NCBI RefSeq assembly: GCF_030680395.1
Contig: NZ_JAUXVR010000027.1
Coordinates: forward strand, 62,001-126,000
Length of the DNA: 64,000 bases
Direction: 5' to 3'
From: Methylobacter sp.
Lineage (GTDB): Bacteria > Pseudomonadota > Gammaproteobacteria > Methylococcales > Methylomonadaceae
Shown here: piece after piece, positions 1 through 64,000 of the stretch
Numbering within the stretch: position 1 is the first letter of the stretch
Layout: each line of letters begins with the position of its first letter
Translations under genes and position numbers: made by a program
The notes under the pieces: model-generated
The model's database searches: none
What the model saw: only the letters and a program-made list of their open reading frames with translations
What the model was told of the DNA's origin: nothing

Positions 1-987
1 TTCGACAAATTGACGTTTGACGATTTCAGCGGCAGTTTGTTCGTCCAGTTCACGGTTGAACGCGATAATGCCGCCGAACGCCGAGGTCGGGTCGGTGGCA
101 TAAGCCTTGTCGTAAGCAGCAAGCAGGCTGTCAGCCTGGGCTACGCCGCAGGGGTTGGCATGTTTGACGATAACGCAGGTGGGCTGGTCGCCGAATGATT
201 TAACGCATTCCAGCGCGGCATCGGCATCGGCAATATTGTTGTAGGACAGTTCCTTGCCTTGCAATTGCTTGGCGGCGGCAATCGTGCCGCTAGCCGGTGT
301 TTTTTCCCGGTAAAACGCCGCGTTTTGATGCGGGTTTTCGCCGTAACGCATGGTCTGGTTACGGTAAAACTGCAAATTCAGCGTGTCGGGAAACTGGACG
401 CCGCTAATGTTGCCTAGGTAGGCCGAAATCGCGGTGTCATAACGGGCGGTGTGTTCAAAGCTTTTTAGCGCCAGCTTGAAGCGGGTTTGATGCGAAAGGC
501 TGTTGTTGTTTTTCAGTTCGGCAACTATCGATGAGTAATCGGCCGGATCGACGACGACGGCAACATCGGCATGATTCTTGGCCGCAGCGCGGATCATGGT
601 CGGGCCGCCGATGTCGATGTTTTCAATGGCTGTGTCTAAATCGCAGTCAGGGTTAGCGATAGTCTGTTCGAAGGGGTACAGGTTAACCACCACCATATCG
701 ATCGGATTAATGCCGTTCGCGGCCATCACTGCATCGTCTATGCCCCGACGCGCTAAAATGCCGCCGTGGACTTTGGGATGCAAGGTTTTGACCCGGCCGT
801 CCATCATTTCGGGGAAACCGGTGTAATCGGAAACTTCAGTCGCAGGAATGTTATGTTCAGCCAGTGTCTTGGCGGTACCTCCGGTGGACAGGATTTCGAT
901 GCCTAATTGATGAAGCTCCAGGCAAAAATCCACGATACCGGATTTATCGGATACGCTGACCAGCGCGCGAGTGACTTTTTTGTTCAT
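1..987 (-). CDS. purH: Bifunctional AICAR transformylase / IMP cyclohydrolase, N-terminal part (runs off the window)
   Basis: The enzyme makes the last two steps of IMP synthesis in the cytoplasm. The visible 329 codons from the ATG at 987 begin with [17 protein letters not shown], typical of the IMP cyclohydrolase (MGS-like) domain, followed by the STGGTAKTL and [10 protein letters not shown] motifs and then the start of the transformylase domain ([21 protein letters not shown]). About 520 residues are usual, so roughly 190 C-terminal residues lie to the left of position 1. It sits downstream of dusB-fis on the same strand with a 44-bp gap after fis, the same order as in Pseudomonas (established knowledge). 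The reading frame is open to the edge, with no sign of damage. Confidence 0.95.
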
Positions 988-1031
988 GCAGATCTCAGAA
1001 TGAAAGGGGGGGAGCCAGCCTTGTTTGGGTA

Positions 1032-1316
1032 TCAGGACAGGCCGTAGAATTCCAGTTTTTTGCGCAAGGTGCTGCGACTCAAGCCCAATGCTTTGGCCGC
1101 TTTGGTTTGGTTATAGCCTGAATGTTCCAGCGTTGCCTGCAATAAAGGCTTTTCAACTTCGGCGATGACCATCGCATGCAAACCTACCGCATCATGACCG
1201 TTGAGATGCAAAAAATATTGCTCCACCGTTTGTTTAACATGTACGCATAAAGGTATGGTTACGGTTTTTATGCTGTCTATGCTAATGAGTTCAGCACTTT
1301 TTTGGGATGCGTTCAT
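1032..1316 (-). CDS. fis: Fis family nucleoid DNA-binding protein
   Basis: This is a 94-residue protein whose C-terminal half carries the Fis helix-turn-helix: [20 protein letters not shown] followed by [10 protein letters not shown]. Fis binds and bends DNA as a dimer and adjusts rRNA promoters and chromosome structure. The ATG at 1316 is chosen because the dusB stop codon ends one base before it (TAATATG), so the two are translationally coupled. A GTG twelve bases earlier would overlap dusB and is less likely. The dusB-fis order is the same as in E. coli, where the operon is transcribed from a promoter ahead of dusB. Confidence 0.93.
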
Positions 1317-1317
1317 A

Positions 1318-2301
1318 TTATGCAGCACGGTCGGTGGTTAAAAGATTAAATGCCGAATTAATCAGCGTTATTTGTTGGGATGGACATTGTGCCTGATTGA
1401 TAGTGCTTTGGGTCTCCTGAGCTACGGACCCAAGATGCTTGAAATACCAGGCTATGTGTTTCCTTGCTATTCTAACACCGCTCGCATTGCCGTAGAAGCT
1501 ATATAGTTTGTCCAAATGATTCATGAGTGTGCTGTGTATGTCGGTAATTGTTGGCTTTTCAAGGTGTTTGCCGTGATTGATAAAGTGACTTATTTGGCTA
1601 AATAACCATGGATTTCCTTGGGCGGCCCGACCGATCATAATGGCGTCCGCACCGGTTGAATGAAGCACAAACCGGGCTTGTTCGGGTGAATCAATATCGC
1701 CATTGGCGATAACCGGAATGCTGATTGTTTGCTTCACTTTTTTAAGGGTTTCATGTTCGGCCTGACCGTCAAATTTGCAGGCACGGGTTCGTCCGTGAAT
1801 CGTCAACGCGGCAATGCCCGCATTTTCGGCTATTTTGGCTATTTCAACGGCATTGCGGCTATGCAAGTCCCAGCCGGTACGGATTTTTAACGTAACCGGA
1901 ATATCGACGGCATTAACGACTGCATCCAGTATTCGCTTTACCAGCGCTTCATCTTTCAATAACGCGGAGCCCGCGGCGACTGAACAGACTTTTTTTGCCG
2001 GGCAGCCCATATTAATATCGATAATTTGAGCGCCCCGTTGTGCATTGAGCTTTGCCGCATCTGCCATTTGTTGAGGGTCGGTACCCAGAATCTGTACAGA
2101 ACGTATGCCGGTTTCACCGCCATGATCGACTTTTAATAGTGTTCTTTTATGCTGGCGTAAAGCCGGATTGGATGCCACCATTTCGGACACGGCCAGGCCT
2201 GCGCCGAATTGTTTGCATAATTCCCTGAACGGGCGGTCGCTGATACCGGCCATAGGCGCAAGAATCAGGTTGTTTTTAAGTTGGTAAGGGCCGATGTGCA
2301 T
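1318..2301 (-). CDS. dusB: tRNA-dihydrouridine synthase B
   Basis: This flavin-dependent enzyme reduces uridine in the tRNA D-loop. The 327-residue product starts MHIGPYQLKNNLILAPMAGI and has the DUS hallmarks: MAGISDRPFR, the catalytic-cysteine segment DINMGCPAKKV, IRTGW, LTIHGR, IPVIANGDI and GADAIMIGRAAQGNPW. I use the ATG at 2301. An earlier start nine codons upstream would lie inside a heptamer repeat and has no family support. It is the first gene of dusB-fis. The leader carries an unusual AAGGTGC tandem repeat. Confidence 0.95.
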   Translation of the reverse strand: MHIGPYQLKNNLILAPMAGISDRPFRELCKQFGAGLAVSEMVASNPALRQHKRTLLKVDHGGETGIRSVQILGTDPQQMADAAKLNAQRGAQIIDINMGCPAKKVCSVAAGSALLKDEALVKRILDAVVNAVDIPVTLKIRTGWDLHSRNAVEIAKIAENAGIAALTIHGRTRACKFDGQAEHETLKKVKQTISIPVIANGDIDSPEQARFVLHSTGADAIMIGRAAQGNPWLFSQISHFINHGKHLEKPTITDIHSTLMNHLDKLYSFYGNASGVRIARKHIAWYFKHLGSVAQETQSTINQAQCPSQQITLINSAFNLLTTDRAA

Positions 2302-2312
2302 AAGAGAGGAGA

Positions 2313-2382
2313 AAGGTGCAAGGTGCAAGGTGCAAGGTGCAAGGGTATGATTCTTTCGCCTTGAACCTTGAACCTTTCACCT
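2313..2382. repeat. AAGGTGC heptamer array facing a CCTTGAA array (imperfect inverted repeat)
   Basis: Four exact tandem copies of AAGGTGC fill 2313-2340. A second short array of CCTTGAA/CCTTTCACCT units at 2359-2382 is complementary in the opposite sense. Transcribed from the minus strand this could fold into a long imperfect hairpin between the unknown gene ending at 2386 and dusB starting at 2301. There is no T-run after it, so a terminator role is uncertain. It looks like a simple-sequence intergenic repeat. Confidence 0.6.
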
Positions 2383-2385
2383 AAG

Positions 2386-2913
2386 TCACTTATCGCCGTC
2401 CTCATTCCAGATTGGATTGTCGCGGTCTTCCGGTTCCAGCTTGACAACATCTTCAGCATAGATATGCCAGAAAGACTTATCGATCTTGGCATTGTTATAG
2501 CTTTCTTTTTTATCATGAGAGAACGGGCACCACCAGTTCTCAACAATCTTGACCATATAAGCATGCCATTCGAACAGGGCGACACTGTAAGGGCAGTACC
2601 AGGTGCAGTTCAGTATCCAGAACAGTTTTGACTGGGACGCGCTGGCTTTGAACGAGCCGTCCATGATGATTTGATTTTTTAAGGTATAGCGATGGCTGGC
2701 CCGGTCAGGCAGGAAATCGGAATAGGTTTTGAGGTTTTTGGCGCCCATCATGAGCAAGTGCCAGTAAGTCATATAGGCGCTGGCAAATACAAAGGGAAGG
2801 GTAAATATGGGCATGTAGACCAGGACCATACCAATGGCTCTTTGCAATACCGGAACTTTTTGATGGTTTTTGCCGATTTCAACGCGGCCGGAACAAGACT
2901 CACAGGCTTTCAT
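2386..2913 (-). CDS. Unknown protein with an N-terminal CxxC and one or two membrane segments
   Basis: I do not recognise this 175-residue protein. It begins MKACESCSGRVEIGKNHQ, with two cysteines spaced like a small metal or redox site. A hydrophobic stretch of about 30 residues follows (roughly residues 27-58), and then a tryptophan- and tyrosine-rich segment with further cysteines (LNCTWYCPYS and WWCPFSHDK). The C-terminus is acidic. The ATG at 2913 follows an AGGAT ribosome site that overlaps the stop region of the upstream 62-residue gene, so the two are probably co-expressed. The cysteine pairs suggest metal or haem handling, but that is inference only. Confidence 0.7.
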   Translation of the reverse strand: MKACESCSGRVEIGKNHQKVPVLQRAIGMVLVYMPIFTLPFVFASAYMTYWHLLMMGAKNLKTYSDFLPDRASHRYTLKNQIIMDGSFKASASQSKLFWILNCTWYCPYSVALFEWHAYMVKIVENWWCPFSHDKKESYNNAKIDKSFWHIYAEDVVKLEPEDRDNPIWNEDGDK

Positions 2914-2926
2914 TATTTTTATATCC

Positions 2927-3115
2927 TCATTTTTTTGTTGTTAGCAGGGGGGTGATAGTCGGTTTGGTATTATCCTCATTAAATAACTGATAAATGCTCA
3001 GGCAGCCGGCGCAGCAAAATTTCTGCAAGCCGTCACTGGTGGTTAGAGAAAACCCGGTGATTTCTACCGGCTGACCGCAGAGTACACAGGGTTCCTTATC
3101 TTTTCCATTGAGCAT
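2927..3115 (-). CDS. Small cysteine-rich metal-binding domain protein (like the N-terminus of copper P-type ATPases)
   Basis: The 62-residue product has CVLCG near residue 10 and FCCAGCLSIYQLF near residue 33. This is the pattern of the metal-binding domain found at the N-terminus of CcoI/FixI-type heavy-metal P-type ATPases, where it precedes the transport domain. Here the domain stands alone: no ATPase gene follows. It has a good ribosome site (GAGGTC) before the ATG at 3115 and lies 13 bp ahead of the next unknown gene, which also has a CxxC. A role in copper or zinc handling is plausible, but no partner is visible. Confidence 0.7.
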   Translation of the reverse strand: MLNGKDKEPCVLCGQPVEITGFSLTTSDGLQKFCCAGCLSIYQLFNEDNTKPTITPLLTTKK

Positions 3116-3131
3116 AAAAAGACCTCACATT

Positions 3132-4328
3132 TTACAAGCTTGAAGAGACAGAACAAAAAAAAGTTTTCAAATATTCGGTCTCGGGCGCTGCCGGGTCGAT
3201 GGGGTGGTCCGGCCCCTGCCCGCCTCCGGCAAAAAACACCAGATGACGATCTATGTGTCGCCCTGACGAGCGTAGAATCTCATGCAGGTTTTCACGGCTC
3301 AGGTGGTGAGAGCAGGATGCCGAGACCAGTATGCCGTTTTTGGACAGTACTTGCAGGGCCAAGTGATTCAGGCGGCGGTAAGCTTCGTAGCCTTGTTTGA
3401 AATCTTTTTTGCGCTTAATTAAAGCGGGAGGGTCCAGAACGATAATGTCATAGAGCTGGTTTTCCAAACGGGCCTGCTTCAGGAATTCAAACACATCGTT
3501 GCGCACAAAGCGCATTTTATCCTGAACCCGATTCAGCGCTGCGTTTTCCACGGCCAATGCCAGTGCGCTTTCCGAGGCATCTACGCAGGTGACTTCCAAG
3601 GCTCCGGCCATCGCGGCAGGAATGCCCCAGGCGCCGGTATAGGAAAATAAATCGAGCACTCGCTGGTTTTTGGCAATGCCCGCCAATTGGGCGCGGCTGC
3701 TACGATGATCGTAAAACCAGCCGGTTTTTTGCCCTCCCAGAATATCGATTTTAAATTGCGCGCCATTTTCTTCAATGATCAGCGATTCGGGGAGCTTGCC
3801 GTAGGCCAGCTCGGATTCAAGGCTTAAGCCTTCCTGTTGCCGCTGGCTGTTATCGTTTTTCAGGATAATGGCCTCGGGACTCAGCAATTCAATCAGCGCG
3901 GCAAACAGTGCTTCTTTGCGCTGATCGATACCGGCGGTGGTTATTTGCACCGACAAAACCGGGCCGAAACGGTCGATGACCAAGCCGGGCAAGCCGTCGC
4001 TTTCGCCGAAAACAAGGCGGTAGTAGGGCTTGTCAAAGAGTTTTTCGCGCAACGCCAGCGCGGTAGTCAAACGCTCTTTGAAGAAATTGGCGCCGCATTT
4101 CAAGTTGGGTTTTCTGGATAGAATTCTCGCGCATATCAGGGCTTGAGGATTGATATAGGCTGTGCCCATCACCTTGCCGTCGTCGCTTTTTACCTGGACC
4201 AGGTCGCCTGCGCTGAATTGTTCAAGCGGTGAGCGCTTGGTGTCGACTTCGTTACTGAAAACCCATAGATGGCCTTTGCGCAGACGTTTGTCTTCGTTCT
4301 TTTTTAAATAAATTTCTGGATGAGCCAT
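3132..4328 (-). CDS. rlmI: Class I SAM-dependent rRNA methyltransferase, RlmI/YccW family
   Basis: RlmI-type enzymes methylate C5 of a cytosine in 23S rRNA. The 398-residue product has an N-terminal PUA domain (YLKKNEDKRLRKGHLWVFSN), a middle domain ending GWFYDHRSSR, and a Rossmann methyltransferase domain with VLDLFSYTGAWG, the catalytic segment IIVLDPPALIKRKKDF and SASCSHHLS, where the conserved cysteine lies. The ATG at 4328 is preferred because it follows the stop of the upstream gene by one base (TAATATG). An in-frame start twelve codons earlier would lie inside that gene. A second, shorter RlmI-like gene is at 29.6 kb. Exact target base is not certain from sequence. Confidence 0.88.
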   Translation of the reverse strand: MAHPEIYLKKNEDKRLRKGHLWVFSNEVDTKRSPLEQFSAGDLVQVKSDDGKVMGTAYINPQALICARILSRKPNLKCGANFFKERLTTALALREKLFDKPYYRLVFGESDGLPGLVIDRFGPVLSVQITTAGIDQRKEALFAALIELLSPEAIILKNDNSQRQQEGLSLESELAYGKLPESLIIEENGAQFKIDILGGQKTGWFYDHRSSRAQLAGIAKNQRVLDLFSYTGAWGIPAAMAGALEVTCVDASESALALAVENAALNRVQDKMRFVRNDVFEFLKQARLENQLYDIIVLDPPALIKRKKDFKQGYEAYRRLNHLALQVLSKNGILVSASCSHHLSRENLHEILRSSGRHIDRHLVFFAGGGQGPDHPIDPAAPETEYLKTFFCSVSSSL

Positions 4329-4329
4329 A

Positions 4330-4848
4330 TTAATCAATGAGTTTAAAATTATAACCGCCGACATTGGTTTTTGGTGCGGCGATGTTCAGGCTGATTGCGG
4401 CAGTCGCATCAGGGGACATGACTGACGTTGCAGCCTGGGTTTTGAGCAAATAGTCTTGGGCTCGAAAAACGCGTCGGGCGAATGGATTTTCAGCGTAGTC
4501 GAGCAAGGCCAGTTCCAGGTTCGGGTAAGGCTGCGCAAAAGCGGCCCGGTTGCGGATCACCGCCCTGAATAGCAGGCTGTGATCCGGTAAAGCGAACCAT
4601 GAGCTCTGCAATACCGCGAACTCACCCGAATTCTTGTAGGCGGGCAGTTGGCAATTCAGTTGTCGACATATTCTTTCCAGTCCGGGCCGAAAGGCCGGGT
4701 TCCGGCTGAGCGCCGTGCCTTCAAAATACACTATTTGCCCGGCCAGCAGCAGTACAGCAACAATCAGTCCTGGGCCCCAATAAGTGCTACCGGGTACGCT
4801 CTCTCGATCCCATGGTAAACAGGGCTGCTTAGCGCTTGATGCCGTCAA
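4330..4848 (-). CDS. DUF3426 membrane protein lacking the usual N-terminal zinc ribbon
   Basis: This 172-residue protein has one membrane helix (GLIVAVLLLAGQIVYF, near residues 27-42) followed by a periplasmic-type DUF3426 domain (RICRQLNCQLP, then LELALLDYAENPFARRVF). Its place right after prmA matches the DUF3426 gene found there in Pseudomonas. Family members often start with an MJ0042-type zinc ribbon; none is present here. There is no ATG, and the only plausible start is the TTG at 4848, which overlaps the prmA end by 20 bp and implies coupled translation. It may be a shortened member. Function unknown. Confidence 0.75.
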   Translation of the reverse strand: MTASSAKQPCLPWDRESVPGSTYWGPGLIVAVLLLAGQIVYFEGTALSRNPAFRPGLERICRQLNCQLPAYKNSGEFAVLQSSWFALPDHSLLFRAVIRNRAAFAQPYPNLELALLDYAENPFARRVFRAQDYLLKTQAATSVMSPDATAAISLNIAAPKTNVGGYNFKLID

Positions 4849-5707
4849 GCCTGATCCAGTCTTCCTGTTGCACCGGCGCGTTGAACGCTATGTGTTGCTG
4901 ATAAGCGTTCATCACCGCCTCGGCCTGTTCATGCAAAATGCCGGACAAAACCAGTTGACCAGTGGGAGCGACGAGGTTACAAATCTGTTCCGCCATGTCG
5001 ATTAAAGGCTTTGCCAGTATGTTGGCCAGCACGATGTCCGCCTGAAACGGCGTAAATTGCTCGGGCAGATAGCAGGCAATTTTATCTTGCACCTTGTTTT
5101 TTAGCGCGTTGCTCTGCGTTGCGGTGATTGCTTGCGGATCAATATCCACCGCATGAGCTTCCTTGGCATCTAGCAATATCGCCGCAACGGCCAGTATTCC
5201 GGAGCCGCAGCCGTAATCGATGACGGTTTTGCCGGTCAAGTCGTGGCTCGCCAGCCATTCCAGGCATAACGCGGTGGTCGGATGAGTGCCGGTGCCGAAA
5301 GCAAGGCCCGGATCGAGGGTCAGGCAAACCGTGCCGGACTCGTACTGTTCCTGATCGGTCGGACAAACCCAGAGTTTGTCGGCAAACTTCATCGGTTTAT
5401 AAAATTCCATCCAGGCGCGTTCCCATTCCTGGTCGGCAACTTCTTCATATTTCCAGTTGCGCAATTGCTCTGCTTTAAACTGGGCGTAAACCAGCGTCTT
5501 GATCAGCTCGGGTTCGGCATCCAATTCATAAAGTGCAATGACTTCGGTGTTGCTCCATATTTTGGTTTCGCCGATAGCCGGTTCGTAAACTGGCTCGTCT
5601 TCAGCGTCCATATAAGTAACGGACACGGCACCGAGATTGTCGAAAAAGTCGGCAAGCCGGGGGGCGATGTCTTCATTGGTTATAACGGTAATTTGGTGCC
5701 AGGCCAT
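4829..5707 (-). CDS. prmA: Ribosomal protein L11 methyltransferase
   Basis: PrmA trimethylates lysines and the N-terminus of ribosomal protein L11. The 292-residue product has the N-terminal substrate-recognition domain and then the SAM-binding domain, with the family motifs FGTGTHPTTALCLEWL, VIDYGCGSGILAVAA, AVDIDPQA and ADIVLANILAKPL (the NILA motif). Length matches E. coli PrmA (293). It follows accC after a 187-bp repeat-filled gap, the classical accBC-prmA neighbourhood. Confidence 0.96.
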   Translation of the reverse strand: MAWHQITVITNEDIAPRLADFFDNLGAVSVTYMDAEDEPVYEPAIGETKIWSNTEVIALYELDAEPELIKTLVYAQFKAEQLRNWKYEEVADQEWERAWMEFYKPMKFADKLWVCPTDQEQYESGTVCLTLDPGLAFGTGTHPTTALCLEWLASHDLTGKTVIDYGCGSGILAVAAILLDAKEAHAVDIDPQAITATQSNALKNKVQDKIACYLPEQFTPFQADIVLANILAKPLIDMAEQICNLVAPTGQLVLSGILHEQAEAVMNAYQQHIAFNAPVQQEDWIRLDGIKR

Positions 5708-5748
5708 GATTTGGAAATGTATGTGTAGGAGCGGATGATGGGTTAGTT

Positions 5749-5892
5749 ATTCACCACGAAGGCACGAAGGACACGAAGTTTTAGAATTGCGTAGGGTACG
5801 TACAGCGTGCTCTACGCGACTGCATGGAGCAATTACGATAGCTCAACGTATAAACTTAAAATCTTCGTGCTCTTCGTGCCTTCGTGGTGAAT
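5749..5892. repeat. Large inverted repeat of the CCACGAAGGCACGAAGG type
   Basis: The left arm (5749-5778, ATTCACCACGAAGGCACGAA onward) and the right arm (5873-5892) are near-perfect inverted copies. They enclose ~95 bp that include a degenerate GTAGGGTACG...CTCTAC palindrome related to those at 51.1 and 51.4 kb. It lies between accC and prmA on the minus strand. This CACGAAGG motif is a common dispersed bacterial repeat (established knowledge). A structural or transcript-stability role is possible. Confidence 0.75.
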
Positions 5893-5894
5893 TT

Positions 5895-7238
5895 TTAATA
5901 AATGCCCAGCTTTTTTTCCAGGTAATGGATGTTTTGTCCGCCGACTGCGAAGGCACTGTCATTCATGATGTCGTGCTGTAGCGGGATATTGGTTTTAATG
6001 CCGTCGATGATGATTTCACTTAATGCGGTGTTCATACGGGCAATGGCGCTCTTGCGGTCTTCGCCATGGGCAATCAGTTTGCCGATCATGGAGTCGTAAT
6101 AAGGCGGCACTTTATAGCCGTTGTAGATATGGGTCTCGCAACGGATACCGGGGCCGCCGGGCATATGAAACTGGTCTATGGTGCCGGGGCAGGGCATGAA
6201 GGTTCTGGGGTCTTCAGCATTTAACCGGCACTCAATGGCGTGGCCCTGAATTTTAACCTGATCCTGAGTAATAGACAGCCGTTCACCGGCTGCAATGCGC
6301 AGTTGCTCCTTGACGATGTCAAAACCGGTCACCATTTCGGTGACGGGGTGCTCAACCTGTACCCGGGTGTTCATTTCAATGAAATAGAACTCGCCTTTTT
6401 CATACAAAAACTCGAAAGTGCCGGCGCCCAAATAACCGATGTCGACACAGGCTTTGGCGCAACGTTCACCGATAGTTTTACGTTGCGCTTCGGTGATGCC
6501 CGGTGCCGGGGCTTCTTCAACCACTTTTTGATGGCGGCGCTGCATGGAGCAGTCGCGTTCACCTAAATGTATGGCGTTACCATGCGAATCGGCCATAATC
6601 TGAAACTCGATGTGCCGTGGGTCTTCCAGGAACTTTTCCATGTACACAGTAGGGTTGCCGAAAGCAGTACCCGCCTCGGCTTTGGTCATGGCGATGGCGT
6701 TTAATAACGCCGCTTCGGTATGTACCGTACGCATGCCTCTTCCGCCGCCGCCGCCGGCAGCCTTGATGATAACCGGATAGCCGATTTCATGGGCCAGTCT
6801 CAGGTTCTTTTTACTGTCATCCGACAAGGGGTCGTTGTTGCCGGGAACGCAAGGAATTCCGGCCTCCAGCATGGCCTTCTTGGCGGAAATCTTGTCACCC
6901 ATCATGCGGATGGTTTCCGCATTCGGGCCGATAAAAACAAAGCCGCTTTGTTTTACCTTTTCGGAAAAATCGGCATTTTCAGACAAGAAGCCGTAACCGG
7001 GATGAATGGCTTCCGCATCGGTCACTTCGGCGGCGCTGATAATGGCCGGAATATTCAAGTAGCTGTCGGCAGATGCGGCAGGGCCGATACAAACGGATTC
7101 ATCGGCAAGACGTACGTGTTTTAGATCCCGATCCGCCTCGGAATGCACGGCAACCACCTTGACACCCAGTTCCCGGCAGGCACGTAAAATGCGCAGAGCT
7201 ATTTCGCCGCGATTGGCGATAACGATTTTATCGAACAT
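5895..7238 (-). CDS. accC: Acetyl-CoA carboxylase, biotin carboxylase subunit
   Basis: AccC carboxylates the biotin on AccB using ATP and bicarbonate, the first step of fatty acid synthesis. The 447-residue protein starts [20 protein letters not shown] at the ATG at 7238, after a GGGGAAC ribosome site. It has the ATP-grasp features [41 protein letters not shown] and [18 protein letters not shown] longer reading frame extends 24 codons upstream into accB but is not needed. The length equals E. coli AccC within two residues. It is co-transcribed with accB (19-bp spacing). Confidence 0.97.
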
Positions 7239-7257
7239 GAGTTCCCCGTTCCTTGTG

Positions 7258-7695
7258 TTATTCAATGATGAATAATGGCTGGCCATATTCGACAGGTTCG
7301 GCGTTTTCAACCAGAATTTTGGTGATGGTTCCGCTTTTATCCGACTCGATCTGATTAAGGATTTTCATTGCCTCAATGATGCATAATGTATCGCCGACCT
7401 GAACGGATTGGCCTACTTCGGCGAAAACCTTGGTGCCGGGTGAAGCGGAGCGATAAAAGGTGCCGACCATCGGCGACTTGACCACATGACCGGTAATTTT
7501 TTCCTCCGCAGGCACAGCTGCCGAAGCGGCTATGGCAGGAGCGGCGGCAACCGTTGCAGGCGCATAGGCGACAGCAGCGGGAGCGGCAGAATAACGGCTA
7601 ATGCGAATGGATTCTTCGCCCTCTTTGATTTCAAGTTCGGCAATGCCTGATTCCTCGATAATTTCGATGAGTTTTTTTATTTTTCTAATATCCAT
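7258..7695 (-). CDS. accB: Biotin carboxyl carrier protein of acetyl-CoA carboxylase
   Basis: This is the 145-residue carrier that moves CO2 between AccC and the carboxyltransferase AccAD. The N-terminus ([20 protein letters not shown]) is typical. An alanine/proline-rich linker spans roughly residues 33-63, and the C-terminal biotinyl domain contains [12 protein letters not shown] and EAMKILNQI, in which the lysine is the biotin attachment site. It lies 3 bp after aroQ and 19 bp before accC. Confidence 0.97.
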
Positions 7696-7698
7696 AGT

Positions 7699-8145
7699 TT
7701 AGTGTCTCTCGGCTAATATCTGATGAGCGGCCAGTAAGGCCAATTCGTACCCTGTTGCGCCTAATCCGCAGATAACGCCTTTGGCAATATCCGAGAAATA
7801 GGAATGTTTTCTAAAAGGTTCACGTGCATGAACGTTTGATAAATGAACTTCAATAAAGGGGATCTTGGTTGCCAGCAGCGCGTCGCGAATGGCGACGCTG
7901 GTATGGGTAAAGGCTGCCGGATTCATGATGATGAAATCAACGTGGGCATGATAGGCCGCGTGTATTAATTCTACAATCTGGTGTTCTGCGTTGTTTTGAT
8001 GGAAGTTAAGCTGATGCCCCAGTTCCACAGACTTTTGCTCCAGATGCTGCCTAATGTCCGCGAGAGTTTGATTGCCGTAAAGACCGGGTTCGCGAATGCC
8101 CAACAGGTTTAAATTCGGCCCATTTAGAACGGTAATAGTCGCCAT
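7699..8145 (-). CDS. aroQ: Type II 3-dehydroquinate dehydratase
   Basis: AroQ performs the third step of the shikimate pathway. The 148-residue product shows the type II signature [19 protein letters not shown] (the tyrosine is the catalytic base region), [40 protein letters not shown] and [11 protein letters not shown]. The ATG at 8145 is used; a TTG directly upstream is also in frame. The aroQ-accB-accC order is classic in Gammaproteobacteria, where dsbD usually lies upstream. Here a ~10-kb island separates them. Confidence 0.97.
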
Positions 8146-8172
8146 CAATCTGCAAGTCGGTTAGGGTTTAAA

Positions 8173-8200
8173 AGCATAATTAGCCGCTAATTTTGCCCAA
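8173..8200 (-). promoter_or_regulatory. Candidate sigma-70 promoter of aroQ-accB-accC
   Basis: On the minus strand a TTGGGC element (8195-8200) and TATGCT (8173-8178) are separated by 16 bp, about 28 bp ahead of the aroQ start. Because the defence island now separates aroQ from dsbD-tlpA, the essential accBC genes need a local promoter, and this is the best match seen. It is a pattern match only. Confidence 0.35.
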
Positions 8201-8340
8201 TTTGTAAGGTTTTGTCCAGATATTCTATTTTTAGCAAAAGATAGCGACACAATTCAGGCTGTTTGGAGTCATTGCGCACAAGTCAGCGGATTTTGAAAGT
8301 TATTTGTGCGAGGGTTGTTTATTTCAATAACGGCCTGATT

Positions 8341-8429
8341 TAAACCGGTGATGTTAGTTTAGCAACGGATTAATAATTTCCGTTATTTGCTCTTTGGAAA
8401 ACTCCCCGGGATGCCGGTGTAGGATTTGC
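8341..8429 (-). pseudogene. Orphan, diverged copy of the tlpA 3' end (island boundary)
   Basis: These 89 bp match 18249-18338, the end of intact tlpA plus 14 bp past its stop, with 11 mismatches and one gap, including 37 identical bases in a row. The reading frame is preserved: on the minus strand it encodes HRHPGEFSKEQITEII and then NPLLN and a TAA at 8354-8356, against SRHPGEFSKEQITEII and TPLLN in tlpA. Similarity stops just right of 8429, so only the tail is present. It marks the left edge of the restriction island, and was probably the original junction between tlpA and aroQ. Confidence 0.85.
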
Positions 8430-8712
8430 GCTAGCTCTTACGCGCTACGGCTTTCTCCTCAACGTAGCGTATTGAAACTGCATTACCACGCGGCGCGTGG
8501 GAACGAGAAAAGCAGAATACGACCTCTGGCAAGCCAGACAAAAACCACGCCCCAACATTAAACTAGCTGAATACCTCATGCCGCCTAACAGCGCATCAAG
8601 ACCCCATGACCAAACCGTTATCGAATTAATATGGAAGATTCCAGTTTTGCAGGCGAGTATCTATCTGTAAAACAGCGACCAATTTTTACTTTCAGTATCG
8701 ATTTTTATCAGT
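8430..8712. other. Gene-free island edge: palindromic repeat plus a possible gene remnant
   Basis: At 8486-8500 is a CCACGC-GGC-GCGTGG palindrome followed by GAACGAG, resembling a dispersed repeat seen in many genomes. From about 8513 to 8671 the plus strand has an open stretch of ~53 codons without a start of its own (it reads KAEYDLWQARQKPRPN, then KLAEYLMPPNSASRP) that ends in TAA. It looks like the tail of a lost gene, but I cannot identify it. No promoter, tRNA or integrase remnant is visible. Confidence 0.45.
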
Positions 8713-9795
8713 CTATGTGCCATTTATCATAAATAATCCCGATTGATAACAAGCTTCTAAAAACGGTTTTTTCAGAAAATTAAAATCTGCATACGGAGAA
8801 ATACTTTCAAGCTCTGCAAGTTCTACAAAATACTCTTCTGCTTTTCCTCCTCTCCTGACCCAACTTTGTGCTTGTGTAATCCAGTATTTGCCAGCGTTTT
8901 TTTTACACATCAAAGCCTTGTAACGGTCTTCGATACTGTAGACATCAAACCATGTTTTAATTTCGTTATCATACTGCGTGGGTCCAACGGATATCGTTAT
9001 TTCCCCAGGTTTATATTCATTCCAGTTTCTTGGGCTAAATGTTATTTCAAATTCCAGTTTGTATGGGGTATGAGTGAAAGGATAAAAAGCTTTACGAGTC
9101 GCCCCATTAACATTGATTGGATCTTTGGCACCCTTGTTTTTAGAATTGCAAGTATTACAGGCAGGCGGTAGGTTTTTAAAATTAATAGAGTTAAATGGAT
9201 ATTTACTCTTAGGCAAATAATGATCATACGCATCACGAGTTGGGTCAAACTGACCATCCATCGGCATGATTCCGCAAAATGGGCATATGTCTTCATCGTT
9301 CTGCTGAACAAATTTTAAATAATGATCTGATACTGTTCCTATATGGTTTTTAATGGTTTCTAACGCCAAAAAATTATGGGAATATAAATTCTTAAAGAAT
9401 TCTTCAAGTTCCTCGGTCAACTTTTCAAATTTGACAGTAAGCTGATCATACCGAATAGGCGCTATAGCAGCATCGTTGCAACAGCATTTTTCAATATCAT
9501 TATTAGACGCATACCAAGCTTTAAACTGAGCAATATCCGGTGGCTCAAGTTCTTTAAATGCATTAAATATTTTATTGAGTCCAGTCAAGAAAAACACAGC
9601 ACTTTTTTTAGGTTTTCCAGCCAACTCATAATCCCATAAATATTCCACTATGCCTTTCAAATCAGAATTTTCTTCAAATAATTCAATACCATATTCAGAA
9701 TTCGGTGCCTTACACCATACCTCATTAAAAATGAAGTCTACATACTCCTGCATTTTCTCAATTGGATGAGATACATATTTGTATGGGAAAAGCAT
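8713..9795 (-). CDS. HNH endonuclease, PtuB-like, last gene of the restriction island
   Basis: The 360-residue protein has a helical N-terminal part and an HNH/zinc module: CPFCG (residues 171-175), then YDHYLPKSKYPF with the first HNH histidine, then NFKNLPPACNTCNSKNKG (second zinc cysteine pair near 213-216). This resembles HNH effectors that act with an ABC/SMC-type ATPase, such as PtuB of Septu. The start codon overlaps the ATPase stop by one base (TAATG), so the two are made together. A DNA- or tRNA-cutting role in phage defence is inferred from family and context. The N-terminal ~165 residues are not recognised. Confidence 0.85.
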   Translation of the reverse strand: MLFPYKYVSHPIEKMQEYVDFIFNEVWCKAPNSEYGIELFEENSDLKGIVEYLWDYELAGKPKKSAVFFLTGLNKIFNAFKELEPPDIAQFKAWYASNNDIEKCCCNDAAIAPIRYDQLTVKFEKLTEELEEFFKNLYSHNFLALETIKNHIGTVSDHYLKFVQQNDEDICPFCGIMPMDGQFDPTRDAYDHYLPKSKYPFNSINFKNLPPACNTCNSKNKGAKDPINVNGATRKAFYPFTHTPYKLEFEITFSPRNWNEYKPGEITISVGPTQYDNEIKTWFDVYSIEDRYKALMCKKNAGKYWITQAQSWVRRGGKAEEYFVELAELESISPYADFNFLKKPFLEACYQSGLFMINGT

Positions 9796-11555
9796 TAAAC
9801 ATCTTCCTTATTTCTGCCGTCTAGGATGGTACGAATCAACAGCATTTTTTCAACAGAATCGCCCAATTGTTTATTGATTTCCTTGATCAGTGCGTTTTTG
9901 TCTTCTCCTGCTTCAAATCGTCGTTGCATTTCATGCAATTTATCCTCTGCATATCCCCCAATAGTTGAAGATTTATTAAATGTCAGCATGGTAATCTGAT
10001 CGACGGAAGCACCGAGCGTATTGTAGTCTGGGCGCTTAACATCAACGATACCGTCCTCTTTGGTAAACACCAGCACCTGTTCCGGCTTGCTGTCGGAAAT
10101 CAAAAACGGCGTATGGGTGGTAATAAGCATTTCGCGTTGAACGTTCTTTTCATCCAATTTGGAATCCATAGGCTTAAAACAATCACGCAAGCGGGAGATA
10201 AACTTGGAACGCCAATCGGGGTTAAAGTGGGTTTCCGGCTCGTCCAACAGAAATAGGCTGTTGGAATTTTTAAACAGCAAGCAAAGACCCAGGCTATGTA
10301 AAAATTGATGCTCGCCGTCGGAAAGGTCTTTCAGCATGACGGCATTGGGCACATCGGTCTTGTTAAACTTCACAAATTTAAAGCGCATAATGCGTTCATC
10401 GGAAGGCAAAGTGGGGATGGTTTCATTCGCATATAAGCTATCAGATCTGTAAAGGTCTTTTTTTAAGCTGTCGCTTACGGAATACAAGTTTAGTGTCAAC
10501 AAAATACGAAATGACTGAAACAAATCGATGGCTGATTCGAAGTTGTTTTTAAAGGCTTCCCTGGTCGCATCATTAACCAAATAGTCCAAATATAGGCAAC
10601 CTGTTTCATCATCTTGAAAATAACTGGTTGCGCAGCGTCGCAAGCGGTTAATAACCGGCTCAAAAGTGAACTCTGAATCCGGTTCTGATTCAAACTTTTT
10701 CAGTATGGGTAAAAAGTAGCTTTTGACTTCTGTCTCAGTTTCCTCAACTATCAAAAAATCTTCTGGATAAAGGTTGGCTTGCTCGGCAGAAATTTCAATA
10801 CGGTTTTTTAGAATGATACGAAATTCTTGCAAGGTTCCAATGCCTACATCCTGCTTAAAAGGCGCAAGTGTTTCATCGTCTTCAAACAACAAATTACACA
10901 GCAAAATAGCCTGACTAAAAGCATTATCCAAATAGATTTGCCTGGATTCCGGACTGCCTGCATAGGGCAAGTCCTGCTTAAGCGTATCCAGATATTCATC
11001 CAGTTGGATAAAACGCATTTTAAAAAAAGGCAGGCTAAGAATTTCGTTCTCACCGGAGGAATAAGCCAAGACGAAATCCGGCAACATTTCCACTGCGTCG
11101 ATACGCGATAGCGGCTTTTCTTCGCCAAACCCTGGATGATTGATCCAAAATAGTTGCGCACCGCTATCAGGTGTTTTAACGATCTTTATATGAGCCGTTA
11201 AATCTGCCCCACCTTCCTGAAGTCTTTCCGGTGTAGGAATCAAATACTCCAATTCAAAGGCGTTGGGTTGTGCGTATTCTTCTTTAAAGCCTTGGGGATT
11301 AGTCTCTTCGTCAAAAGCAAAGGTTTCTGGCCGGTAAGTCAGGTGCTGACATTCAATGTGATAAAAAATCGCTGCCAGCACTTCTAAAACATTGGATTTG
11401 CCGCTGCCATTAGGGCCAGCAAGAATATAAGGTGCAAACTCCCTATCACTGACATCGGCGCTTTCTGAACGATCCCACTCGCGCAGAAAATGTAACTCAA
11501 AACCGGCTTGCAGGCTACGAAACGGCTCGTTGAGTTTCAGCCGCAGCAGCTTCAT
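9795..11555 (-). CDS. Restriction-associated AAA/ABC-type ATPase, PtuA-like
   Basis: This 586-residue protein has the split ATPase of the SMC/ABC superfamily: Walker A AGPNGSGKSNVLEVL (about residues 46-60), signature LSDGEHQFLHSLGL, Walker B NSLFLLDEPETHFNPDW and the H-loop region ITTHTPFLISD. Such ATPases sit next to type I restriction genes and also form the sensor half of Septu-like systems with an HNH nuclease. Its ATG overlaps the hsdS stop (ATGA) and its stop overlaps the HNH start. It therefore probably senses something and licenses the HNH protein, or modulates the Hsd complex. Both are inference. Confidence 0.87.
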   Translation of the reverse strand: MKLLRLKLNEPFRSLQAGFELHFLREWDRSESADVSDREFAPYILAGPNGSGKSNVLEVLAAIFYHIECQHLTYRPETFAFDEETNPQGFKEEYAQPNAFELEYLIPTPERLQEGGADLTAHIKIVKTPDSGAQLFWINHPGFGEEKPLSRIDAVEMLPDFVLAYSSGENEILSLPFFKMRFIQLDEYLDTLKQDLPYAGSPESRQIYLDNAFSQAILLCNLLFEDDETLAPFKQDVGIGTLQEFRIILKNRIEISAEQANLYPEDFLIVEETETEVKSYFLPILKKFESEPDSEFTFEPVINRLRRCATSYFQDDETGCLYLDYLVNDATREAFKNNFESAIDLFQSFRILLTLNLYSVSDSLKKDLYRSDSLYANETIPTLPSDERIMRFKFVKFNKTDVPNAVMLKDLSDGEHQFLHSLGLCLLFKNSNSLFLLDEPETHFNPDWRSKFISRLRDCFKPMDSKLDEKNVQREMLITTHTPFLISDSKPEQVLVFTKEDGIVDVKRPDYNTLGASVDQITMLTFNKSSTIGGYAEDKLHEMQRRFEAGEDKNALIKEINKQLGDSVEKMLLIRTILDGRNKEDV

Positions 11556-13696
11556 TGCTCCAATCCATTTTCAACTAAAGCGAACCGAAGTGATTTTTGT
11601 TTTTCGTCGAAAACTTGCGTCACCAGATTCCCCGCCAATAAGTCGAAAAGAATGTCCTTGATTGTTTCATATTCGGCAAAATCGACCGTTTCCAATTCGC
11701 CAAGCTGCTGCATTAAACTCTCGAATGACAGTGGTTCACCTGCATTGTCCAGAATATCTATAACATCCTCATGATGAAATTGCAGCTTGGTATAAACTGC
11801 CTCATTATCGAGATACATTCCCCATGGATTGCTGGCGAGTCTTTGCAAAGAGGTGAAATCTGGAATGGGGCTTTGTAGCCATTTGGTAGCTTCTAAGTAT
11901 TGAGTGTATATGCTAGATGCACTTGCTCGTTCCACAGCGTTACGCATATTCCCAAAAGGATCAGTCATTTTTCTGAGCGCTTCGCTGTATTGATCAGACA
12001 ATCCAATGTTAGATATTGGGATAGCAGTTGTATGACCAAGAGCCGATTCCATTTTTTTTGCAATAGAATTAATTCGATCGTAATTTAATGATTCGATCTT
12101 TGCCATGGTTGAATGCATAGCCTCAAAAGGCGCAGCAACGTATTTCAACACATCATTGTGTTGTTCAAGCCAGCCCATGTCTATCTTGGGTATTGCGGAA
12201 GCGATGTTACGAGCTAATTCGACACTTTTGGAGATAGAATCAAATTGGCTGAGGTTTAATGGCTTGATTGTTGACTCGAACTGTTCCATGGCCGAGGTAA
12301 TGCTCGACATATTCTTCAGTTGTTCCATAGGAGAATGATAGGCGGCAAGTTGTGCCGCAGCTTGTTTGACCGATTCGAATTGTGCCGGATTCAATGATGA
12401 AACCCGCGCGGCTCTCTCAACGGCTTTAAAGCTAGTTGCGCTTTGATTAAATGCATTTAGGGCTGTCAGAGTAGTACTGATGTTCTCGGGTACAACCCCT
12501 TCAACAGTGGCAACGACTTCATCTTGATCATTTTCGAGGTCTGCGAGTGTTTTGTGGTTCAATGGAATGCGAGATAAATCCAGTTCGCCTTTGAAGGCTT
12601 TTTGACTGAGTGCGCTGTAAAGATTTTCCAGTTCGGTGAGGTTTTGCTGGTAGTGGTTTTTTAGAGATTCTACTTTTTCGACAATGACAGCGAATTTTTC
12701 CTGCAATGGAATAGGTGGAGCAGGAACTTCTAGATTTCTAAGAATTTCAAGGTTGATATTTCTTTGAGCCGCTTGAGGGGCATTTTTTTCCAATATTCTT
12801 TGAAAAAAGCCAAATAGAAAATGAATATAGAGGATATGAGATTCTTTAGGATTAGCTATAAATCCAACTACGCTATCAGGAAAACACGCATCAAAAGTGA
12901 GAATACTGGTCTGTGCAATGTTTGCCGCAATAGTTATACAGAGTGTGCCAGCAGGCCAAATTTTGCTCTGTTTGAATCCAATTTCAGAGTAAGTATTTTT
13001 ATATTCAGTAATGTAAGTCCCAGCATTTGAAACCTCACCAGTTTGTAAGAGAGGATACTTTCCCCCAAGAAGTTCTGGGGCATTGCGAGGCCTATGTTTC
13101 GATACACCTCTGTTAATTGAACCTAGAATTTGAAGAGGTTTCTTTTCCCACGATCCGTCATTTCGCACAGGATCACCAAACATCTCCAAAAACGTGCTTT
13201 TCAGAAATTCATCCAGCTGATGCAGGTTGTCTTTGCGAGTAGCAATGAGCATCTCGACGCGACTGAGTAATGTGGCGATGCGGATTTGGTCGTCAAGAGC
13301 TGGATTTTCATCTTTATATGGAATCGGAATTTTTAATTCCTTCAGAAACTTAAAGTGCCTGCTATAACCTGCATCATTCAGCTTCACCGATTTCAGGTAC
13401 AAAAACACATAACGGCTGTTTGCGATTTCAGGGTTAATCCAAAGTGCTTTCGCTCCGTCCGCCCCTAATGCTATTGGAGTTTCTACGTATTTAAATACGC
13501 GAGTGTGATCACCAAAAATTATGACTGGTGATAGCTTTGCATTTACCAAATTCGCATTATCGGTATAGCCCGCAATATGTACTTTACCTTGGTCAATAAT
13601 CTGGAATAGCCCATTTTTTTGGTAATCGCTTTGTTTGATTTTTTTAAACTTCGAAGTTACATCTGTAATAACTTCGTTGAAGGGGATTTTTCTCAT
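11552..13696 (-). CDS. hsdS: Type I restriction specificity subunit HsdS with a long C-terminal extension
   Basis: Residues 1 to about 390 look like a complete HsdS: TRD1, first conserved helix region (DDQIRIATLLSRVEMLIATR), TRD2, and second conserved region (PLQEKFAVIVEKVESLKNHY, then ALSQKAFKGEL). Most HsdS proteins end here, near 400-450 residues; this one has 714. The extra ~320 residues are helical, rich in Ser/Ala/Asn/Gln, with loose repeats such as SLNPAQFESVKQAA, PLNLSQFDSISKSVELA and SLNYDRINSIAKKM. They close with a winged-helix-like segment near residues 645-705 (DILDNAGEPLSFESLMQQLG). HsdS chooses the DNA target of the HsdM/HsdR complex. The extension is not recognised. ATGA overlaps join it to hsdM upstream and the ATPase downstream. 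Confidence 0.9.
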   Translation of the reverse strand: MRKIPFNEVITDVTSKFKKIKQSDYQKNGLFQIIDQGKVHIAGYTDNANLVNAKLSPVIIFGDHTRVFKYVETPIALGADGAKALWINPEIANSRYVFLYLKSVKLNDAGYSRHFKFLKELKIPIPYKDENPALDDQIRIATLLSRVEMLIATRKDNLHQLDEFLKSTFLEMFGDPVRNDGSWEKKPLQILGSINRGVSKHRPRNAPELLGGKYPLLQTGEVSNAGTYITEYKNTYSEIGFKQSKIWPAGTLCITIAANIAQTSILTFDACFPDSVVGFIANPKESHILYIHFLFGFFQRILEKNAPQAAQRNINLEILRNLEVPAPPIPLQEKFAVIVEKVESLKNHYQQNLTELENLYSALSQKAFKGELDLSRIPLNHKTLADLENDQDEVVATVEGVVPENISTTLTALNAFNQSATSFKAVERAARVSSLNPAQFESVKQAAAQLAAYHSPMEQLKNMSSITSAMEQFESTIKPLNLSQFDSISKSVELARNIASAIPKIDMGWLEQHNDVLKYVAAPFEAMHSTMAKIESLNYDRINSIAKKMESALGHTTAIPISNIGLSDQYSEALRKMTDPFGNMRNAVERASASSIYTQYLEATKWLQSPIPDFTSLQRLASNPWGMYLDNEAVYTKLQFHHEDVIDILDNAGEPLSFESLMQQLGELETVDFAEYETIKDILFDLLAGNLVTQVFDEKQKSLRFALVENGLEQ

Positions 13697-15378
13697 CCCA
13701 CCATCTCCTTCAACGCCAACAACTCCTTCACAATCCCCCCCTGAATCTGGCTTAGCGCCTGCACATCAAAATCCTCACCCACTTCGCTGACCAGCAATTT
13801 CTGCAAAATCGCTTCCGGTTTTTCATAGTGAATTTCTTCAAACACATCTTCTTTATAGCGGCTTAAGCTGAGGTCGTAATTTTCATCGACAATTTCCTTT
13901 CGTGGCACACTAAAGAATTTTTGGGTGCGCTCGGACTCTTGTGCCGTCAAACGGCTGTGGTATTTTTCGACGATGTCCTGTAAATCGCCGTAGCCTTCCT
14001 GCTTATTGCGTTTATCATCCAGTGTATAGCCATCGCTTTGCATCTCATAAAACCAGACCTGTTGCGTGGCAGGTTCATCGACTTTGTCTTGCGAGTCGTA
14101 GACCTTGGTGAATAACAAAATGGCGGTGCTGACACCGGCATAGGGTTTAAACACGCCGCTGGGTAGCGTAATCACGGTTTTTAAATCACAACGATCCACC
14201 AAAATTTTACGCGCTGCAACAAAGGCTTTGCCGGAACCGAACAGCACACCCTGCGGAACAATCACCCCGGCGGTGCCGCCTTTTTTCAGCAGGCGGTAGA
14301 TGTTTTCGATAAACAACAGCTCGGTTTTGGTGGTGCCAAGGCTTAGGTTCTCGTTGATGTCGCCTTTGTCGATGCTGCCGGTAAAGGGAGGGTTCGCCAT
14401 GATGATGTCGTAGTAACTGGCTTCATCAAAGCTTTTACTGAGCGTGTCTTTATAATCGATATGCGGCTCGTCGATGCCATGCATCATCAAGTTCATCAAA
14501 CCTAAGCGCACCATGGTGCTGTCGATGTCATACCCCCACAAACTCTCATTGAGGATGCTTTTGGCGGTTTCGGTCAGGCTGGCGCTGACCGAGGTACGTT
14601 TAAAGCCGTCTTCGTCGGTTTGCAGTTGTGCCGCGCTACTGTCGTTATTTTTAGCGGTTTTTATCGCTAACTGGGTGACGATGTATTGATAAGCGCCCAG
14701 TAGGAAACCAGCCGAACCGCAGGCCGGGTCCGCTATACGGTGGCCCAGTTGCGGCTGCACCAATTCGGCAATGAGTTTGATGATGTGGCGTGGCGTACGA
14801 AACTGGCCGTTTTTACCGGCGGAGGCAATTTCAGAAAGTAGGTATTCGTAAACATCGCCCTGTATATCCTGAAACGCCTGACCTTTTTCTGCGGAATCTT
14901 TTTCTATCTCGTCATACATTTCATCGATGGTTTTAACCGCTTCCACCAATAACGAAGGTTTGGGGATAATGAACACCGCGTTTTTCATGTGGTGGGTGAA
15001 GCTGGACGCCTGACCGTTTAAATCTTTTAAGAACGGGAAGACTTTTGTTTGCACATGGCTCAGCATGTTATCAGCCGACATGCGTTTGAATTCGCTCCAG
15101 CGCAAGCTGTGTTTATCAACTGCAAAGGATTTCTGATCGTCTATTGTTTTGTCGCGATGCTCAGGCGGAATCCAGCTTCCGGCAAAACGCGATGTAAATT
15201 TATCTCCGGTAAATTCGGCATCGGCCTGTTGCTTTAAATCCAGGTCATCCAGACGTTTCATAAACAGCAAATAGGTGATTTGCTCGATGGCGGTCAGCGG
15301 ATTGGAAATGCCGCCGCTCCAGAATTTGTTCCAAAGTTGGTCGATTTTACTTTTCAGGGCTGGGTTATTTTGTAGCAT
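13693..15378 (-). CDS. hsdM: Type I restriction-modification DNA methyltransferase subunit
   Basis: HsdM methylates adenine in the sequence chosen by HsdS and protects the host chromosome. The 561-residue product has the N-terminal helical domain (IDQLWNKFWSGG, then ITYLLFMKRLDDL), the SAM motif IADPACGSAGFLLGAYQYI and the catalytic N6-adenine motif DIIMANPPFTGSID. It also has TELLFIENIYRLLKKGGTAG and the C-terminal DENYDLSLSRYK. It overlaps hsdS by four bases and follows hsdR after 43 bp. Confidence 0.95.
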   Translation of the reverse strand: MLQNNPALKSKIDQLWNKFWSGGISNPLTAIEQITYLLFMKRLDDLDLKQQADAEFTGDKFTSRFAGSWIPPEHRDKTIDDQKSFAVDKHSLRWSEFKRMSADNMLSHVQTKVFPFLKDLNGQASSFTHHMKNAVFIIPKPSLLVEAVKTIDEMYDEIEKDSAEKGQAFQDIQGDVYEYLLSEIASAGKNGQFRTPRHIIKLIAELVQPQLGHRIADPACGSAGFLLGAYQYIVTQLAIKTAKNNDSSAAQLQTDEDGFKRTSVSASLTETAKSILNESLWGYDIDSTMVRLGLMNLMMHGIDEPHIDYKDTLSKSFDEASYYDIIMANPPFTGSIDKGDINENLSLGTTKTELLFIENIYRLLKKGGTAGVIVPQGVLFGSGKAFVAARKILVDRCDLKTVITLPSGVFKPYAGVSTAILLFTKVYDSQDKVDEPATQQVWFYEMQSDGYTLDDKRNKQEGYGDLQDIVEKYHSRLTAQESERTQKFFSVPRKEIVDENYDLSLSRYKEDVFEEIHYEKPEAILQKLLVSEVGEDFDVQALSQIQGGIVKELLALKEMVG

Positions 15379-15421
15379 TTATTTTTCTCTTATCTTTGTT
15401 GTGCGTGGCTTGCTTTTAATC

Positions 15422-18238
15422 TTAAGCCGCTAATCGTTCGGTTAATTCTAAAATCTCATTAATTTCAGCGGGGCTGAATACGCCACGTATGCCTTGGGGA
15501 TGAATCACTGTGAACGGTGATTGGATAAGGTCGCGTTTTTCGACTTTTTCACGTTCAATGATGAAGTTCTTTAACAGACATAAAAACTCCAGCTGACGGC
15601 TGTTGAGGTGGGTATGCTCGGCAATAAACTGATCGAAGGTTTTGCTGACGGTATCAGGGAAGCTGGTAAGTATTTCGATACCGAGTATATGCCGAATAAA
15701 CTGGATAAACCGTGCTTTTCGGTTTCTATAGACGTTGCGAAGTAAGTCTTCGGTAATATGCGGATGTTTTTCGTTGAGCAACTTGGCTAACATTTCCGCT
15801 TCAAAATCTGATATGTCAGCGCCCTCTTTTATCTTCTGGAGTATCGGGTTGTTGTTGGTGAGTTCAGTTATTAGTTCCTCGACCATTTCCCTGTAGCGAG
15901 TGATACTAACTGCCTCATTTTGCGGACCGAACTCCACTTTTTCTTTGTTGTGCAGGACATCAGTGAGGTCGAGTTTTACCGGGCCTGCACCGGGATTTTG
16001 CAGCTCGCGGAATTTCATCAGTGGACCGAGTTTTTCCGCCAGCTCGTCCAGTGTGGCATCTGTGCAGTTTGACCAATAATAATGTTGTTGGGCGCTTTTA
16101 ATCAGGTTTTCTTCGCGGGCCACCATAGGCACGGTTAGAGGCAGCTCGCTGATTTGTTCAACCAAGCCGTCTTTTAACGTTTCAAATTGGTCTTTTTCTT
16201 CTGTTGACCAAATTTCTTTGCTTAATAAGACCAGTGAAATTTCCAGTACATCTTTGCTAAAACGCATGGCCTTAAAATCAGCCTGCGATATTGTTCTAAA
16301 AAGAGGTTTGATTTCAACGCGCAGAAATTCGATTTTCTGCGCGTTGAGTTTGCTCCAGTAGTTATCATCGGCAATCTGATTCAGTGCTGAAGCTGCTTCG
16401 ATGATGACTACGGAGTTTTTCGGAAGTTCTTGAATTTGCAGGCGCAGGATGGTGCTTTCTTTGACGGCGATGTCCTTACAACCTAACTCCAGCGCTTTTT
16501 CGATTTTATCCAGTCGAATACCCACCAAACGCACCGGCAAAGGCAGTTGCGGCTTAAGCTCTTTGCCTTTGGGTTGTAGTTTGAAGTATTCAAAGTTGTC
16601 CCAACAGTCGAGAATCAGAAAAACGTCTTTCTCGGTACACCAAGGTTTGATTTTTTTAGGTTCGAGTAAACGCGTGCCGCGACCGATCATCTGCCAGAAT
16701 TTGGTGTAGGAATAAATCGGTTTGGCAAAAACGAGGTTGACGATTTCACGCACGTCGATACCTGTGTCGAGCATATCCACGCTGATAGCGATGCGCGGCA
16801 TGTCATTATTGGTGAACTGGTCGAGTAGCCCACCTTTACCATAAACCCTTGGATCATCGGAGACTAATACCTTGGCAAGTTCACCATGATAATGAGGGTA
16901 GAGTTTGTCGAAAATTTCTTCGATACGGCGAGCGTGGGCTATGGAAGCGCAGAAGAAGATGGTTTTACCCGGTAATACGCCATTGCCGTCTTTAATGGAT
17001 TCCTCCATAAATTCTTTAACGATAAGGGTATTGGTGCCTTTGTTGATGACCTGTTTTTCCAGCTGGGTTCCTTCAAAGTTAATTTCTTCGACATCTTTAC
17101 CTTCAAGGATAAGTTTTTTCTGATCTTCCAAACTAATGGTGCGCTTGCTGATGCCTTCCATCTGGAATTTGGTTTGAATTTTCATCACCTGAAAATTGCA
17201 TAGATACGGCGGGTGGTTATTAACCGCTTCCTCGTAGGTATAGGCAAAGGTGGGCAGGCCATCTTCGCAGGTGAACAATTTGAACGTGTTGTGGTCTAAC
17301 ACGTCCGTCGGCGTCGCCGTCAGGCCCAGATTAATGGCCTTGAAATAATCGAGAATTTCGCCGTAGGTGTTGTAGATGGAGCGGTGACTTTCATCGATGA
17401 CAATCAAATCGAAAAAATGCGGCGATAAGCTGCCGGATTCGTCGCGAATAATGTTGAGCATGGTTGGGTAGGTAGAGATGTAGATTCGCCTGTCTTTGGC
17501 AATCAGCTTTTCTCCTACCTTGGGCCAGCGCGGTTCGTTGGGCAGATATTCTTTAAATGCGGCTAATCCCTGTTCGCGCAGGGGGATACGGTCGACTAAA
17601 AACAATACCCGCTCGACATGACTAGCGCGCATCAGCGCATCGACCAATGCAATGCAGGTACGGGTTTTACCTGTGCCGGTAGCCATGACCAATAAAAAGT
17701 CACGCTGTTTGCGCTCAATCGCTTCCAGCACAGCGCGGATAGCCCGGATTTGATAATCGCGCCCTGCGATTTCGGTGTTGATGAGTTCTTCTGTAAGTGA
17801 TTTCTTATTTCGCCGAATATAGCTAAAACGCTCCAGGTCATCAAGGGTAGGGAAGCCAACGATCTTGCGAGGCGGGCCATTTTCCAGATCCCAGAAATAG
17901 ATTTCCAATCCATTTGTGTAAAAGCAGAAAGGCAGTTCGCTACCTTTGTCTTTTTGCATGTTGTAGCAGTATTGTTTGGCTTGTTCACGGCCTAAGGCTG
18001 CGTCTTTGCTGGTTTTTTTTGCTTCTACCACTGCAAGAGGTTTAGCATCTTTACCAAGCAGCACATAGTCACTGAACTGGTGGCCTTGGTAAGGTGTTTG
18101 CGGTTCAGATATATCTGGATGCAAACCTACATTTATATCGAACTCCAGTATGACTTGGGTTGGATCGTTGATCTTCCAGCCTGCGGACTCAAGCGCTTTG
18201 TCGATGATGTTTTTTCTGGTTTGCTGTTCCGTACTCAT
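15422..18238 (-). CDS. hsdR: Type I restriction endonuclease subunit HsdR (EcoEI/EcoKI-like)
   Basis: HsdR is the DNA-translocating and cutting subunit. The 938-residue protein has the N-terminal nuclease motif (FSDYVLLGKDAKPLAVVEAK, a D...ExK pattern), then SF2 helicase motifs LVMATGTGKTRTCIALVDAL, VIDESHRSIY, NLGLTATP and QMIGRGTRLLEP. A C-terminal EcoEI R-type helical domain follows (ILGIEILTSFP and HLNSRQLEFLCLLKNFI). The start at 18238 lies only 24 bp after the tlpA stop and has no clear ribosome site, so expression may depend on read-through from cutA-dsbD-tlpA or an unseen promoter. All motifs look intact. Confidence 0.95.
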   Translation of the reverse strand: MSTEQQTRKNIIDKALESAGWKINDPTQVILEFDINVGLHPDISEPQTPYQGHQFSDYVLLGKDAKPLAVVEAKKTSKDAALGREQAKQYCYNMQKDKGSELPFCFYTNGLEIYFWDLENGPPRKIVGFPTLDDLERFSYIRRNKKSLTEELINTEIAGRDYQIRAIRAVLEAIERKQRDFLLVMATGTGKTRTCIALVDALMRASHVERVLFLVDRIPLREQGLAAFKEYLPNEPRWPKVGEKLIAKDRRIYISTYPTMLNIIRDESGSLSPHFFDLIVIDESHRSIYNTYGEILDYFKAINLGLTATPTDVLDHNTFKLFTCEDGLPTFAYTYEEAVNNHPPYLCNFQVMKIQTKFQMEGISKRTISLEDQKKLILEGKDVEEINFEGTQLEKQVINKGTNTLIVKEFMEESIKDGNGVLPGKTIFFCASIAHARRIEEIFDKLYPHYHGELAKVLVSDDPRVYGKGGLLDQFTNNDMPRIAISVDMLDTGIDVREIVNLVFAKPIYSYTKFWQMIGRGTRLLEPKKIKPWCTEKDVFLILDCWDNFEYFKLQPKGKELKPQLPLPVRLVGIRLDKIEKALELGCKDIAVKESTILRLQIQELPKNSVVIIEAASALNQIADDNYWSKLNAQKIEFLRVEIKPLFRTISQADFKAMRFSKDVLEISLVLLSKEIWSTEEKDQFETLKDGLVEQISELPLTVPMVAREENLIKSAQQHYYWSNCTDATLDELAEKLGPLMKFRELQNPGAGPVKLDLTDVLHNKEKVEFGPQNEAVSITRYREMVEELITELTNNNPILQKIKEGADISDFEAEMLAKLLNEKHPHITEDLLRNVYRNRKARFIQFIRHILGIEILTSFPDTVSKTFDQFIAEHTHLNSRQLEFLCLLKNFIIEREKVEKRDLIQSPFTVIHPQGIRGVFSPAEINEILELTERLAA

Positions 18239-18262
18239 TTTTTAACTTTAAGCCGGTGATGT

Positions 18263-18778
18263 TTAGTTTAATAAGGGAGTAATAATTTCCGTTATTTGCT
18301 CTTTGGAAAACTCCCCCGGATGTCGACTTATGATTTGCCCTTGCCGGTCAACAATGAGGGTGTAGGGAACCGCATCGACGCTATTGCCCAGTTGATGAGC
18401 CAAGGCGATGCCATTATCGCTGCCCAATAGAATCGGATAATTGATGTTGGTTGCGGCGGCGTACTTGGCAACCGGCTCCCTGTCCTCCAAAGCGACGCCG
18501 ATAAACTGTACGCCTTGGTCGGCATATTGTTCCTGCAAGGCGATAAAGCCGGGGATTTCTTTAAGACAGGGCGGGCACCATGTCGCCCAGAAATTGATCA
18601 CTAATATTTTGTCCCGCCATTCGGAAATGTTGTGCTGATGGCCGGACAGGTCAGGCAGGTTGAACTCGGGTAAAGCGCTAATGCCGGTTTTCTCAGCAGA
18701 TGGAAAAAGATGCCGGGTGGTTACGCCAAGAGCCAAGGCAATAATCGCGGTAATAATAATCAGGCCTGTCTGTTTCAT
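18263..18778 (-). CDS. TlpA/ResA-type membrane-anchored thioredoxin-like protein
   Basis: This 171-residue protein has an N-terminal membrane anchor (LIIITAIIALALGVTTRHLF, residues 5-24) and a thioredoxin fold with the active site FWATWCPPCLKEIPGF. The proteins act in the periplasm as thiol reductants in cytochrome c maturation or copper-site assembly, supplied with electrons by DsbD-type transporters. The start overlaps the dsbD stop (ATGA), which supports that partnership. Its last ~75 coding bases plus the bases just after the stop recur at 8341-8429, so the defence island lies between the two copies. Confidence 0.9.
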   Translation of the reverse strand: MKQTGLIIITAIIALALGVTTRHLFPSAEKTGISALPEFNLPDLSGHQHNISEWRDKILVINFWATWCPPCLKEIPGFIALQEQYADQGVQFIGVALEDREPVAKYAAATNINYPILLGSDNGIALAHQLGNSVDAVPYTLIVDRQGQIISRHPGEFSKEQITEIITPLLN

Positions 18779-21006
18779 GATGGGGTGCGCGGCAGCGATT
18801 TAATAAAGGTTTCGATATCCTGATAACCGATGACTCGGTTGGCGATTTTTTCCTGATGATCCAAACCGAAAAACAAAATGGCCGGAGGCCCGATCAGGTT
18901 GAATTTAGTCAACAGCGCCTTATCGTCATCCGAATTATTAGTGACATCAACTTGTAGCAGTACATAGCCTTTGAGCGCCTGTTTTACGCGCGGGTCTGCA
19001 AAGGTATAAGTTTCCATTTCCTTGCACGAGATGCACCAGTCGGCGTAAAAATCCAGCAGCACCGGTTGATGATTGGCGGCGGCCTGCTTGATTCGGGCTT
19101 CCAGCGTCGCTATTGAGGAGACTCGTTCAAAAACGATCCCCGGCTCTGCGGCTTGAGCAGTACTCAAGCCGAGTCCTTGCAGCGGCTTTAACGGATTGCT
19201 GTTGCCCAGGCTGAAACCAATCAATAATAACAGGCCGTAAGCCAGCATCATCAAGCCTAGGCCTTTCCACAGCTTGCGCCAACCGGAACTGTTTTCGGGC
19301 AGCGGATCGACGGCGCTGAGGTAAATGGCCGGAAATATCAGCAGCATCGCCCACAGCATCATGATCACGTTGCCCGGTAAAATCCGGCTGAGCATCCATA
19401 CCGCAACTGCCAGCATAATCACGCCGAATACCGCTTTGGTGGAATTAAGCCAGTTTCCGGCCTTGGGTAACAGTTTTCCGGCGGAGGCACCCAGCAATAG
19501 TAACGGTACGCCCATGCCCAGGCCCAACGCAAATAAGGCGCTGCCGCCTAACACCGCGTCGCCGGTCTGGCCGATATAAATCAGCGCACCCGCCAGCGGC
19601 GCGGCGACACAGGGGCCGACGATCAGTGAGGATAACGAGCCCATGATAGCGGCGCCCCAAAGCGAACCGTCGCGGTGTATTTCGCTGGAATTATGCAGCT
19701 TGACCTGTAACGATTTGGGCAGTTCCAGATGATAAAAGCCGAACATGGACAAGGACAGCAGCACAAAAATAGCGCTGAACAGGCCGATAATCCAAGGCTG
19801 CTGAAAAGTGGTTTGCAAGTTGCTGCCGAACAACGCGGCAAGTATGCCGAACACCGTGTAGGTCAGTGCTGAGGCGACGACATAACTGAGCGACAGTAAA
19901 AAGGCTCGGGTGGTGGTGATCCGGTTGCCATGTCCGACGATAATGCCCGATAAAATCGGAATCATCGGAAAAATGCACGGGGTCAGCGATAACAACAAGC
20001 CGAACCCGAAAAAGCTGAGCAAGGTTATCGGCAAGCTGTCCTTGCGCAAGGACTGCACGATTTGATCCTGTTCGGAAAGTTCCTGCGCGGCTCGTTGCTG
20101 TGCTATTGGCAAGGCCAGGTCGATTTTTTTGCTCATCGGCGGATAGCAAACGCCGCGGTCGGCGCAACCCTGGTATTTGGCCAGCAGGGTAATGGTTTGC
20201 GCTGCTTGGCTGGAACGGATAAGAGGCAGGTCAAAGTCGAGTTCGTTGTGGAACGTCTCAACCTGACCAAAGGCTTCATCCTGTTTAGGCGTACCTCTGG
20301 GAATGTCATAAGTCCCAAGCTTTACGCCGTCGGCGTTAATCAATTCAAATTGAACTTTTTCCCGGTAAAGGTAATAACCGTCTGCAATATGCCAGTTAAC
20401 ATGCAGGGAATGATCATCTTTGACCGACGCAAAAAACTCGAAAGCCTGATCCGGCGGCAGCAGTTCATAACGGGCCAATCCGCTCCTGGCGGATTGGTCA
20501 TCTTCAAACAAGTTAAGTTTTAAGCTTTGAGCGCCTTTTATCAGTTGCTTGACCGGGTCGACGTTGACAACAGGCGTGGGTAGCTTGAGATCGAAAGTGG
20601 TTTTCTGAGGCGGATAGCAAATACCCTGATCGGCACAGCCTTGATATTGCACCGACAGTTGCAGGGACGATGCGCCGTTTTCAATGGTTAAGCCAACCGG
20701 GATGTTCAGGGCGTTGCGGTAAATAACCACATCGCCAAAGTTGTCGTCATGCTTGGTTTGGCCGGTCGGAAAACCGGGTTCGCCTAACCGGATTTGCCCG
20801 GTTTTGGACTCAAAATGCATTTTATTGCGGTAAAGATAATAACCTTCGGCTATATCCCAGGAAATTTCAATCCGATCGGCAGCAAGCGCTTTTGCCGAAA
20901 CCTTAAAGGCCTGGTTAGGCGGCAGAACTTCGTCAGCGCCCAGCGCAAAGGCTGATTGGCTGACAAGCGACAGGAAGCAGAGAACAATTATTTTAAAGAG
21001 TGGCAT
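18775..21006 (-). CDS. dsbD: Thiol:disulfide interchange protein DsbD with duplicated N-terminal domain
   Basis: DsbD carries electrons from cytoplasmic thioredoxin across the inner membrane to periplasmic thiol proteins. The 743-residue product (E. coli has 565) has a signal peptide and two tandem alpha domains, each ending in the redox pair (YQGCADQGICYPP, then YQGCADRGVCYPP). An eight-helix membrane domain follows, with its two cysteines in SLTPCIFPMIP and VGPCVAAPLAGAL. The C-terminal thioredoxin-like gamma domain has FYADWCISCKEME. The extra alpha domain explains the length. The ATG at 21006 is used; a TTG four codons upstream is also possible. It overlaps cutA by 19 bp and tlpA by four. 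Confidence 0.95.
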   Translation of the reverse strand: MPLFKIIVLCFLSLVSQSAFALGADEVLPPNQAFKVSAKALAADRIEISWDIAEGYYLYRNKMHFESKTGQIRLGEPGFPTGQTKHDDNFGDVVIYRNALNIPVGLTIENGASSLQLSVQYQGCADQGICYPPQKTTFDLKLPTPVVNVDPVKQLIKGAQSLKLNLFEDDQSARSGLARYELLPPDQAFEFFASVKDDHSLHVNWHIADGYYLYREKVQFELINADGVKLGTYDIPRGTPKQDEAFGQVETFHNELDFDLPLIRSSQAAQTITLLAKYQGCADRGVCYPPMSKKIDLALPIAQQRAAQELSEQDQIVQSLRKDSLPITLLSFFGFGLLLSLTPCIFPMIPILSGIIVGHGNRITTTRAFLLSLSYVVASALTYTVFGILAALFGSNLQTTFQQPWIIGLFSAIFVLLSLSMFGFYHLELPKSLQVKLHNSSEIHRDGSLWGAAIMGSLSSLIVGPCVAAPLAGALIYIGQTGDAVLGGSALFALGLGMGVPLLLLGASAGKLLPKAGNWLNSTKAVFGVIMLAVAVWMLSRILPGNVIMMLWAMLLIFPAIYLSAVDPLPENSSGWRKLWKGLGLMMLAYGLLLLIGFSLGNSNPLKPLQGLGLSTAQAAEPGIVFERVSSIATLEARIKQAAANHQPVLLDFYADWCISCKEMETYTFADPRVKQALKGYVLLQVDVTNNSDDDKALLTKFNLIGPPAILFFGLDHQEKIANRVIGYQDIETFIKSLPRTPS

Positions 21007-21326
21007 GAATCTATCCAATTCAGGTATTCAGGTAAGCCCCGCTCAATGGGGATGGCAATTATTTCAGGCAGTTCGTAAGGATGATGATTGCGCAGGGTGG
21101 TTTCAATAGCCTGATAGCGATCTTTATGCGCCTTGATCAGCAGTAGATGTTCTTGGGCAGATTCAATTTGTTCCTTCCATGTGTAAATAGAGGTCATGCC
21201 GGGTAAAATATTTACACAGGCGGCCTCGTTATTTGCGACCAGCAGTCGGGCAATTTTTTCCGCCGTGTCTTTATCAGGGCAAGTGCAGAAGATTATTTGA
21301 TGGTTAGCAGGCATGTTACAGGTCAT
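20988..21326 (-). CDS. cutA: Divalent-cation tolerance protein CutA
   Basis: This 112-residue protein is a clear CutA1 homologue (IIFCTCPDKDTAEKIARLLV, ACVNILPGMTSIYTWK, HPYELPEIIAIPI). CutA forms stable trimers with a signalling-protein-like fold and is linked to copper tolerance, though its molecular role is unsettled. The cutA-dsbD order is the same as in E. coli. An internal ATG four codons in (21314) is an alternative start. The short gap to fxsA (88 bp, opposite strand) must hold both promoters. Confidence 0.94.
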   Translation of the reverse strand: MTCNMPANHQIIFCTCPDKDTAEKIARLLVANNEAACVNILPGMTSIYTWKEQIESAQEHLLLIKAHKDRYQAIETTLRNHHPYELPEIIAIPIERGLPEYLNWIDSCHSLK

Positions 21327-21414
21327 AAAAACTGGAGCGTCAGATATTATCCTAGAAATTAACCGGAATTGCCCTTATATTGTAATAACGATGATTACAA
21401 TAAGAGTACTTTAG

Positions 21415-21852
21415 ATGAAAATTTTTCAAACACTATTTCTGGTCGTTCTGATTATTCCTTTTGCAGAAATTTATTTGTTGATACAGGTGGGAGCAATTAT
21501 CGGTGCATTTCCGACCATTTTGCTGGTGGTGTTTACTGCGATGCTGGGCGCTTGGCTATTGAAACAGCAAGGCTTTGCAACATTTCAGCGGTTTCAGGAG
21601 AGTTTGGCGCAAGGAGTGATTCCCGCTTATGAAATGGTAGAAGGGCCTCTTATTCTGGTAGGGGGAGCTTTATTGCTAACACCGGGTTTTATTACGGATA
21701 TAATTGGCTTTGCCTGTTTAATTCCACAATTACGCAGAAAAATTGCTCAATATGTGATTGAACATTATCTTGTACAGGCTGGAGCGCACTTTCAGCAGGC
21801 AAAAGCGGCTGAAAATAATGTGTTGGAAGGTGAATTTCGTAAAGAAGAGTAG
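21415..21852 (+). CDS. fxsA: FxsA family membrane protein
   Basis: The 145-residue protein has the FxsA pattern: an N-terminal helix (TLFLVVLIIPFAEIYLLIQV), a second hydrophobic span (TILLVVFTAMLGAWLLKQQG) and a third with the conserved GGALLLTPGFITDIIGFACL. In E. coli, FxsA (YjeG) affects phage T7 exclusion by plasmid F. The cellular role is otherwise unknown. It is divergent from cutA-dsbD, close to the E. coli neighbourhood of fxsA. Confidence 0.9.
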   Translation: MKIFQTLFLVVLIIPFAEIYLLIQVGAIIGAFPTILLVVFTAMLGAWLLKQQGFATFQRFQESLAQGVIPAYEMVEGPLILVGGALLLTPGFITDIIGFACLIPQLRRKIAQYVIEHYLVQAGAHFQQAKAAENNVLEGEFRKEE

Positions 21853-21870
21853 GAAGATGAGAAATTTAAG

Positions 21871-21916
21871 ACAAAAGGCACAAGACTAAATTCCGGTTTT
21901 TGTCTTGTGCCTTTGT
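21871..21916. terminator. Hairpin between convergent fxsA and DUF2892 gene
   Basis: ACAAAAGGCACAAGAC (21871-21886) pairs with GTCTTGTGCCTTTGT (21902-21916) with one bulged A. It sits exactly between the convergent stops at 21852 and 21920, so it may end transcription in both directions. T-runs are short. Confidence 0.55.
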
Positions 21917-21919
21917 AGC

Positions 21920-22180
21920 TTAGCTTTCTGTAGAATCGCTTTCTGTGGAGCTGCCTTCAGTTGTTTCGCAGGTATTTTTGTTAAGCCCTGAATAGACCGG
22001 GCACCAACCTGAATAACCTGTTGCAACAAGAACCAAGCCCACCAATAACAAAAGAACCTCACCGCCAGGAACGAAAAGAGAAATAACCAGAAGTGCCGAT
22101 CCCGCATATAGACGGTATTTCTTTTCCTTCTCGCCAACATTGTGTTCAAATTTAAGCATACGTTTAAAATCAAAATTCAT
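21920..22180 (-). CDS. DUF2892 small inner-membrane protein
   Basis: This 86-residue protein has the DUF2892 pattern: an N-terminal segment with HNVGEKEKKYRLYAGSALLV and two membrane helices, then GYSGWCPVYSGLNKNTC with the conserved cysteines. The C-terminus is Ser/Thr/Glu-rich. The same domain is found in YgaP, where it follows a rhodanese domain; here it stands alone. Role unknown. Confidence 0.85.
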   Translation of the reverse strand: MNFDFKRMLKFEHNVGEKEKKYRLYAGSALLVISLFVPGGEVLLLLVGLVLVATGYSGWCPVYSGLNKNTCETTEGSSTESDSTES

Positions 22181-22318
22181 CTTAAAATCCTCTGTGTGTA
22201 GTTATTATTATCTTTAAACAAAGCAACGGTTCAGTTCGTCATTATTGAACCTCATGCAATATACACAGCTCCGAAAAATGTGCAAGCGAAAAAATATCAA
22301 CAGTAGGTGCCTTAGGCA

Positions 22319-24496
22319 ATGGATGTAACTTCAATAATCGATCCCCTCAATGATGACCAGCGTCAGGCAGTTACCGCACCTTCCCAAGCCATGCTGGTTT
22401 TGGCGGGAGCGGGTAGCGGCAAGACCCGTGTTTTAGTACATCGCATCGCCTGGCAGATTCAGGTGCTGGGCGTGTCGGCGCATAGTATTCTGGCGGTCAC
22501 TTTTACCAATAAAGCGGCCAAGGAAATGCGCGGCAGGATTGAGGATTTGCTCAACATGTCCGCACAATCCATGTGGATAGGCACTTTTCACGGCGTAGCG
22601 CACCGGTTATTAAGGCGACATGCCAAGCAAGCCAAATTGCCGGAAACTTTTCAGGTGATGGATTCCGGCGACCAGCTGCGGCTGATCAAGCGCCTGTTAA
22701 GTACGCTTAATCTCGATGCCGACAAGTGGCCTCCGCGCCAAGTGCAGTGGTATATCAATGCGCAAAAAGACGAGGGCATCAGGGCGCGGCATATGATGGA
22801 GACCGGCGATCCTTACCAGCGGCAAATGCTGATTATATATAAGGCGTATGAGGAACTGTGCGATCGCTCCGGTTTGGTGGACTTTGCCGAGCTGCTGCTG
22901 CGGGCGCATGAATTGCTGCGCGATAATCCCGATGTGCTGGATTTTTATCAGCAGCGTTTCAGGCAGGTCCATGTCGATGAGTTTCAGGATACCAACACCA
23001 TACAATATGCCTGGTTGCGGTTGTTGACCGAGGGTAAGGATAATATCTTCGTGGTGGGCGATGACGATCAGTCCATCTACGGCTGGCGCGGCGCGAAAAT
23101 CGAGAATATCTACAGCTTTCAAAAGCATTACCCGAATCATCAAGTCATCAAGCTGGAACAAAATTACCGCTCGACCGGCAATATCCTGAAAGCCGCCAAC
23201 AAAGTGATCAGCGTTAATGACGGTCGCATGGGCAAAGAGCTATGGACCGATGCCGGTGATGGCGATTTGATTTCTCTGTACGCGGCATTTAACGAACAGG
23301 ATGAAGCCCATTTTGTGGTCGAGCGCATCAGGGCTTGGGTCAATGAGGGCGGACTGCGCAAGGATACCGCCATTCTGTATCGATCCAACGCCCAGTCCCG
23401 GCAGTTTGAAGAAAGATTGATGACCACCGGCACACCCTACCGGGTTTACGGCGGGTTGCGCTTTTTTGAGCGGGTGGAAATTAAAAACGCGCTGGCTTAT
23501 TTGCGGCTGATGTCCAACCGCGATGACGATGCTTCGTTTGAACGGGTGATCAACACCCCGACGCGCGGCATAGGCGCCAAAACCATCGACGACATTCGGA
23601 GCATTGCCAGAGATCAAAGCCTTTCGTTATGGGCGGCAGCGATCGTGCTGATTAATCAGCGCACCCTGTCGGCAAGGGCGACTAATGCGCTGATAGGTTT
23701 TTTGGAGTTGATTAAGCGGTTTGACGGGCAGGCGGAAGGCTTGGAGCTTTTTGAAAAGGTCAAACTGGTGGTCGAAAAAAGCGGCCTGATCGAGCTGTAT
23801 CAAAAGGACAAGGCGGACAAAGGCGAAGAAAAAGTAGAAAACCTGGAAGAGCTGGTCAATGCGGCGCGGCTTTTTGACACCACCACCATCGGCGATCTGG
23901 AAGATCAAGAAAATCTGGGCGAGCTGGATATGTTTCTGACGCATGCGACACTGGAATCCGGTGAGCTGCAAGGCGACGACTTCGAGGATTGTGTGCAGCT
24001 GATGACCCTGCATTCCGCCAAAGGGCTGGAGTTTAAGCAGGTGTTTCTGGTCGGCATGGAAGAAGGCTTGTTTCCGTCGCAGCAGTCTGTTGACGATGTC
24101 GGGCGGCTGGAAGAGGAACGCAGGCTTTGCTATGTCGGCATTACCCGCGCCATGCGGCAGTTGTATCTGACCTATGCCGAATCCCGGCGTTTATACGGCC
24201 GGGAAACTTATCCCAAGCCGTCACGGTTTCTGCGCGAGATTCCGGCGGAACATATCCAGGAAGTCAGGATGCGCGCCACCGTGACGCGTCCGGTGACCTC
24301 GGTAAAACCGAAGGCGCAGCTGTTGCAAACAGAGGGGAAATACAAGCTGGGGCAACGCGTCAGTCATGCCAAGTTCGGTGAAGGCGTGGTGTTGCAGATG
24401 GAAGGCGACGGTGCGCAGGAAAGAGTGCAGATCAACTTCAAGCAAGTAGGCCTCAAGTGGCTGATACTGGCTTATGCGCAATTGGATGTACTGTAG
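22319..24496 (+). CDS. uvrD: DNA helicase II
   Basis: UvrD is a 3'-5' SF1 helicase that unwinds nicked DNA in mismatch and nucleotide excision repair. The 725-residue protein has LNDDQRQAVTAPS, Walker A LAGAGSGKTRVLVHRIAW, AVTFTNKAAKEMRGR, VDEFQDTNTIQY, VVGDDDQSIYGWRGAKIENI, LEQNYRST, LMTLHSAKGLEF and YVGITRAM. The C-terminal Tudor-like tail (GQRVSHAKFGEGVVLQMEG) is present, so the gene is complete. It is a single gene, followed by a short GGGGC/GCCCC hairpin. No obvious LexA site was found upstream. Confidence 0.96.
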   Translation: MDVTSIIDPLNDDQRQAVTAPSQAMLVLAGAGSGKTRVLVHRIAWQIQVLGVSAHSILAVTFTNKAAKEMRGRIEDLLNMSAQSMWIGTFHGVAHRLLRRHAKQAKLPETFQVMDSGDQLRLIKRLLSTLNLDADKWPPRQVQWYINAQKDEGIRARHMMETGDPYQRQMLIIYKAYEELCDRSGLVDFAELLLRAHELLRDNPDVLDFYQQRFRQVHVDEFQDTNTIQYAWLRLLTEGKDNIFVVGDDDQSIYGWRGAKIENIYSFQKHYPNHQVIKLEQNYRSTGNILKAANKVISVNDGRMGKELWTDAGDGDLISLYAAFNEQDEAHFVVERIRAWVNEGGLRKDTAILYRSNAQSRQFEERLMTTGTPYRVYGGLRFFERVEIKNALAYLRLMSNRDDDASFERVINTPTRGIGAKTIDDIRSIARDQSLSLWAAAIVLINQRTLSARATNALIGFLELIKRFDGQAEGLELFEKVKLVVEKSGLIELYQKDKADKGEEKVENLEELVNAARLFDTTTIGDLEDQENLGELDMFLTHATLESGELQGDDFEDCVQLMTLHSAKGLEFKQVFLVGMEEGLFPSQQSVDDVGRLEEERRLCYVGITRAMRQLYLTYAESRRLYGRETYPKPSRFLREIPAEHIQEVRMRATVTRPVTSVKPKAQLLQTEGKYKLGQRVSHAKFGEGVVLQMEGDGAQERVQINFKQVGLKWLILAYAQLDVL

Positions 24497-24498
24497 GA

Positions 24499-24512
24499 GG
24501 GGCTTTAGCCCC
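24499..24512 (+). terminator. Short hairpin after uvrD
   Basis: GGGGC (24499-24503), loop TTTA, GCCCC (24508-24512), three bases after the uvrD stop. There is no T-run, so it is a weak terminator or a transcript end protector. Confidence 0.35.
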
Positions 24513-24575
24513 GAATAATGGGCAATTGTCACTGGGTCACCATATTGGCAAGTAGCCTATTATATGAACACACTT

Positions 24576-24581
24576 TATAAT
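24576..24581 (+). promoter_or_regulatory. Candidate -10 element of fba
   Basis: A perfect TATAAT at 24576-24581 lies about 100 bp before the fba start. No convincing -35 hexamer is seen at the right distance, so this is only a candidate. Confidence 0.3.
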
Positions 24582-24681
24582 AGCCGGCAGACCGCATTGG
24601 GCTGTGGGTATTTGTACCCGCAACCGCAATGACTCTCGGCTTGATTATTCTCAACGTAACAGATTGAAACAGGAACCCTTA

Positions 24682-25761
24682 ATGTCACAGAAAATTTTAG
24701 ATATAGTAAAACCCGGTGTTGTAACTGGCGATGACGTACAAAAAATCTTTGCGATTTGCAAAGAAAACCATTTTGCATTGCCTGCGGTAAATGTCATTAA
24801 CACTGATTCGATTAATGCAGCGTTGGAAGCGGCCGCGAAAGTAAAATCGGCTGTCGTAATCCAGTTTTCCAATGGCGGCGCAGCATTTGTTGCCGGTAAA
24901 GGCCTTAAAGCAGAAGGCCAGCAAGCCGCTATTTTGGGTGCAATTTCCGGCGCTCAACACGTACACGCAATGGCTGAAGCTTATGGCGTACCGGTCATTT
25001 TGCACACTGACCATGCAGCTAAAAAACTATTGCCTTGGATTGACGGCTTGTTAGATGCAGGCGAAAAACATTTTGCAGCAACCGGCAAGCCATTATTCAG
25101 TTCGCATATGCTCGATTTATCTGAAGAAAGCCTGCAAGAAAACATCGAAATCTGCGGTCAATATCTGGCGCGCATGACCAAAATGGGCATGACCCTGGAA
25201 ATCGAATTAGGTTGCACCGGCGGCGAAGAAGACGGCGTTGACAACAGTGATATGGATCATTCCATGCTGTACACTCAGCCAGAAGATGTAGCCTATGCTT
25301 ATGACGAGTTAAGTAAAATAAGCCATCGTTTCACGATTGCGGCTTCATTCGGTAACGTTCACGGTGTTTATAAGCCGGGTAACGTTAAATTGACGCCCAG
25401 CATTTTGGCTAACTCACAAAAATACGTTTCTGAAAAATTCGGCGTTCCAACCAACACTCTGAATTTTGTATTCCACGGCGGTTCAGGTTCAACACCTGAA
25501 GAAATCAAGGAATCGATTAGCTACGGCGTTATCAAGATGAACATCGATACCGACACCCAATGGGCAACTTGGGAAGGTATCATGAACTACTACAAACAAA
25601 ACGAAGGTTATTTGCAAGGTCAAATCGGCAACCCTGACGGTGACGACAAACCAAACAAGAAATACTACGATCCACGCGTCTGGCAACGTGCCGGTGAAGT
25701 CGGCATGGCGACTCGTTTGGAACAAGCTTTTCAGGAATTGAATGCAGTTAATACCCTGTAA
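24682..25761 (+). CDS. fbaA: Class II fructose-bisphosphate aldolase (FbaA type)
   Basis: This zinc enzyme interconverts fructose 1,6-bisphosphate with DHAP and glyceraldehyde 3-phosphate. In a RuMP organism it serves the cleavage branch after formaldehyde fixation. The 359-residue product from the ATG at 24682 (AGGAACC ribosome site) has PVILHTDHAAKKLLPWIDGL (zinc-binding His), MTLEIELGCTGGEEDGVDNS, FGNVHGVYKPGNVKL and FVFHGGSGST, all typical of the long E. coli-type class IIA enzyme. The frame is open 26 codons further upstream but without support. Codon use is smooth, as in a highly expressed gene. Confidence 0.96.
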   Translation: MSQKILDIVKPGVVTGDDVQKIFAICKENHFALPAVNVINTDSINAALEAAAKVKSAVVIQFSNGGAAFVAGKGLKAEGQQAAILGAISGAQHVHAMAEAYGVPVILHTDHAAKKLLPWIDGLLDAGEKHFAATGKPLFSSHMLDLSEESLQENIEICGQYLARMTKMGMTLEIELGCTGGEEDGVDNSDMDHSMLYTQPEDVAYAYDELSKISHRFTIAASFGNVHGVYKPGNVKLTPSILANSQKYVSEKFGVPTNTLNFVFHGGSGSTPEEIKESISYGVIKMNIDTDTQWATWEGIMNYYKQNEGYLQGQIGNPDGDDKPNKKYYDPRVWQRAGEVGMATRLEQAFQELNAVNTL

Positions 25762-25780
25762 ATTGATGGGTTAAATAGAA

Positions 25781-25810
25781 GGCCGATGCGGTTGCATCGG
25801 CCTTTTTTTT
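25781..25810 (+). terminator. Rho-independent terminator of fba
   Basis: GGCCGATGC, loop GGTT, GCATCGGCC (25781-25802), followed by eight T (25803-25810). This is a textbook intrinsic terminator 20 bp after the fba stop. Confidence 0.93.
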
Positions 25811-25964
25811 GTCCGGCAGACAACAAACACCTAAAATAAAAAATTAATGAGGTGTCGTTATGATGGATGTGTCTTACTCAAATCAGGTATTATAAAAACT
25901 GTTTGCGTAGAACAACATATGACGAATAACCTAGTAATATAGTACACTATATCAACCTCAAATT

Positions 25965-26684
25965 ATGGTTAGCATGATGACAGCAACAGACAATGTACAC
26001 CCGCACGAAATCCATAAATTCGGCTCGATGGCGGAACGCTGGTGGGATACTCAGGGCGAATTCAAAACCCTACATGATATTAACCCGCTACGACTCCAGT
26101 TTATCCAGCGTTATGCGGATATTGCAGGTAAACGCATCGTTGATGTCGGTTGCGGCGGGGGTATTTTAACCGAAGGCCTGGCTAAACACGGCGCTGATGC
26201 GTTGGGTATTGATCTTAGCGAAGACCTGATTGATATTGCCGACCTGCACGGGCTTGAGTCCGGTATTAACGCGCATTATCAAAAAATCAGCGCCGAAGCC
26301 TTGGCCGAACAGCAGCCGGAAAATTTTGATCATGTGACCTGCATGGAAATGCTCGAGCATGTGCCTGATCCCGGCTCGATCATCTCCGCTTGCGCCAGAA
26401 TGGTTAAACCCGGCGGCATGGTGTTTTTTTCGACGCTCAACCGTAAACCCAAGGCGTATTTATTGGCCATCTTTGCAGCGGAGTATGTCCTGAAAATGTT
26501 ACCCAAAGGTACTCATGATTTTAAAACCTTCATCAAGCCGTCGGAGTTGTGTCAGTCGGCGCGTGCGGCAGGTCTTGAGTTGCAGGGCATGGTAGGCATT
26601 GAATACAATCCGTTCACCAAACATTTCAGCCTTGGCAAAGACATTGACGTCAATTACATCGCTGCCTTTAAGCGTTCCGCGTAA
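25965..26684 (+). CDS. ubiG: Ubiquinone biosynthesis O-methyltransferase UbiG
   Basis: UbiG performs both O-methylations of ubiquinone synthesis. The protein (235-239 residues depending on start) has IHKFGSMAERWWDTQGEFK, HDINPLRLQFIQ, the SAM motif IVDVGCGGGILTEGLAKHG and VTCMEMLEHVPDP. Its C-terminal part contains AEYVLKMLPKGTHDFKTFI, all characteristic. Three in-frame ATGs (25965, 25974, 25977) are equally weak in ribosome site. It leads the cluster ubiG-gph-SDR-sufT (3 bp, then a 10-bp overlap, then 10 bp). Confidence 0.95.
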   Translation: MVSMMTATDNVHPHEIHKFGSMAERWWDTQGEFKTLHDINPLRLQFIQRYADIAGKRIVDVGCGGGILTEGLAKHGADALGIDLSEDLIDIADLHGLESGINAHYQKISAEALAEQQPENFDHVTCMEMLEHVPDPGSIISACARMVKPGGMVFFSTLNRKPKAYLLAIFAAEYVLKMLPKGTHDFKTFIKPSELCQSARAAGLELQGMVGIEYNPFTKHFSLGKDIDVNYIAAFKRSA

Positions 26685-26687
26685 GAC

Positions 26688-27365
26688 ATGTCTGCCGATT
26701 TCAAATTATCCTGCGTATTATTCGACCTTGACGGTACTCTGGTGGATACCGCGCCGGATTTGATTTCATGCCTGAACCGCGCGCTAAACATCCACGGCTT
26801 TGATACCGTTGCAGCTGAAATTATCAAACCGTTTATATCATATGGCGCGGCGGCAATGATCAAAGCCAGCCAACCTGAACTTGACGATCAATCAAAGACC
26901 GATATTCTGGAAACCATGCTGACTCATTATCAGAATAATATTGCCGAACACACGGTTTTTTTCGCGGGTATGGTCGATACGCTGGCTGCGATTGAAGCGC
27001 AAGGACTGAAGTGGGGCGTGGTTACCAATAAGCGGGAGCGTTTCACCAACCCGTTGATGGCGGCGTTAAAGCTGACCGACCGCGCCGCCTGCATCGTCAG
27101 CGGGGATACTACCGCCAACCCCAAACCCCATCCGGAACCGATGCTGCTAGCCTGCAAACAGGCGGAGGTCGATCCGCAGGAATGCGTCTATATCGGCGAT
27201 GCCCTGCATGACATTACTGCCGGGAAAAATGCGCAGATGAAAACACTGGCTGCGCTTTACGGTTACATTAAACCCGGAGATACTCCGGAAACCTGGGGCG
27301 CTGATGCATTAATCGAGTCGCCCGATCAAATATCAACCTGGATAGCCTCCCTACCATGCCGTTAA
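26688..27365 (+). CDS. gph: Phosphoglycolate phosphatase-type HAD hydrolase
   Basis: The 225-residue HAD protein has the nucleophile motif VLFDLDGTLVDTAPDL, the cap domain, motif II (WGVVTNKRERFT) and the C-terminal acid motif YIGDALHDITAG. It matches Gph, which removes 2-phosphoglycolate. In Pseudomonas the same order ubiG-gph-yciK occurs, where the phosphatase may also act on other sugar phosphates. It overlaps the next gene by 10 bp. Confidence 0.9.
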   Translation: MSADFKLSCVLFDLDGTLVDTAPDLISCLNRALNIHGFDTVAAEIIKPFISYGAAAMIKASQPELDDQSKTDILETMLTHYQNNIAEHTVFFAGMVDTLAAIEAQGLKWGVVTNKRERFTNPLMAALKLTDRAACIVSGDTTANPKPHPEPMLLACKQAEVDPQECVYIGDALHDITAGKNAQMKTLAALYGYIKPGDTPETWGADALIESPDQISTWIASLPCR

Positions 27366-28084
27366 CAAATCAAGTCATCTTAATTACCGGTGCCGGCGGA
27401 GGTCTTGGCAGCACTGCTGCTCTGGCGCTGGCCAAACACGGTGCGCACATCATTTTACTGGATAAAAACATCGCCAAACTGGAAGCGGTTTACGATGCGA
27501 TTCTGACAATCAAGGCGCCTGAGCCGATCATTTATCCGTTTGACTTGGCCGGTGCCAATGAAAACGAGTATGAGGAATTGGCCGACAAGATTGGTGAAAA
27601 TTACGGTTCGCTGCAAGGCATTTTGCATTCAGCGGTAGAGTTCAGCGCCTTTTCCCCAATCGCCACGCACAAAACCAAAGATTGGGGGCATACTTTAAAC
27701 GTCAACCTGAATGCGCCTTTTTTACTGTGCAGGGTTTTATTACCGGTACTGCAAAAGAGCGAACATGCGTCTATCGTATTCACGTCCGATTCTTCCGCCA
27801 GAAAAGCGCCCGCCTATGCAGGCGCGTACGGCGTTTCAAAAATAGCCTTGGAAGGCTTGGCAAACATACTGGCCGATGAACATGAAGCCTTCGGCAAAAT
27901 CCGGGTCAATACCCTGATACCGGGGCCGGTAGACTCCCCGTTAAGAAAACGGGCCTATCCGGCGGAAGATAAAAGCAGACTGCCATCAATGCAATCATTG
28001 GCTCCCATTTATCTGTATTTATTCGGCTCAGAAAGTATAGGCGTAACCGGCCAGGCTATCGATGCCCGAACCTTCTATCTATAA
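27356..28084 (+). CDS. Short-chain dehydrogenase/reductase, YciK-like
   Basis: This 242-residue SDR has the NAD(P)-binding motif ILITGAGGGLGSTAALALAK and the catalytic serine and YxxxK (VFTSDSSARKAPAYAGAYGV, then SKIALEGLANIL, i.e. Y-G-V-S-K). It also has VNTLIPGPVDSPLRKRAYP. It corresponds by order to yciK after ubiG-gph in Pseudomonas. Substrate unknown. Confidence 0.88.
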   Translation: MPLTNQVILITGAGGGLGSTAALALAKHGAHIILLDKNIAKLEAVYDAILTIKAPEPIIYPFDLAGANENEYEELADKIGENYGSLQGILHSAVEFSAFSPIATHKTKDWGHTLNVNLNAPFLLCRVLLPVLQKSEHASIVFTSDSSARKAPAYAGAYGVSKIALEGLANILADEHEAFGKIRVNTLIPGPVDSPLRKRAYPAEDKSRLPSMQSLAPIYLYLFGSESIGVTGQAIDARTFYL

Positions 28085-28094
28085 CTGAACTATT

Positions 28095-28643
28095 ATGGCT
28101 GAAAGAGAAGACGTTGTTTTAACCCGAGATGTCAATATTGTTACTATCCCTGACGGCAATACCGGAACTTTAAGTCAAGGCCAGATAGTCACCATTCATC
28201 AGGCGCTCGGCGACAACTATACCGTGGTCACCGAACACGGTCACATGGTGCGTATTGCCGGAGCGGATGCCGATGCTTTGGGCAAGGAACCGAATCAACT
28301 GCATACGCTGGTATCGGAAACCGATGCGGCGGCGGTTGAAAAAAACTGCTGGGAAGTGATGAAGACGGTTTACGATCCGGAAATCCCGGTCAATATCGTT
28401 GATCTTGGGCTGGTTTATCAGTGCAAAGTAACCCCGGTAGATGAAGGCCTGAATGATGTCCATGTCATCATGACCCTGACCGCCCCAGGCTGCGGAATGG
28501 GGCCTGTTATCCAGAGCGACGTGGAAAAATGCATCCGCGCATTGCCCGGAGTTGCCGGCGTTAATGTCGAAGTGGTGCTTGATCCGCCCTGGTCGAGAGA
28601 AATGATGTCGGAAGTGGCCCAGTTACAATTGGGCTTGTATTGA
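28095..28643 (+). CDS. sufT: Putative Fe-S cluster assembly protein SufT
   Basis: The 182-residue protein has a SufT-type N-terminal domain and a C-terminal DUF59/MIP18 domain (VYDPEIPVNIVDLGLVYQC, LTAPGCGMGPVIQSDVEKCI, VEVVLDPPWSREMMS). These proteins help mature Fe-S proteins. The conserved cysteine in TAPGCGMG is present. It is usually near suf genes, but none is visible here; it ends the ubiG cluster. Confidence 0.88.
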   Translation: MAEREDVVLTRDVNIVTIPDGNTGTLSQGQIVTIHQALGDNYTVVTEHGHMVRIAGADADALGKEPNQLHTLVSETDAAAVEKNCWEVMKTVYDPEIPVNIVDLGLVYQCKVTPVDEGLNDVHVIMTLTAPGCGMGPVIQSDVEKCIRALPGVAGVNVEVVLDPPWSREMMSEVAQLQLGLY

Positions 28644-28741
28644 AGTTGTCGTGTGTAGATTCTATGCTTGGTAGTCAGTAGGGTAGAGAGTATCCTTTCT
28701 AGTTGTGTTGTTTATTTGTATAATCAAAAGCGCATTAGAAT

Positions 28742-29410
28742 TTGGATGAAAACAAGATGATTATTTTTAAGGATATTAATCTGCAAGTCGGAGCACGCTT
28801 GCAAATGGCGATGCAAAATGGCTCCAAGCAATTAATTTATTATACAGAGCTCATCGGCTACGTAGATAAAGAGTACTTGATAATAAAGACACCTGTTGAG
28901 AATGGGCTTTCCATTCAAATTCAGCTAGGTGAGCAGGTTACCCTGCGGATATTGTCAGGAGTGGATGTGTTTACGTTGACTTGTAATGTAAAAACCATCT
29001 TCAGAGCCCCGCACCATTATATGCATCTAAGCTTTCCCACGGATATTAAATCCGTCACATTACGCGGTGCTATCAGAGCCAAAGTGAATCTGCCGGTGCA
29101 GATCAACGGCATAGCTCAAGCCGGTGTCATTGCCGATATCAGTGTCACAGGCGCCGCAATAATTACCGATAGTGCACTGGGTGAGCTTAATGAAGAAGCT
29201 TTAATTTCTTTCGACTTTCCTATAAAACCGACCAATCAGAGCGCGCATATAGATACCAGCGTGACGATTCGAAGTATTCAGCAGTTGCCCAGCAAAAAGA
29301 AAGATGCGCTACCAAAGTTCTCGCATGGGGTACTGTTTCATGAGCTTGGGCTTACCAATCAGGTGATGTTGTTAAACCTTGTCTATGAATCGATGAATAG
29401 ATTGATCTAG
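28742..29410 (+). CDS. PilZ-type c-di-GMP-responsive protein (YcgR-like)
   Basis: The ~220-residue product has an N-terminal YcgR-like beta domain (VGARLQMAMQNGS, DKEYLIIKTPVENGL) and a C-terminal PilZ-like domain beginning RGAIRAKVNLPVQI, with VIADISVTGAAIIT in place of the usual D-x-S-x-x-G motif. The RxxxR box is reduced to RGAIRAKV, so c-di-GMP binding is uncertain but plausible. The start is either TTG (28742) or the ATG five codons later (28757); neither has a strong ribosome site. It stands alone, with no flagellar or pilus genes adjacent. Confidence 0.78.
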   Translation: MDENKMIIFKDINLQVGARLQMAMQNGSKQLIYYTELIGYVDKEYLIIKTPVENGLSIQIQLGEQVTLRILSGVDVFTLTCNVKTIFRAPHHYMHLSFPTDIKSVTLRGAIRAKVNLPVQINGIAQAGVIADISVTGAAIITDSALGELNEEALISFDFPIKPTNQSAHIDTSVTIRSIQQLPSKKKDALPKFSHGVLFHELGLTNQVMLLNLVYESMNRLI

Positions 29411-29575
29411 CGGCGTGAGCAAGCTGCTGCGCTAAGTTTATTGGCGGGCTTATGTTGCCTTGAGGCAGGTCAATTCAATATCGATTCGATGCTACAATAC
29501 GGCGGACGCGTCAACATTCAAGATCGTGCAAGTTTAGTGCAAAAGATTTTGATGTCTTATAAATGAAATATTGAT

Positions 29576-30523
29576 ATGTCTGCCAATGAAAATGGCGATT
29601 GCATGAACGAAGAAACACAAACCGGAATAATTCCACGCGAATATGGCCAGCCCTGGCCTGATTACGAGCTGCTTGATGCAGGCGACGGCAAGAAGCTTGA
29701 ACGCTGGGGAACGGTCATTACTATTCGTCCGGAAATCCAAGCCAATTTCAAACCGGGATGGTCTTATGCCCAATGGCAAGACAGGGCGCATTGGGAATTT
29801 GAAGAACAATCCTCAACACAAGGCAGCTGGCTTAACATCAAGCCGCATGCGCCAGAACAATGGCTTATTTCCTACGGAAACTTCAATTTCGGCTTAAAGC
29901 TGACCAAATTCAAGCATGTGGGATTATTCCCCGAACAACAGGCAAACTGGCATTTTATTAAAGAACGGGTTAGTGCCGGGCAAAAGGTCTTGAATTTATT
30001 TGCCTACACCGGCGCTGCATCGCTGGTTGCCCGCGGCAGTGGAGCGGAAGTGACGCATGTGGATTCGGTCAGGCAAATGATCACCTGGGCCAACGAGAAT
30101 ATGGAACGCACGACTGCAGAGATGCAGGAGGTAGAGCAATGCATGGAGCAATTGCCGAGTCATCTTTCCGGTATTAAATGGGTGCTTGAGGATGCGTTAA
30201 AATTTGCTCAACGCGAATTGAAACGGGGCAAACAATACGACGGCATCATCATGGACCCACCCGCCTGGGGATTAGGCGCTAAAGGCGAAAAATGGAAATT
30301 GGAAAATCACCTGTCCGGCTTGATAGAAACAGCGTACGGGCTGATGAATCCGGGGGCGTTTTTAATTCTTAACACTTACTCACCCAAAGTAGAGCTGGCA
30401 GATTTGGCAGCATCTGCCGGGCAGTATTTTTCTGCAAATCAACTGGAAATAAAACAACTATGGATGCGGACAAAAACCGGCAAGGAGCTGTATTGCGGCA
30501 ATTTGTTGCGGGCGGTCAAGTAA
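29576..30523 (+). CDS. RlmI-related SAM-dependent methyltransferase
   Basis: This 315-residue protein has no PUA domain but carries the same catalytic core as RlmI: KVLNLFAYTGAASLVA, VTHVDSVRQMITWANENME, YDGIIMDPPAWGLGAKG and a late LILNTYSPK. The DPPAWG motif fits base or rRNA methylation. The conserved late cysteine of RlmI (seen in the 3.1-kb gene) is absent, so the target may differ. An ATG nine codons downstream (29603) is another possible start. It converges on the ietS-like gene, 39 bp away. Confidence 0.8.
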   Translation: MSANENGDCMNEETQTGIIPREYGQPWPDYELLDAGDGKKLERWGTVITIRPEIQANFKPGWSYAQWQDRAHWEFEEQSSTQGSWLNIKPHAPEQWLISYGNFNFGLKLTKFKHVGLFPEQQANWHFIKERVSAGQKVLNLFAYTGAASLVARGSGAEVTHVDSVRQMITWANENMERTTAEMQEVEQCMEQLPSHLSGIKWVLEDALKFAQRELKRGKQYDGIIMDPPAWGLGAKGEKWKLENHLSGLIETAYGLMNPGAFLILNTYSPKVELADLAASAGQYFSANQLEIKQLWMRTKTGKELYCGNLLRAVK

Positions 30524-30562
30524 GGCGATTTAGAATGCGCGCTGCTGGCCTAAACCTTATTT

Positions 30563-33052
30563 CTACGTGGCAATCGCGACCAAGCTTTCGATAGCGTTAT
30601 ATAAATCAATATCTGTCTTGGGTGTGCGAATAGAAACAGTAAGGGCATAGCGCGCTTTTTTGTCGTAACGTCCCTCTTTCTTGCGGGTTTTCCACCAACC
30701 TGTCACCGGATATACGGCGAGAACGCCCCGCTCGGCAAGTGCTGCCGCTGTCCCTGTCCACGTGTCGGAATGCAGTGAGCCAAGATGGCGCAAGGCTGTC
30801 CCCAACTGCCAATTATAGTCGGAGCCACCGCCGGAATAGCTTCCATCTTCCGCATCGCGTACCCGTTGGTTAATGCGGGCACGAAAATTATCATTTTTTT
30901 CCTCAGGACGTTTAACATCAAAACGTAAACCATGGGATTCATAACGATAGCGTCCGCCCGCGCCTCGTTCAACAATACCGGGACTAGGTTCGATAAAATA
31001 AGAAAGTGTCACACGCATCTCAACTGGGGTTTCTCCTAAATTCATTAAGGCTTCTTGAGGCCAAGGTAGGGAATGCAGATGCATTTCACGCAATTTTGGC
31101 TCTCCCTTATCGTCTTCTCGTACAAACGGCTGAAGTTCGTCTTGGACGATTAGGGTTAACGAGTTGGACGCGCTCCATAAGGCGCGCTCCAGGTTGGGTA
31201 CACCAAAGCCGCAATGACGAATCAAGTGTTGATAATCTCCGCTTCGCTCACGTACGTCCAAAAAATCGGCCTTCATTTGCTCGGTCCATTCTGCCGAATG
31301 CACAATCAAAGCTCGCACCGTTTCCGGCCAGAGATTAGGATACTGGGCCATGAGTTGCGCGGCCATGCGTGAACACAAAGCTGTGGCAGCACTGGTTGCA
31401 TTAGTTGTAGTCAGTAAACGTTCAGTAAGTTCGTGATGCGTTGTCAGCAAGTTGAGACTGTGTATAGTCACTGGCCCTAACGCACTTTTTGCCACATTTC
31501 CGCCTTCAAAAACCACATCCGGTTTTAAAGGCCAATGTTTTTGCCAAGTCCTTGATGTTGTGCTGAAAGGGCTTAATCCACCGAAAGGAGCAACAGCTGA
31601 ATAGCCTTGGGTGTCCGCTTCAGTGATGTTAGTTTTTTCGGTGTAAGCCCCAACTGTAAGAATATTCCAAGCTTGCCCTGGATCGTGAATGCTGTCAGTA
31701 CTGTTGCTGAATGGATAGCCGCCCCAAGCATTAATATCGTCAATATTGCCGCCGGATACAATAATCAAACGAGGTATAAGTCCTTCACCATCCACATCGC
31801 AAGCTAGACGATCTAGCGTCGCAGACCAAGCGGAAGGTTTGCCTTGATCTCTATTGTCCTTGGCAGTGATTGCCATACTGAAAACTCGTTGACGATACGG
31901 TGCCGAGACTTCTGGTCGAGCGACCGCTTCCAATGTCAAATTGCCGTGATGGCGGCCGATATTTCCACCGTTGTGAGGTAAAATTTTCACGGATTCAAGA
32001 CGGTGGGTCAGTACGACTGGATTAGAGCTTGCCAAGCTATGAGTCAGGTCACCCCAGACCGCTAAACCGGCCATTTCCGTACCATGACCGGCTTGATCAG
32101 CGACACCCCAGGCAGGTTCATTGGTATGCAGGTCGTCGACGTTCAAACTTTGTGCAAGTAATGGATGCCCAATATTAACGCCGGTATCGAGTATGCAGAT
32201 ATGGGGTACATTTTCCAAAGGCCATTGCGTCCGTTCGAGCAATTCATCGACCCACTCCCGTTGCTCTGTTGGGTTCAGTGTGTCGAAAAATTCAGCGGTT
32301 TCTTTTGCGCGTTTGAGTTCAGCGACACTGTTGAGTAGCATCATGGACTGTTGAATCTGCTCTTGTGTGCCATACATGAGCAATACACTGCGTTCGGGAA
32401 AATGCAGCTCGTCGGCAGAAAGTCCAAAACCGATTTGCTCGGCAACAGAGCGAAAGCGATGGATAGTTGACATCCTGTCTTTAAGAATAGGAAGCCATAC
32501 TTCCCACCAAATTGGTTCCTGTTCCGTAGCAGGTAAGGCCGATGGATCGTCTGTCCATAACTCGTTGAAAGCGGCGTTGCGGATTTCACTGATGGTATTT
32601 ATTAGTGGTTTATTGTCTAGTGCCTGCCCCTTGTTGCCTTTACGTTCCGCAATGTAATCCTGAATTTTTCGTTCGAACACATCCAGCTTACCATCTGGCA
32701 CAAATACAGTGGCATAGGTGTGGTGGTCATCGCGCCGGACATTTAACAGTTCGATTCCAGCGCGGGCATTAGAGAGGCTTTGTATAGCCAACTCCACATC
32801 AGGCAGACTTGAGAATTGGATTTGCAAGCCAAGGCCGGATGTTATTCCTGCTTGCTGTTGTTGATGTTTGGCTTCATTAGCGATAGATTTAAGGCTGGAT
32901 AGCTGACCAAGCAATGTTTGTCCATGAGTGGCACGATCCAATTCGGGGAGTTTTTTGTCTCCGCCCCCTTTCGTTATCGGAGTGTAAGGCTCGGTTTGTG
33001 ATGTATTGGAAAGAACAAAATGATATCGGCGGGAGGTTCGACTTTCATCCAT
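30563..33052 (-). CDS. ietS: Subtilisin-like (S8) protease, IetS-type anti-phage effector
   Basis: The 829-residue protein has an S8 catalytic triad embedded in an otherwise unfamiliar protein. Aspartate lies in HICILDTGVNIGHPL (near residue 289), histidine in AGHGTEMAGLAVW (near 323), and serine in NATSAATALCSRMAAQ (near 554). There is no signal peptide, so it acts in the cytoplasm. The N-terminal ~280 residues form a large extra domain. A subtilase directly after an AAA ATPase is the arrangement of the two-gene defence system IetAS (established knowledge). It starts 15 bp after the ATPase stop. Target proteins are unknown. Confidence 0.85.
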   Translation of the reverse strand: MDESRTSRRYHFVLSNTSQTEPYTPITKGGGDKKLPELDRATHGQTLLGQLSSLKSIANEAKHQQQQAGITSGLGLQIQFSSLPDVELAIQSLSNARAGIELLNVRRDDHHTYATVFVPDGKLDVFERKIQDYIAERKGNKGQALDNKPLINTISEIRNAAFNELWTDDPSALPATEQEPIWWEVWLPILKDRMSTIHRFRSVAEQIGFGLSADELHFPERSVLLMYGTQEQIQQSMMLLNSVAELKRAKETAEFFDTLNPTEQREWVDELLERTQWPLENVPHICILDTGVNIGHPLLAQSLNVDDLHTNEPAWGVADQAGHGTEMAGLAVWGDLTHSLASSNPVVLTHRLESVKILPHNGGNIGRHHGNLTLEAVARPEVSAPYRQRVFSMAITAKDNRDQGKPSAWSATLDRLACDVDGEGLIPRLIIVSGGNIDDINAWGGYPFSNSTDSIHDPGQAWNILTVGAYTEKTNITEADTQGYSAVAPFGGLSPFSTTSRTWQKHWPLKPDVVFEGGNVAKSALGPVTIHSLNLLTTHHELTERLLTTTNATSAATALCSRMAAQLMAQYPNLWPETVRALIVHSAEWTEQMKADFLDVRERSGDYQHLIRHCGFGVPNLERALWSASNSLTLIVQDELQPFVREDDKGEPKLREMHLHSLPWPQEALMNLGETPVEMRVTLSYFIEPSPGIVERGAGGRYRYESHGLRFDVKRPEEKNDNFRARINQRVRDAEDGSYSGGGSDYNWQLGTALRHLGSLHSDTWTGTAAALAERGVLAVYPVTGWWKTRKKEGRYDKKARYALTVSIRTPKTDIDLYNAIESLVAIAT

Positions 33053-33067
33053 AAGGTCACTAGAGAA

Positions 33068-34072
33068 TTAAGTTTCAGGTGTAAAAATTTTGCGTTGCTT
33101 CATGATTTGCCTCTCTCTCAACATCTTTTTCAAGTCAGCAGAAGTCAGAGTGTTCCTGTCATGGATAACCGCATCCTTAATCGCATCTTGAACTGCGCGA
33201 GTCAACTCAGCATGGCTCAAGCCTTCGGCGATTTCGGCTAGGCTGGCCCATACTGGTTTAACGATTTTGAAACCGGACAGTTTGAATTTCAAAACCTCAA
33301 TGATCTGCGTACGGTTTGGCAAACCGTATTCGATGACATCGTCAAAACGCCGGAACAACGCATAATCAAGTGCTTGCGGATGGTTCGTGGCGGCAATAAT
33401 GACACTGTTTGACTCGTCTCGTTCAAGCATTTGCAGAAAACTATTGAGAACTCGACGAATTTCTCCTACATCGTTAACAAAGCCGCGTTGCGCACCGATA
33501 GCATCAAACTCATCAAAGAAATAAACACCGCGCACTGAGGCGATGCTATCGAAAACCTGCCGCAGTTTGGCGGCAGTTTCGCCCATAAACTTAGTGATCA
33601 ACGCATCCAACCGAACCACAAACAATGGAATACCTAATTCTCCAGCCAACACCGAGGCAGTGAGTGTCTTGCCAGTACCAGGGGGGCCGACCAAGAGAAT
33701 TTTGCGGCGCGGAGACAGACCATGAGCTTGAATTTTGGCAAAATGCCGTTGTTCCTTGATAATCCGCTGCAAATGTTCCTCAGTAGTTATGTCCAACACA
33801 ATTTCAGCCAGGCGTGCTTTCGGATAAGAAGCGTCAAGCAGTGTGGTCATTTCTCCACGCGGCTGGATGATTGGGGTTGGCCGTTTTTCGATGGAAACAG
33901 TAGAGCGGTGTACCTTGCCGGCGTCGATCATTGAGCGCAAATCTTCCGCCAGCTTGCCGTGACCCAGTTTAGCCTCATGCGCAGCCACTTGCATTGCGAC
34001 AGCGTAAAAATGACCATCGTCACCGTCGATATGCGATTTGAGTAAGGCTTTGAGTTGGTCCGCGCTAGCCAT
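33068..34072 (-). CDS. ietA: AAA ATPase, IetA-type partner of the subtilase
   Basis: This 334-residue AAA ATPase has Walker A LLVGPPGTGKTLTASVLA (about 127-144), Walker B VYFFDEFDAIGAQRG, sensor NSVIIAATNHPQALD and the arginine-finger region YALFRRFDDVIEYGLP. It resembles FtsH-like/spastin-type unfoldase modules without a protease of its own. Together with the next gene it likely forms an IetAS unit, in which the ATPase controls or feeds the protease. The ~290 bp upstream hold its promoter; none is obvious. Confidence 0.86.
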   Translation of the reverse strand: MASADQLKALLKSHIDGDDGHFYAVAMQVAAHEAKLGHGKLAEDLRSMIDAGKVHRSTVSIEKRPTPIIQPRGEMTTLLDASYPKARLAEIVLDITTEEHLQRIIKEQRHFAKIQAHGLSPRRKILLVGPPGTGKTLTASVLAGELGIPLFVVRLDALITKFMGETAAKLRQVFDSIASVRGVYFFDEFDAIGAQRGFVNDVGEIRRVLNSFLQMLERDESNSVIIAATNHPQALDYALFRRFDDVIEYGLPNRTQIIEVLKFKLSGFKIVKPVWASLAEIAEGLSHAELTRAVQDAIKDAVIHDRNTLTSADLKKMLRERQIMKQRKIFTPET

Positions 34073-34363
34073 GGTTGTGGGGTGACTCTGTGTTTTAGAA
34101 AGAAAAGAAAAGTATATCAGTATGTCCTATGATAATGATAAAAGATTACTGGATTCGTCAATGACTTATAAATTCAACGAAGTCCAGTAGGGCACGCATC
34201 TGGCAGTTTGGAGGGTTATGGTTGGGAAATGGCACTCGATGCGTACCAACACAACTAAACGGTCGAACGATCAGCCGTATTGATCGGGCATGTAGCTTAT
34301 GACCAATATGGCGACGGATTTTTGTTTTGCCCGATACATCTCAAACATCCCTATTAAGCCCCC
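34073..34363. other. Intergenic stretch upstream of ietA
   Basis: No gene, repeat or clear promoter is seen in these 291 bases. The left part is AT-rich (about 34100-34170) and is the likely place for the ietA promoter. The right part carries no recognisable coding. Confidence 0.4.
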
Positions 34364-34801
34364 TTAACGATTCTCAACTTCCCAGCCCTTGCAGGCCAGG
34401 GCAATGTGGTGCGGGACGGGGCGGGCACCGGTTCCGTAGGCGCTCATGGTGCGTGTGGTCATGCCCAATGCTTGGGCTGCACCGGCTAACGACAGCCCGT
34501 TATGCAGCCGCCAGGCGATGAATGTGCGGGTGTCTTCATCGGTGGCCGCTTGAAGCAGCGCTTCCAACCACAAGGTATCGGCTCCTATTTGAATGTCAAA
34601 ATCCGGCCATTCGATCGTCCAACCTATGCTGTTTGCGAGCTGAACCTTGGCAAAGGCGGCCGGGTCGCGCAAAGGCGTGAGGCTCGGTTTGGCGAAAATA
34701 GCTTCACCCTTATCCACGGTCATTATGCAGCCGTTAATAAAGGTCATTTTTAGCTGATAGTTCGGTAAAGGTTCAACCGCTGCCAGGCGGGGTCGTTTCA
34801 T
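34364..34801 (-). CDS. DUF2442 protein with a C-terminal helix-turn-helix
   Basis: The 145-residue product begins MKRPRLAAVEPLPNYQLKM and has the DUF2442 pattern (FINGCIMTVDKG, FAKVQLANSIGWTIEW). A C-terminal segment follows, with FIAWRLHNGLSLAGAAQALG and then TTRTMSAYGTGARPVPHH, which reads as an HTH of the transcription-regulator type. DUF2442 genes are commonly paired with DUF4160 genes. Here they overlap by 29 bp with the DUF4160 gene first, which suggests a toxin-antitoxin-like unit with a DNA-binding autoregulator. This is inference from architecture. Confidence 0.8.
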   Translation of the reverse strand: MKRPRLAAVEPLPNYQLKMTFINGCIMTVDKGEAIFAKPSLTPLRDPAAFAKVQLANSIGWTIEWPDFDIQIGADTLWLEALLQAATDEDTRTFIAWRLHNGLSLAGAAQALGMTTRTMSAYGTGARPVPHHIALACKGWEVENR

Positions 34802-35024
34802 TGATGCCACTATTCCATTCCTCAATCAATTCATCACGGTTTTCCGTAACCCACTCCATTACCTCTTTGCGCAATCCGCGCGGGAAGGTACCGGTGCAGT
34901 TCAGGGTCTCCAGGTTAATAAATACATCAAAATTGCCTCCAACCAAGTGCGCATGCATCGGCGGAGAATCGTCTTCTCTTATCTCAAGTCGGTATTTGTT
35001 GCGAAAGCGATGTTTCGTAGCCAT
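34773..35024 (-). CDS. DUF4160 protein
   Basis: This 83-residue protein matches the DUF4160 pattern: RLEIREDDSPPMHAHLVGG (the conserved D-x-x-P-P-H-x-H-like core), then DVFINLETLNCTGTFPRGLR and VMEWVTENRDELIEEW. It is the first gene of the DUF4160-DUF2442 pair; the 29-bp overlap points to linked expression. Such pairs are proposed toxin-antitoxin modules, but activity is not established from sequence. Confidence 0.85.
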   Translation of the reverse strand: MATKHRFRNKYRLEIREDDSPPMHAHLVGGNFDVFINLETLNCTGTFPRGLRKEVMEWVTENRDELIEEWNSGINETTPPGSG

Positions 35025-35126
35025 ATTGCAATGGTATGGAATAATTTGAATAAGTCAACCGCCTTGTTGCGAGAACAGGATGATTAAAAGCCCGGCCTAT
35101 CCTTTGAATGTATAGGAGCTCATATA

Positions 35127-35163
35127 ACGCGTCATCCCGGCAGGAGATGCCGGGATGACGCGT
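35127..35163. repeat. Perfect 16-bp hairpin (ACGCGTCATCCCGGCA type)
   Basis: ACGCGTCATCCCGGCA (35127-35142), loop GGAGA, then its exact complement (35148-35163). No T-run follows on either strand. It lies between lipA and the DUF4160 gene. The TCATCCCGGCA/TGCCGGGATGA core is a common dispersed palindrome in proteobacteria, so it is more a repeat element than a classical terminator, though it may protect the lipA transcript. Confidence 0.75.
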
Positions 35164-35228
35164 AGCTTAGAATTGCTGGTCAGTAGAAAGTGCCGAATTT
35201 ATAAGCGTGATGAGAATAGCGATGTATG

Positions 35229-36191
35229 TCAGTCGAGCATTACGCCCTTAGCCTGAAGGTCAGCATGGTATGACGATCTGACCATCGGTGCGCTGGCGAC
35301 TTGCTTAAACCCTAGGGCCTTGGCAACTGCGCCGTATTCGTCGAATTGTTTGGGTGTGATGTAGCTTTCAACCGGCAAATGAGCTTTGCTGGGTTGCAGG
35401 TATTGGCCTATGGTCAGCATTGAGCAGCCGTGGGCCAATAAATCTTTCATGACCTGATGAACTTCGTGCGGCTGTTCGCCTACACCAAGCATTAAACCGG
35501 ATTTGGTGGGGACTTGCGGCTGGGCTTGGTGGTATTGCTGAAGTAAATTCAGCGAGCCTTGGTAGTCGGAACCGGGGCGGACTTGTTTGTACAGTCTGGG
35601 GACGGTTTCCAAGTTGTGATTGAATACGTCGCAGGGTTCTTCGGCTAATATGGCTACGGCTTTTTCGATGCGTCCGCGAAAGTCGGGCACCAGGATTTCT
35701 ATTTTGGTAGTGGGGGTTTGCAGGCGGATTTTTCTGATGCATTCGGCAAAATGTCCCGCTCCGCCGTCTCTTAAATCATCACGGTCCACTGAGGTAATGA
35801 CGACGTACTTCAAGGCCATTACCTGTATCGCATCGGCCAGATGCTGGGGTTCGTCTTTGTCCAGCGCCAGCGGTTTGCCATGCGCGACATCGCAAAAAGG
35901 GCAGCGACGTGTACACAAATCGCCCATGATCATGAACGTGGCAGTGCCGTGCTGGAAACACTCGCTCAGATTGGGGCAGGCGGCTTCTTCGCAAACGGTA
36001 TGCAGGTTGTTTTCGCGTAACAACTGCTTGATGCGGACGACTTCGTCGCTGGCCGATATTTTTATGCGTATCCACTCGGGTTTGCGTAAAGTCGTTTCCG
36101 CCGGCTCCACCTTGATCGGGATTTTTGCCAGCTTTTCGGTGTTGCGCTGGTGGGAGTCGGGAGTGGAGCGGGAGGGTGCTTGATAAGTCAT
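35229..36191 (-). CDS. lipA: Lipoyl synthase
   Basis: LipA inserts two sulfurs into protein-bound octanoyl groups by radical SAM chemistry. The 320-residue product has the auxiliary cluster cysteines [12 protein letters not shown], the radical SAM motif [13 protein letters not shown] and the late RSSY motif (VRSSYHADL). Length matches E. coli (321). The start overlaps the lipB stop (ATGA). Confidence 0.97.
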
Positions 36192-36796
36192 TTTTGTAAT
36201 GCCGTCATGATAGCTTGGGTAACAGGAATGGAGAGTTCAGCATTGCTGACAGTCACGCCCAGATCGGCCAGTTGGGTAACTTCAAGTCCTGAATAACCGC
36301 AGGTATTGATGTGGTCGAAAGGGCGCAAATCCATATGATTGTTAATACTCAGGCCATGATAACTGCAATTTCTTTTAATGCGTAGGCCGATGGAACCGAT
36401 TTTTTTGTTATCTACGTAAACGCCGGGGGCATCGGCTCTGGCTATGGCGATAATGCCGTATTGTGCCAAGGCAAAGATCATGGCTTGTTCCAGCGTTGTG
36501 ACCAGTTGGCGGACGCCGAGATTCAGCCGTTTAATATCGATCAGGGTATAAATAATCAGCTGGCCGGGGCCGTGATAGGTAACCTGTCCGCCCCGGTCGG
36601 AATTAATGACGGGTATGGCGCCGGTATCCAGCAGATGCTCACGCTTGCCGTTTAAGCCCAGCGTATAAACGGGAGGATGTTCGGTGAGCCAGATTTCATC
36701 GGCGGTTTCTGCATCGCGATTTTGGGTGAATCGCTGCATGTCTTGCCAAGTGGATTCATAGGGCTGGATGCCCAGATTGCGGATAGTTATCGGCAT
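36188..36796 (-). CDS. lipB: Octanoyl-[acyl carrier protein]:protein N-octanoyltransferase
   Basis: LipB moves octanoate from ACP to lipoyl domains, the step before LipA. The 202-residue protein has [37 protein letters not shown], the lysine segment [15 protein letters not shown] and the catalytic cysteine in [14 protein letters not shown]. It is coupled to lipA by a 4-bp overlap and follows ybeD at 25 bp. Confidence 0.96.
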
Positions 36797-36821
36797 GAGG
36801 CGACGTTGCGCTGCAACGATT

Positions 36822-37085
36822 CTACAAAGCCATCAAGACATAAGGATGGTCGGTTAAATCCTGATAAATGGCATCCAGTTGCTGCTTGCTGGAGGCCTCT
36901 ATTATAACGGTTACGGCGATGTAATTGCCGTCTTTGCTGGGGCGAGTCGTTACCGCGCCTTCGTGAATGTCGGGGACATGGCGACGCACGATTTCTATAA
37001 CCAGCAGGTCGAGTTCCAGATCGGCTTTACCCATTGCCTTGATTGGGAATCGGCAGGGGAATTCTAATAGGGTTTCTTCACTCAT
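36822..37085 (-). CDS. ybeD: YbeD/DUF493 family protein
   Basis: The 87-residue protein ([20 protein letters not shown]) matches DUF493/YbeD, a small ACT-like fold protein found between dacA and lipB in many Gammaproteobacteria. The ATG at 37085 overlaps the upstream aminotransferase stop (ATGA) and is preferred over an in-frame start 16 codons earlier, which would lie inside that gene. Function unknown; a regulatory role has been suggested by its fold. Confidence 0.9.
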
Positions 37086-37924
37086 GGTCGGGATTGCTTG
37101 TAAGCCTGGAATAATTGATTCATGGTTCGCCATATGGGGCCGGGTTTGCCGTTTGCAATGGTTTCATCATCAAGCTGAACAACCGGTACGATTTCGCGCG
37201 TAGAGCTGGTTAACCAGATTTCGCTGGCTGTTTTTAAGGCATCCAATGCAATGATGTCTTCACTGTAGGGAATGTCGTTTTCCCTGGCGATGTCCAGAAT
37301 GACGTTGCGGGTTATGCCCGGCAATATTTCATGGCCTATGGGCGGCGTAATCAGGATGCCGTCAATGACGGCAAATATGTTACTTGCTGCGCCTTCGGTT
37401 ACATAGCCGTCTTTAACCAGGATGGCTTCCGCACACCCTTTTTCTACAGCCTGTTGTCTGAGCAGAATATTGGCCAACAGCGTGGTGGCCTTAACGTTGC
37501 ACAGTTCCCAGCGGCTGTCATCAACGCTGATGGCTTTTACTCCGGAATCCAGGTTTTCAAATGGCACGATGTTTGAGCACATCGCGAACACGGTAGGCGT
37601 AACGTTTTCCGGAAAAGCATGGTCTCTTTTGGAGGCGACGCCACGGGTAATTTGCAGGTAAATATATTGATCCAGATTTTTATCCAGCAATGGCGTCAGG
37701 ATTTCCAACCATTGCGCCCGGTCATGCGGATTAGTCAGGCGAATCGAGGACAGGCTGTTTTCCAGCCGTTCCATGTGTTCCTGAAAGTGAAACAATGAGC
37801 CCGAGTAAGAGGGGATTACTTCATAAATCCCGTCGCCAAACAAAAAGCCGCGATCCATAACCGATATTTTGGCATCGCAAAGCGGCAGATACTGCCCATT
37901 TAAATAGACAGCTTTATTGTGCAT
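37082..37924 (-). CDS. dat: D-amino acid aminotransferase (PLP class IV)
   Basis: This 280-residue class IV aminotransferase has DRGFLFGDGIYEVIPSY, a lysine in ELCNVKATTLLANILLRQ that would bind PLP, VTEGAASNIFAV and LTSSTREIVPV. D-amino acid transaminases of this type interconvert D-Ala and D-Glu, useful next to the peptidoglycan gene dacA. The order dacA-dat-ybeD-lipB-lipA is seen in several gammaproteobacterial groups. It overlaps dacA by 11 bp. Confidence 0.88.
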   Translation of the reverse strand: MHNKAVYLNGQYLPLCDAKISVMDRGFLFGDGIYEVIPSYSGSLFHFQEHMERLENSLSSIRLTNPHDRAQWLEILTPLLDKNLDQYIYLQITRGVASKRDHAFPENVTPTVFAMCSNIVPFENLDSGVKAISVDDSRWELCNVKATTLLANILLRQQAVEKGCAEAILVKDGYVTEGAASNIFAVIDGILITPPIGHEILPGITRNVILDIARENDIPYSEDIIALDALKTASEIWLTSSTREIVPVVQLDDETIANGKPGPIWRTMNQLFQAYKQSRP

Positions 37925-39083
37925 CCGACTTCTCCAACATCATCATTGCACTGTCATAGATACGTTGAATAATGTTGCCTTGCTCTACCGATTTAAGAGC
38001 TATCAGGTCTTTGTTGGCGACCACTTCATCTTTAAGCGTGACGTTGACAGTGCCCAGCTTTGTGCCTTCTTTAACAGGCGCGGTAATTTTTTTATCAATG
38101 GTGATAACGGCTTTCAGGTCAGCGTAATGGCCACGGGGAATCGTGGCATAAAGATCTTCCGCCAAGCCAAGTTGCAGGTTTTTAGTGTCGCCTTTCCAAA
38201 CTCTTGCTTCGGACAGAGACGTTTTTCCTTGATACAGTTTGTGCGCCTCAAAAAAACGAAAACCATAATTGAGCAGGTTTTGATTTTCATTCGCTCTGGC
38301 GTTAGGGCTGCTGGCGCCCATCACCACGGAAATCAGGCGCATGTCGTTTCTTAACGCAGAGGCAACCAGGCAATAGCCGGCGGCATCGGTAAATCCGGTT
38401 TTAACGCCATCCACGGTCTCATCACGAGAAAGCAGCTGATTGCGATTATGCTGAACGATGTTGTTGAAGGTGAATTCTTTTTGTGAAAACCAACGGTAGT
38501 AGTCGGGAAATTCTTTGATTAAAGCTCTGGTGAGTATCGACAGATCTCGTGCGGTGGTGTAATGATTGTCGATGGGTAGCCCGTTGCTATCCTGAAAGTG
38601 GCTGTTTTTCATGCCCAGACGCTCGGCATGTTGATTCATCATGTCGGCAAAAGTGGTTTCATTGCCGGCGATATGTTCAGCCAAAGCAACGCTGGCATCG
38701 TTACCGGATTGAATGATGATTCCCAATAACAGGTCTTCAACCTTAACCTGCTTGCCGACTTCGACAAACATGCGCGAGCCGGGCGTTTCCCAGGCTTTTT
38801 GGCTGATGGTGACCAGGTCGTCTAAATGTAAGTGACCATTGCTGATTTCCCTGAACACCACATAAACAGACATGATCTTGGTGAGACTGGCGGGGGCAAG
38901 CTTAACATCGGCATTGTTTTCTGCCAGTACTTTGCCGGTGTCATGGTTCATCAATATATAGCCGCTGGCAGCAATGGTAGGTGCTGCCGGGGTTGTGATT
39001 TCGGTGCCTTCTGCGTTTGCCGTGGTCGTGGCAATCAACAAGCTAAAAAATAATAAAACGGGGATATTTTTAAAAAGGATCAT
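37914..39083 (-). CDS. dacA: D-alanyl-D-alanine carboxypeptidase (PBP5/6 family)
   Basis: The enzyme trims the terminal D-Ala from peptidoglycan stems in the periplasm. The 389-residue product has a signal peptide (ending near TTANAEG), the SxxK motif PASLTKIMSVYVVF, SxN in IQSGNDASVALAEHI and the KTG box VDGVKTGFTDAAGYC. The PBP5 C-terminal beta domain follows, with a terminal amphipathic helix (QRIYDSAMMMLEKS) that would bind the membrane. It is part of the rod-shape cluster downstream of rlpA. Confidence 0.95.
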   Translation of the reverse strand: MILFKNIPVLLFFSLLIATTTANAEGTEITTPAAPTIAASGYILMNHDTGKVLAENNADVKLAPASLTKIMSVYVVFREISNGHLHLDDLVTISQKAWETPGSRMFVEVGKQVKVEDLLLGIIIQSGNDASVALAEHIAGNETTFADMMNQHAERLGMKNSHFQDSNGLPIDNHYTTARDLSILTRALIKEFPDYYRWFSQKEFTFNNIVQHNRNQLLSRDETVDGVKTGFTDAAGYCLVASALRNDMRLISVVMGASSPNARANENQNLLNYGFRFFEAHKLYQGKTSLSEARVWKGDTKNLQLGLAEDLYATIPRGHYADLKAVITIDKKITAPVKEGTKLGTVNVTLKDEVVANKDLIALKSVEQGNIIQRIYDSAMMMLEKSDAQ

Positions 39084-39120
39084 TGCTCTCTAATGGTGTT
39101 GGGCTCAGTAAAACATATGT

Positions 39121-39915
39121 TTATTGTATCATGGCGATTTGTTTTTGATCTGCCTCAGTAACAAATTGGGTCGCTGTTATACCCAGCTTTGCCAGCTGTA
39201 TATTCAGTTTGTGGACACTTTCCGATGATTTGATAGGCCCCATTTGGACCTTGTAGAGAGTAGAGCCTTTGTGTGTTGAGGGTAATATTTCAGGCTGAGG
39301 TAATTGATGGGCGGAAATTTTATTTTGCAATTTCTGCGCCTTCTTTTTGTTGCCGAAGGTGCCTACTTGCAAATAGACGCTTTTTTCTTGTTGCTCAGCG
39401 GCATTTTGCAGTTGCGCTAAAGCCTGATCGGGCGCTATCGCCTTGATTTCAACGGCCCCTGTTCCCGCCTGTTCAAGATCCAGTTTCTGGGCGGCAGCGT
39501 AAGACAAATCCATAACGCGATTGCCATGATAAGGGCCCCTGTCATTGATACGAACAATAACGCTACGCTGATTTTCCAGGTTGGTGACGCGAGCGTAAGA
39601 TGAAATAGGCAGTGTTTTGTGAGCGGCGGTCATGGCGTACATGTCGTATATTTCGCCGGATGCGGTTTTTTTGCCGTGGAAATCGGAGCCGTACCAGGAG
39701 GCTACACCCTGTTTCAGGTAGCGGGCGATACGGGGTAGTAGATTTTCTTCGTCGGCGGTGTTGGTAGTATCTGAACTACCAACATTCAATCTTGAATGAT
39801 GTCTGGAGGGGGCAGTTGTAACGGGTGTTTGGCTTGAGATGTCGCTGGTTTTGATTTGTTCGGCGGTACAACTGCATAAAACAAAAATTAGGAATATCGG
39901 TATGATCTTATTCAT
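39121..39915 (-). CDS. rlpA: RlpA septal lytic transglycosylase with SPOR domain
   Basis: The 264-residue product has a lipoprotein-like signal (FLIFVLCSCTAEQ), the double-psi barrel (GVASWYGSDFHGKKTASGEI, TAAHKTLPISSYARVTNL, VRINDRGPYHGNRVMDLS) and a C-terminal SPOR domain (SVYLQVGTFGNKKKAQKLQ onward) that binds denuded glycan at the septum. RlpA cuts such glycan in Pseudomonas. The start overlaps the mltB stop by four bases (ATGA). Confidence 0.94.
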   Translation of the reverse strand: MNKIIPIFLIFVLCSCTAEQIKTSDISSQTPVTTAPSRHHSRLNVGSSDTTNTADEENLLPRIARYLKQGVASWYGSDFHGKKTASGEIYDMYAMTAAHKTLPISSYARVTNLENQRSVIVRINDRGPYHGNRVMDLSYAAAQKLDLEQAGTGAVEIKAIAPDQALAQLQNAAEQQEKSVYLQVGTFGNKKKAQKLQNKISAHQLPQPEILPSTHKGSTLYKVQMGPIKSSESVHKLNIQLAKLGITATQFVTEADQKQIAMIQ

Positions 39916-40934
39916 GGGAATGAGCCTTTTTTATTTAAAATAGATAGGCTTAACTGATAAACGGCCATGGCATATAAAGGACTGTGGTTGTAGCGGGTAA
40001 TGACATAAAAATTGTCTAATGCCGCCCAGAGTTCTTCGCCTTGTTGCTGCTGTTCAAAGCTAAGCAGTTTCACTTTACTGTCTAAAGGTAATTGCCTCGA
40101 TGTAATTAAGTTGAGCGATTCTAACTTAGCAACACTTAAATTCGGCTTAAGGTCATTATTGAGAACTGCTTCATAGTTTTTGTATTTAGCTGTAACGGGA
40201 ACAGCAATGGCTTGACCGGTTTGCCAATGATGTTTCGCGAAATAATTGCCGATACTGGCTATGACATCGCTGTTGTTGTGCCAGATGTCGCGGCGATTAT
40301 CGTTATCGAAATCAACGGCATAAGCTCTGAAACTGCTGGGCATGAATTGCGGCATGCCCATGGCGCCGGCATAAGAGCCTATTGGATCGGCCGGGTTAAT
40401 GCGTTCGTCGCGGCAGAGCAGCAGGAAGTTTTCAAGTTCACCGAGAAAGAATTTGCTGCGCGGTGGATAGGCAAAAGCCAGTGTAGACAGGGCATCGATT
40501 ACGCGATGGTTGCCGGTATTTTTTCCGAACAGCGTTTCAACGCCAATAATGGCGACAATGATTTCAGCCGGAACGCCATATTGTTTTTCCGCAGCGGCGA
40601 GCGTCACTGCATTGTCCCGCCAGAATTGTACGCCGGCGTCGATGCGCGCTTCGGTCAGAAATATTTTGCGGTATTTATACCAGGGCAAGCCTTCCGAGGG
40701 TGAGGCGATTCTTTTGAGTATGTCTGGCTTAATCTCGACTGTCTCAAACAAATCATCAAGTTCCGATTCATCGAACTGGTGTTTGGCTGCCATTTGTTCG
40801 ATAAAGGTATGAACTGATTCGGTGTCTTTTATGTTGCCGGTACAAGAGGCGAGTAAAAGGCACAAGGCGAATGGCGAAAGGCGAAGGACGCGGGGGATGC
40901 TTCTGAGCCGGTATATAAGGTTGTATTTGTGCAT
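39912..40934 (-). CDS. mltB: Membrane-bound lytic murein transglycosylase B
   Basis: MltB cleaves glycan strands to anhydro-muropeptides. The 340-residue protein has a lipobox (ALCLLLASCTG), the catalytic glutamate in IIGVETLFGKNTGNHRVIDA, and SYAGAMGMPQFMPSSFRAYA plus AVDFDNDNRRDIWHNNSDVI, all typical of family 3 enzymes. The signal-peptide region is encoded by a purine-biased stretch with GGCGAAAGGCGAAGG-like repeats, similar in style to the heptamer repeat at 2.3 kb. It lies between rodA and rlpA. Confidence 0.93.
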   Translation of the reverse strand: MHKYNLIYRLRSIPRVLRLSPFALCLLLASCTGNIKDTESVHTFIEQMAAKHQFDESELDDLFETVEIKPDILKRIASPSEGLPWYKYRKIFLTEARIDAGVQFWRDNAVTLAAAEKQYGVPAEIIVAIIGVETLFGKNTGNHRVIDALSTLAFAYPPRSKFFLGELENFLLLCRDERINPADPIGSYAGAMGMPQFMPSSFRAYAVDFDNDNRRDIWHNNSDVIASIGNYFAKHHWQTGQAIAVPVTAKYKNYEAVLNNDLKPNLSVAKLESLNLITSRQLPLDSKVKLLSFEQQQQGEELWAALDNFYVITRYNHSPLYAMAVYQLSLSILNKKGSFP

Positions 40935-41049
40935 CTTTTTAGCCTTGTGTTTGAGCTTGTGTGGGATTCACAAGTGAGACAGAAATGTTAAGGTATCAAT
41001 CGAAGACGCAAAGGCCCACAATTTTTTAGCCTTTAGCCTGCTTTTCCAT

Positions 41050-42183
41050 TCATGAATGCGGTAGAAACTTTTTATGGGTATGAATTGACATAAGAATACC
41101 GAAACCGGCCAGCAACGTTACTATCGAAGTGCCACCGTAACTGATTAAGGGCAATGGCACACCGACCACCGGTAGTACACCGATCACCATGCCGATGTTG
41201 ACAAAAACATAAACAAAAAAGGTAAAAGCCAGGCTGCTGGCTAGTAGGCGGCTGTAGGTATCCTGAGCTTGCGAAGCAATATACAGGCAGCGGCTGATGA
41301 TCAGCAGGTACAAAGACAGCAGGCCTAAACAACCGAATAGCCCGAACTCTTCGGCAAAGACCGCAAAAATAAAGTCGGTAGAGCTTTCCGGTAAAAAATC
41401 CAGTTCCGACTGGGTGCTACCCAGCCAACCTTTGCCATAGATGCCGCCGGAGCCGATAGCGATTTTCGATTGGATAATATGGTAGCCCCTGCCCAGCGGG
41501 TCGGCTTCCGGATTTAAAAAGGTCAGCACCCGGTCGCGTTGATAGGGACGCATAAAATGCCAGAGTATAGGCGTCAATCCTGCCAGCACGGTGGAGATTG
41601 CCAGCATGAAGCGCCAGGAGAGGCCAGCAAAAAACAGCACGGCTGCGCCGGAGCTGGCAACCAGTAACGCGGTGCCCAAATCAGGTTGTTTGGCAATTAA
41701 TAAGGTCGGAACAATGATCAGTATGCTGGCTATCAGCAATTGTTTCGGTTTGGGCGGCAATGCGTGTTCCGCCAAATACCAGGCGACCATCATAGGCGTG
41801 GTGATCTTGATCATTTCCGAGGGCTGGAAGCGAAAAAAACCAAGATCCAGCCAGCGTTGCGCGCCTTTTCCGAATTGCCCCATAACCAGTACCGCAACGA
41901 GCAGCAAGATTCCCAAACCGAATAGCAGTGCGGAATAGCGCTTAAACTGATAAGGATCAACATGAGCCAGCGCGGTCATTAACAGAAAAGCCAATCCGAC
42001 GCGCGCCGCTTGCCGTATCAATACATCCATATCCTGACTGCCCGCACTGTAAAGAATAATAAAGCTCAACAGGGAGATAAGTGACAAGCCGATGAATAAA
42101 GGAATGTCTATGTGGAGTTTTCTGAGGATATTACCGATAACTGACGGCGGATGGAATTGTTCGCTACGGGTTTCGGTTTTCAT
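41050..42183 (-). CDS. rodA: Rod-shape SEDS peptidoglycan polymerase RodA
   Basis: RodA polymerises glycan strands during elongation, working with PBP2. The 377-residue polytopic protein has many hydrophobic spans and the SEDS motifs FFRFQPSEMIKITTPMMVAW, KQPDLGTALLVASSG, SKIAIGSGGIYGKGWLGSTQ, FAVFAEEFGLFG and VPLPLISYGGTSIV. It overlaps mrdA by 20 bp. Confidence 0.96.
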   Translation of the reverse strand: MKTETRSEQFHPPSVIGNILRKLHIDIPLFIGLSLISLLSFIILYSAGSQDMDVLIRQAARVGLAFLLMTALAHVDPYQFKRYSALLFGLGILLLVAVLVMGQFGKGAQRWLDLGFFRFQPSEMIKITTPMMVAWYLAEHALPPKPKQLLIASILIIVPTLLIAKQPDLGTALLVASSGAAVLFFAGLSWRFMLAISTVLAGLTPILWHFMRPYQRDRVLTFLNPEADPLGRGYHIIQSKIAIGSGGIYGKGWLGSTQSELDFLPESSTDFIFAVFAEEFGLFGCLGLLSLYLLIISRCLYIASQAQDTYSRLLASSLAFTFFVYVFVNIGMVIGVLPVVGVPLPLISYGGTSIVTLLAGFGILMSIHTHKKFLPHS

Positions 42184-44017
42184 TGTTGCCCCCTAAAAAT
42201 TGCTTGATAACTTGCCCCGCGATGGGGGCTGCGACTGAGCCACCGTGACCGCCGTTCTCAACGATGACGGCAACCGCAATTTTGGGATCATCAGCCGGGG
42301 CGAAAGAGATAAATAAGGCATGGTCGCGTAATTTGAAGTCGATGTCGTTTTCGTTGTATTTGGCATCCTGCTTAATGTTAAAAACCTGTGCCGTCCCGGT
42401 TTTGCCCGCGATTTGATAGTTAATGTCTTTGCCGATACTCTTGGCTGTGCCGTGCGGGTCATGAATAACATTGACCATGGCTGAGATGATGCTACTAATA
42501 TTTTCGGGTTTAACCGTAATATTGCTCGGTGGACGTTCCGTGTCAGGCTCGATGGGATTCGGGTTGACGGTGTTTTTCACCAGAAAGGGAGTGACGATGT
42601 TACCTTTATTGGCCAATGTAGCCGTAGCTTTGGCAAGCTGTATCGGCGTAACCTGAAGGAATCCCTGGCCTATGCCGGTGATCAGTGTTTCCCCCGGATA
42701 CCAGGACTGATTGCGTTGACTGCGTTTCCATTCGCGCGAAGGCAATAATCCAGGCTTTTCCCCGGACAGATCAATGCCTGATTTTTCGCCAAAGCCAAAG
42801 TGCTGGAGAAAACTATGCATACGGTCTATGCCCAGCATTGACGCCAGGCTGTAAAAATACACGTCGCAGGATTGAGTAATGGCTTCGGTAATATTAACCG
42901 AGCCATGGCCGCCTTTTTTCCAGTCCCGATAGTGGTGGCTGACATTCGGCAGTTGATAATAACCGGGACAGAACAGTTTGTGCTCGGCGTTTATCGCATT
43001 GTATTCGAGTCCGGCCAGTGCGATAAACGGCTTAATAGTTGATCCCGGGGGATATAAGCCACGCAGTGCCCGATTATAGAGCGGTTGGTTCTCGGAGGAT
43101 TGCAGGGCCTGATACGCATCATTGGCGATGCCGATCACAAAAGGATTGGGATCAAAGCCGGGGCGGCTGGCGAAGACCAGTACACCGCCGGTTTTAATAT
43201 CAATAGCGACTACTGCGCCATTGAAAGTACCTAAAGCATCATAGGCGGTTTTTTGTAAATCGATATCCAGGGTCAAGTAAAGATTTTCACCCGCCACGGG
43301 AGGGACTGAGTTCACTGTATTGATCGCACGTGCCTGGACATTGGTTTCTATTTCCGCATAGCCGGTCTTGCCGTGTAGCTCGGTTTCATAGGTATTTTCT
43401 ATGCCTATTTTGCCGACATGACTCGAACCCCGGTATTCGGCGATGGGCAGCGACTTCATTTCCGCTTCGTTGATGCGGCCTACATAGCCGACCACATGAG
43501 AGGCTAACTCGGCGTAGGGGTAATGTCGAACCAGGCGTGCCTGAATATCAACGCCGGGAAAATAAGGCCTGACTACGGCAAATTTGGCAATTTCTTCGTC
43601 GGTCATGCTGATCAATAAAGGCGTGCTGACGAAGCGTTTTTGTCGTTTGCGTTGTTTCTGGTATTGGTCGATTTTTTCGTCGGAGATATTAAGCAGTTTT
43701 TGCAAGCGCAGCAGCGTGTCATTAAGATCGCTGATTTGCTCGGGGATTAGCTCAAGGCTGAAAGACTGCGTGTTGTCGGCCAGGACTTTGCCGTGCCGGT
43801 CGTAAATAATACCCCTCGTCGGTACCAGGGGTTCGATTTTAATGCTGTTGTCTTTTGCCAGTGTTGCGTAATGTTCGTGCCCGACAATTTGCAGGTAAAC
43901 CAGGCGGATAATCAGCCCGGAAGTTAATAACAGTACGACAATAAATGCGGCAATAATACGGTTAAGAAATAGACGGCTCTCTACTAACTTATTTTTAATA
44001 GTATAGATACGGGACAT
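42164..44017 (-). CDS. mrdA: Penicillin-binding protein 2 (elongation transpeptidase)
   Basis: PBP2 crosslinks new peptidoglycan along the cylinder. The 617-residue protein has an N-terminal anchor (IIAAFIVVLLLTSGLIIRLV), the pedestal with RGIIYDRHGKVLADN, and the transpeptidase motifs YPPGSTIKPFIALAGL (SxxK), ITQSCDVYFYSLA (SxN-type SCD) and IAGKTGTAQVFN (KTGT). Order mreC-mreD-mrdA-rodA is standard. Confidence 0.96.
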   Translation of the reverse strand: MSRIYTIKNKLVESRLFLNRIIAAFIVVLLLTSGLIIRLVYLQIVGHEHYATLAKDNSIKIEPLVPTRGIIYDRHGKVLADNTQSFSLELIPEQISDLNDTLLRLQKLLNISDEKIDQYQKQRKRQKRFVSTPLLISMTDEEIAKFAVVRPYFPGVDIQARLVRHYPYAELASHVVGYVGRINEAEMKSLPIAEYRGSSHVGKIGIENTYETELHGKTGYAEIETNVQARAINTVNSVPPVAGENLYLTLDIDLQKTAYDALGTFNGAVVAIDIKTGGVLVFASRPGFDPNPFVIGIANDAYQALQSSENQPLYNRALRGLYPPGSTIKPFIALAGLEYNAINAEHKLFCPGYYQLPNVSHHYRDWKKGGHGSVNITEAITQSCDVYFYSLASMLGIDRMHSFLQHFGFGEKSGIDLSGEKPGLLPSREWKRSQRNQSWYPGETLITGIGQGFLQVTPIQLAKATATLANKGNIVTPFLVKNTVNPNPIEPDTERPPSNITVKPENISSIISAMVNVIHDPHGTAKSIGKDINYQIAGKTGTAQVFNIKQDAKYNENDIDFKLRDHALFISFAPADDPKIAVAVIVENGGHGGSVAAPIAGQVIKQFLGGNNENRNP

Positions 44018-44033
44018 AGCAACTACGAAGTCT

Positions 44034-44516
44034 TTATTTAGCGCGACGCGACAAACGGACGCGGCGCAGTGCTGTATAGATCAGGGGCCAGCATAGTGTG
44101 CCGGTAAAAACAGGCAGCCAGAAAGAAGTATGCAGTTGAGCGGGGTGTTGAATATTTTTTAACCAGAAAAGCAGCATTTGGGAAAATAGCAGACAAAAGA
44201 AAATAAACAAACCCTGTTGAGGCAATGGAAATTGGCGCAAACGTTTATGCAGTATCAGGCAAAAATAGATAATTAATGAATAGGCTAGTGCATATTGACC
44301 GAATACTCTCCCGGTCAGCACATCGGTCAGCAACCCGATTGTCCATGCATGAAAGATACCGATACGTTCAGGTACGGCAATTGTCCAATAGATAAGCACC
44401 AGAAGTACCCAGTCTGGGTTTATGCTGACTAAAAAGCTGGGCCAAGGCACAATCCTTAAACACATCGCCATGATAATAGTCAAAGTAATACGACCAAAGC
44501 TGTAGTAGTTATTCAT
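44034..44516 (-). CDS. mreD: Rod-shape-determining membrane protein MreD
   Basis: The 160-residue protein is strongly hydrophobic, with about five spans, and has the MreD pattern PDWVLLVLIYWTIAVPERIG and GLLTDVLTGRVFGQYALAYS. The ATG at 44516 overlaps the mreC stop (TGATG); a GTG one codon earlier is less likely. MreD works with MreC, MreB, RodA and PBP2 in the elongasome. Confidence 0.92.
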   Translation of the reverse strand: MNNYYSFGRITLTIIMAMCLRIVPWPSFLVSINPDWVLLVLIYWTIAVPERIGIFHAWTIGLLTDVLTGRVFGQYALAYSLIIYFCLILHKRLRQFPLPQQGLFIFFCLLFSQMLLFWLKNIQHPAQLHTSFWLPVFTGTLCWPLIYTALRRVRLSRRAK

Positions 44517-45532
44517 CACGGACGAGTCCCTGTCTGTGCCCCTTCAGTCGCTTCGCTCCCGGTGGGTAGGTCGTTGGGGTGCGTCTCAGATGCTTTTTCG
44601 TGCGATGTGGGCGGTGAGCTGAGTGATACAGGGGATGAGTCGCTCCAGACAATCAGCAGCTCCCTGTTTCGGTCCAGCATAGCTTTGGGGGTGGCCGTAA
44701 TGTTGACAAAAGGTTTGTTAGACATTGGGGTAAAATCATCGACAATGGCAACCGGATAACCCGACGGAAAAGTACCGCCCAAACCCGATGTTATCAGTAA
44801 GTCGCCGGGGCGAATATCCGCATTATTAGGTAAAAAAGGCAAGTTAAGCCGGTTCAGTTGGCCGCTGCCTACAGCGATAGTCAACAGGCCGTTACGGTTG
44901 ACCTGAACGGGAATGGCATGATTCGGATCGGTAATTAACATGATTTCGGAACTGAACGGCAACGCACGAAAAACCTGCCCGACCACACCGTTCGCGTCCA
45001 GTACCGGTTGCTGGGGGTGGACGCCGAAGCGAGTACCTTTGTTGACTATCACTATATTTTCGTAGGGCGCAGTATTTATCGATAATAATTCCGCGATCAG
45101 CAGTTGTTCGCCGAGTTTAAAGGAATTTTCCAATAAGGCTCGCAAACGAATATTTTCTTTTTCCAAAGAGTCGAATTTAAGCAAGCGGGTTTTATCGATG
45201 AATTGTTCTTCGCGTAATCGGGTGTTTTCTTTTTTTAAGGTCGAATATGAGCTGACAGAGTCGGCGGTCTGCTCGATCATTACTGTCGGTAAATCGACCA
45301 GATATTTTAGCGGGTCGACAATAACTGATAATGTGGCTCGAAGTGCGTCCAGTCGGTGGCTTCTGTGCTCAGTTATCAGTAAAGCAACTGAAGCAATTAT
45401 CGCCACAAGCAGACGAGTGTTAATAGAAGGACCGGTAGCAAATAAAAGTTTTATAGCGGGATGCCTCTTTATCCAGTTAAAAAATGTTGGTAACGCGTAG
45501 ATCGAGTTAGCGTAGCGTATGTAACTCGACAA
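44516..45532 (-). CDS. mreC: Rod-shape-determining protein MreC (start uncertain)
   Basis: MreC is a bitopic scaffold that activates the PBP2-RodA pair. The protein shows the usual start region KLLFATGPSINTRLLVAII with its membrane helix, a coiled coil (STLKKENTRLREEQF, DSLEKENIRLRALL) and the beta domain (INKGTRFGV-like, ITSGLGGTFPSGYPVAIV), then a Pro/Ser-rich tail. There is no ATG or GTG near the family's normal start. The TTG at 45532 adds 26 residues encoded by a palindromic repeat. An ATA at 45452-45454, exactly where family members begin, sits 9 bases after an AGAGG ribosome site and may be the real start, giving 312 residues. Confidence 0.9.
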   Translation of the reverse strand: MSSYIRYANSIYALPTFFNWIKRHPAIKLLFATGPSINTRLLVAIIASVALLITEHRSHRLDALRATLSVIVDPLKYLVDLPTVMIEQTADSVSSYSTLKKENTRLREEQFIDKTRLLKFDSLEKENIRLRALLENSFKLGEQLLIAELLSINTAPYENIVIVNKGTRFGVHPQQPVLDANGVVGQVFRALPFSSEIMLITDPNHAIPVQVNRNGLLTIAVGSGQLNRLNLPFLPNNADIRPGDLLITSGLGGTFPSGYPVAIVDDFTPMSNKPFVNITATPKAMLDRNRELLIVWSDSSPVSLSSPPTSHEKASETHPNDLPTGSEATEGAQTGTRP

Positions 45533-45724
45533 GTCATTGCCGCGCCTGTTGAGTTACGGCGCAAAATGATGCGCCTCGGGACACCGCAGCGCGGCTACTG
45601 CATTCCCCGTAAGGATGTGGGGAATGCAGTTCTTGCATGAAGAAAAACATCTGTCCGTGTAGTCGTAACTTAACCTACGAACTTTGTTGCTGCCAAAATA
45701 AATGATTTTAAAGAATGAACATCA
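45533..45724. other. mreB-mreC spacer with palindromic repeats and a hairpin
   Basis: This 192-bp gap lies between two genes that are usually close. It holds part of a GAGTTAGCGTAGCGTATGTAACTC palindrome-like element that runs into the apparent mreC N-terminus. A strong hairpin is at 45597-45630: ACTGCATTCCCC, 10-base loop, GGGGAATGCAGT. The hairpin could attenuate transcription from mreB into mreCD and raise the MreB to MreC ratio. No separate mreC promoter is clear. Confidence 0.55.
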
Positions 45725-46846
<1,122 letters not shown>

Positions 46847-46897
46847 TTATAAACACAATAATATTTAGAATCGCTGAAATTTTATTGGGAGTTAAAA

Positions 46898-47185
46898 ATG
46901 TCTTTAACGGCGGATGATGTGAAGAAAATAGCGCATTTAGCACGATTGGGAATCGAGGAGCAAGATGTTGTCTCATATGCAAAAGATCTGTCCGGGATGC
47001 TGGATTTGATGACACGGATGAGCGATCTTGACACTGACGGAGTCGAGCCTATGGCTCACCCGATGGATCAAGTGCAAAGGTTACGAGCCGATGTGGTCAC
47101 CGAGCAGGATAACCGCGAAAAATTCCAAGCCATTGCGCCACAAGTAGAAGCGGGACTTTATCTAGTGCCCAAAGTAATTGAGTAA
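46898..47185 (+). CDS. gatC: Aspartyl/glutamyl-tRNA amidotransferase subunit C
   Basis: This 95-residue subunit stabilises the GatAB heterodimer ([39 protein letters not shown]). It begins the gatC-gatA-(Uma2)-gatB cluster, divergent from mreB. The transamidase makes Gln-tRNA or Asn-tRNA from misacylated precursors. It has a GGGAG ribosome site. Confidence 0.94.
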
Positions 47186-47202
47186 AGGGAACAGTAATAA
47201 CT

Positions 47203-48654
47203 ATGCATAACAAAACAATTGCGGAATTAGCCAAGGGCCTGCGTTCCGGCGAGTTTTCAAGCGTGGAATTGACCACGGCTTTTTTAGACAGAATCAAGCA
47301 GCACAGCTCACTTAATTCTTATATTACAGTCACCGAAGACTTGGCCTTGCAGGAAGCCGAAGCAGCCGACTTAAGGCTGGCAAAAGGCGATGCGGAACTT
47401 TTAACCGGCATCCCGATTGCTCAAAAAGACATTTTTTGTACAGAGGGCGTTAAAACAACCTGCGGTTCAAAAATTCTGGATAATTTTATTGCACCCTACA
47501 ATGCAACCGTGGTGAATAAATTTAACAATGCCGGTGCGGTGATGCTGGGCAAGCTGAACATGGACGAGTTCGCGATGGGTTCATCCAACGAAACCAGTTA
47601 TTACGGCGCAGTCAAAAATCCCTGGGATATTAATACCGTTCCCGGCGGATCATCAGGCGGCACGGCGGTGGCTGTTGCAGCACGGCTTACAGTCTGCGCG
47701 ACAGGCACGGATACCGGCGGCTCGATACGTCAACCTGCCGCCCTGTGCGGCATTACCGGATTAAAGCCGACCTATGGCCGGGTATCCCGTTACGGCATGA
47801 TCGCTTACGCCTCCAGTCTGGATCAAGGCGGGCCGATGACTCGCAGTGCCGAAGATGCGGCTATCATGCTGCAAACCATGGCCGGTTTTGATGAAAAGGA
47901 TTCAACCAGCGTCGATTTGCCTGTTCCTGATTATAGGGCCGGGTTAAGCAAAAAACTCGAAGGTTTGACAATCGGTTTGCCCAAAGAATTTTTTGGCGAA
48001 GGACTAAACAGCGATGTGGCTGCAACGCTGGAAGCCGCTATTAACGAGTATCGAAAATTAGGCGCAAAGGTAACGGAAATATCCATGCCCACGCTTAAGT
48101 TGGCCATTCCCGCTTATTACGTCATTGCTCCTGCCGAGTGCTCCGCGAACCTGTCGCGTTTTGACGGGGTGCGTTTCGGCTACCGCTGCGAAAATCCGGC
48201 GGACTTAGCTGACCTTTACACTCGCTCACGGGGTGAAGGTTTTGGCAAGGAAGTTAAGCGTCGCATTTTGATGGGGACTTATGCGCTGTCGGCAGGTTAT
48301 TACGACGCTTATTATATTAAGGCGCAAAAAATCCGCCGTCTGATCAGCGAAGATTTTAAAAGAGCGCTATCGGAAGTCGATGTCATTATGGGGCCGGTAA
48401 CACCGTCAACCGCGTTTGGTATCGGCGAGAAAATAGGCAATCCGATTGAAATGTATTTATCCGATATTTACACGATTGCGATCAATCTTGCCGGTGTTCC
48501 AGCCATGTCGGTTCCCGCAGGGTTTGCTGGAGGCATGCCCGTGGGCTTGCAGATCATCGGCAATTATTTTGCCGAAGACCGGCTGTTGAATATTGCCCAC
48601 CAGTATCAACAAGTCACCGATTGGCACCAACAAATGCCAAAAGGTTTTGAATAA
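47203..48654 (+). CDS. gatA: Aspartyl/glutamyl-tRNA amidotransferase subunit A
   Basis: GatA is the glutaminase half of the transamidase and passes ammonia to GatB. The 483-residue protein has the amidase-signature catalytic triad: lysine in [14 protein letters not shown], then serines in [16 protein letters not shown] and [18 protein letters not shown]. It also has [20 protein letters not shown]. Starts 17 bp after gatC. Confidence 0.97.
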
Positions 48655-48666
48655 GGAGAAGCTCTC

Positions 48667-49272
48667 ATGACGAAAATCACAGAACTTTCGCAATTGGATC
48701 TAAACGGTACTTACAGCTATGCCGATTATTTGACCTGGCGGCTGGACGAAACGGTCGAGCTGTTCAAGGGTAAGATCATGGCAATGTCCCCCGCGCCTAG
48801 CCTGAAGCATCAGAGCGTTATTACCAATCTGGGTGGAAGTCTTTATCAGTATTTTCACAAAAGATCCTGCAAACTTTTTTACGCGCCATTCGATGTCAAA
48901 CTCTACAACAGCAAAAAATCAAAACTAACCGATCAGGAAGTTTTCAGTGTCGTCCAGCCCGATTTATGCGTGATCTGCGATAAAGAAAAACTCACCGAAC
49001 AAGGTTGCAACGGCGCACCGGATTGGATTATCGAAGTGCTCTCGCCTGGTAACAGCAAGAAAGAAATGCGCCTTAAATACGACCTTTACCAGGAAAACGG
49101 CGTCACCGAGTACTGGCTGGTTTATCCCTACGAGCAAGCGGTCTATCAATTTCTGCTGGATAAGGATACCGAAAAATACCAACTATTCGCCATGCATGCC
49201 GGTGACGACATCGCAAAACCCTATCTTTTTCCTGAGCTGGACATCGATCTGGCCGACGTTTTTGCCGAATAA
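48667..49272 (+). CDS. Uma2 family PD-(D/E)XK nuclease-like protein inserted in the gat operon
   Basis: The 201-residue protein shows the Uma2/DUF820 pattern: DETVELFKGKIMAMSPAPSL, VVQPDLCVICDKEKL, GAPDWIIEVLSPGNSKKEM and KYDLYQENGVTEYWLVYPYE. The D...E-V-L motif fits a PD-(D/E)XK fold, though biochemical activity of the family is poorly known. It has an AGGAG ribosome site 12 bp after gatA and ends 15 bp before gatB, so it is expressed with the operon. Its presence between gatA and gatB is unusual; the family is common on mobile or multi-copy loci. Confidence 0.9.
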   Translation: MTKITELSQLDLNGTYSYADYLTWRLDETVELFKGKIMAMSPAPSLKHQSVITNLGGSLYQYFHKRSCKLFYAPFDVKLYNSKKSKLTDQEVFSVVQPDLCVICDKEKLTEQGCNGAPDWIIEVLSPGNSKKEMRLKYDLYQENGVTEYWLVYPYEQAVYQFLLDKDTEKYQLFAMHAGDDIAKPYLFPELDIDLADVFAE

Positions 49273-49287
49273 TACGGAATTACTAAA

Positions 49288-50724
49288 ATGAATACACAAT
49301 GGGAAACAGTCATCGGCTTGGAAATTCACGCCCAACTCGCCACCAAATCAAAGATTTTTTCCGGAGCGTCCACCGCTTACGGTGCGGAACCCAATACCCA
49401 GGCCTGCGCGGTCGATTTAGGCTTGCCGGGCGTATTGCCGGTATTGAATGAAGAAGCTGTGCGTATGGCAGTCATCTTCGGCATGGCCATCGAAGCGCAT
49501 ATCGCACCGTATTCTGTGTTTGCCAGAAAAAATTATTTTTACCCGGACTTGCCTAAGGGCTATCAAATCAGTCAGATGGAGTTGCCTATCGTCGGTGTCG
49601 GGCATTTGGATATTGACGTCGATGGAGTAGTCAAACGCATCGGCATCACTCGCGCCCATCTGGAAGAAGATGCGGGCAAATCGTTGCATGGCAATTTTCA
49701 CGGCTTGACCGGGATCGATTTAAATCGTGCCGGTACGCCATTATTGGAAATCGTTTCCGAGCCTGAAATGAGTTCGGCTAAAGAAGCCGTAGCCTACATG
49801 AGGAAAATGCACGAGCTGGTGCGCTATCTGGGCATTTGCGACGGGAATATGCAGGAAGGCTCGTTCCGTTGCGATGCCAATGTGTCGGTGCGTCCCAAGG
49901 GGCAAAAAGAATTCGGCACACGGGCTGAAATCAAAAACATCAACTCGTTCAAGTTTGTCGAAAAAGCTATTAATCACGAAATCGAGCGGCAAATAGAGGT
50001 AATAGAAAACGGCGGCGCCGTTGTTCAGGAAACCCGCCTGTATGATTCGGTCAAGGATGAAACCCGTTCCATGCGCAGTAAGGAAGAGGCCAATGATTAC
50101 CGGTATTTTCCCGATCCAGACCTGTTGCCGGTGCTGATTGATGAAGATTTTAAAGCGCAAATAAAGGCCCAATTGCCTGAATTGCCCCAAGCAAAAAAAC
50201 AGCGATTTAAAGATGACTATGCGCTGGATGAAGAGAACGCCACCCTGCTGACATCTTCCCGTCCGCTAGCTGATTATTTCGAAACAGTGGTTAAAGAGTC
50301 GGGCTGCGAAGCAAAAATGTGCGCTAACTGGATGACCGGTGATCTTTTGGCTGCGCTTAACAAAGCCGACTTGGAAATTACCGACTCGCCGGTCGGTCAT
50401 GAGCGCTTGGCCGGGTTGTTAAAGCGTATTAGCGATGACACTATTTCCGGCAAGATCGCTAAACAGGTATTCGAAGAGCTGTGGCAGAGCACGGCTACAG
50501 CTGATGAAATTATCGAAGCGAAAGGCTTGAAACAAATTACCGATACCGGCGCGATAGAAGCCATTATCGATAAAATCATTGCCGACAACCAGGATCAGGT
50601 TGAGCAATACCGTAGCGGTAAAGATAAGGTCTTCGGTTTTTTTGTCGGGCAGGTGATGAAAGAAATGCAGGGTAAGGCAAACCCCGGCGAAGTGAACAAA
50701 ATGCTTAAAGAAAAGTTAAAGTAA
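49288..50724 (+). CDS. gatB: Aspartyl/glutamyl-tRNA amidotransferase subunit B
   Basis: GatB binds the misacylated tRNA and performs the kinase and amidation chemistry. The 478-residue protein has [82 protein letters not shown] and the C-terminal YqeY-like tail ([20 protein letters not shown]). It is followed by an inverted repeat. Confidence 0.97.
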
Positions 50725-50730
50725 ACATAT

Positions 50731-50763
50731 ATAGGGTGGGCAGCGTATTTTTGCCCACCCTAT
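50731..50763 (+). terminator. Inverted repeat after gatB
   Basis: ATAGGGTGGGCA (50731-50742), 9-base loop, TGCCCACCCTAT (50752-50763), just past the gatB stop. There is no T-run after it. A related GTGGGCAG/CTGCCCAC hairpin is at 54986-55007, so this may be a dispersed repeat that also ends the gat transcript. Confidence 0.5.
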
Positions 50764-50795
50764 TACGTTAAACTATCAAAAATAGAGAAGTGGCC

Positions 50796-51091
50796 ATGTC
50801 AACCATCACGTTCGACACCCGCGAGTTTATCAAAGAGCAGGCTGAAATTATTACCAAGCTACAAAAGGTGGCGGTAACTTCGACGTTTGAGCAAGCGCGG
50901 CATGATTATGATCTCTGATAATCTGGCGACTAATCAATCGCTTGATAAGTCGACTTCGGGAGGCTGAATTAAAAAGCGAGGTTAAGTTTGCTGAAACCAA
51001 AAGCGAACTTATCCGCTGGATTGTCAGTGTCGGCCTGTTACAAACTGCGCTAATTACAGCGTTGTTGATTAAATTGAGCGCGGTTGTTTAA
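50796..51091 (+). pseudogene. Broken DUF1640/CCDC90-like coiled-coil gene
   Basis: The start (50796, MSTITFDTREFIKEQAEI) is that of small DUF1640 coiled-coil proteins with a C-terminal membrane helix. The frame ends at a TGA after 40 codons (50916-50918). The rest of the gene is present in another frame: AELKSEVKFAETKSELIRW followed by a hydrophobic LLQTALITALLIKLSAVV and a stop at 51089-51091. A frameshift and loss of the middle coiled coil explain this. A second wreck of the same type is at 54.7 kb. Confidence 0.75.
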
Positions 51092-51127
51092 TCTGAAATA
51101 TCAAGTGTCCAGCTCTTGTTTAAAGCC

Positions 51128-51156
51128 CCGTAGGGTACGCGATGCGTACCCTACGG
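51128..51156. repeat. GTAGGGTACGC palindrome, copy 1
   Basis: CCGTAGGGTACGC, loop GAT, GCGTACCCTACGG: a perfect 13-bp stem. It matches the palindrome at 51407-51435 except at one stem position and the loop. Confidence 0.85.
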
Positions 51157-51169
51157 CTTAGCTGCGTCC

Positions 51170-51233
51170 CAGAATCCCTGAAATAGAAAATTCAGCGCCG
51201 CAGTCATTTCAAATTGCCCGGATGCAAGTGATA
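51170..51233. repeat. 64-bp direct repeat, copy 1
   Basis: This 64-bp unit matches 51485-51548 at 57 of 64 positions and, like it, follows a GTAGGGTACGC palindrome. On the minus strand it encodes SGQFEMTAALNFLFQGF, so both copies look like the 3' end of one gene family. Confidence 0.8.
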
Positions 51234-51406
51234 CGATTGGCGTTTTCAGTAAGCGAAGCGGCACGGCTGCTAGCTTGGGTGGGCTACCCATTTAAGCCGG
51301 GACAGTTTTAAGGTGGTGGCCGGGAATGTCAAGCCCCCGCTTGGCGAGTGTCTGCAATTATGAACATTGCCGAGCTGGGGTTCGGCGTTCCCGGTTATTT
51401 GTAGCC
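51234..51406. other. Gene-free stretch between the two repeat copies
   Basis: No gene is recognised in this stretch. A short plus-strand open frame (about 51222-51311, MQVIRLAFSVSEAARLLAWV) starts inside repeat copy 1, has no ribosome site and is unlikely to be real. The stretch appears to be decayed sequence between duplicated 3'-end fragments. Confidence 0.4.
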
Positions 51407-51435
51407 CGGTAGGGTACGCATCGCGTACCCTACCG
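51407..51435. repeat. GTAGGGTACGC palindrome, copy 2
   Basis: CGGTAGGGTACGC, loop ATC, GCGTACCCTACCG: a perfect 13-bp stem, same element as at 51128-51156. A degenerate relative lies inside the accC-prmA repeat near 5.8 kb. Confidence 0.85.
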
Positions 51436-51484
51436 CTGATAGGTGTTAGGGGTCAAAAAGTCCATTGCTCCATTTTTATTTTCT

Positions 51485-51548
51485 CAGAATCCCTGAAACA
51501 GAAAATCCAGCGCCGCAGTCATTTCAAACTGACTGGGTGCAAGCGATA
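51485..51548. repeat. 64-bp direct repeat, copy 2, directly downstream of the Sel1 gene
   Basis: This is the second copy of the 64-bp unit. On the minus strand it is in the same frame as the Sel1 gene, past that gene's TGA stop: the sequence reads KPAGVHISLAPSQFEMTAAL and then DFLFQGF and a stop at about 51484-51486. The Sel1 gene may once have been longer, or the unit is a fragment placed there by recombination. Confidence 0.8.
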
Positions 51549-51567
51549 TATGCACCCCCGCAGGCTT

Positions 51568-52026
51568 TCAAGTCAGGCGTATCGACTGAATCTGCGCAAG
51601 CGCTATTGGATGACCCAACGAAGCCGCTTTGGCAATCCACATAATGGCCAGATTATCGTCTTTAGGTAAGCCATTGCCCTCCAAATAACAACAGCCCAGC
51701 AAGTGCATCGCATCGCTAACCTGCTGCTTGGCCGCCAGTTCGAGCCAATAAACGGCGCTTTTGGGCTTGTTTTGTTCCAAAAAAAGCAACGCCAAATCAT
51801 TTTGCGCTTTTGCATCCCCGGCGTCGGCGCTTTTGATCAGCTCAATATCATTAGGATTAAGGGGGATGCAAATGTCGTGTTTGATCGAATCGAAACAGAT
51901 CATGGTTTTGTAATAAGCCTCATTATCGGCGGCGCACTGTAATGTGCCATCGGCAAGGCGGCGTCTTAGGGTGCGCTCGCTCCATTCGGTTAGCGTAGTG
52001 GCTGCTTGAAGGCTGAGGTGTTGCAT
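51568..52026 (-). CDS. Sel1-repeat protein
   Basis: The 152-residue product (ATG at 52026; a longer frame needs a TTG) has an N-terminal segment resembling a small HTH or wHTH (TTLTEWSERTLRRRLADGTL). At least two Sel1-type TPR units follow: DAKAQNDLALLFLEQNKPKS with AVYWLELAAKQQVSDAMHLL, and GCCYLEGNGLPKDDNLAIMW with IAKAASLGHPIALAQI. Sel1 proteins mediate protein contacts. It is divergent from pilA. In-frame sequence continues 31 codons beyond the TGA stop. Confidence 0.82.
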   Translation of the reverse strand: MQHLSLQAATTLTEWSERTLRRRLADGTLQCAADNEAYYKTMICFDSIKHDICIPLNPNDIELIKSADAGDAKAQNDLALLFLEQNKPKSAVYWLELAAKQQVSDAMHLLGCCYLEGNGLPKDDNLAIMWIAKAASLGHPIALAQIQSIRLT

Positions 52027-52269
52027 GTGGCATTCCGTGGGTTCAAATGAGCGCAATGGGTTTGGCAGGGCTTTTGAAGCAGCATTTTATCATGGCAGGG
52101 CTTTTTGGCAGGCATTTCTATTGCGGCAGATTTTTCGATCAGTGTGTAGACCGGGTTACGCTACGCTAACCCAGCCTACATGGCTGCTCTGGGAATAGAT
52201 CGACTATTTGGCATGGCTCCTGCTTATATCTTTTTGTAGTTTGTTTTTAACTTAAAAGAGAATTTACCC

Positions 52270-52713
52270 ATGAACGCATTATCTATGAAAAAAACACAAC
52301 AAGGTTTCACCTTAATCGAATTGATGATCGTGGTCGCGATCATCGGTATTTTGGCGTCGATTGCGTTGCCAGCCTATTCACAATATACTAAAAAAGCTCG
52401 CTATACAGAAATTGTTATGGCTGCAACTGCGCCAAAATCTGCTGTCGAGCTTTGCGTCCAAACACAAGCCATTGCTGGCGTAGCTATTACTGGTTGTGGA
52501 GGCGGTTCCAATGGAGTGCCGGCTGACTTAACAGTCTTAGGTAATATTAATAGTGTTACAACAGCTGACAATGGCACAATTACAGTATCTCCTACTGCAG
52601 CCAACGGATTTGCAACTACTGATACATATATTCTGATACCAACAGCGGACGCTAATAGTAAGGTAACTTGGTCGGATGCTACCAGTGTCTGTAAGACTGC
52701 TGGTTTTTGCTAA
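52270..52713 (+). CDS. pilA: Type IV major pilin-like protein
   Basis: The 147-residue prepilin has a short leader, the prepilin peptidase site [20 protein letters not shown] with cleavage after Gly and Glu5 of the mature protein, and the hydrophobic N-terminal helix. The mature domain is Ala/Thr/Gly-rich and ends in a disulfide pair (CKTAGFC), like Pseudomonas-type pilins. It has its own terminator. No pilus assembly genes are in the window. The next gene may modify this pilin. Confidence 0.93.
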
Positions 52714-52757
52714 TAACTGGCTAGGTTGGGTTTCGTAACCCAGCAATAAACGCCGAT

Positions 52758-52792
52758 AAACCGTCTCAGGCAAAACCTTGGGCGGTTTTTTT
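52758..52792 (+). terminator. Rho-independent terminator of pilA
   Basis: AAACCGTCTCAGG (52758-52770), loop CAAAA, CCTTGGGCGGTTT, then a T-run to 52792. The 13-bp stem has two G-U pairs and one mismatch. Confidence 0.8.
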
Positions 52793-52952
52793 ATGCGCGT
52801 CCGTTCAGTGGTTTTATTGTGTGCCCGAGGGTTGTTGTGATCTTTAGTTATATAGGCGAACCCTATTGCCTAAGCGTTGCCAGCCATCTCGTCGCGCTTC
52901 ATAATTTTTACAGTTTAGGCGCTAATGCACAGGATTGAAACAAGGTAACATC

Positions 52953-54605
52953 ATGAGAACTGTTCTTTCCTTACTGGCTTTATGTTTGCCGGTCACCCTC
53001 CTTTATGGGCAATTTTTCTGGAATCCCGTCGTCTTTGATGATATCTATTTTTTCGATGGCTCAATACACGAGCAATATCTAGGCAAGTTATTCAGTTTTG
53101 ATTTGCGCTGGTTGCCTTATGCTACTTTGGAATGGACTCATGCGCTGTTCGGCTTGGATCTGATCGGGTTCCGCCTGGGTAACTTGGCGCTGCATCTTGC
53201 CACGATCATCACGCTGTTTCTATTTTTGCGCCGACTGTTTGAACGGGTTCTCCCCGATAGTGGCACGACCCTGTCGCCATACTGGTTAGCCTTTTTTGGC
53301 GCATTGATTTTTGCATTGCATCCTGCCTCGGTCTATGCGGCTGCCTATTTAGTCCAGCGTTCCACACTGATGGCGACATTGTTCGCCTTGCTAACCTGGC
53401 GTCTGTTTTTGGAAGGTTTGATTAGGGATAACCGCCGTTGGTTGCTGGCGTCCGCAGTCACCTATTTTTTGGCGGTGTTCTCGAAAGAACATGCCATCAT
53501 GACGCCTGCAGTAACGATAGCTCTGCTTTTGTTGGTCGACAATCAGCCTCTCCGGCAACGATTGACGTTTATTGGGCCAGTTTTCGTACTCTATGGATTG
53601 ATTGGCGGATTTGTCGTTCTTCAGATCAAATCACGACATGTTTTGGGGCAGGCTTATGAACCCATAGCTGCAAATTATATATCTTTACTGGGTCCCGACT
53701 TCAATGCACATCTGGCCTATCCTTTATCGATACTGACACAGTGCTTCCTGTTTTTTAAATATCTGTGGGTTTGGATTGCGCCGCATCTCGCAGGAATGTC
53801 TGTTGATATGCCTCAAGTTTTTGCCAGGAGCCTGTGGTCTTGGCCGGAGACTGCTGGTTTGATCGGCTTTATAGCTTATCCGATTATTGCAATTCGCCTG
53901 CTGCTGCAAAGAGGGTTAATAGGCTTGCTGGGCTTCGCCTTGCTTTGCCCGTGGCTGTTGTTTGCGACCGAGCTTTCAACTATCAGAATTCAGGAATCTT
54001 TTGTACTTTATCGCAGCTATCTGTGGATGCCTGGCGCTTTCGCGGCCTTACCTTTTTTGTGCCAAAAGTTGAGCGCAAAACAGGCGGCTATCACATTGAG
54101 CTGTGTTGCAGTATTCATGATGCCTTTATCATGGCTACGCCTGACCACTTTTTCTCATCCGCTGCTGCTATGGGATGATGCAGCCTTGACGATAGAGAGT
54201 ACTGAAGATATACGCTTGGGTATTGATAGAATTTTATACAATCGAGGCACAGAGTTAGTCAAGGCGAAACAATATCCCGAAGCGATCGAGGATTTAAGCA
54301 GAGTGATCAAGCTAAAAGGCTACTATGAAGGCTATGCTTATCAAAATCGCGGCTCAGCCTATTTGGAAAGTGGGCAATATCTCCTGGCTCTAAACGACAT
54401 TAACAAAGCCATAGAATCGCTACCAACAAATAAAACAAAGCTTTATTTGGGTAAAGCGCGTGCCTTGGATGGGCTTAATGATTCGACTGCTGCTATGCAA
54501 GTCTATAAACAAGCTTGTTTACTGGGAGTGCCAGTCGCCTGTCAAAAAACGGGACAATCCGTGGCTCCGGTCAAGTCAATGACCGAATTCCTCCTGAGTC
54601 CATAG
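52953..54605 (+). CDS. Polytopic membrane protein with C-terminal TPRs, possible pilin glycosyltransferase
   Basis: The 550-residue protein (ATG at 52953 after an AAGGTAAC ribosome site) has about ten hydrophobic spans and a GT-C-like first periplasmic loop: VVFDDIYFFDGSIHEQYL with its acidic pair, then WLPYATLEWTHALFGLDLIG and FRLGNLALHLATIITLFLFL. This pattern is shared by PMT/TMTC-type membrane glycosyltransferases. The C-terminal part, from about residue 430, has TPRs (NRGTELVKAKQYPEAIEDLS, AYQNRGSAYLESGQYLLALN). Adjacent to pilA, it may glycosylate the pilin as TfpO/TfpW proteins do elsewhere. This is inference, as no specific oligosaccharyltransferase motif is certain. Confidence 0.75.
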   Translation: MRTVLSLLALCLPVTLLYGQFFWNPVVFDDIYFFDGSIHEQYLGKLFSFDLRWLPYATLEWTHALFGLDLIGFRLGNLALHLATIITLFLFLRRLFERVLPDSGTTLSPYWLAFFGALIFALHPASVYAAAYLVQRSTLMATLFALLTWRLFLEGLIRDNRRWLLASAVTYFLAVFSKEHAIMTPAVTIALLLLVDNQPLRQRLTFIGPVFVLYGLIGGFVVLQIKSRHVLGQAYEPIAANYISLLGPDFNAHLAYPLSILTQCFLFFKYLWVWIAPHLAGMSVDMPQVFARSLWSWPETAGLIGFIAYPIIAIRLLLQRGLIGLLGFALLCPWLLFATELSTIRIQESFVLYRSYLWMPGAFAALPFLCQKLSAKQAAITLSCVAVFMMPLSWLRLTTFSHPLLLWDDAALTIESTEDIRLGIDRILYNRGTELVKAKQYPEAIEDLSRVIKLKGYYEGYAYQNRGSAYLESGQYLLALNDINKAIESLPTNKTKLYLGKARALDGLNDSTAAMQVYKQACLLGVPVACQKTGQSVAPVKSMTEFLLSP

Positions 54606-54675
54606 TGCGCCTGAAAGCGGTTCTTTTTGTCCAAGCGCTAAGCTGCCAGACATATTGAACTTGATGGTCAGAGTC

Positions 54676-54967
54676 ATGGGAGCAATTACATTTGATACAT
54701 TAAGATTTGCCGATAAATCAAAATCTGCCAGGTTACTTCCTGAACATGCAGAAGCTGAAGCATTGGCCGATAGATTTGAGGTTAATTTTAAGGAAGTTGA
54801 GGCCAATGATTACATTAAACGTCTTGAAGAGAAGTCTGTGAATGGATTGATGGTAAATTTATTCAACTTGAACAACGCATGACTATTAAATTGGGATATT
54901 GATGGTAGTAGCTGTTAGCGCTGTTAGCGCTGTTAGCGCTGTTGCGGCTTTGGTTAAATTATTGTAG
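54676..54967 (+). pseudogene. Second broken DUF1640/CCDC90-like coiled-coil gene
   Basis: The first frame (54676) reads MGAITFDTLRFADKSKSARL, then EHAEAEALADRFEVNFKEVE and DYIKRLEEKSVNGL, and stops at 54880-54882. The expected middle (KFIQLEQRMTIKLG) lies in a second frame. The membrane tail (MVVAVSAVSAVSAVAALVKL and L-stop at 54965-54967) lies in a third. Two frameshifts have therefore disabled the gene. The tail contains three tandem copies of AGCGCTGTT, a slippage-prone repeat. Confidence 0.75.
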
Positions 54968-54985
54968 CTGAATAAGCGGGGTAGG

Positions 54986-55007
54986 GTGGGCAGTGCTTTC
55001 TGCCCAC
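54986..55007. repeat. GTGGGCAG/CTGCCCAC hairpin
   Basis: An eight-base stem with a TGCTTT loop, similar to the inverted repeat after gatB (GGGTGGGCA/TGCCCACCC). It is a dispersed element rather than a gene part. Confidence 0.55.
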
Positions 55008-55029
55008 GCGATTAATCGCACCCAATACA

Positions 55030-55065
55030 AACCATCCAATCTTTTGCGGGGTTGGGTGGTTTTTT
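55030..55065 (+). terminator. Plus-strand terminator before the IMPase gene
   Basis: AACCATCCAA (55030-55039), loop, TTGGGTGGTT (55052-55061) running into a T-run to 55065. It lies between the broken coiled-coil gene and the convergent phosphatase gene. Confidence 0.65.
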
Positions 55066-55112
55066 GTTTGTACTCTTGGGGCTTCTAATCGCGTAATGGC
55101 ATCAGTCGCGAA

Positions 55113-55877
55113 TTACATGAGCGGAAGTATCTGGTTAAGAATCTTCCCGTTGGTTGCCAGGATCTGCTTTGGAAAGAGTCCTTTATTGCCTTGAAAGTCG
55201 GTAACCGTGGCTCCCGCTTCTTCGGCAATCAATGCCCCGGCAGCAACGTCATACAGGTTTAACTCCTGTTCCCAAAAAGCATCGACTTGGCCGTCTGCCA
55301 CCAGGCATAGATCGATTGCTGCCGATCCAAAACGGCGTTGTCCGGTTGTTATCTCGGCGATCCTGCAAAACCGTTGCAGGTTGTTTTCTTTTAAGTAGGA
55401 ACGCAAGCAGGCGAATCCGGTTGCGACCATTGCGTCGGAAAGATTGCTTTCATTGGATACGGAAATGGGTTGGCCGTTTTTCCAGGCCCCCTTGCCCTTT
55501 TCGGCTGCATAGTAATCATCCAATGCGGGCGCGTAGACAGCGCCGAATATGAGTTCTTGATCAATCTCCAGTGCGACACTGATACCCCAAAAATACTGGC
55601 CTCTTGAAAATGAGTGGGTTCCATCAATCGGATCGACGATCCAGCGGCTGGATTGATTGGCGCTTTGCCCGCTTTCCTCTCCCCAAAAACCGAATTGCGG
55701 ATAATGTTTGGCAAGGGCTTCTTGTAGAAAAGCTTCAACCGCCACGTCGGCATCGGTGACTAAGTCGCGGGGGCTTTTTTTGATCACTTCTAAATTTTTC
55801 AGGTCTTTAAAATGAGTCATGGCAATCGATCCGGCTTCACGGATCACCTTTTCAAGAGCGGCAAGCGAAATGGGCAT
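55113..55877 (-). CDS. Inositol monophosphatase family protein
   Basis: This 254-residue Mg-dependent phosphatase has the family metal sites: DLVTDADVAVEAFLQEAL, GFWGEESGQ, SRWIVDPIDGTHSFSRGQYF and the C-terminal QELNLYDVAAGALIAEEAGA, which replaces the more usual W-D. Substrates in the family include inositol phosphate, histidinol phosphate, PAP and fructose 1,6-bisphosphate. I cannot choose between these here. It is a single gene, convergent with the pseudogene region. Confidence 0.88.
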   Translation of the reverse strand: MPISLAALEKVIREAGSIAMTHFKDLKNLEVIKKSPRDLVTDADVAVEAFLQEALAKHYPQFGFWGEESGQSANQSSRWIVDPIDGTHSFSRGQYFWGISVALEIDQELIFGAVYAPALDDYYAAEKGKGAWKNGQPISVSNESNLSDAMVATGFACLRSYLKENNLQRFCRIAEITTGQRRFGSAAIDLCLVADGQVDAFWEQELNLYDVAAGALIAEEAGATVTDFQGNKGLFPKQILATNGKILNQILPLM

Positions 55878-56260
55878 TTATAGTAACCTTATAAGTAGGA
55901 GGGTGAGGGTGACGTTCGATAGAGTCAAGTACGTAACCTGTGTTCAATGTAAAGTCCGATTAGTTTTGCGTGCCAAAAGAATCAATCTTCTAAAATCAGG
56001 CGGTTCGGGATGCTGTGATTAGGAGATGAAAAGCTTAAGTGTAATGCGCTGTTATTTTGCGCGAACCATATCTTTTGCCGATAACTTTTTCAAGGTATAT
56101 ATTAATTAGTTATATATTTCAATTAGATATAAAAAATTCATCATTCTTACAAGAAAACTTTATACACAAGGTTTTCTTGAGAAGCATTATATCCTCATGA
56201 AGTCGATTCTCCCCAAGGTCGGTTGTTCTTATATCAATTAGTTAGCAGGTTAATACGGCC
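55878..56260. other. Gene-free stretch downstream of the small SOS-linked gene, with a hairpin
   Basis: No gene is seen in this 383-bp stretch. A hairpin at 56150-56179 (CAAGAAAAC, 12-base loop, GTTTTCTTG) lies downstream of the lexA unit on the minus strand. It is followed there by an AT-rich run and is a likely transcript end. The rest is AT-rich and may hold the promoter of the phosphatase gene that starts at 55877. Confidence 0.5.
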
Positions 56261-56413
56261 TTATATACGAATAAGAAAAATAATGATGACTACAAATAAT
56301 AGGGATGTTGCAAATTCCTCCAGTCGTTCGGCGAACGGCAGTTTGCCGTCTCCCATAATTATTTCAACTCGATTGGTCACTTGGTCGCGCATGTGTATCC
56401 GTTGTTGTGACAT
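56261..56413 (-). CDS. 50-residue single-pass membrane protein, coupled to lexA
   Basis: This small gene lies 9 bp after the lexA stop on the same strand. Its ribosome site (TAGGAGAAAATC before the ATG) overlaps the lexA stop codon, which strongly supports expression. The product starts MSQQRIHMRDQVTNRVEIIM, has a short charged middle (GDGKLPFAERLEEFA) and ends in a hydrophobic helix (TSLLFVVIIIFLIRI). No family is recognised. Its position recalls lexA-sulA of Pseudomonas and small SOS membrane inhibitors of division in other bacteria, so an SOS-induced membrane or division role is a reasonable guess. It lacks any SulA similarity. Confidence 0.78.
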   Translation of the reverse strand: MSQQRIHMRDQVTNRVEIIMGDGKLPFAERLEEFATSLLFVVIIIFLIRI

Positions 56414-56422
56414 GATTTTCTC

Positions 56423-57058
56423 CTAATAATTTTTAATATAACTACGCATCTGTCCCACTAATACGCCTTGAATTTCTACTTGTTCCGGGTTGTAGTGCAT
56501 AGCTTCCATTGTCGAATTGGCTGGGATAAGTAATGTTTCGTGCGGGTATTGCTCAATAAATTTCAACGTGGCTTCGGCTTTATTGATCAAAGCCACTACA
56601 ATTTCGCCATTACGGGCATGGCAGCGTTGTTCGATAATCACCCAGTCGCCATCGTAAATGCCTTGTTCAAGCATGGAATTGCCTTTTACCTTAAGAACGT
56701 AGCAGGGATTTTGTGTTTTCAGCTGTTCAGGGATGGCCATATAGGTAATGTTCTCGACGGCTTCGATGGGTTTTCCGGCGGCAATAAATCCGACAAAAGG
56801 CAGTGCGCTTTGATCATCGCAATGGCCGATCATTTCTTTGGCGTATTCTGTCAGGCGAATGCCGCGCTGTTTGCGTTCAGGCGCTTCGATCAGGTTTTCT
56901 TTGATCAAAGCCTTGATGTGATTATGTAAGGAACCGCGAGACTTTAAGCCCATGCCCGCACAAAGCTCTTCCAGCGTGGGAGGGTGAGGAAATTTGTCCT
57001 GATTTTGTAATAAGAAATCGAAAATCTCCTGCTGTTTTCTGGTGAGTGATTTAGTCAT
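56423..57058 (-). CDS. lexA: LexA repressor, SOS regulator
   Basis: The 211-residue LexA has an N-terminal winged helix (LTRKQQEIFDFLLQNQ, TLEELCAGMGLKSRGSLHNH) and the self-cleavage domain. The Ala-Gly cleavage site is in GFIAAGKPIEA, the catalytic serine in VKGNSMLEQGIYDGDW and the lysine in AEATLKFIEQ. The recognition helix (SRGSLHNHIKAL) differs from E. coli LexA (SPNAAEEHL), which fits the unusual operator seen upstream. LexA blocks DNA-damage genes until RecA triggers its cleavage. A 50-residue membrane protein gene follows. Confidence 0.95.
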   Translation of the reverse strand: MTKSLTRKQQEIFDFLLQNQDKFPHPPTLEELCAGMGLKSRGSLHNHIKALIKENLIEAPERKQRGIRLTEYAKEMIGHCDDQSALPFVGFIAAGKPIEAVENITYMAIPEQLKTQNPCYVLKVKGNSMLEQGIYDGDWVIIEQRCHARNGEIVVALINKAEATLKFIEQYPHETLLIPANSTMEAMHYNPEQVEIQGVLVGQMRSYIKNY

Positions 57059-57084
57059 AATCCGTTCTCTATTTGTTTTTTAAA

Positions 57085-57113
57085 AATATAACATAAGAAC
57101 GAATAAAGAACAA
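57085..57113 (-). promoter_or_regulatory. lexA promoter with overlapping GTTC-N7-GTTC operator
   Basis: On the minus strand TTGTTC (57108-57113) and TATATT (57085-57090) are exactly 17 bp apart, a good sigma-70 promoter 26 bp before the lexA ATG. A direct repeat GTTC-N7-GTTC (57097-57111) covers the -35 and spacer. This is the LexA box of Alphaproteobacteria, not the CTGT-N8-ACAG box usual in Gammaproteobacteria. Autoregulation by LexA is the natural reading. Confidence 0.6.
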
Positions 57114-57227
57114 TTGGAAAGTTAAAGTTATTTTTAACTTATACTTATGGGGTGCTGCTTGGAGTATGATTCGTTAACCGGGTGAATTACAACATCACCC
57201 TAATTACTTTTTGAATAGGAGGATGCC

Positions 57228-57875
57228 ATGCAACTCGTTCCTGCATTATTACCCAGCCTGATTCAGGCAATAGATTACGCAGTCGAGACAAATGCAGAGG
57301 AAGTGACGGCTCTGGATCAAGCTATCGGCGACGGCGATCATGTGACAAATCTGCAACGCGGCATTAAAGCGCTGATAGCTCAAAGTGACGAATTGGCGCG
57401 GCTTGATTGGGTGGCAGCTTGGCAGAAGATCGGCATGACCTTGATGACGGCAGTGGGTGGTGCATCAGGCTCTTTATACGGTACCTTGTTTGTTGCAATG
57501 AGCAAAGCTGCTCGCGATCGGTCTCTGGATCTACAATCTTTTGCCGAGGTTTTTACCAGCGGTGTGGATGCAGTAAAACAGCGAGGCAAGGCTGATGCGG
57601 GTGAAAAAACTATGCTGGATGTGCTGATTCCGGTGGCGGCAAGCTTGCGGCAGGCGGCAGCGGATTCGGTTGCGTTGCCCGTGGCATTGGAAAATGTCGC
57701 GCGGGCGGCAATCGCGGGCATGGAATCTACCCGAGACATGTTGGCTACCAAGGGGCGCGCTTCTTTTCTGGAGGAGCGCAGCCGGGGACATATTGATGCG
57801 GGCGCTAAAACCAGTCAGTTAATGATTTGTGCGCTGGTCGGCGTGTTGACGGAGAATTTAACAACCCCATCGTAA
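57228..57875 (+). CDS. dhaL: Dihydroxyacetone kinase ADP-binding subunit DhaL
   Basis: DhaL carries the nucleotide in the dihydroxyacetone kinase. The 215-residue protein has the DhaL Mg-nucleotide motifs ALDQAIGDGDHVTNLQRGIK and TAVGGASGSLYGTLFVAMSK, then GKADAGEKTMLDVLIPVAAS and SRGHIDAGAKTSQL. It has a strong ribosome site (AGGAGGATGCC). DhaK faces it on the other strand and the two reading frames overlap by 18 bp at their 3' ends. No PTS-type dhaM is present, so the phosphate donor (ATP or PEP relay) is undetermined. Confidence 0.92.
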   Translation: MQLVPALLPSLIQAIDYAVETNAEEVTALDQAIGDGDHVTNLQRGIKALIAQSDELARLDWVAAWQKIGMTLMTAVGGASGSLYGTLFVAMSKAARDRSLDLQSFAEVFTSGVDAVKQRGKADAGEKTMLDVLIPVAASLRQAAADSVALPVALENVARAAIAGMESTRDMLATKGRASFLEERSRGHIDAGAKTSQLMICALVGVLTENLTTPS

Positions 57876-58847
57876 GGCCGCAGTGTGGACGGGAGCGTCC
57901 CACAAGCGGAGCATCTCTTCATCAAGCAGGCTCAAGGTAATCGAGCAACCCGCCATATCAAGCGAGGTGGTGTAGTTGCCGACCAGAGAGCGGCAGATGT
58001 TAACGCCGCGTTTTTCCCAGAATCGGGATGCCAGCTCATAAATAAGATGCAGCTCCATTAAAGGGGTCGCTCCGAAGCCGTTGATATGCAGTAACGCCGA
58101 TTGGCCTTTTTGCGGATTCAGATCGTCATCAATAATGCCGGACAGGTAGTCGACAATTTCGGTAGCGCCGCTCATGGCTATGCGCTCACGTCCGCGCTCG
58201 CCATGAATGCCCACGCCCATTTCGATTTCGTTCTCGCCAATGTCGAAAGTGGGTTTGCCCAGAGCGGGTACTGTGCAGCTGCTTAATGCGACGCCCATGG
58301 ACGCAGTGGCAAGGTTGACTCGGTCGCCTAATGCTTTGCAAGCCGCCAAATCTGCTCCTGATTCTGCCGCTGCGCCGACGATTTTTTCCACAATCAGGGT
58401 GCCTGCAACACCGCGTCGTCCGGTGCTGTGGGTTTTGGGGAAAGAAACATCGTCACTGACCAATATGGTTTCGTGTGAGCAATCAAGCATTTCAGCGGCT
58501 ATTTCGAAATTCATTACATCGCCAGCATAGTTCTTGACGATGAATAAAACTCCTCCGCCATTTTCCACCGCTTGTGCCGCAGCCAACATTTGATCGGGAG
58601 TAGGGGAGGTGAATACTTGGCCGGGACAGGCGGCATCCAGCATGCCTGAGCCGACAAAGCCCGTATGCAACGGTTCATGGCCTGAGCCACCACCAGAAAT
58701 TAACGCAACTTTGCCGGGTACAGTGGGCTTTATGCGCCTGATGAAGTGAGGCTGGGCGTTGAATTGAACTATATCTGCATGGGCTTTGGTAAAGCCCAGC
58801 AAGCTTTCGTCAAGCAGACTATCAATACTATTGATGAATTTTTTCAT
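57858..58847 (-). CDS. dhaK: Dihydroxyacetone kinase substrate-binding subunit DhaK
   Basis: The 329-residue protein has the DhaK pattern: VALISGGGSGHEPLHTGFVG, VLFIVKNYAGDVMNFEIAAE, RRGVAGTLIVEKIVGAAAES and IEMGVGIHGERGRERI with the histidine that binds dihydroxyacetone. It gives dihydroxyacetone phosphate with DhaL. The genes dhaL and dhaK usually lie in one operon; here they converge. The HAD phosphatase gene upstream is on the same strand (67 bp gap). Confidence 0.93.
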   Translation of the reverse strand: MKKFINSIDSLLDESLLGFTKAHADIVQFNAQPHFIRRIKPTVPGKVALISGGGSGHEPLHTGFVGSGMLDAACPGQVFTSPTPDQMLAAAQAVENGGGVLFIVKNYAGDVMNFEIAAEMLDCSHETILVSDDVSFPKTHSTGRRGVAGTLIVEKIVGAAAESGADLAACKALGDRVNLATASMGVALSSCTVPALGKPTFDIGENEIEMGVGIHGERGRERIAMSGATEIVDYLSGIIDDDLNPQKGQSALLHINGFGATPLMELHLIYELASRFWEKRGVNICRSLVGNYTTSLDMAGCSITLSLLDEEMLRLWDAPVHTAALRWGC

Positions 58848-58914
58848 TGCAGCGGCTCCGGTGGATGCAAGTTTTTAAGGATAGCGTGGGCAGTGAGTCG
58901 GATGTACGTAGCTG

Positions 58915-59742
58915 TCAGTTTTTTAATGCTTGCGTGACGGCGCGGATATCCGGCATAACCCAGGTTGGTCGATAGTCGGTTGTTTTGAAATCGTCTTCGG
59001 TGGATACTCCTGATAAAACCATAAGGCTGCGTATGCCGGTGCGAACTGCGCCAAGAATATCAGTTTCTAATCGATCGCCGATAGCCACTGTTTGGGCTGG
59101 GTCAATGCCTAGCAACGCTAGAGCCTGCTGGTATATGATAGGCTCGGGCTTGCCGATGATGGTTGGCGTTATGCCGGTGGCCGCCTGTAGTGCCGCCAGA
59201 ATTGCACCGTTGCCGTGGGTGAGGCCGCGTTCTGTGGGTAATGTAGTGTCGGCATTAGTGCCAATGAATTGGGCGCCTGCGCGAATATTCAGCGTAGCAG
59301 TTGCCAACTTGTCCCATGATAAGGTGCTGTCTTTACCGCAGACAACAATATCAGCTCCCATATTGGGGTTGTCTTTGTCGTCATTTAATTCATACAGCTT
59401 GGTCAAGGTAAAGCCGTGATCAAGGAGCGGCTGTTTAGCGCCATCTTCGCCGATGACGAATACGCGGCTTTCGGCGGGATTGTTATGCTTGCTCAGGTAC
59501 AATGCGGTTGCCATGCTGGATGTCAGGATTTCATCGCAAGTTACCTGTACGCCCATCTGCGCCAGTTTGATGACATACTGCTCCTGAGTCAGGCTGGCGT
59601 TGTTGGTTGCCAGAATAAAGCGAATTTGTTGCTCACGTAAGGTTTGAAAAAAGTCTGCTAAGCCAGGCATTGGTTGGTCGCCGTGCCATAAAACGCCATC
59701 CATGTCGATAATGAGTGCGCGTATATTGATAAAAGGTTCCAT
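58915..59742 (-). CDS. HAD-IIA family sugar-phosphate phosphatase (NagD-like)
   Basis: The 275-residue protein has motif I DMDGVLWHGDQPMPGL, motif II FILATNNASLTQEQYV, and the C-terminal GKPEPIIYQQALALLG plus IGDRLETDILGAVRTG. Members dephosphorylate phosphoglycolate, nucleotides or small sugar phosphates. It lies upstream of dhaK on the same strand; a link to triose metabolism is possible but unproven. Confidence 0.88.
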   Translation of the reverse strand: MEPFINIRALIIDMDGVLWHGDQPMPGLADFFQTLREQQIRFILATNNASLTQEQYVIKLAQMGVQVTCDEILTSSMATALYLSKHNNPAESRVFVIGEDGAKQPLLDHGFTLTKLYELNDDKDNPNMGADIVVCGKDSTLSWDKLATATLNIRAGAQFIGTNADTTLPTERGLTHGNGAILAALQAATGITPTIIGKPEPIIYQQALALLGIDPAQTVAIGDRLETDILGAVRTGIRSLMVLSGVSTEDDFKTTDYRPTWVMPDIRAVTQALKN

Positions 59743-60435
59743 CGGATCGTTTCTCTCTTAATTGGGTTTATTATTCTAATGTGCGTGGAATTATATAAGC
59801 ATTCCGTTGGTTTTCATTTGAGCATAGTTGCCGGTTGTGGGGGCGCAACAACGGATAATGCGAATTGAATCCGCCAGCGTGCTTATAAGTCTAATGGTTA
59901 TCGATACACAAAATCTTGGTCAATAGGTTGTCTCAATCAATGGGAAATACAAGGTTGAGCTTGATTTCGTTTGAAGCTTGACACAAAAAGCTTGATTTTG
60001 TCCAGACACACACGATAACGATTTATGAATCGATTCAGTAGAGTGGATGGTTGTATTTAAATACGATGTTAAGAATGCAGTGACTGTGACGGAGCGGAGT
60101 TCGTGATTCAATGTATGTTATTTTCTAAGGTTGCCTGATCATTGATGTACTGAAAACTGTTCAAATAGCTCATTGTAAAAGGAACAAAATCGGGCTGTTG
60201 TAATATGAGTGTATCTTGGACAAAACCACCTTGATTGTTTGCAATTGGTTGAATAAAGAGGCCGCTCATGTTGCTTTGGTGGTAATTAATGGGCATTTTA
60301 GCGGGCGAAAAGAAACCTTGTGGGGTAAGGTGGGGTTGTCGCGGATATATAAAATAAATCTATAACATTTTGCTTGTATGTTTCCCTCATTCAGCTGTTA
60401 TCGATGTATCAACGCAGAACATTGAGCATTGGGCA
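59743..60435. other. Long gene-poor region upstream of hps
   Basis: Two minus-strand open frames of 62 and 63 codons (60108-60296 and 59920-60111) abut with a four-base overlap. They have no ribosome site, and their composition does not point to a known family. The upper one begins MPINYHQSNMSGLFIQPIAN and looks protein-like enough to be a decayed gene fragment. The rest is AT-rich leader for hps. Confidence 0.35.
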
Positions 60436-60465
60436 TTGACATCGGTCCCCTTTCTACTTTAAAGT
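60436..60465 (+). promoter_or_regulatory. Candidate hps promoter
   Basis: TTGACA (60436-60441) is a perfect -35 element; a TTAAAG or TAAAGT at 60459-60465 lies 17-18 bp later. The transcript would have a leader of about 60 bases before the hps ATG at 60532. A pattern match, but it is in the right place. Confidence 0.45.
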
Positions 60466-60531
60466 TGCATTCGCATAAAGAGTAAGTAACTAAAATTATA
60501 ACTATTACTATAACCCATCGGAGCACGCATC

Positions 60532-61173
60532 ATGGCAAAACCATTAATACAAATGGCATTAGATTCATTGGATTTCGACCAAACAGTAGGCCTTGCTACC
60601 TTAGTAGCTCCTTACGTTGATATATTTGAAATCGGAACCCCATGCATCAAATATAATGGACTTAACTTGGTTAAAGAATTAAGAGCAAGATTTCCAGAAA
60701 AACTGTTGTTGGTAGATCTTAAAACAATGGACGCAGGCGAATACGAAGCAACACCTTTTTATGCAGCAGGCGCTGATATTTGTACAGTTTTAGGCGTATC
60801 CGGCCTTGCAACTTGTGCAGGCGTTATCAAAGCAGCAAATGCATACGGCGCAGAAGCTCAAATCGATCTGATTAATGTTGAAGATAAAATAGCATGTGCA
60901 CGTGCTACTGCAGACATGGGTGCTCATATCATGGGTATTCATACAGGTCTTGATGCACAAGCAGCAGGTCATACTCCTTTTGCTGATTTGAATGACATCG
61001 CAAGATTGGGCTTAAACGTCAGAATTTCTGTTGCCGGTGGTATTAAGCCGTCAACTGTGCAAGATGTGGTTCGTGCAGGTGCAAACATCATCGTGGTTGG
61101 TGCAGCAATCTATGGCGCGGCTTCACCTGCTGATGCGGCGCGTGAAATTCGCGAATTGGTTGACGCGGTATAA
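60532..61173 (+). CDS. hxlA: 3-hexulose-6-phosphate synthase
   Basis: Hps joins formaldehyde to ribulose 5-phosphate, the key carbon-fixing step of the RuMP cycle. The 213-residue TIM barrel starts MAKPLIQMALDSLDFDQTVG and has the OMPDC-superfamily motifs VDIFEIGTPCIKYNGL, LLVDLKTMDAGEYEA with its catalytic Asp-x-Lys, and RISVAGGIKPSTVQDVVRAG. The codon choice is AT-leaning and narrow, as in very highly expressed genes. It has a CGGAG ribosome site and is followed by phi after two bases. Confidence 0.97.
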   Translation: MAKPLIQMALDSLDFDQTVGLATLVAPYVDIFEIGTPCIKYNGLNLVKELRARFPEKLLLVDLKTMDAGEYEATPFYAAGADICTVLGVSGLATCAGVIKAANAYGAEAQIDLINVEDKIACARATADMGAHIMGIHTGLDAQAAGHTPFADLNDIARLGLNVRISVAGGIKPSTVQDVVRAGANIIVVGAAIYGAASPADAAREIRELVDAV

Positions 61174-61175
61174 TT

Positions 61176-61709
61176 ATGCATCAGCAACTTATCATAGAAA
61201 AGATTTCAGGTGTTCTTGAAGCTACAGATGATACGTATGATGTAAGGTTGACCGAATTGCTTGATAGCGCCAAACGTATATTTATCGCGGGCGCGGGACG
61301 TTCCAAGCTTGTTGGCAATTTTTTTGCAATGAGGTTGGTTCACGGCGGTTACGATGTAAGTGTCGTGGGTGAAATTGTGACGCCGAGCATTAAAAGCGGT
61401 GACTTATTGATCATTATTTCCGGATCAGGAGAGACTGAGCAATTAATAGCATTCACTAAAAATGCAAAAAAAATAGGTGCTAACATTGTCTTGATCTCTG
61501 CGAAAGGCAGTTCAACCATTGGCGACTTGGCAGATGCAGTATTTCAAATCGGTAGTCCGGAGCAGTATGGCAAGGTTCTAGGGATGCCCATGGGGACTGT
61601 GTTTGAACTATCTACTTTGTTATTTTTGGAAGCAACCATTTCTCATATTATCCATGAAAAAGGAATTCCCGAAGAAGTAATGAGAGAAAGGCACGCTAAT
61701 TTAGAATAG
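61176..61709 (+). CDS. hxlB: 6-phospho-3-hexuloisomerase
   Basis: Phi converts hexulose 6-phosphate into fructose 6-phosphate, completing formaldehyde assimilation. The 177-residue SIS-domain protein has RIFIAGAGRSKLVGNFFAMR, VGEIVTPSIKSGDLLIIISG and GSGETEQLIAF, and PMGTVFELSTLLFLEATI. Its start is two bases after the hps stop, so the two are translated together and not fused as in some archaea. Confidence 0.96.
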   Translation: MHQQLIIEKISGVLEATDDTYDVRLTELLDSAKRIFIAGAGRSKLVGNFFAMRLVHGGYDVSVVGEIVTPSIKSGDLLIIISGSGETEQLIAFTKNAKKIGANIVLISAKGSSTIGDLADAVFQIGSPEQYGKVLGMPMGTVFELSTLLFLEATISHIIHEKGIPEEVMRERHANLE

Positions 61710-61717
61710 CGGCATGG

Positions 61718-61744
61718 GAACGAGTGGTTATAACCCACTCGTTC
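61718..61744 (+). terminator. Hairpin between phi and tkt
   Basis: GAACGAGTGG (61718-61727), seven-base loop, CCACTCGTTC (61735-61744). No T-run follows, so it may partly terminate or set the ratio of Hps/Phi to transketolase. Confidence 0.5.
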
Positions 61745-61848
61745 TAATCCTTGTAAGGTATGAAACGCCGAAAGAACATTTCGTGACAGAGTCAATCAGA
61801 CGAATAAAAGTCACCATTTAGTAATCTATCAATAGTAAGGAGAAGAAT

Positions 61849-63834
61849 ATGACTTCGCGTCGAGAATTAGCGAACGCCATACGCGCTTTGAGCATGGATG
61901 CCGTGCAGAAAGCAAACTCTGGGCATCCAGGCGCACCTATGGGCATGGCGGACATTGCCGAGGTGTTGTGGAATGATCACCTGCGCCACAATCCGTCCAA
62001 TCCGAAATGGTCAGATCGTGACCGCTTTGTTCTTTCCAACGGTCACGGTTCAATGCTGATTTATTCACTATTGCATTTGAGTGGCTATGATTTGCCTATG
62101 AATGAATTGGCCTCTTTCCGTCAATTACATTCAAAATGTGCGGGACATCCTGAATACGGTTATGCACCTGGTATTGAAACAACGACCGGACCGTTAGGGC
62201 AAGGAATTGCCAATGGTGTTGGTTTTGCGATGGCTGAAAAGCTGCTTGCAGATCAATTTAATCGTCCAGGTCATAAAATTGTTGATCACCATACCTATGT
62301 CTTCATGGGCGATGGCTGTTTGATGGAAGGCATTTCTCATGAAGCCTGTTCATTAGCGGGTACTTGGGGTTTAGGCAACTTAATCGCTTTCTGGGATGAC
62401 AACGGTATTTCTATTGATGGCCATATTGAAGGCTGGTATACGGATGATACAGCAAAACGTTTTGAAGCTTACGGATGGCATGTTCTGTCAGTAGACGGAC
62501 ATAATCCTGAAGAGATTAATAAAGCAATTGTTATGGCTAAGGCGATGACTGATATGCCTTCCTTAATATGCTGCAAAACAACCATTGGTTTTGGGTCGCC
62601 AAACAAATCTGGCTCTCACGAATGTCATGGTGCAGCTTTAGGTCAACCTGAAATTAATTTAACTAAAGCAGCTTTAGGTTGGGATCACGAAGCATTCATC
62701 ATTCCAGAAGATGTTTATGCGGGCTGGGATGCTAAATCAAAAGGTGCAAAAGCCGAAGCAGCATGGAATACTAAATTCACAGCCTATGAGGCAGAGTATC
62801 CAGAATTAGCAGCAGAATTTAAACGGCGTATGGCTGGTGAGCTGCCGGCTAATTGGCAGGCAGCGACTGACGCATTGATTGCTGAAACCAACGCAAAAGC
62901 AGAAAATCTTGCCACCCGTCAATCTTCACAAAAAGTAATTGGCGGATTAGCCCCCACATTACCTGAATTTTTAGGTGGCTCTGCGGACTTAACAGGTTCT
63001 AACTTAACCAGTTGCAGCAGCTTTAAACATGTCAGCGGTAAAGAGATGGGTAATTATATCTCCTACGGTGTGCGTGAGTTTGGCATGTTCACTATTATGA
63101 ACGGTATGTCGTTGCATGGTGGTTTATTGCCTTTCGGTGGAACATTTCACATGTTCTCTGATTATGCGAAAAGCGCTTTGCGTATGTCAGCGTTAATGAA
63201 AATTCGCACCATTGCTGTTTTAACCCATGACTCTATTGGTCAAGGGGAAGACGGTCCAACGCATCAGCCGATTGAGAATACTTCTGCTATGCGCTACATT
63301 CCAAATATGGATGTTTGGCGACCTGCCGATACTACAGAAACAGCGGTTTCTTGGGTAATGGCAATTGAGCGTATGACAGGGCCTTCAAGCTTAGTATTAA
63401 GCCGTCAAGGCTTGCCTTTCATAGCGCGTACAGACGAACAAATCGCAGCTATCCGTAAAGGAGCATACATTATTTCTGAAGCAGCAGGAAATGCCCAAGT
63501 TATCCTCATTGCAACCGGTTCAGAAGTTGAATTAGCAATAAAATCACAAGCAGCCTTAGCAGAAAAAGGTATTCAAGCGCGTGTTGTTTCAATGCCATCA
63601 ACAAATGTATTTGACCGTCAAGAGCAAGCTTATAAAGACAGCGTATTAACACCAGGTGTAAAACGTGTTGCGATTGAAGCAGGTATTACTGATTTTTGGC
63701 GTAAATATGTTGGTTTAGAAGGCGCAGTTGTCGGTATTGATACTTTCGGCGAATCTGCACCTGGCGGCATATTGATGAAACACTTCGGCTTTACTGTTGA
63801 AAACGTGGTCAAAAACGTAGAAGCGGTACTTTAA
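61849..63834 (+). CDS. tkt: Transketolase
   Basis: Transketolase regenerates ribulose 5-phosphate for the RuMP cycle. The 661-residue protein has the full three-domain layout: [39 protein letters not shown], the thiamine-diphosphate motif [20 protein letters not shown], then [20 protein letters not shown] in the pyrimidine domain and [20 protein letters not shown] in the C-terminal domain. It has a strong ribosome site (TAAGGAGAAGAAT). It is in the same direction as hps-phi. Confidence 0.97.
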
Positions 63835-63974
63835 TTTTAAAGGTCATATTTGCGTTATTGAGACGGCTAGATATATCGATTGGGTGTGTAACTCATTGAT
63901 ATTAATGTTATTAAGTCAAGGATATAGCGCAGATATGGCTACTCTAAAAACAACGCATAGAGGGGGATTCACAC

Positions 63975-64000
63975 GTGAAAATAAATAATTTGACGAATGG
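63975..64000 (+). CDS. Possible start of a further gene, cut by the window edge
   Basis: A GTG at 63975 follows an AGGGGGA ribosome site and opens a frame (reads MKINNLTN) to the edge. RuMP clusters often continue with transaldolase or another pentose-cycle gene after tkt, but eight codons are too few to identify it. Confidence 0.4.

Follow-up and report, generated by a model that had tools for sequence, protein, structure and literature searches.

A Methylobacter type I restriction island flanked by duplicate tlpA 3' ends, possibly a relic integrative element

Elements that integrate into the 3' end of a housekeeping gene and are bounded by direct repeats leave that gene whole, and CIMEs (cis-mobilizable elements) have lost their integration and transfer genes and kept attL and attR (both in the part of PMC5704250 covered here). 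In the same part of that source, SGI1 and MGIVch are integrated at the 3' ends of protein genes (trmE and yicC), MGIVchMoz6 is listed with a restriction-modification (R-M) system, and all IMEs are stated to encode integrases. Among defence systems, PtuAB pairs an ABC-type ATPase with an HNH protein; PtuAB of retron-Eco7 and of one Septu depletes or cleaves tRNA-Tyr, PtuAB in another Septu was reported to act on DNA, and no tRNA loss was seen with retron-Eco4 (parts of PMC11555353 and PMC13096335). PrrC, an accessory ATPase-bearing effector that accompanies a type I R-M operon, is activated upon inhibition of EcoPrrI (part of PMC12707154).

Here we describe a locus in a window of 64,000 nucleotides from a Methylobacter sp. 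genome (G000), which was compared with an island-free sister genome (G019) and with another Methylobacter that carries the same island (G021). As in a CIME or decayed IME, the island is bounded by direct repeats, a housekeeping gene regains its 3' end through one of them, and no integrase is left; it differs in that tlpA is absent from the targets in the part of the PMC5704250 table covered, its repeat is longer than the range of 8–60 bp given there for tyrosine recombinases, it holds no trace of integrase or transfer genes, and only one insertion event is known. With SGI1 and MGIVch it shares the position at the 3' end of a protein gene, and it differs from them in having no integrase. The features are collected in Table 1.

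Table 1. Features of the island and its borders in the window.
Feature	Position	Strand	Evidence
Ancestral tlpA-aroQ intergenic DNA, retained upstream of aroQ	8149..8338		Alignment with G019 and G021
Tail copy (repeat 1), displaced original tlpA 3' end, beside aroQ	8339..8435	-	aroQ-side flank colinear with the G019 island-free junction
Inner left island end, no ORF of at least 80 aa; one copy of a dispersed REP-like repeat (~8476-8511)	8436..8712		ORF list, repeat search
HNH nuclease, 360 aa, PtuB-like only in HNH core	8713..9795	-	ORF list, PADLOC, alignment, AlphaFold model
AAA/ABC ATPase, restriction system-associated (TIGR04435), PtuA-like	9795..11555	-	Pfam, PADLOC, NCBIfam, PDB chains
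hsdS, long C-terminal extension after ~residue 381	11552..13696	-	Pfam, PADLOC, alignment
hsdM	13693..15378	-	Pfam, PADLOC
hsdR, start 24 nt past tlpA stop	15422..18238	-	Pfam, PADLOC
Repeat 2, 3' end of full tlpA gene	18247..18344	-	Repeat search and alignment
tlpA, intact ORF	18263..18778	-	ORF list, Pfam

All five island genes are open according to the ORF list and lie on the same strand, and the remaining listed island ORFs of at least 80 aa overlap them in other frames. A type I R-M system was recognised with Pfam (ResIII, EcoEI_R_C and HSDR_N; HsdM_N and N6_Mtase; Methylase_S), and the operon hsdR-hsdM-hsdS-AAA-HNH was found exactly between the repeat copies, as in the original prediction. 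The absence of integrase and tRNA, also predicted, held: the window contains neither tRNA nor tmRNA, and Pfam identified no recombinase or transposase among the five genes, the HNH protein having no Pfam match of any kind. No RNA family was found at 8000-8900. Short matches to the REP-like repeat occur at 36 further places in the genome, almost all of them at query positions 45-82, and its copies often form inverted pairs ~100 bp apart. Inverted repeat arms of 34 nt (91% complementary) were seen between prmA and accC at window 5749-5892.

The repeat spans ~92-97 bp, comprising the last ~25 codons of tlpA, the stop and 15-16 nt past it; it covers coding and non-coding DNA, and the tlpA ORF is restored by it. 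This duplication had been predicted, and its edges proved 2-6 nt wider than proposed. The predicted 11 mismatches, one gap and run of 37 identical bases agree with the alignment of the tail and the full copy, where 12 of 92 columns differ (13%), one of them a gap, and 37 central columns are identical; the shared reading frame was likewise recovered, the tail reading open for 25 aa to the same stop as tlpA, with 84% identity over tlpA residues 147-171. The repeat was detected independently within the window (82 nt, 85% identity), and a search of the own genome (4.36 Mb) with the tlpA region returned two matches, tlpA and the tail (E 9.6e-25), a third copy being absent. As a chance control, 1000 random 97-mers of the window were searched for a same-strand second match at E<1e-3; 13 matched, of which 6 were pieces of the tlpA repeat itself. 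Unrelated direct repeats at window ~51116-51503 also surfaced in this control.

In G019 tlpA adjoins aroQ and the repeat is single, which bears out the proposed entry at the tlpA-aroQ junction. Window positions 4771-8435 were aligned to G019 1-3682 and positions 18247-30000 to G019 3586-15293; the two alignments share 97 bp of G019, which identifies the repeat as the scar of an insertion that added 9.8 kb at the junction, with direct repeats at both ends of the island and one copy in the empty site. As the aroQ-side flank is colinear with the intact junction of G019, the tail is the displaced original end of tlpA, left beside aroQ while tlpA itself is intact. Alignment of G021 with G019 gave edges at 3586 and 3679, and the island breakpoints in G021 and in the window agree within 3 bp.

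The aroQ regions of 33 related genomes were read up to 16.6 kb upstream of aroQ. The predicted adjacency of tlpA and aroQ in relatives was true of G019 and others (tlpA no more than 0.8 kb from aroQ in 15 of 33 regions, G019 included) and failed for 17, where the stretch read showed no tlpA close by, 3 of these having <1.5 kb to read; the remaining region, that of G021, has the same island. The L043 aroQ region gave a distant tlpA-like match only (32%). The adjacency is thus common, found in other genera too, yet not universal. By eye, aroQ has chemotaxis-like genes as neighbours in some genomes and unrelated genes in others, and chemotaxis-like genes at aroQ and/or tlpA replace the direct junction in L035, L039, L045 and L138 (several Methylobacter).

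No island-free relative among 23 genomes of the genus carried the extra tlpA tail, as the original prediction required; a second tlpA 3' end was present in two of the 23, both island carriers, in a search whose query was the window's own sequence, so that strongly diverged tails could escape it. When the regions upstream of aroQ were scanned with 30 tlpA ends (relatives and window), a tail beside aroQ together with a full copy was found only in the window and G021. We also considered tlpA as an insertion hotspot and rejected this, since in 14 genomes without tlpA seen beside aroQ no integrase-like ORF downstream of tlpA was obvious by eye and the only sign of a second tail was a 32-nt match of 81% in G016. 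In this set G012 and G026 gave no aroQ match, and G010 and G007 had <200 bp to read.

The island and its flanks were compared between G000 and G021 at four-fold sites. Identity was 0.86 for hsdR, 0.85 for HNH, 0.79 for AAA, 0.74 for hsdS and 0.66 for hsdM within the island, and 0.67 for accC, 0.69 for accB, 0.75 for prmA, 0.78 for aroQ, 0.80 for dsbD, 0.82 for tlpA and 0.93 for cutA in the flanks. As both are about equally diverged, the insertion is old, the island dating roughly from the split of the two species or from an exchange near that time, and a recent transfer between G000 and G021 is disfavoured by the same similarity. Four of the five genes of the G021 island match over full length and hsdS over residues 121-714 only, a limit set by the search filters. 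The hsdR proteins are 97% identical, a sign of constraint; HsdS differing most is usual for specificity subunits.

In an rpoB tree covering 20 of the 23 genus genomes the island-free G019 groups with G000 (99/99) and G021 falls outside (92/86); the island was therefore either lost in G019 or passed on laterally. Loss in G019 would need no more than recombination between the repeats; restoring the empty junction in this way would be a simple exit route. Of 61 genomes (the window's own and 60 from the same order) only G000 and G021 had the AAA gene at high identity. Close relatives of hsdR in two other genera (G031, 83%; G033, 78%) sit at other sites, with hsdM and hsdS and without AAA and HNH.

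We regard it as an even prospect that the island is what remains of an integrative element, with the tlpA 3' end as its site and its integrase missing. The geometry is that of integrative elements whose attachment site is the 3' end of a gene, with the gene intact and its 3' end repeated beyond the island; because the present island has no integrase (ORF list, Pfam), it is treated as decayed, immobile and CIME-like, and is not filed as an IME. From the repeat, the empty site, the second carrier with matching breakpoints and the similar divergence of island and flanks, we infer that the incoming DNA carried, beside hsdR, a copy of ~95 bp around the tlpA stop, and that a single crossover inside this stretch, presumably by a site-specific enzyme, would have brought the island in at the tlpA-aroQ junction. 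After the crossover tlpA would have been complete, with hsdR now directly downstream, and the old 3' end would have stayed beside aroQ together with aroQ's upstream DNA. Transcription of hsdR is probably from the dsbD-tlpA transcript, driven by the tlpA promoter; no sigma-70-like site was found at 18100-18900, against an average of 1.3 in shuffles, which is weak evidence. The missing integrase counts against an integrative element, and so does the length of the repeat, exceeding the tyrosine recombinase range in the part of PMC5704250 covered. No other element and no attP-bearing element was found at the tlpA site in the 23 genus genomes, the 14 tlpA regions and the phage, plasmid and viral records; the tail had no match in phage or plasmid records, and two exact-pattern scans of viral contigs for it found nothing. 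The scar shows a defence operon entering between two housekeeping genes with neither broken, and two carriers plus an empty site provide material for testing the insertion.

Because no integrase, second element or attP-like copy was found, homologous entry by one crossover is a close rival, which we consider possible and rather unlikely. It supposes RecA-type recombination of a circle, or of a linear fragment whose other end was joined illegitimately, with never a site-specific enzyme, the tlpA 3' end coming from a Methylobacter donor that already carried the island at tlpA. The missing integrase suits it, as does the resemblance of the 15-16 nt of non-coding DNA in the repeat to the clade's own junction. 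The flanks are moreover mosaic between species, nucleotide identity of prmA and accB being 0.95 and 0.94 between G000 and G019 and 0.88 and 0.86 between G000 and G021, and exchange between species is therefore likely. Such an entry, however, leaves the origin of the first island-tail linkage to be explained in the donor, and the agreement of both carriers' breakpoints speaks against it.

The copies themselves were compared with G019 over 92 columns. The original prediction had asked which copy matches the species' own tlpA; the comparison gave 13 differences for the tail and 11 for the full copy in G000, and 11 and 8 in G021, so that neither is clearly native or foreign, and assigning own and foreign copies by sequence was given up because neither is clearly closer to G019. 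The G021 tail and full copy differ at 5 of 92 columns, and the closest pairs, with 5 differences each, are the G000 tail with the G021 full copy and the two copies of G021. Near the stop (33 columns) the G000 tail has 5 and the full copy 9 differences from G019, and in the far part (22 columns) 6 and 0; the corresponding counts in G021 are 4 and 4 in both parts. G000 thus shows the reciprocal mosaic expected from one crossover and G021 does not. The predicted origin of the 13% difference in a diverged donor allele of tlpA was not supported: the island is old, the silent tail may have drifted so far, and age alone can account for the value.

A long target duplication, whether through template switching or a break staggered by ~97 bp, with later drift of two copies that are both the recipient's own, is improbable. 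Both copies do resemble the clade's sequence and neither an outgroup, and their divergence fits the age. Yet 97 bp far exceeds ordinary transposon target duplications, no inverted repeat of at least 20 nt joining the island ends was found, and the five genes include no transposase by Pfam, so the marks of a transposon (short duplication, transposase and, at 20 nt or more, terminal inverted repeats) are lacking. The DDE example in the part of PMC5704250 covered has 8 bp. Chance or gene-family similarity in place of an insertion scar is refuted, to near certainty, by the empty site in G019, and also by the whole-genome search and the random 97-mer control.

The cargo of the proposed relic element was then compared with known defence proteins. 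The AAA protein belongs to TIGR04435 (766 bits against a curated cut-off of 300, NCBIfam), a family whose name leaves out the HNH partner and the HsdS tail found here; neither its accession nor its name was found in the literature searched. The five-gene combination was not named in the titles and abstract openings searched, a coverage outside which most subscription journals fall. The HNH protein matched PADLOC PDC-M01B best (E 5.7e-15) and also PDC-M62B, and the ATPase matched PDC-M01A and PDC-M62A; these matches are partial, and a PtuA model fits the ATPase better (E 3.9e-49). Like PtuAB of Septu and retron-Eco7, the island encodes an ABC-type ATPase and HNH pair, and the ATPase matches PtuA models and solved PtuA chains. 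It differs in that the ATPase reaches 45 bits against the PtuA equivalog cut-off of 500, in that the HNH protein matches PADLOC PtuB over residues 168-226 only (E 4.6e-8), and, from retron-Eco7, in that the pair is linked to R-M and not to a reverse transcriptase. The AlphaFold model of the HNH protein (pLDDT 90) had no PDB match at E<=0.001, the best being E 2.0. The residues CxxC, DH, N and CxxCN are invariant in 29 aligned HNH sequences, as are the Walker A and signature residues in 26 aligned ATPases; these names are those we take the conserved positions to represent.

A scan with the AAA protein yielded 38 loci in many phyla, one of which (L176) is the G021 island. HNH follows AAA in 37 of them, the contig ending in the remaining one, and hsdM precedes AAA in 36. 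The gene hsdR was present in 28, and in 9 of the 10 loci lacking it the contig, as far as seen, stops less than 1 kb from the operon; in L212 there is no hsdR within reach. The five-gene order thus recurs across phyla, distant bacteria included. Both HsdM and this AAA protein were encoded in 2 of 72,556 plasmid records.

The C-terminal tail of HsdS, with a conserved end module (consensus about eYe.iK.wvFeaL..g.ltQ.yd...Nr), was found in 38 of 39 readable AAA-bearing loci (36 of 37 plus L269 and L270), the single tail-less one, L195, having an interrupted HsdS frame; the count excludes L201 and L210, where no HsdS is readable. None of the AAA-minus relatives L133, L134, L267 and L271 has the tail, four being few; L272 and L273 are outside these counts. 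A guard role for AAA-HNH is plausible because of the tRNA and DNA activities of PtuAB and the activation of PrrC on EcoPrrI inhibition, and what is seen here is the linkage and the HsdS tail. In gene content the island resembles PrrC/EcoPrrI (in the part of PMC12707154 covered), an ATPase-bearing accessory effector being joined to type I R-M genes in both, and differs in having two proteins, with an HNH nuclease replacing PrrC. We tentatively propose that the cargo may be one composite defence machine, and not R-M with a passenger, in which a dedicated tail gained by HsdS both tethers and restrains the AAA-HNH effector, which would fire when a phage inhibits or evades R-M. It would be a PrrC-like guard from PtuAB-like parts, distributed through many phyla, its five genes travelling together from one chromosomal site to another. 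The HsdS tail would connect an ATPase-HNH effector to type I restriction, a molecular link that can be tested.

Repeats flanking the cassette were surveyed in 26 of the 38 loci, of which 3 were too short and 23 were compared. Matches at E<1e-3 were obtained in five (L176, L182, L189 with 219 bp at 76%, L202 with 41 bp and L211 with 36 bp at 9e-4), against none of 92 mismatched flank pairs, a control that cannot mimic repeats shared within one genome. Of these five only L182 is convincing as an attachment site, and it parallels the island at tlpA: in this deltaproteobacterial MAG the same cassette follows a tmRNA, a classical integration site, and lies between 89-bp repeats of 85% identity. In L189 the cassette is downstream of smpB-tmRNA, and its weaker repeat does not adjoin the tmRNA.

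At positions 2009-2457 of L182 the tmRNA is followed by the 89-bp repeat with a hairpin and then T, and the far copy is at 16692-16780, 14 kb away. By eye, the L182 repeats bracket ubiquitin-related genes in addition to the R-M cassette, and no recombinase was recognised in its ORF list. In L184 (Oceanobacter kriegii) a tRNA-Val at 3495-3571 lies ~400 nt upstream of the hsdR of the same cassette.
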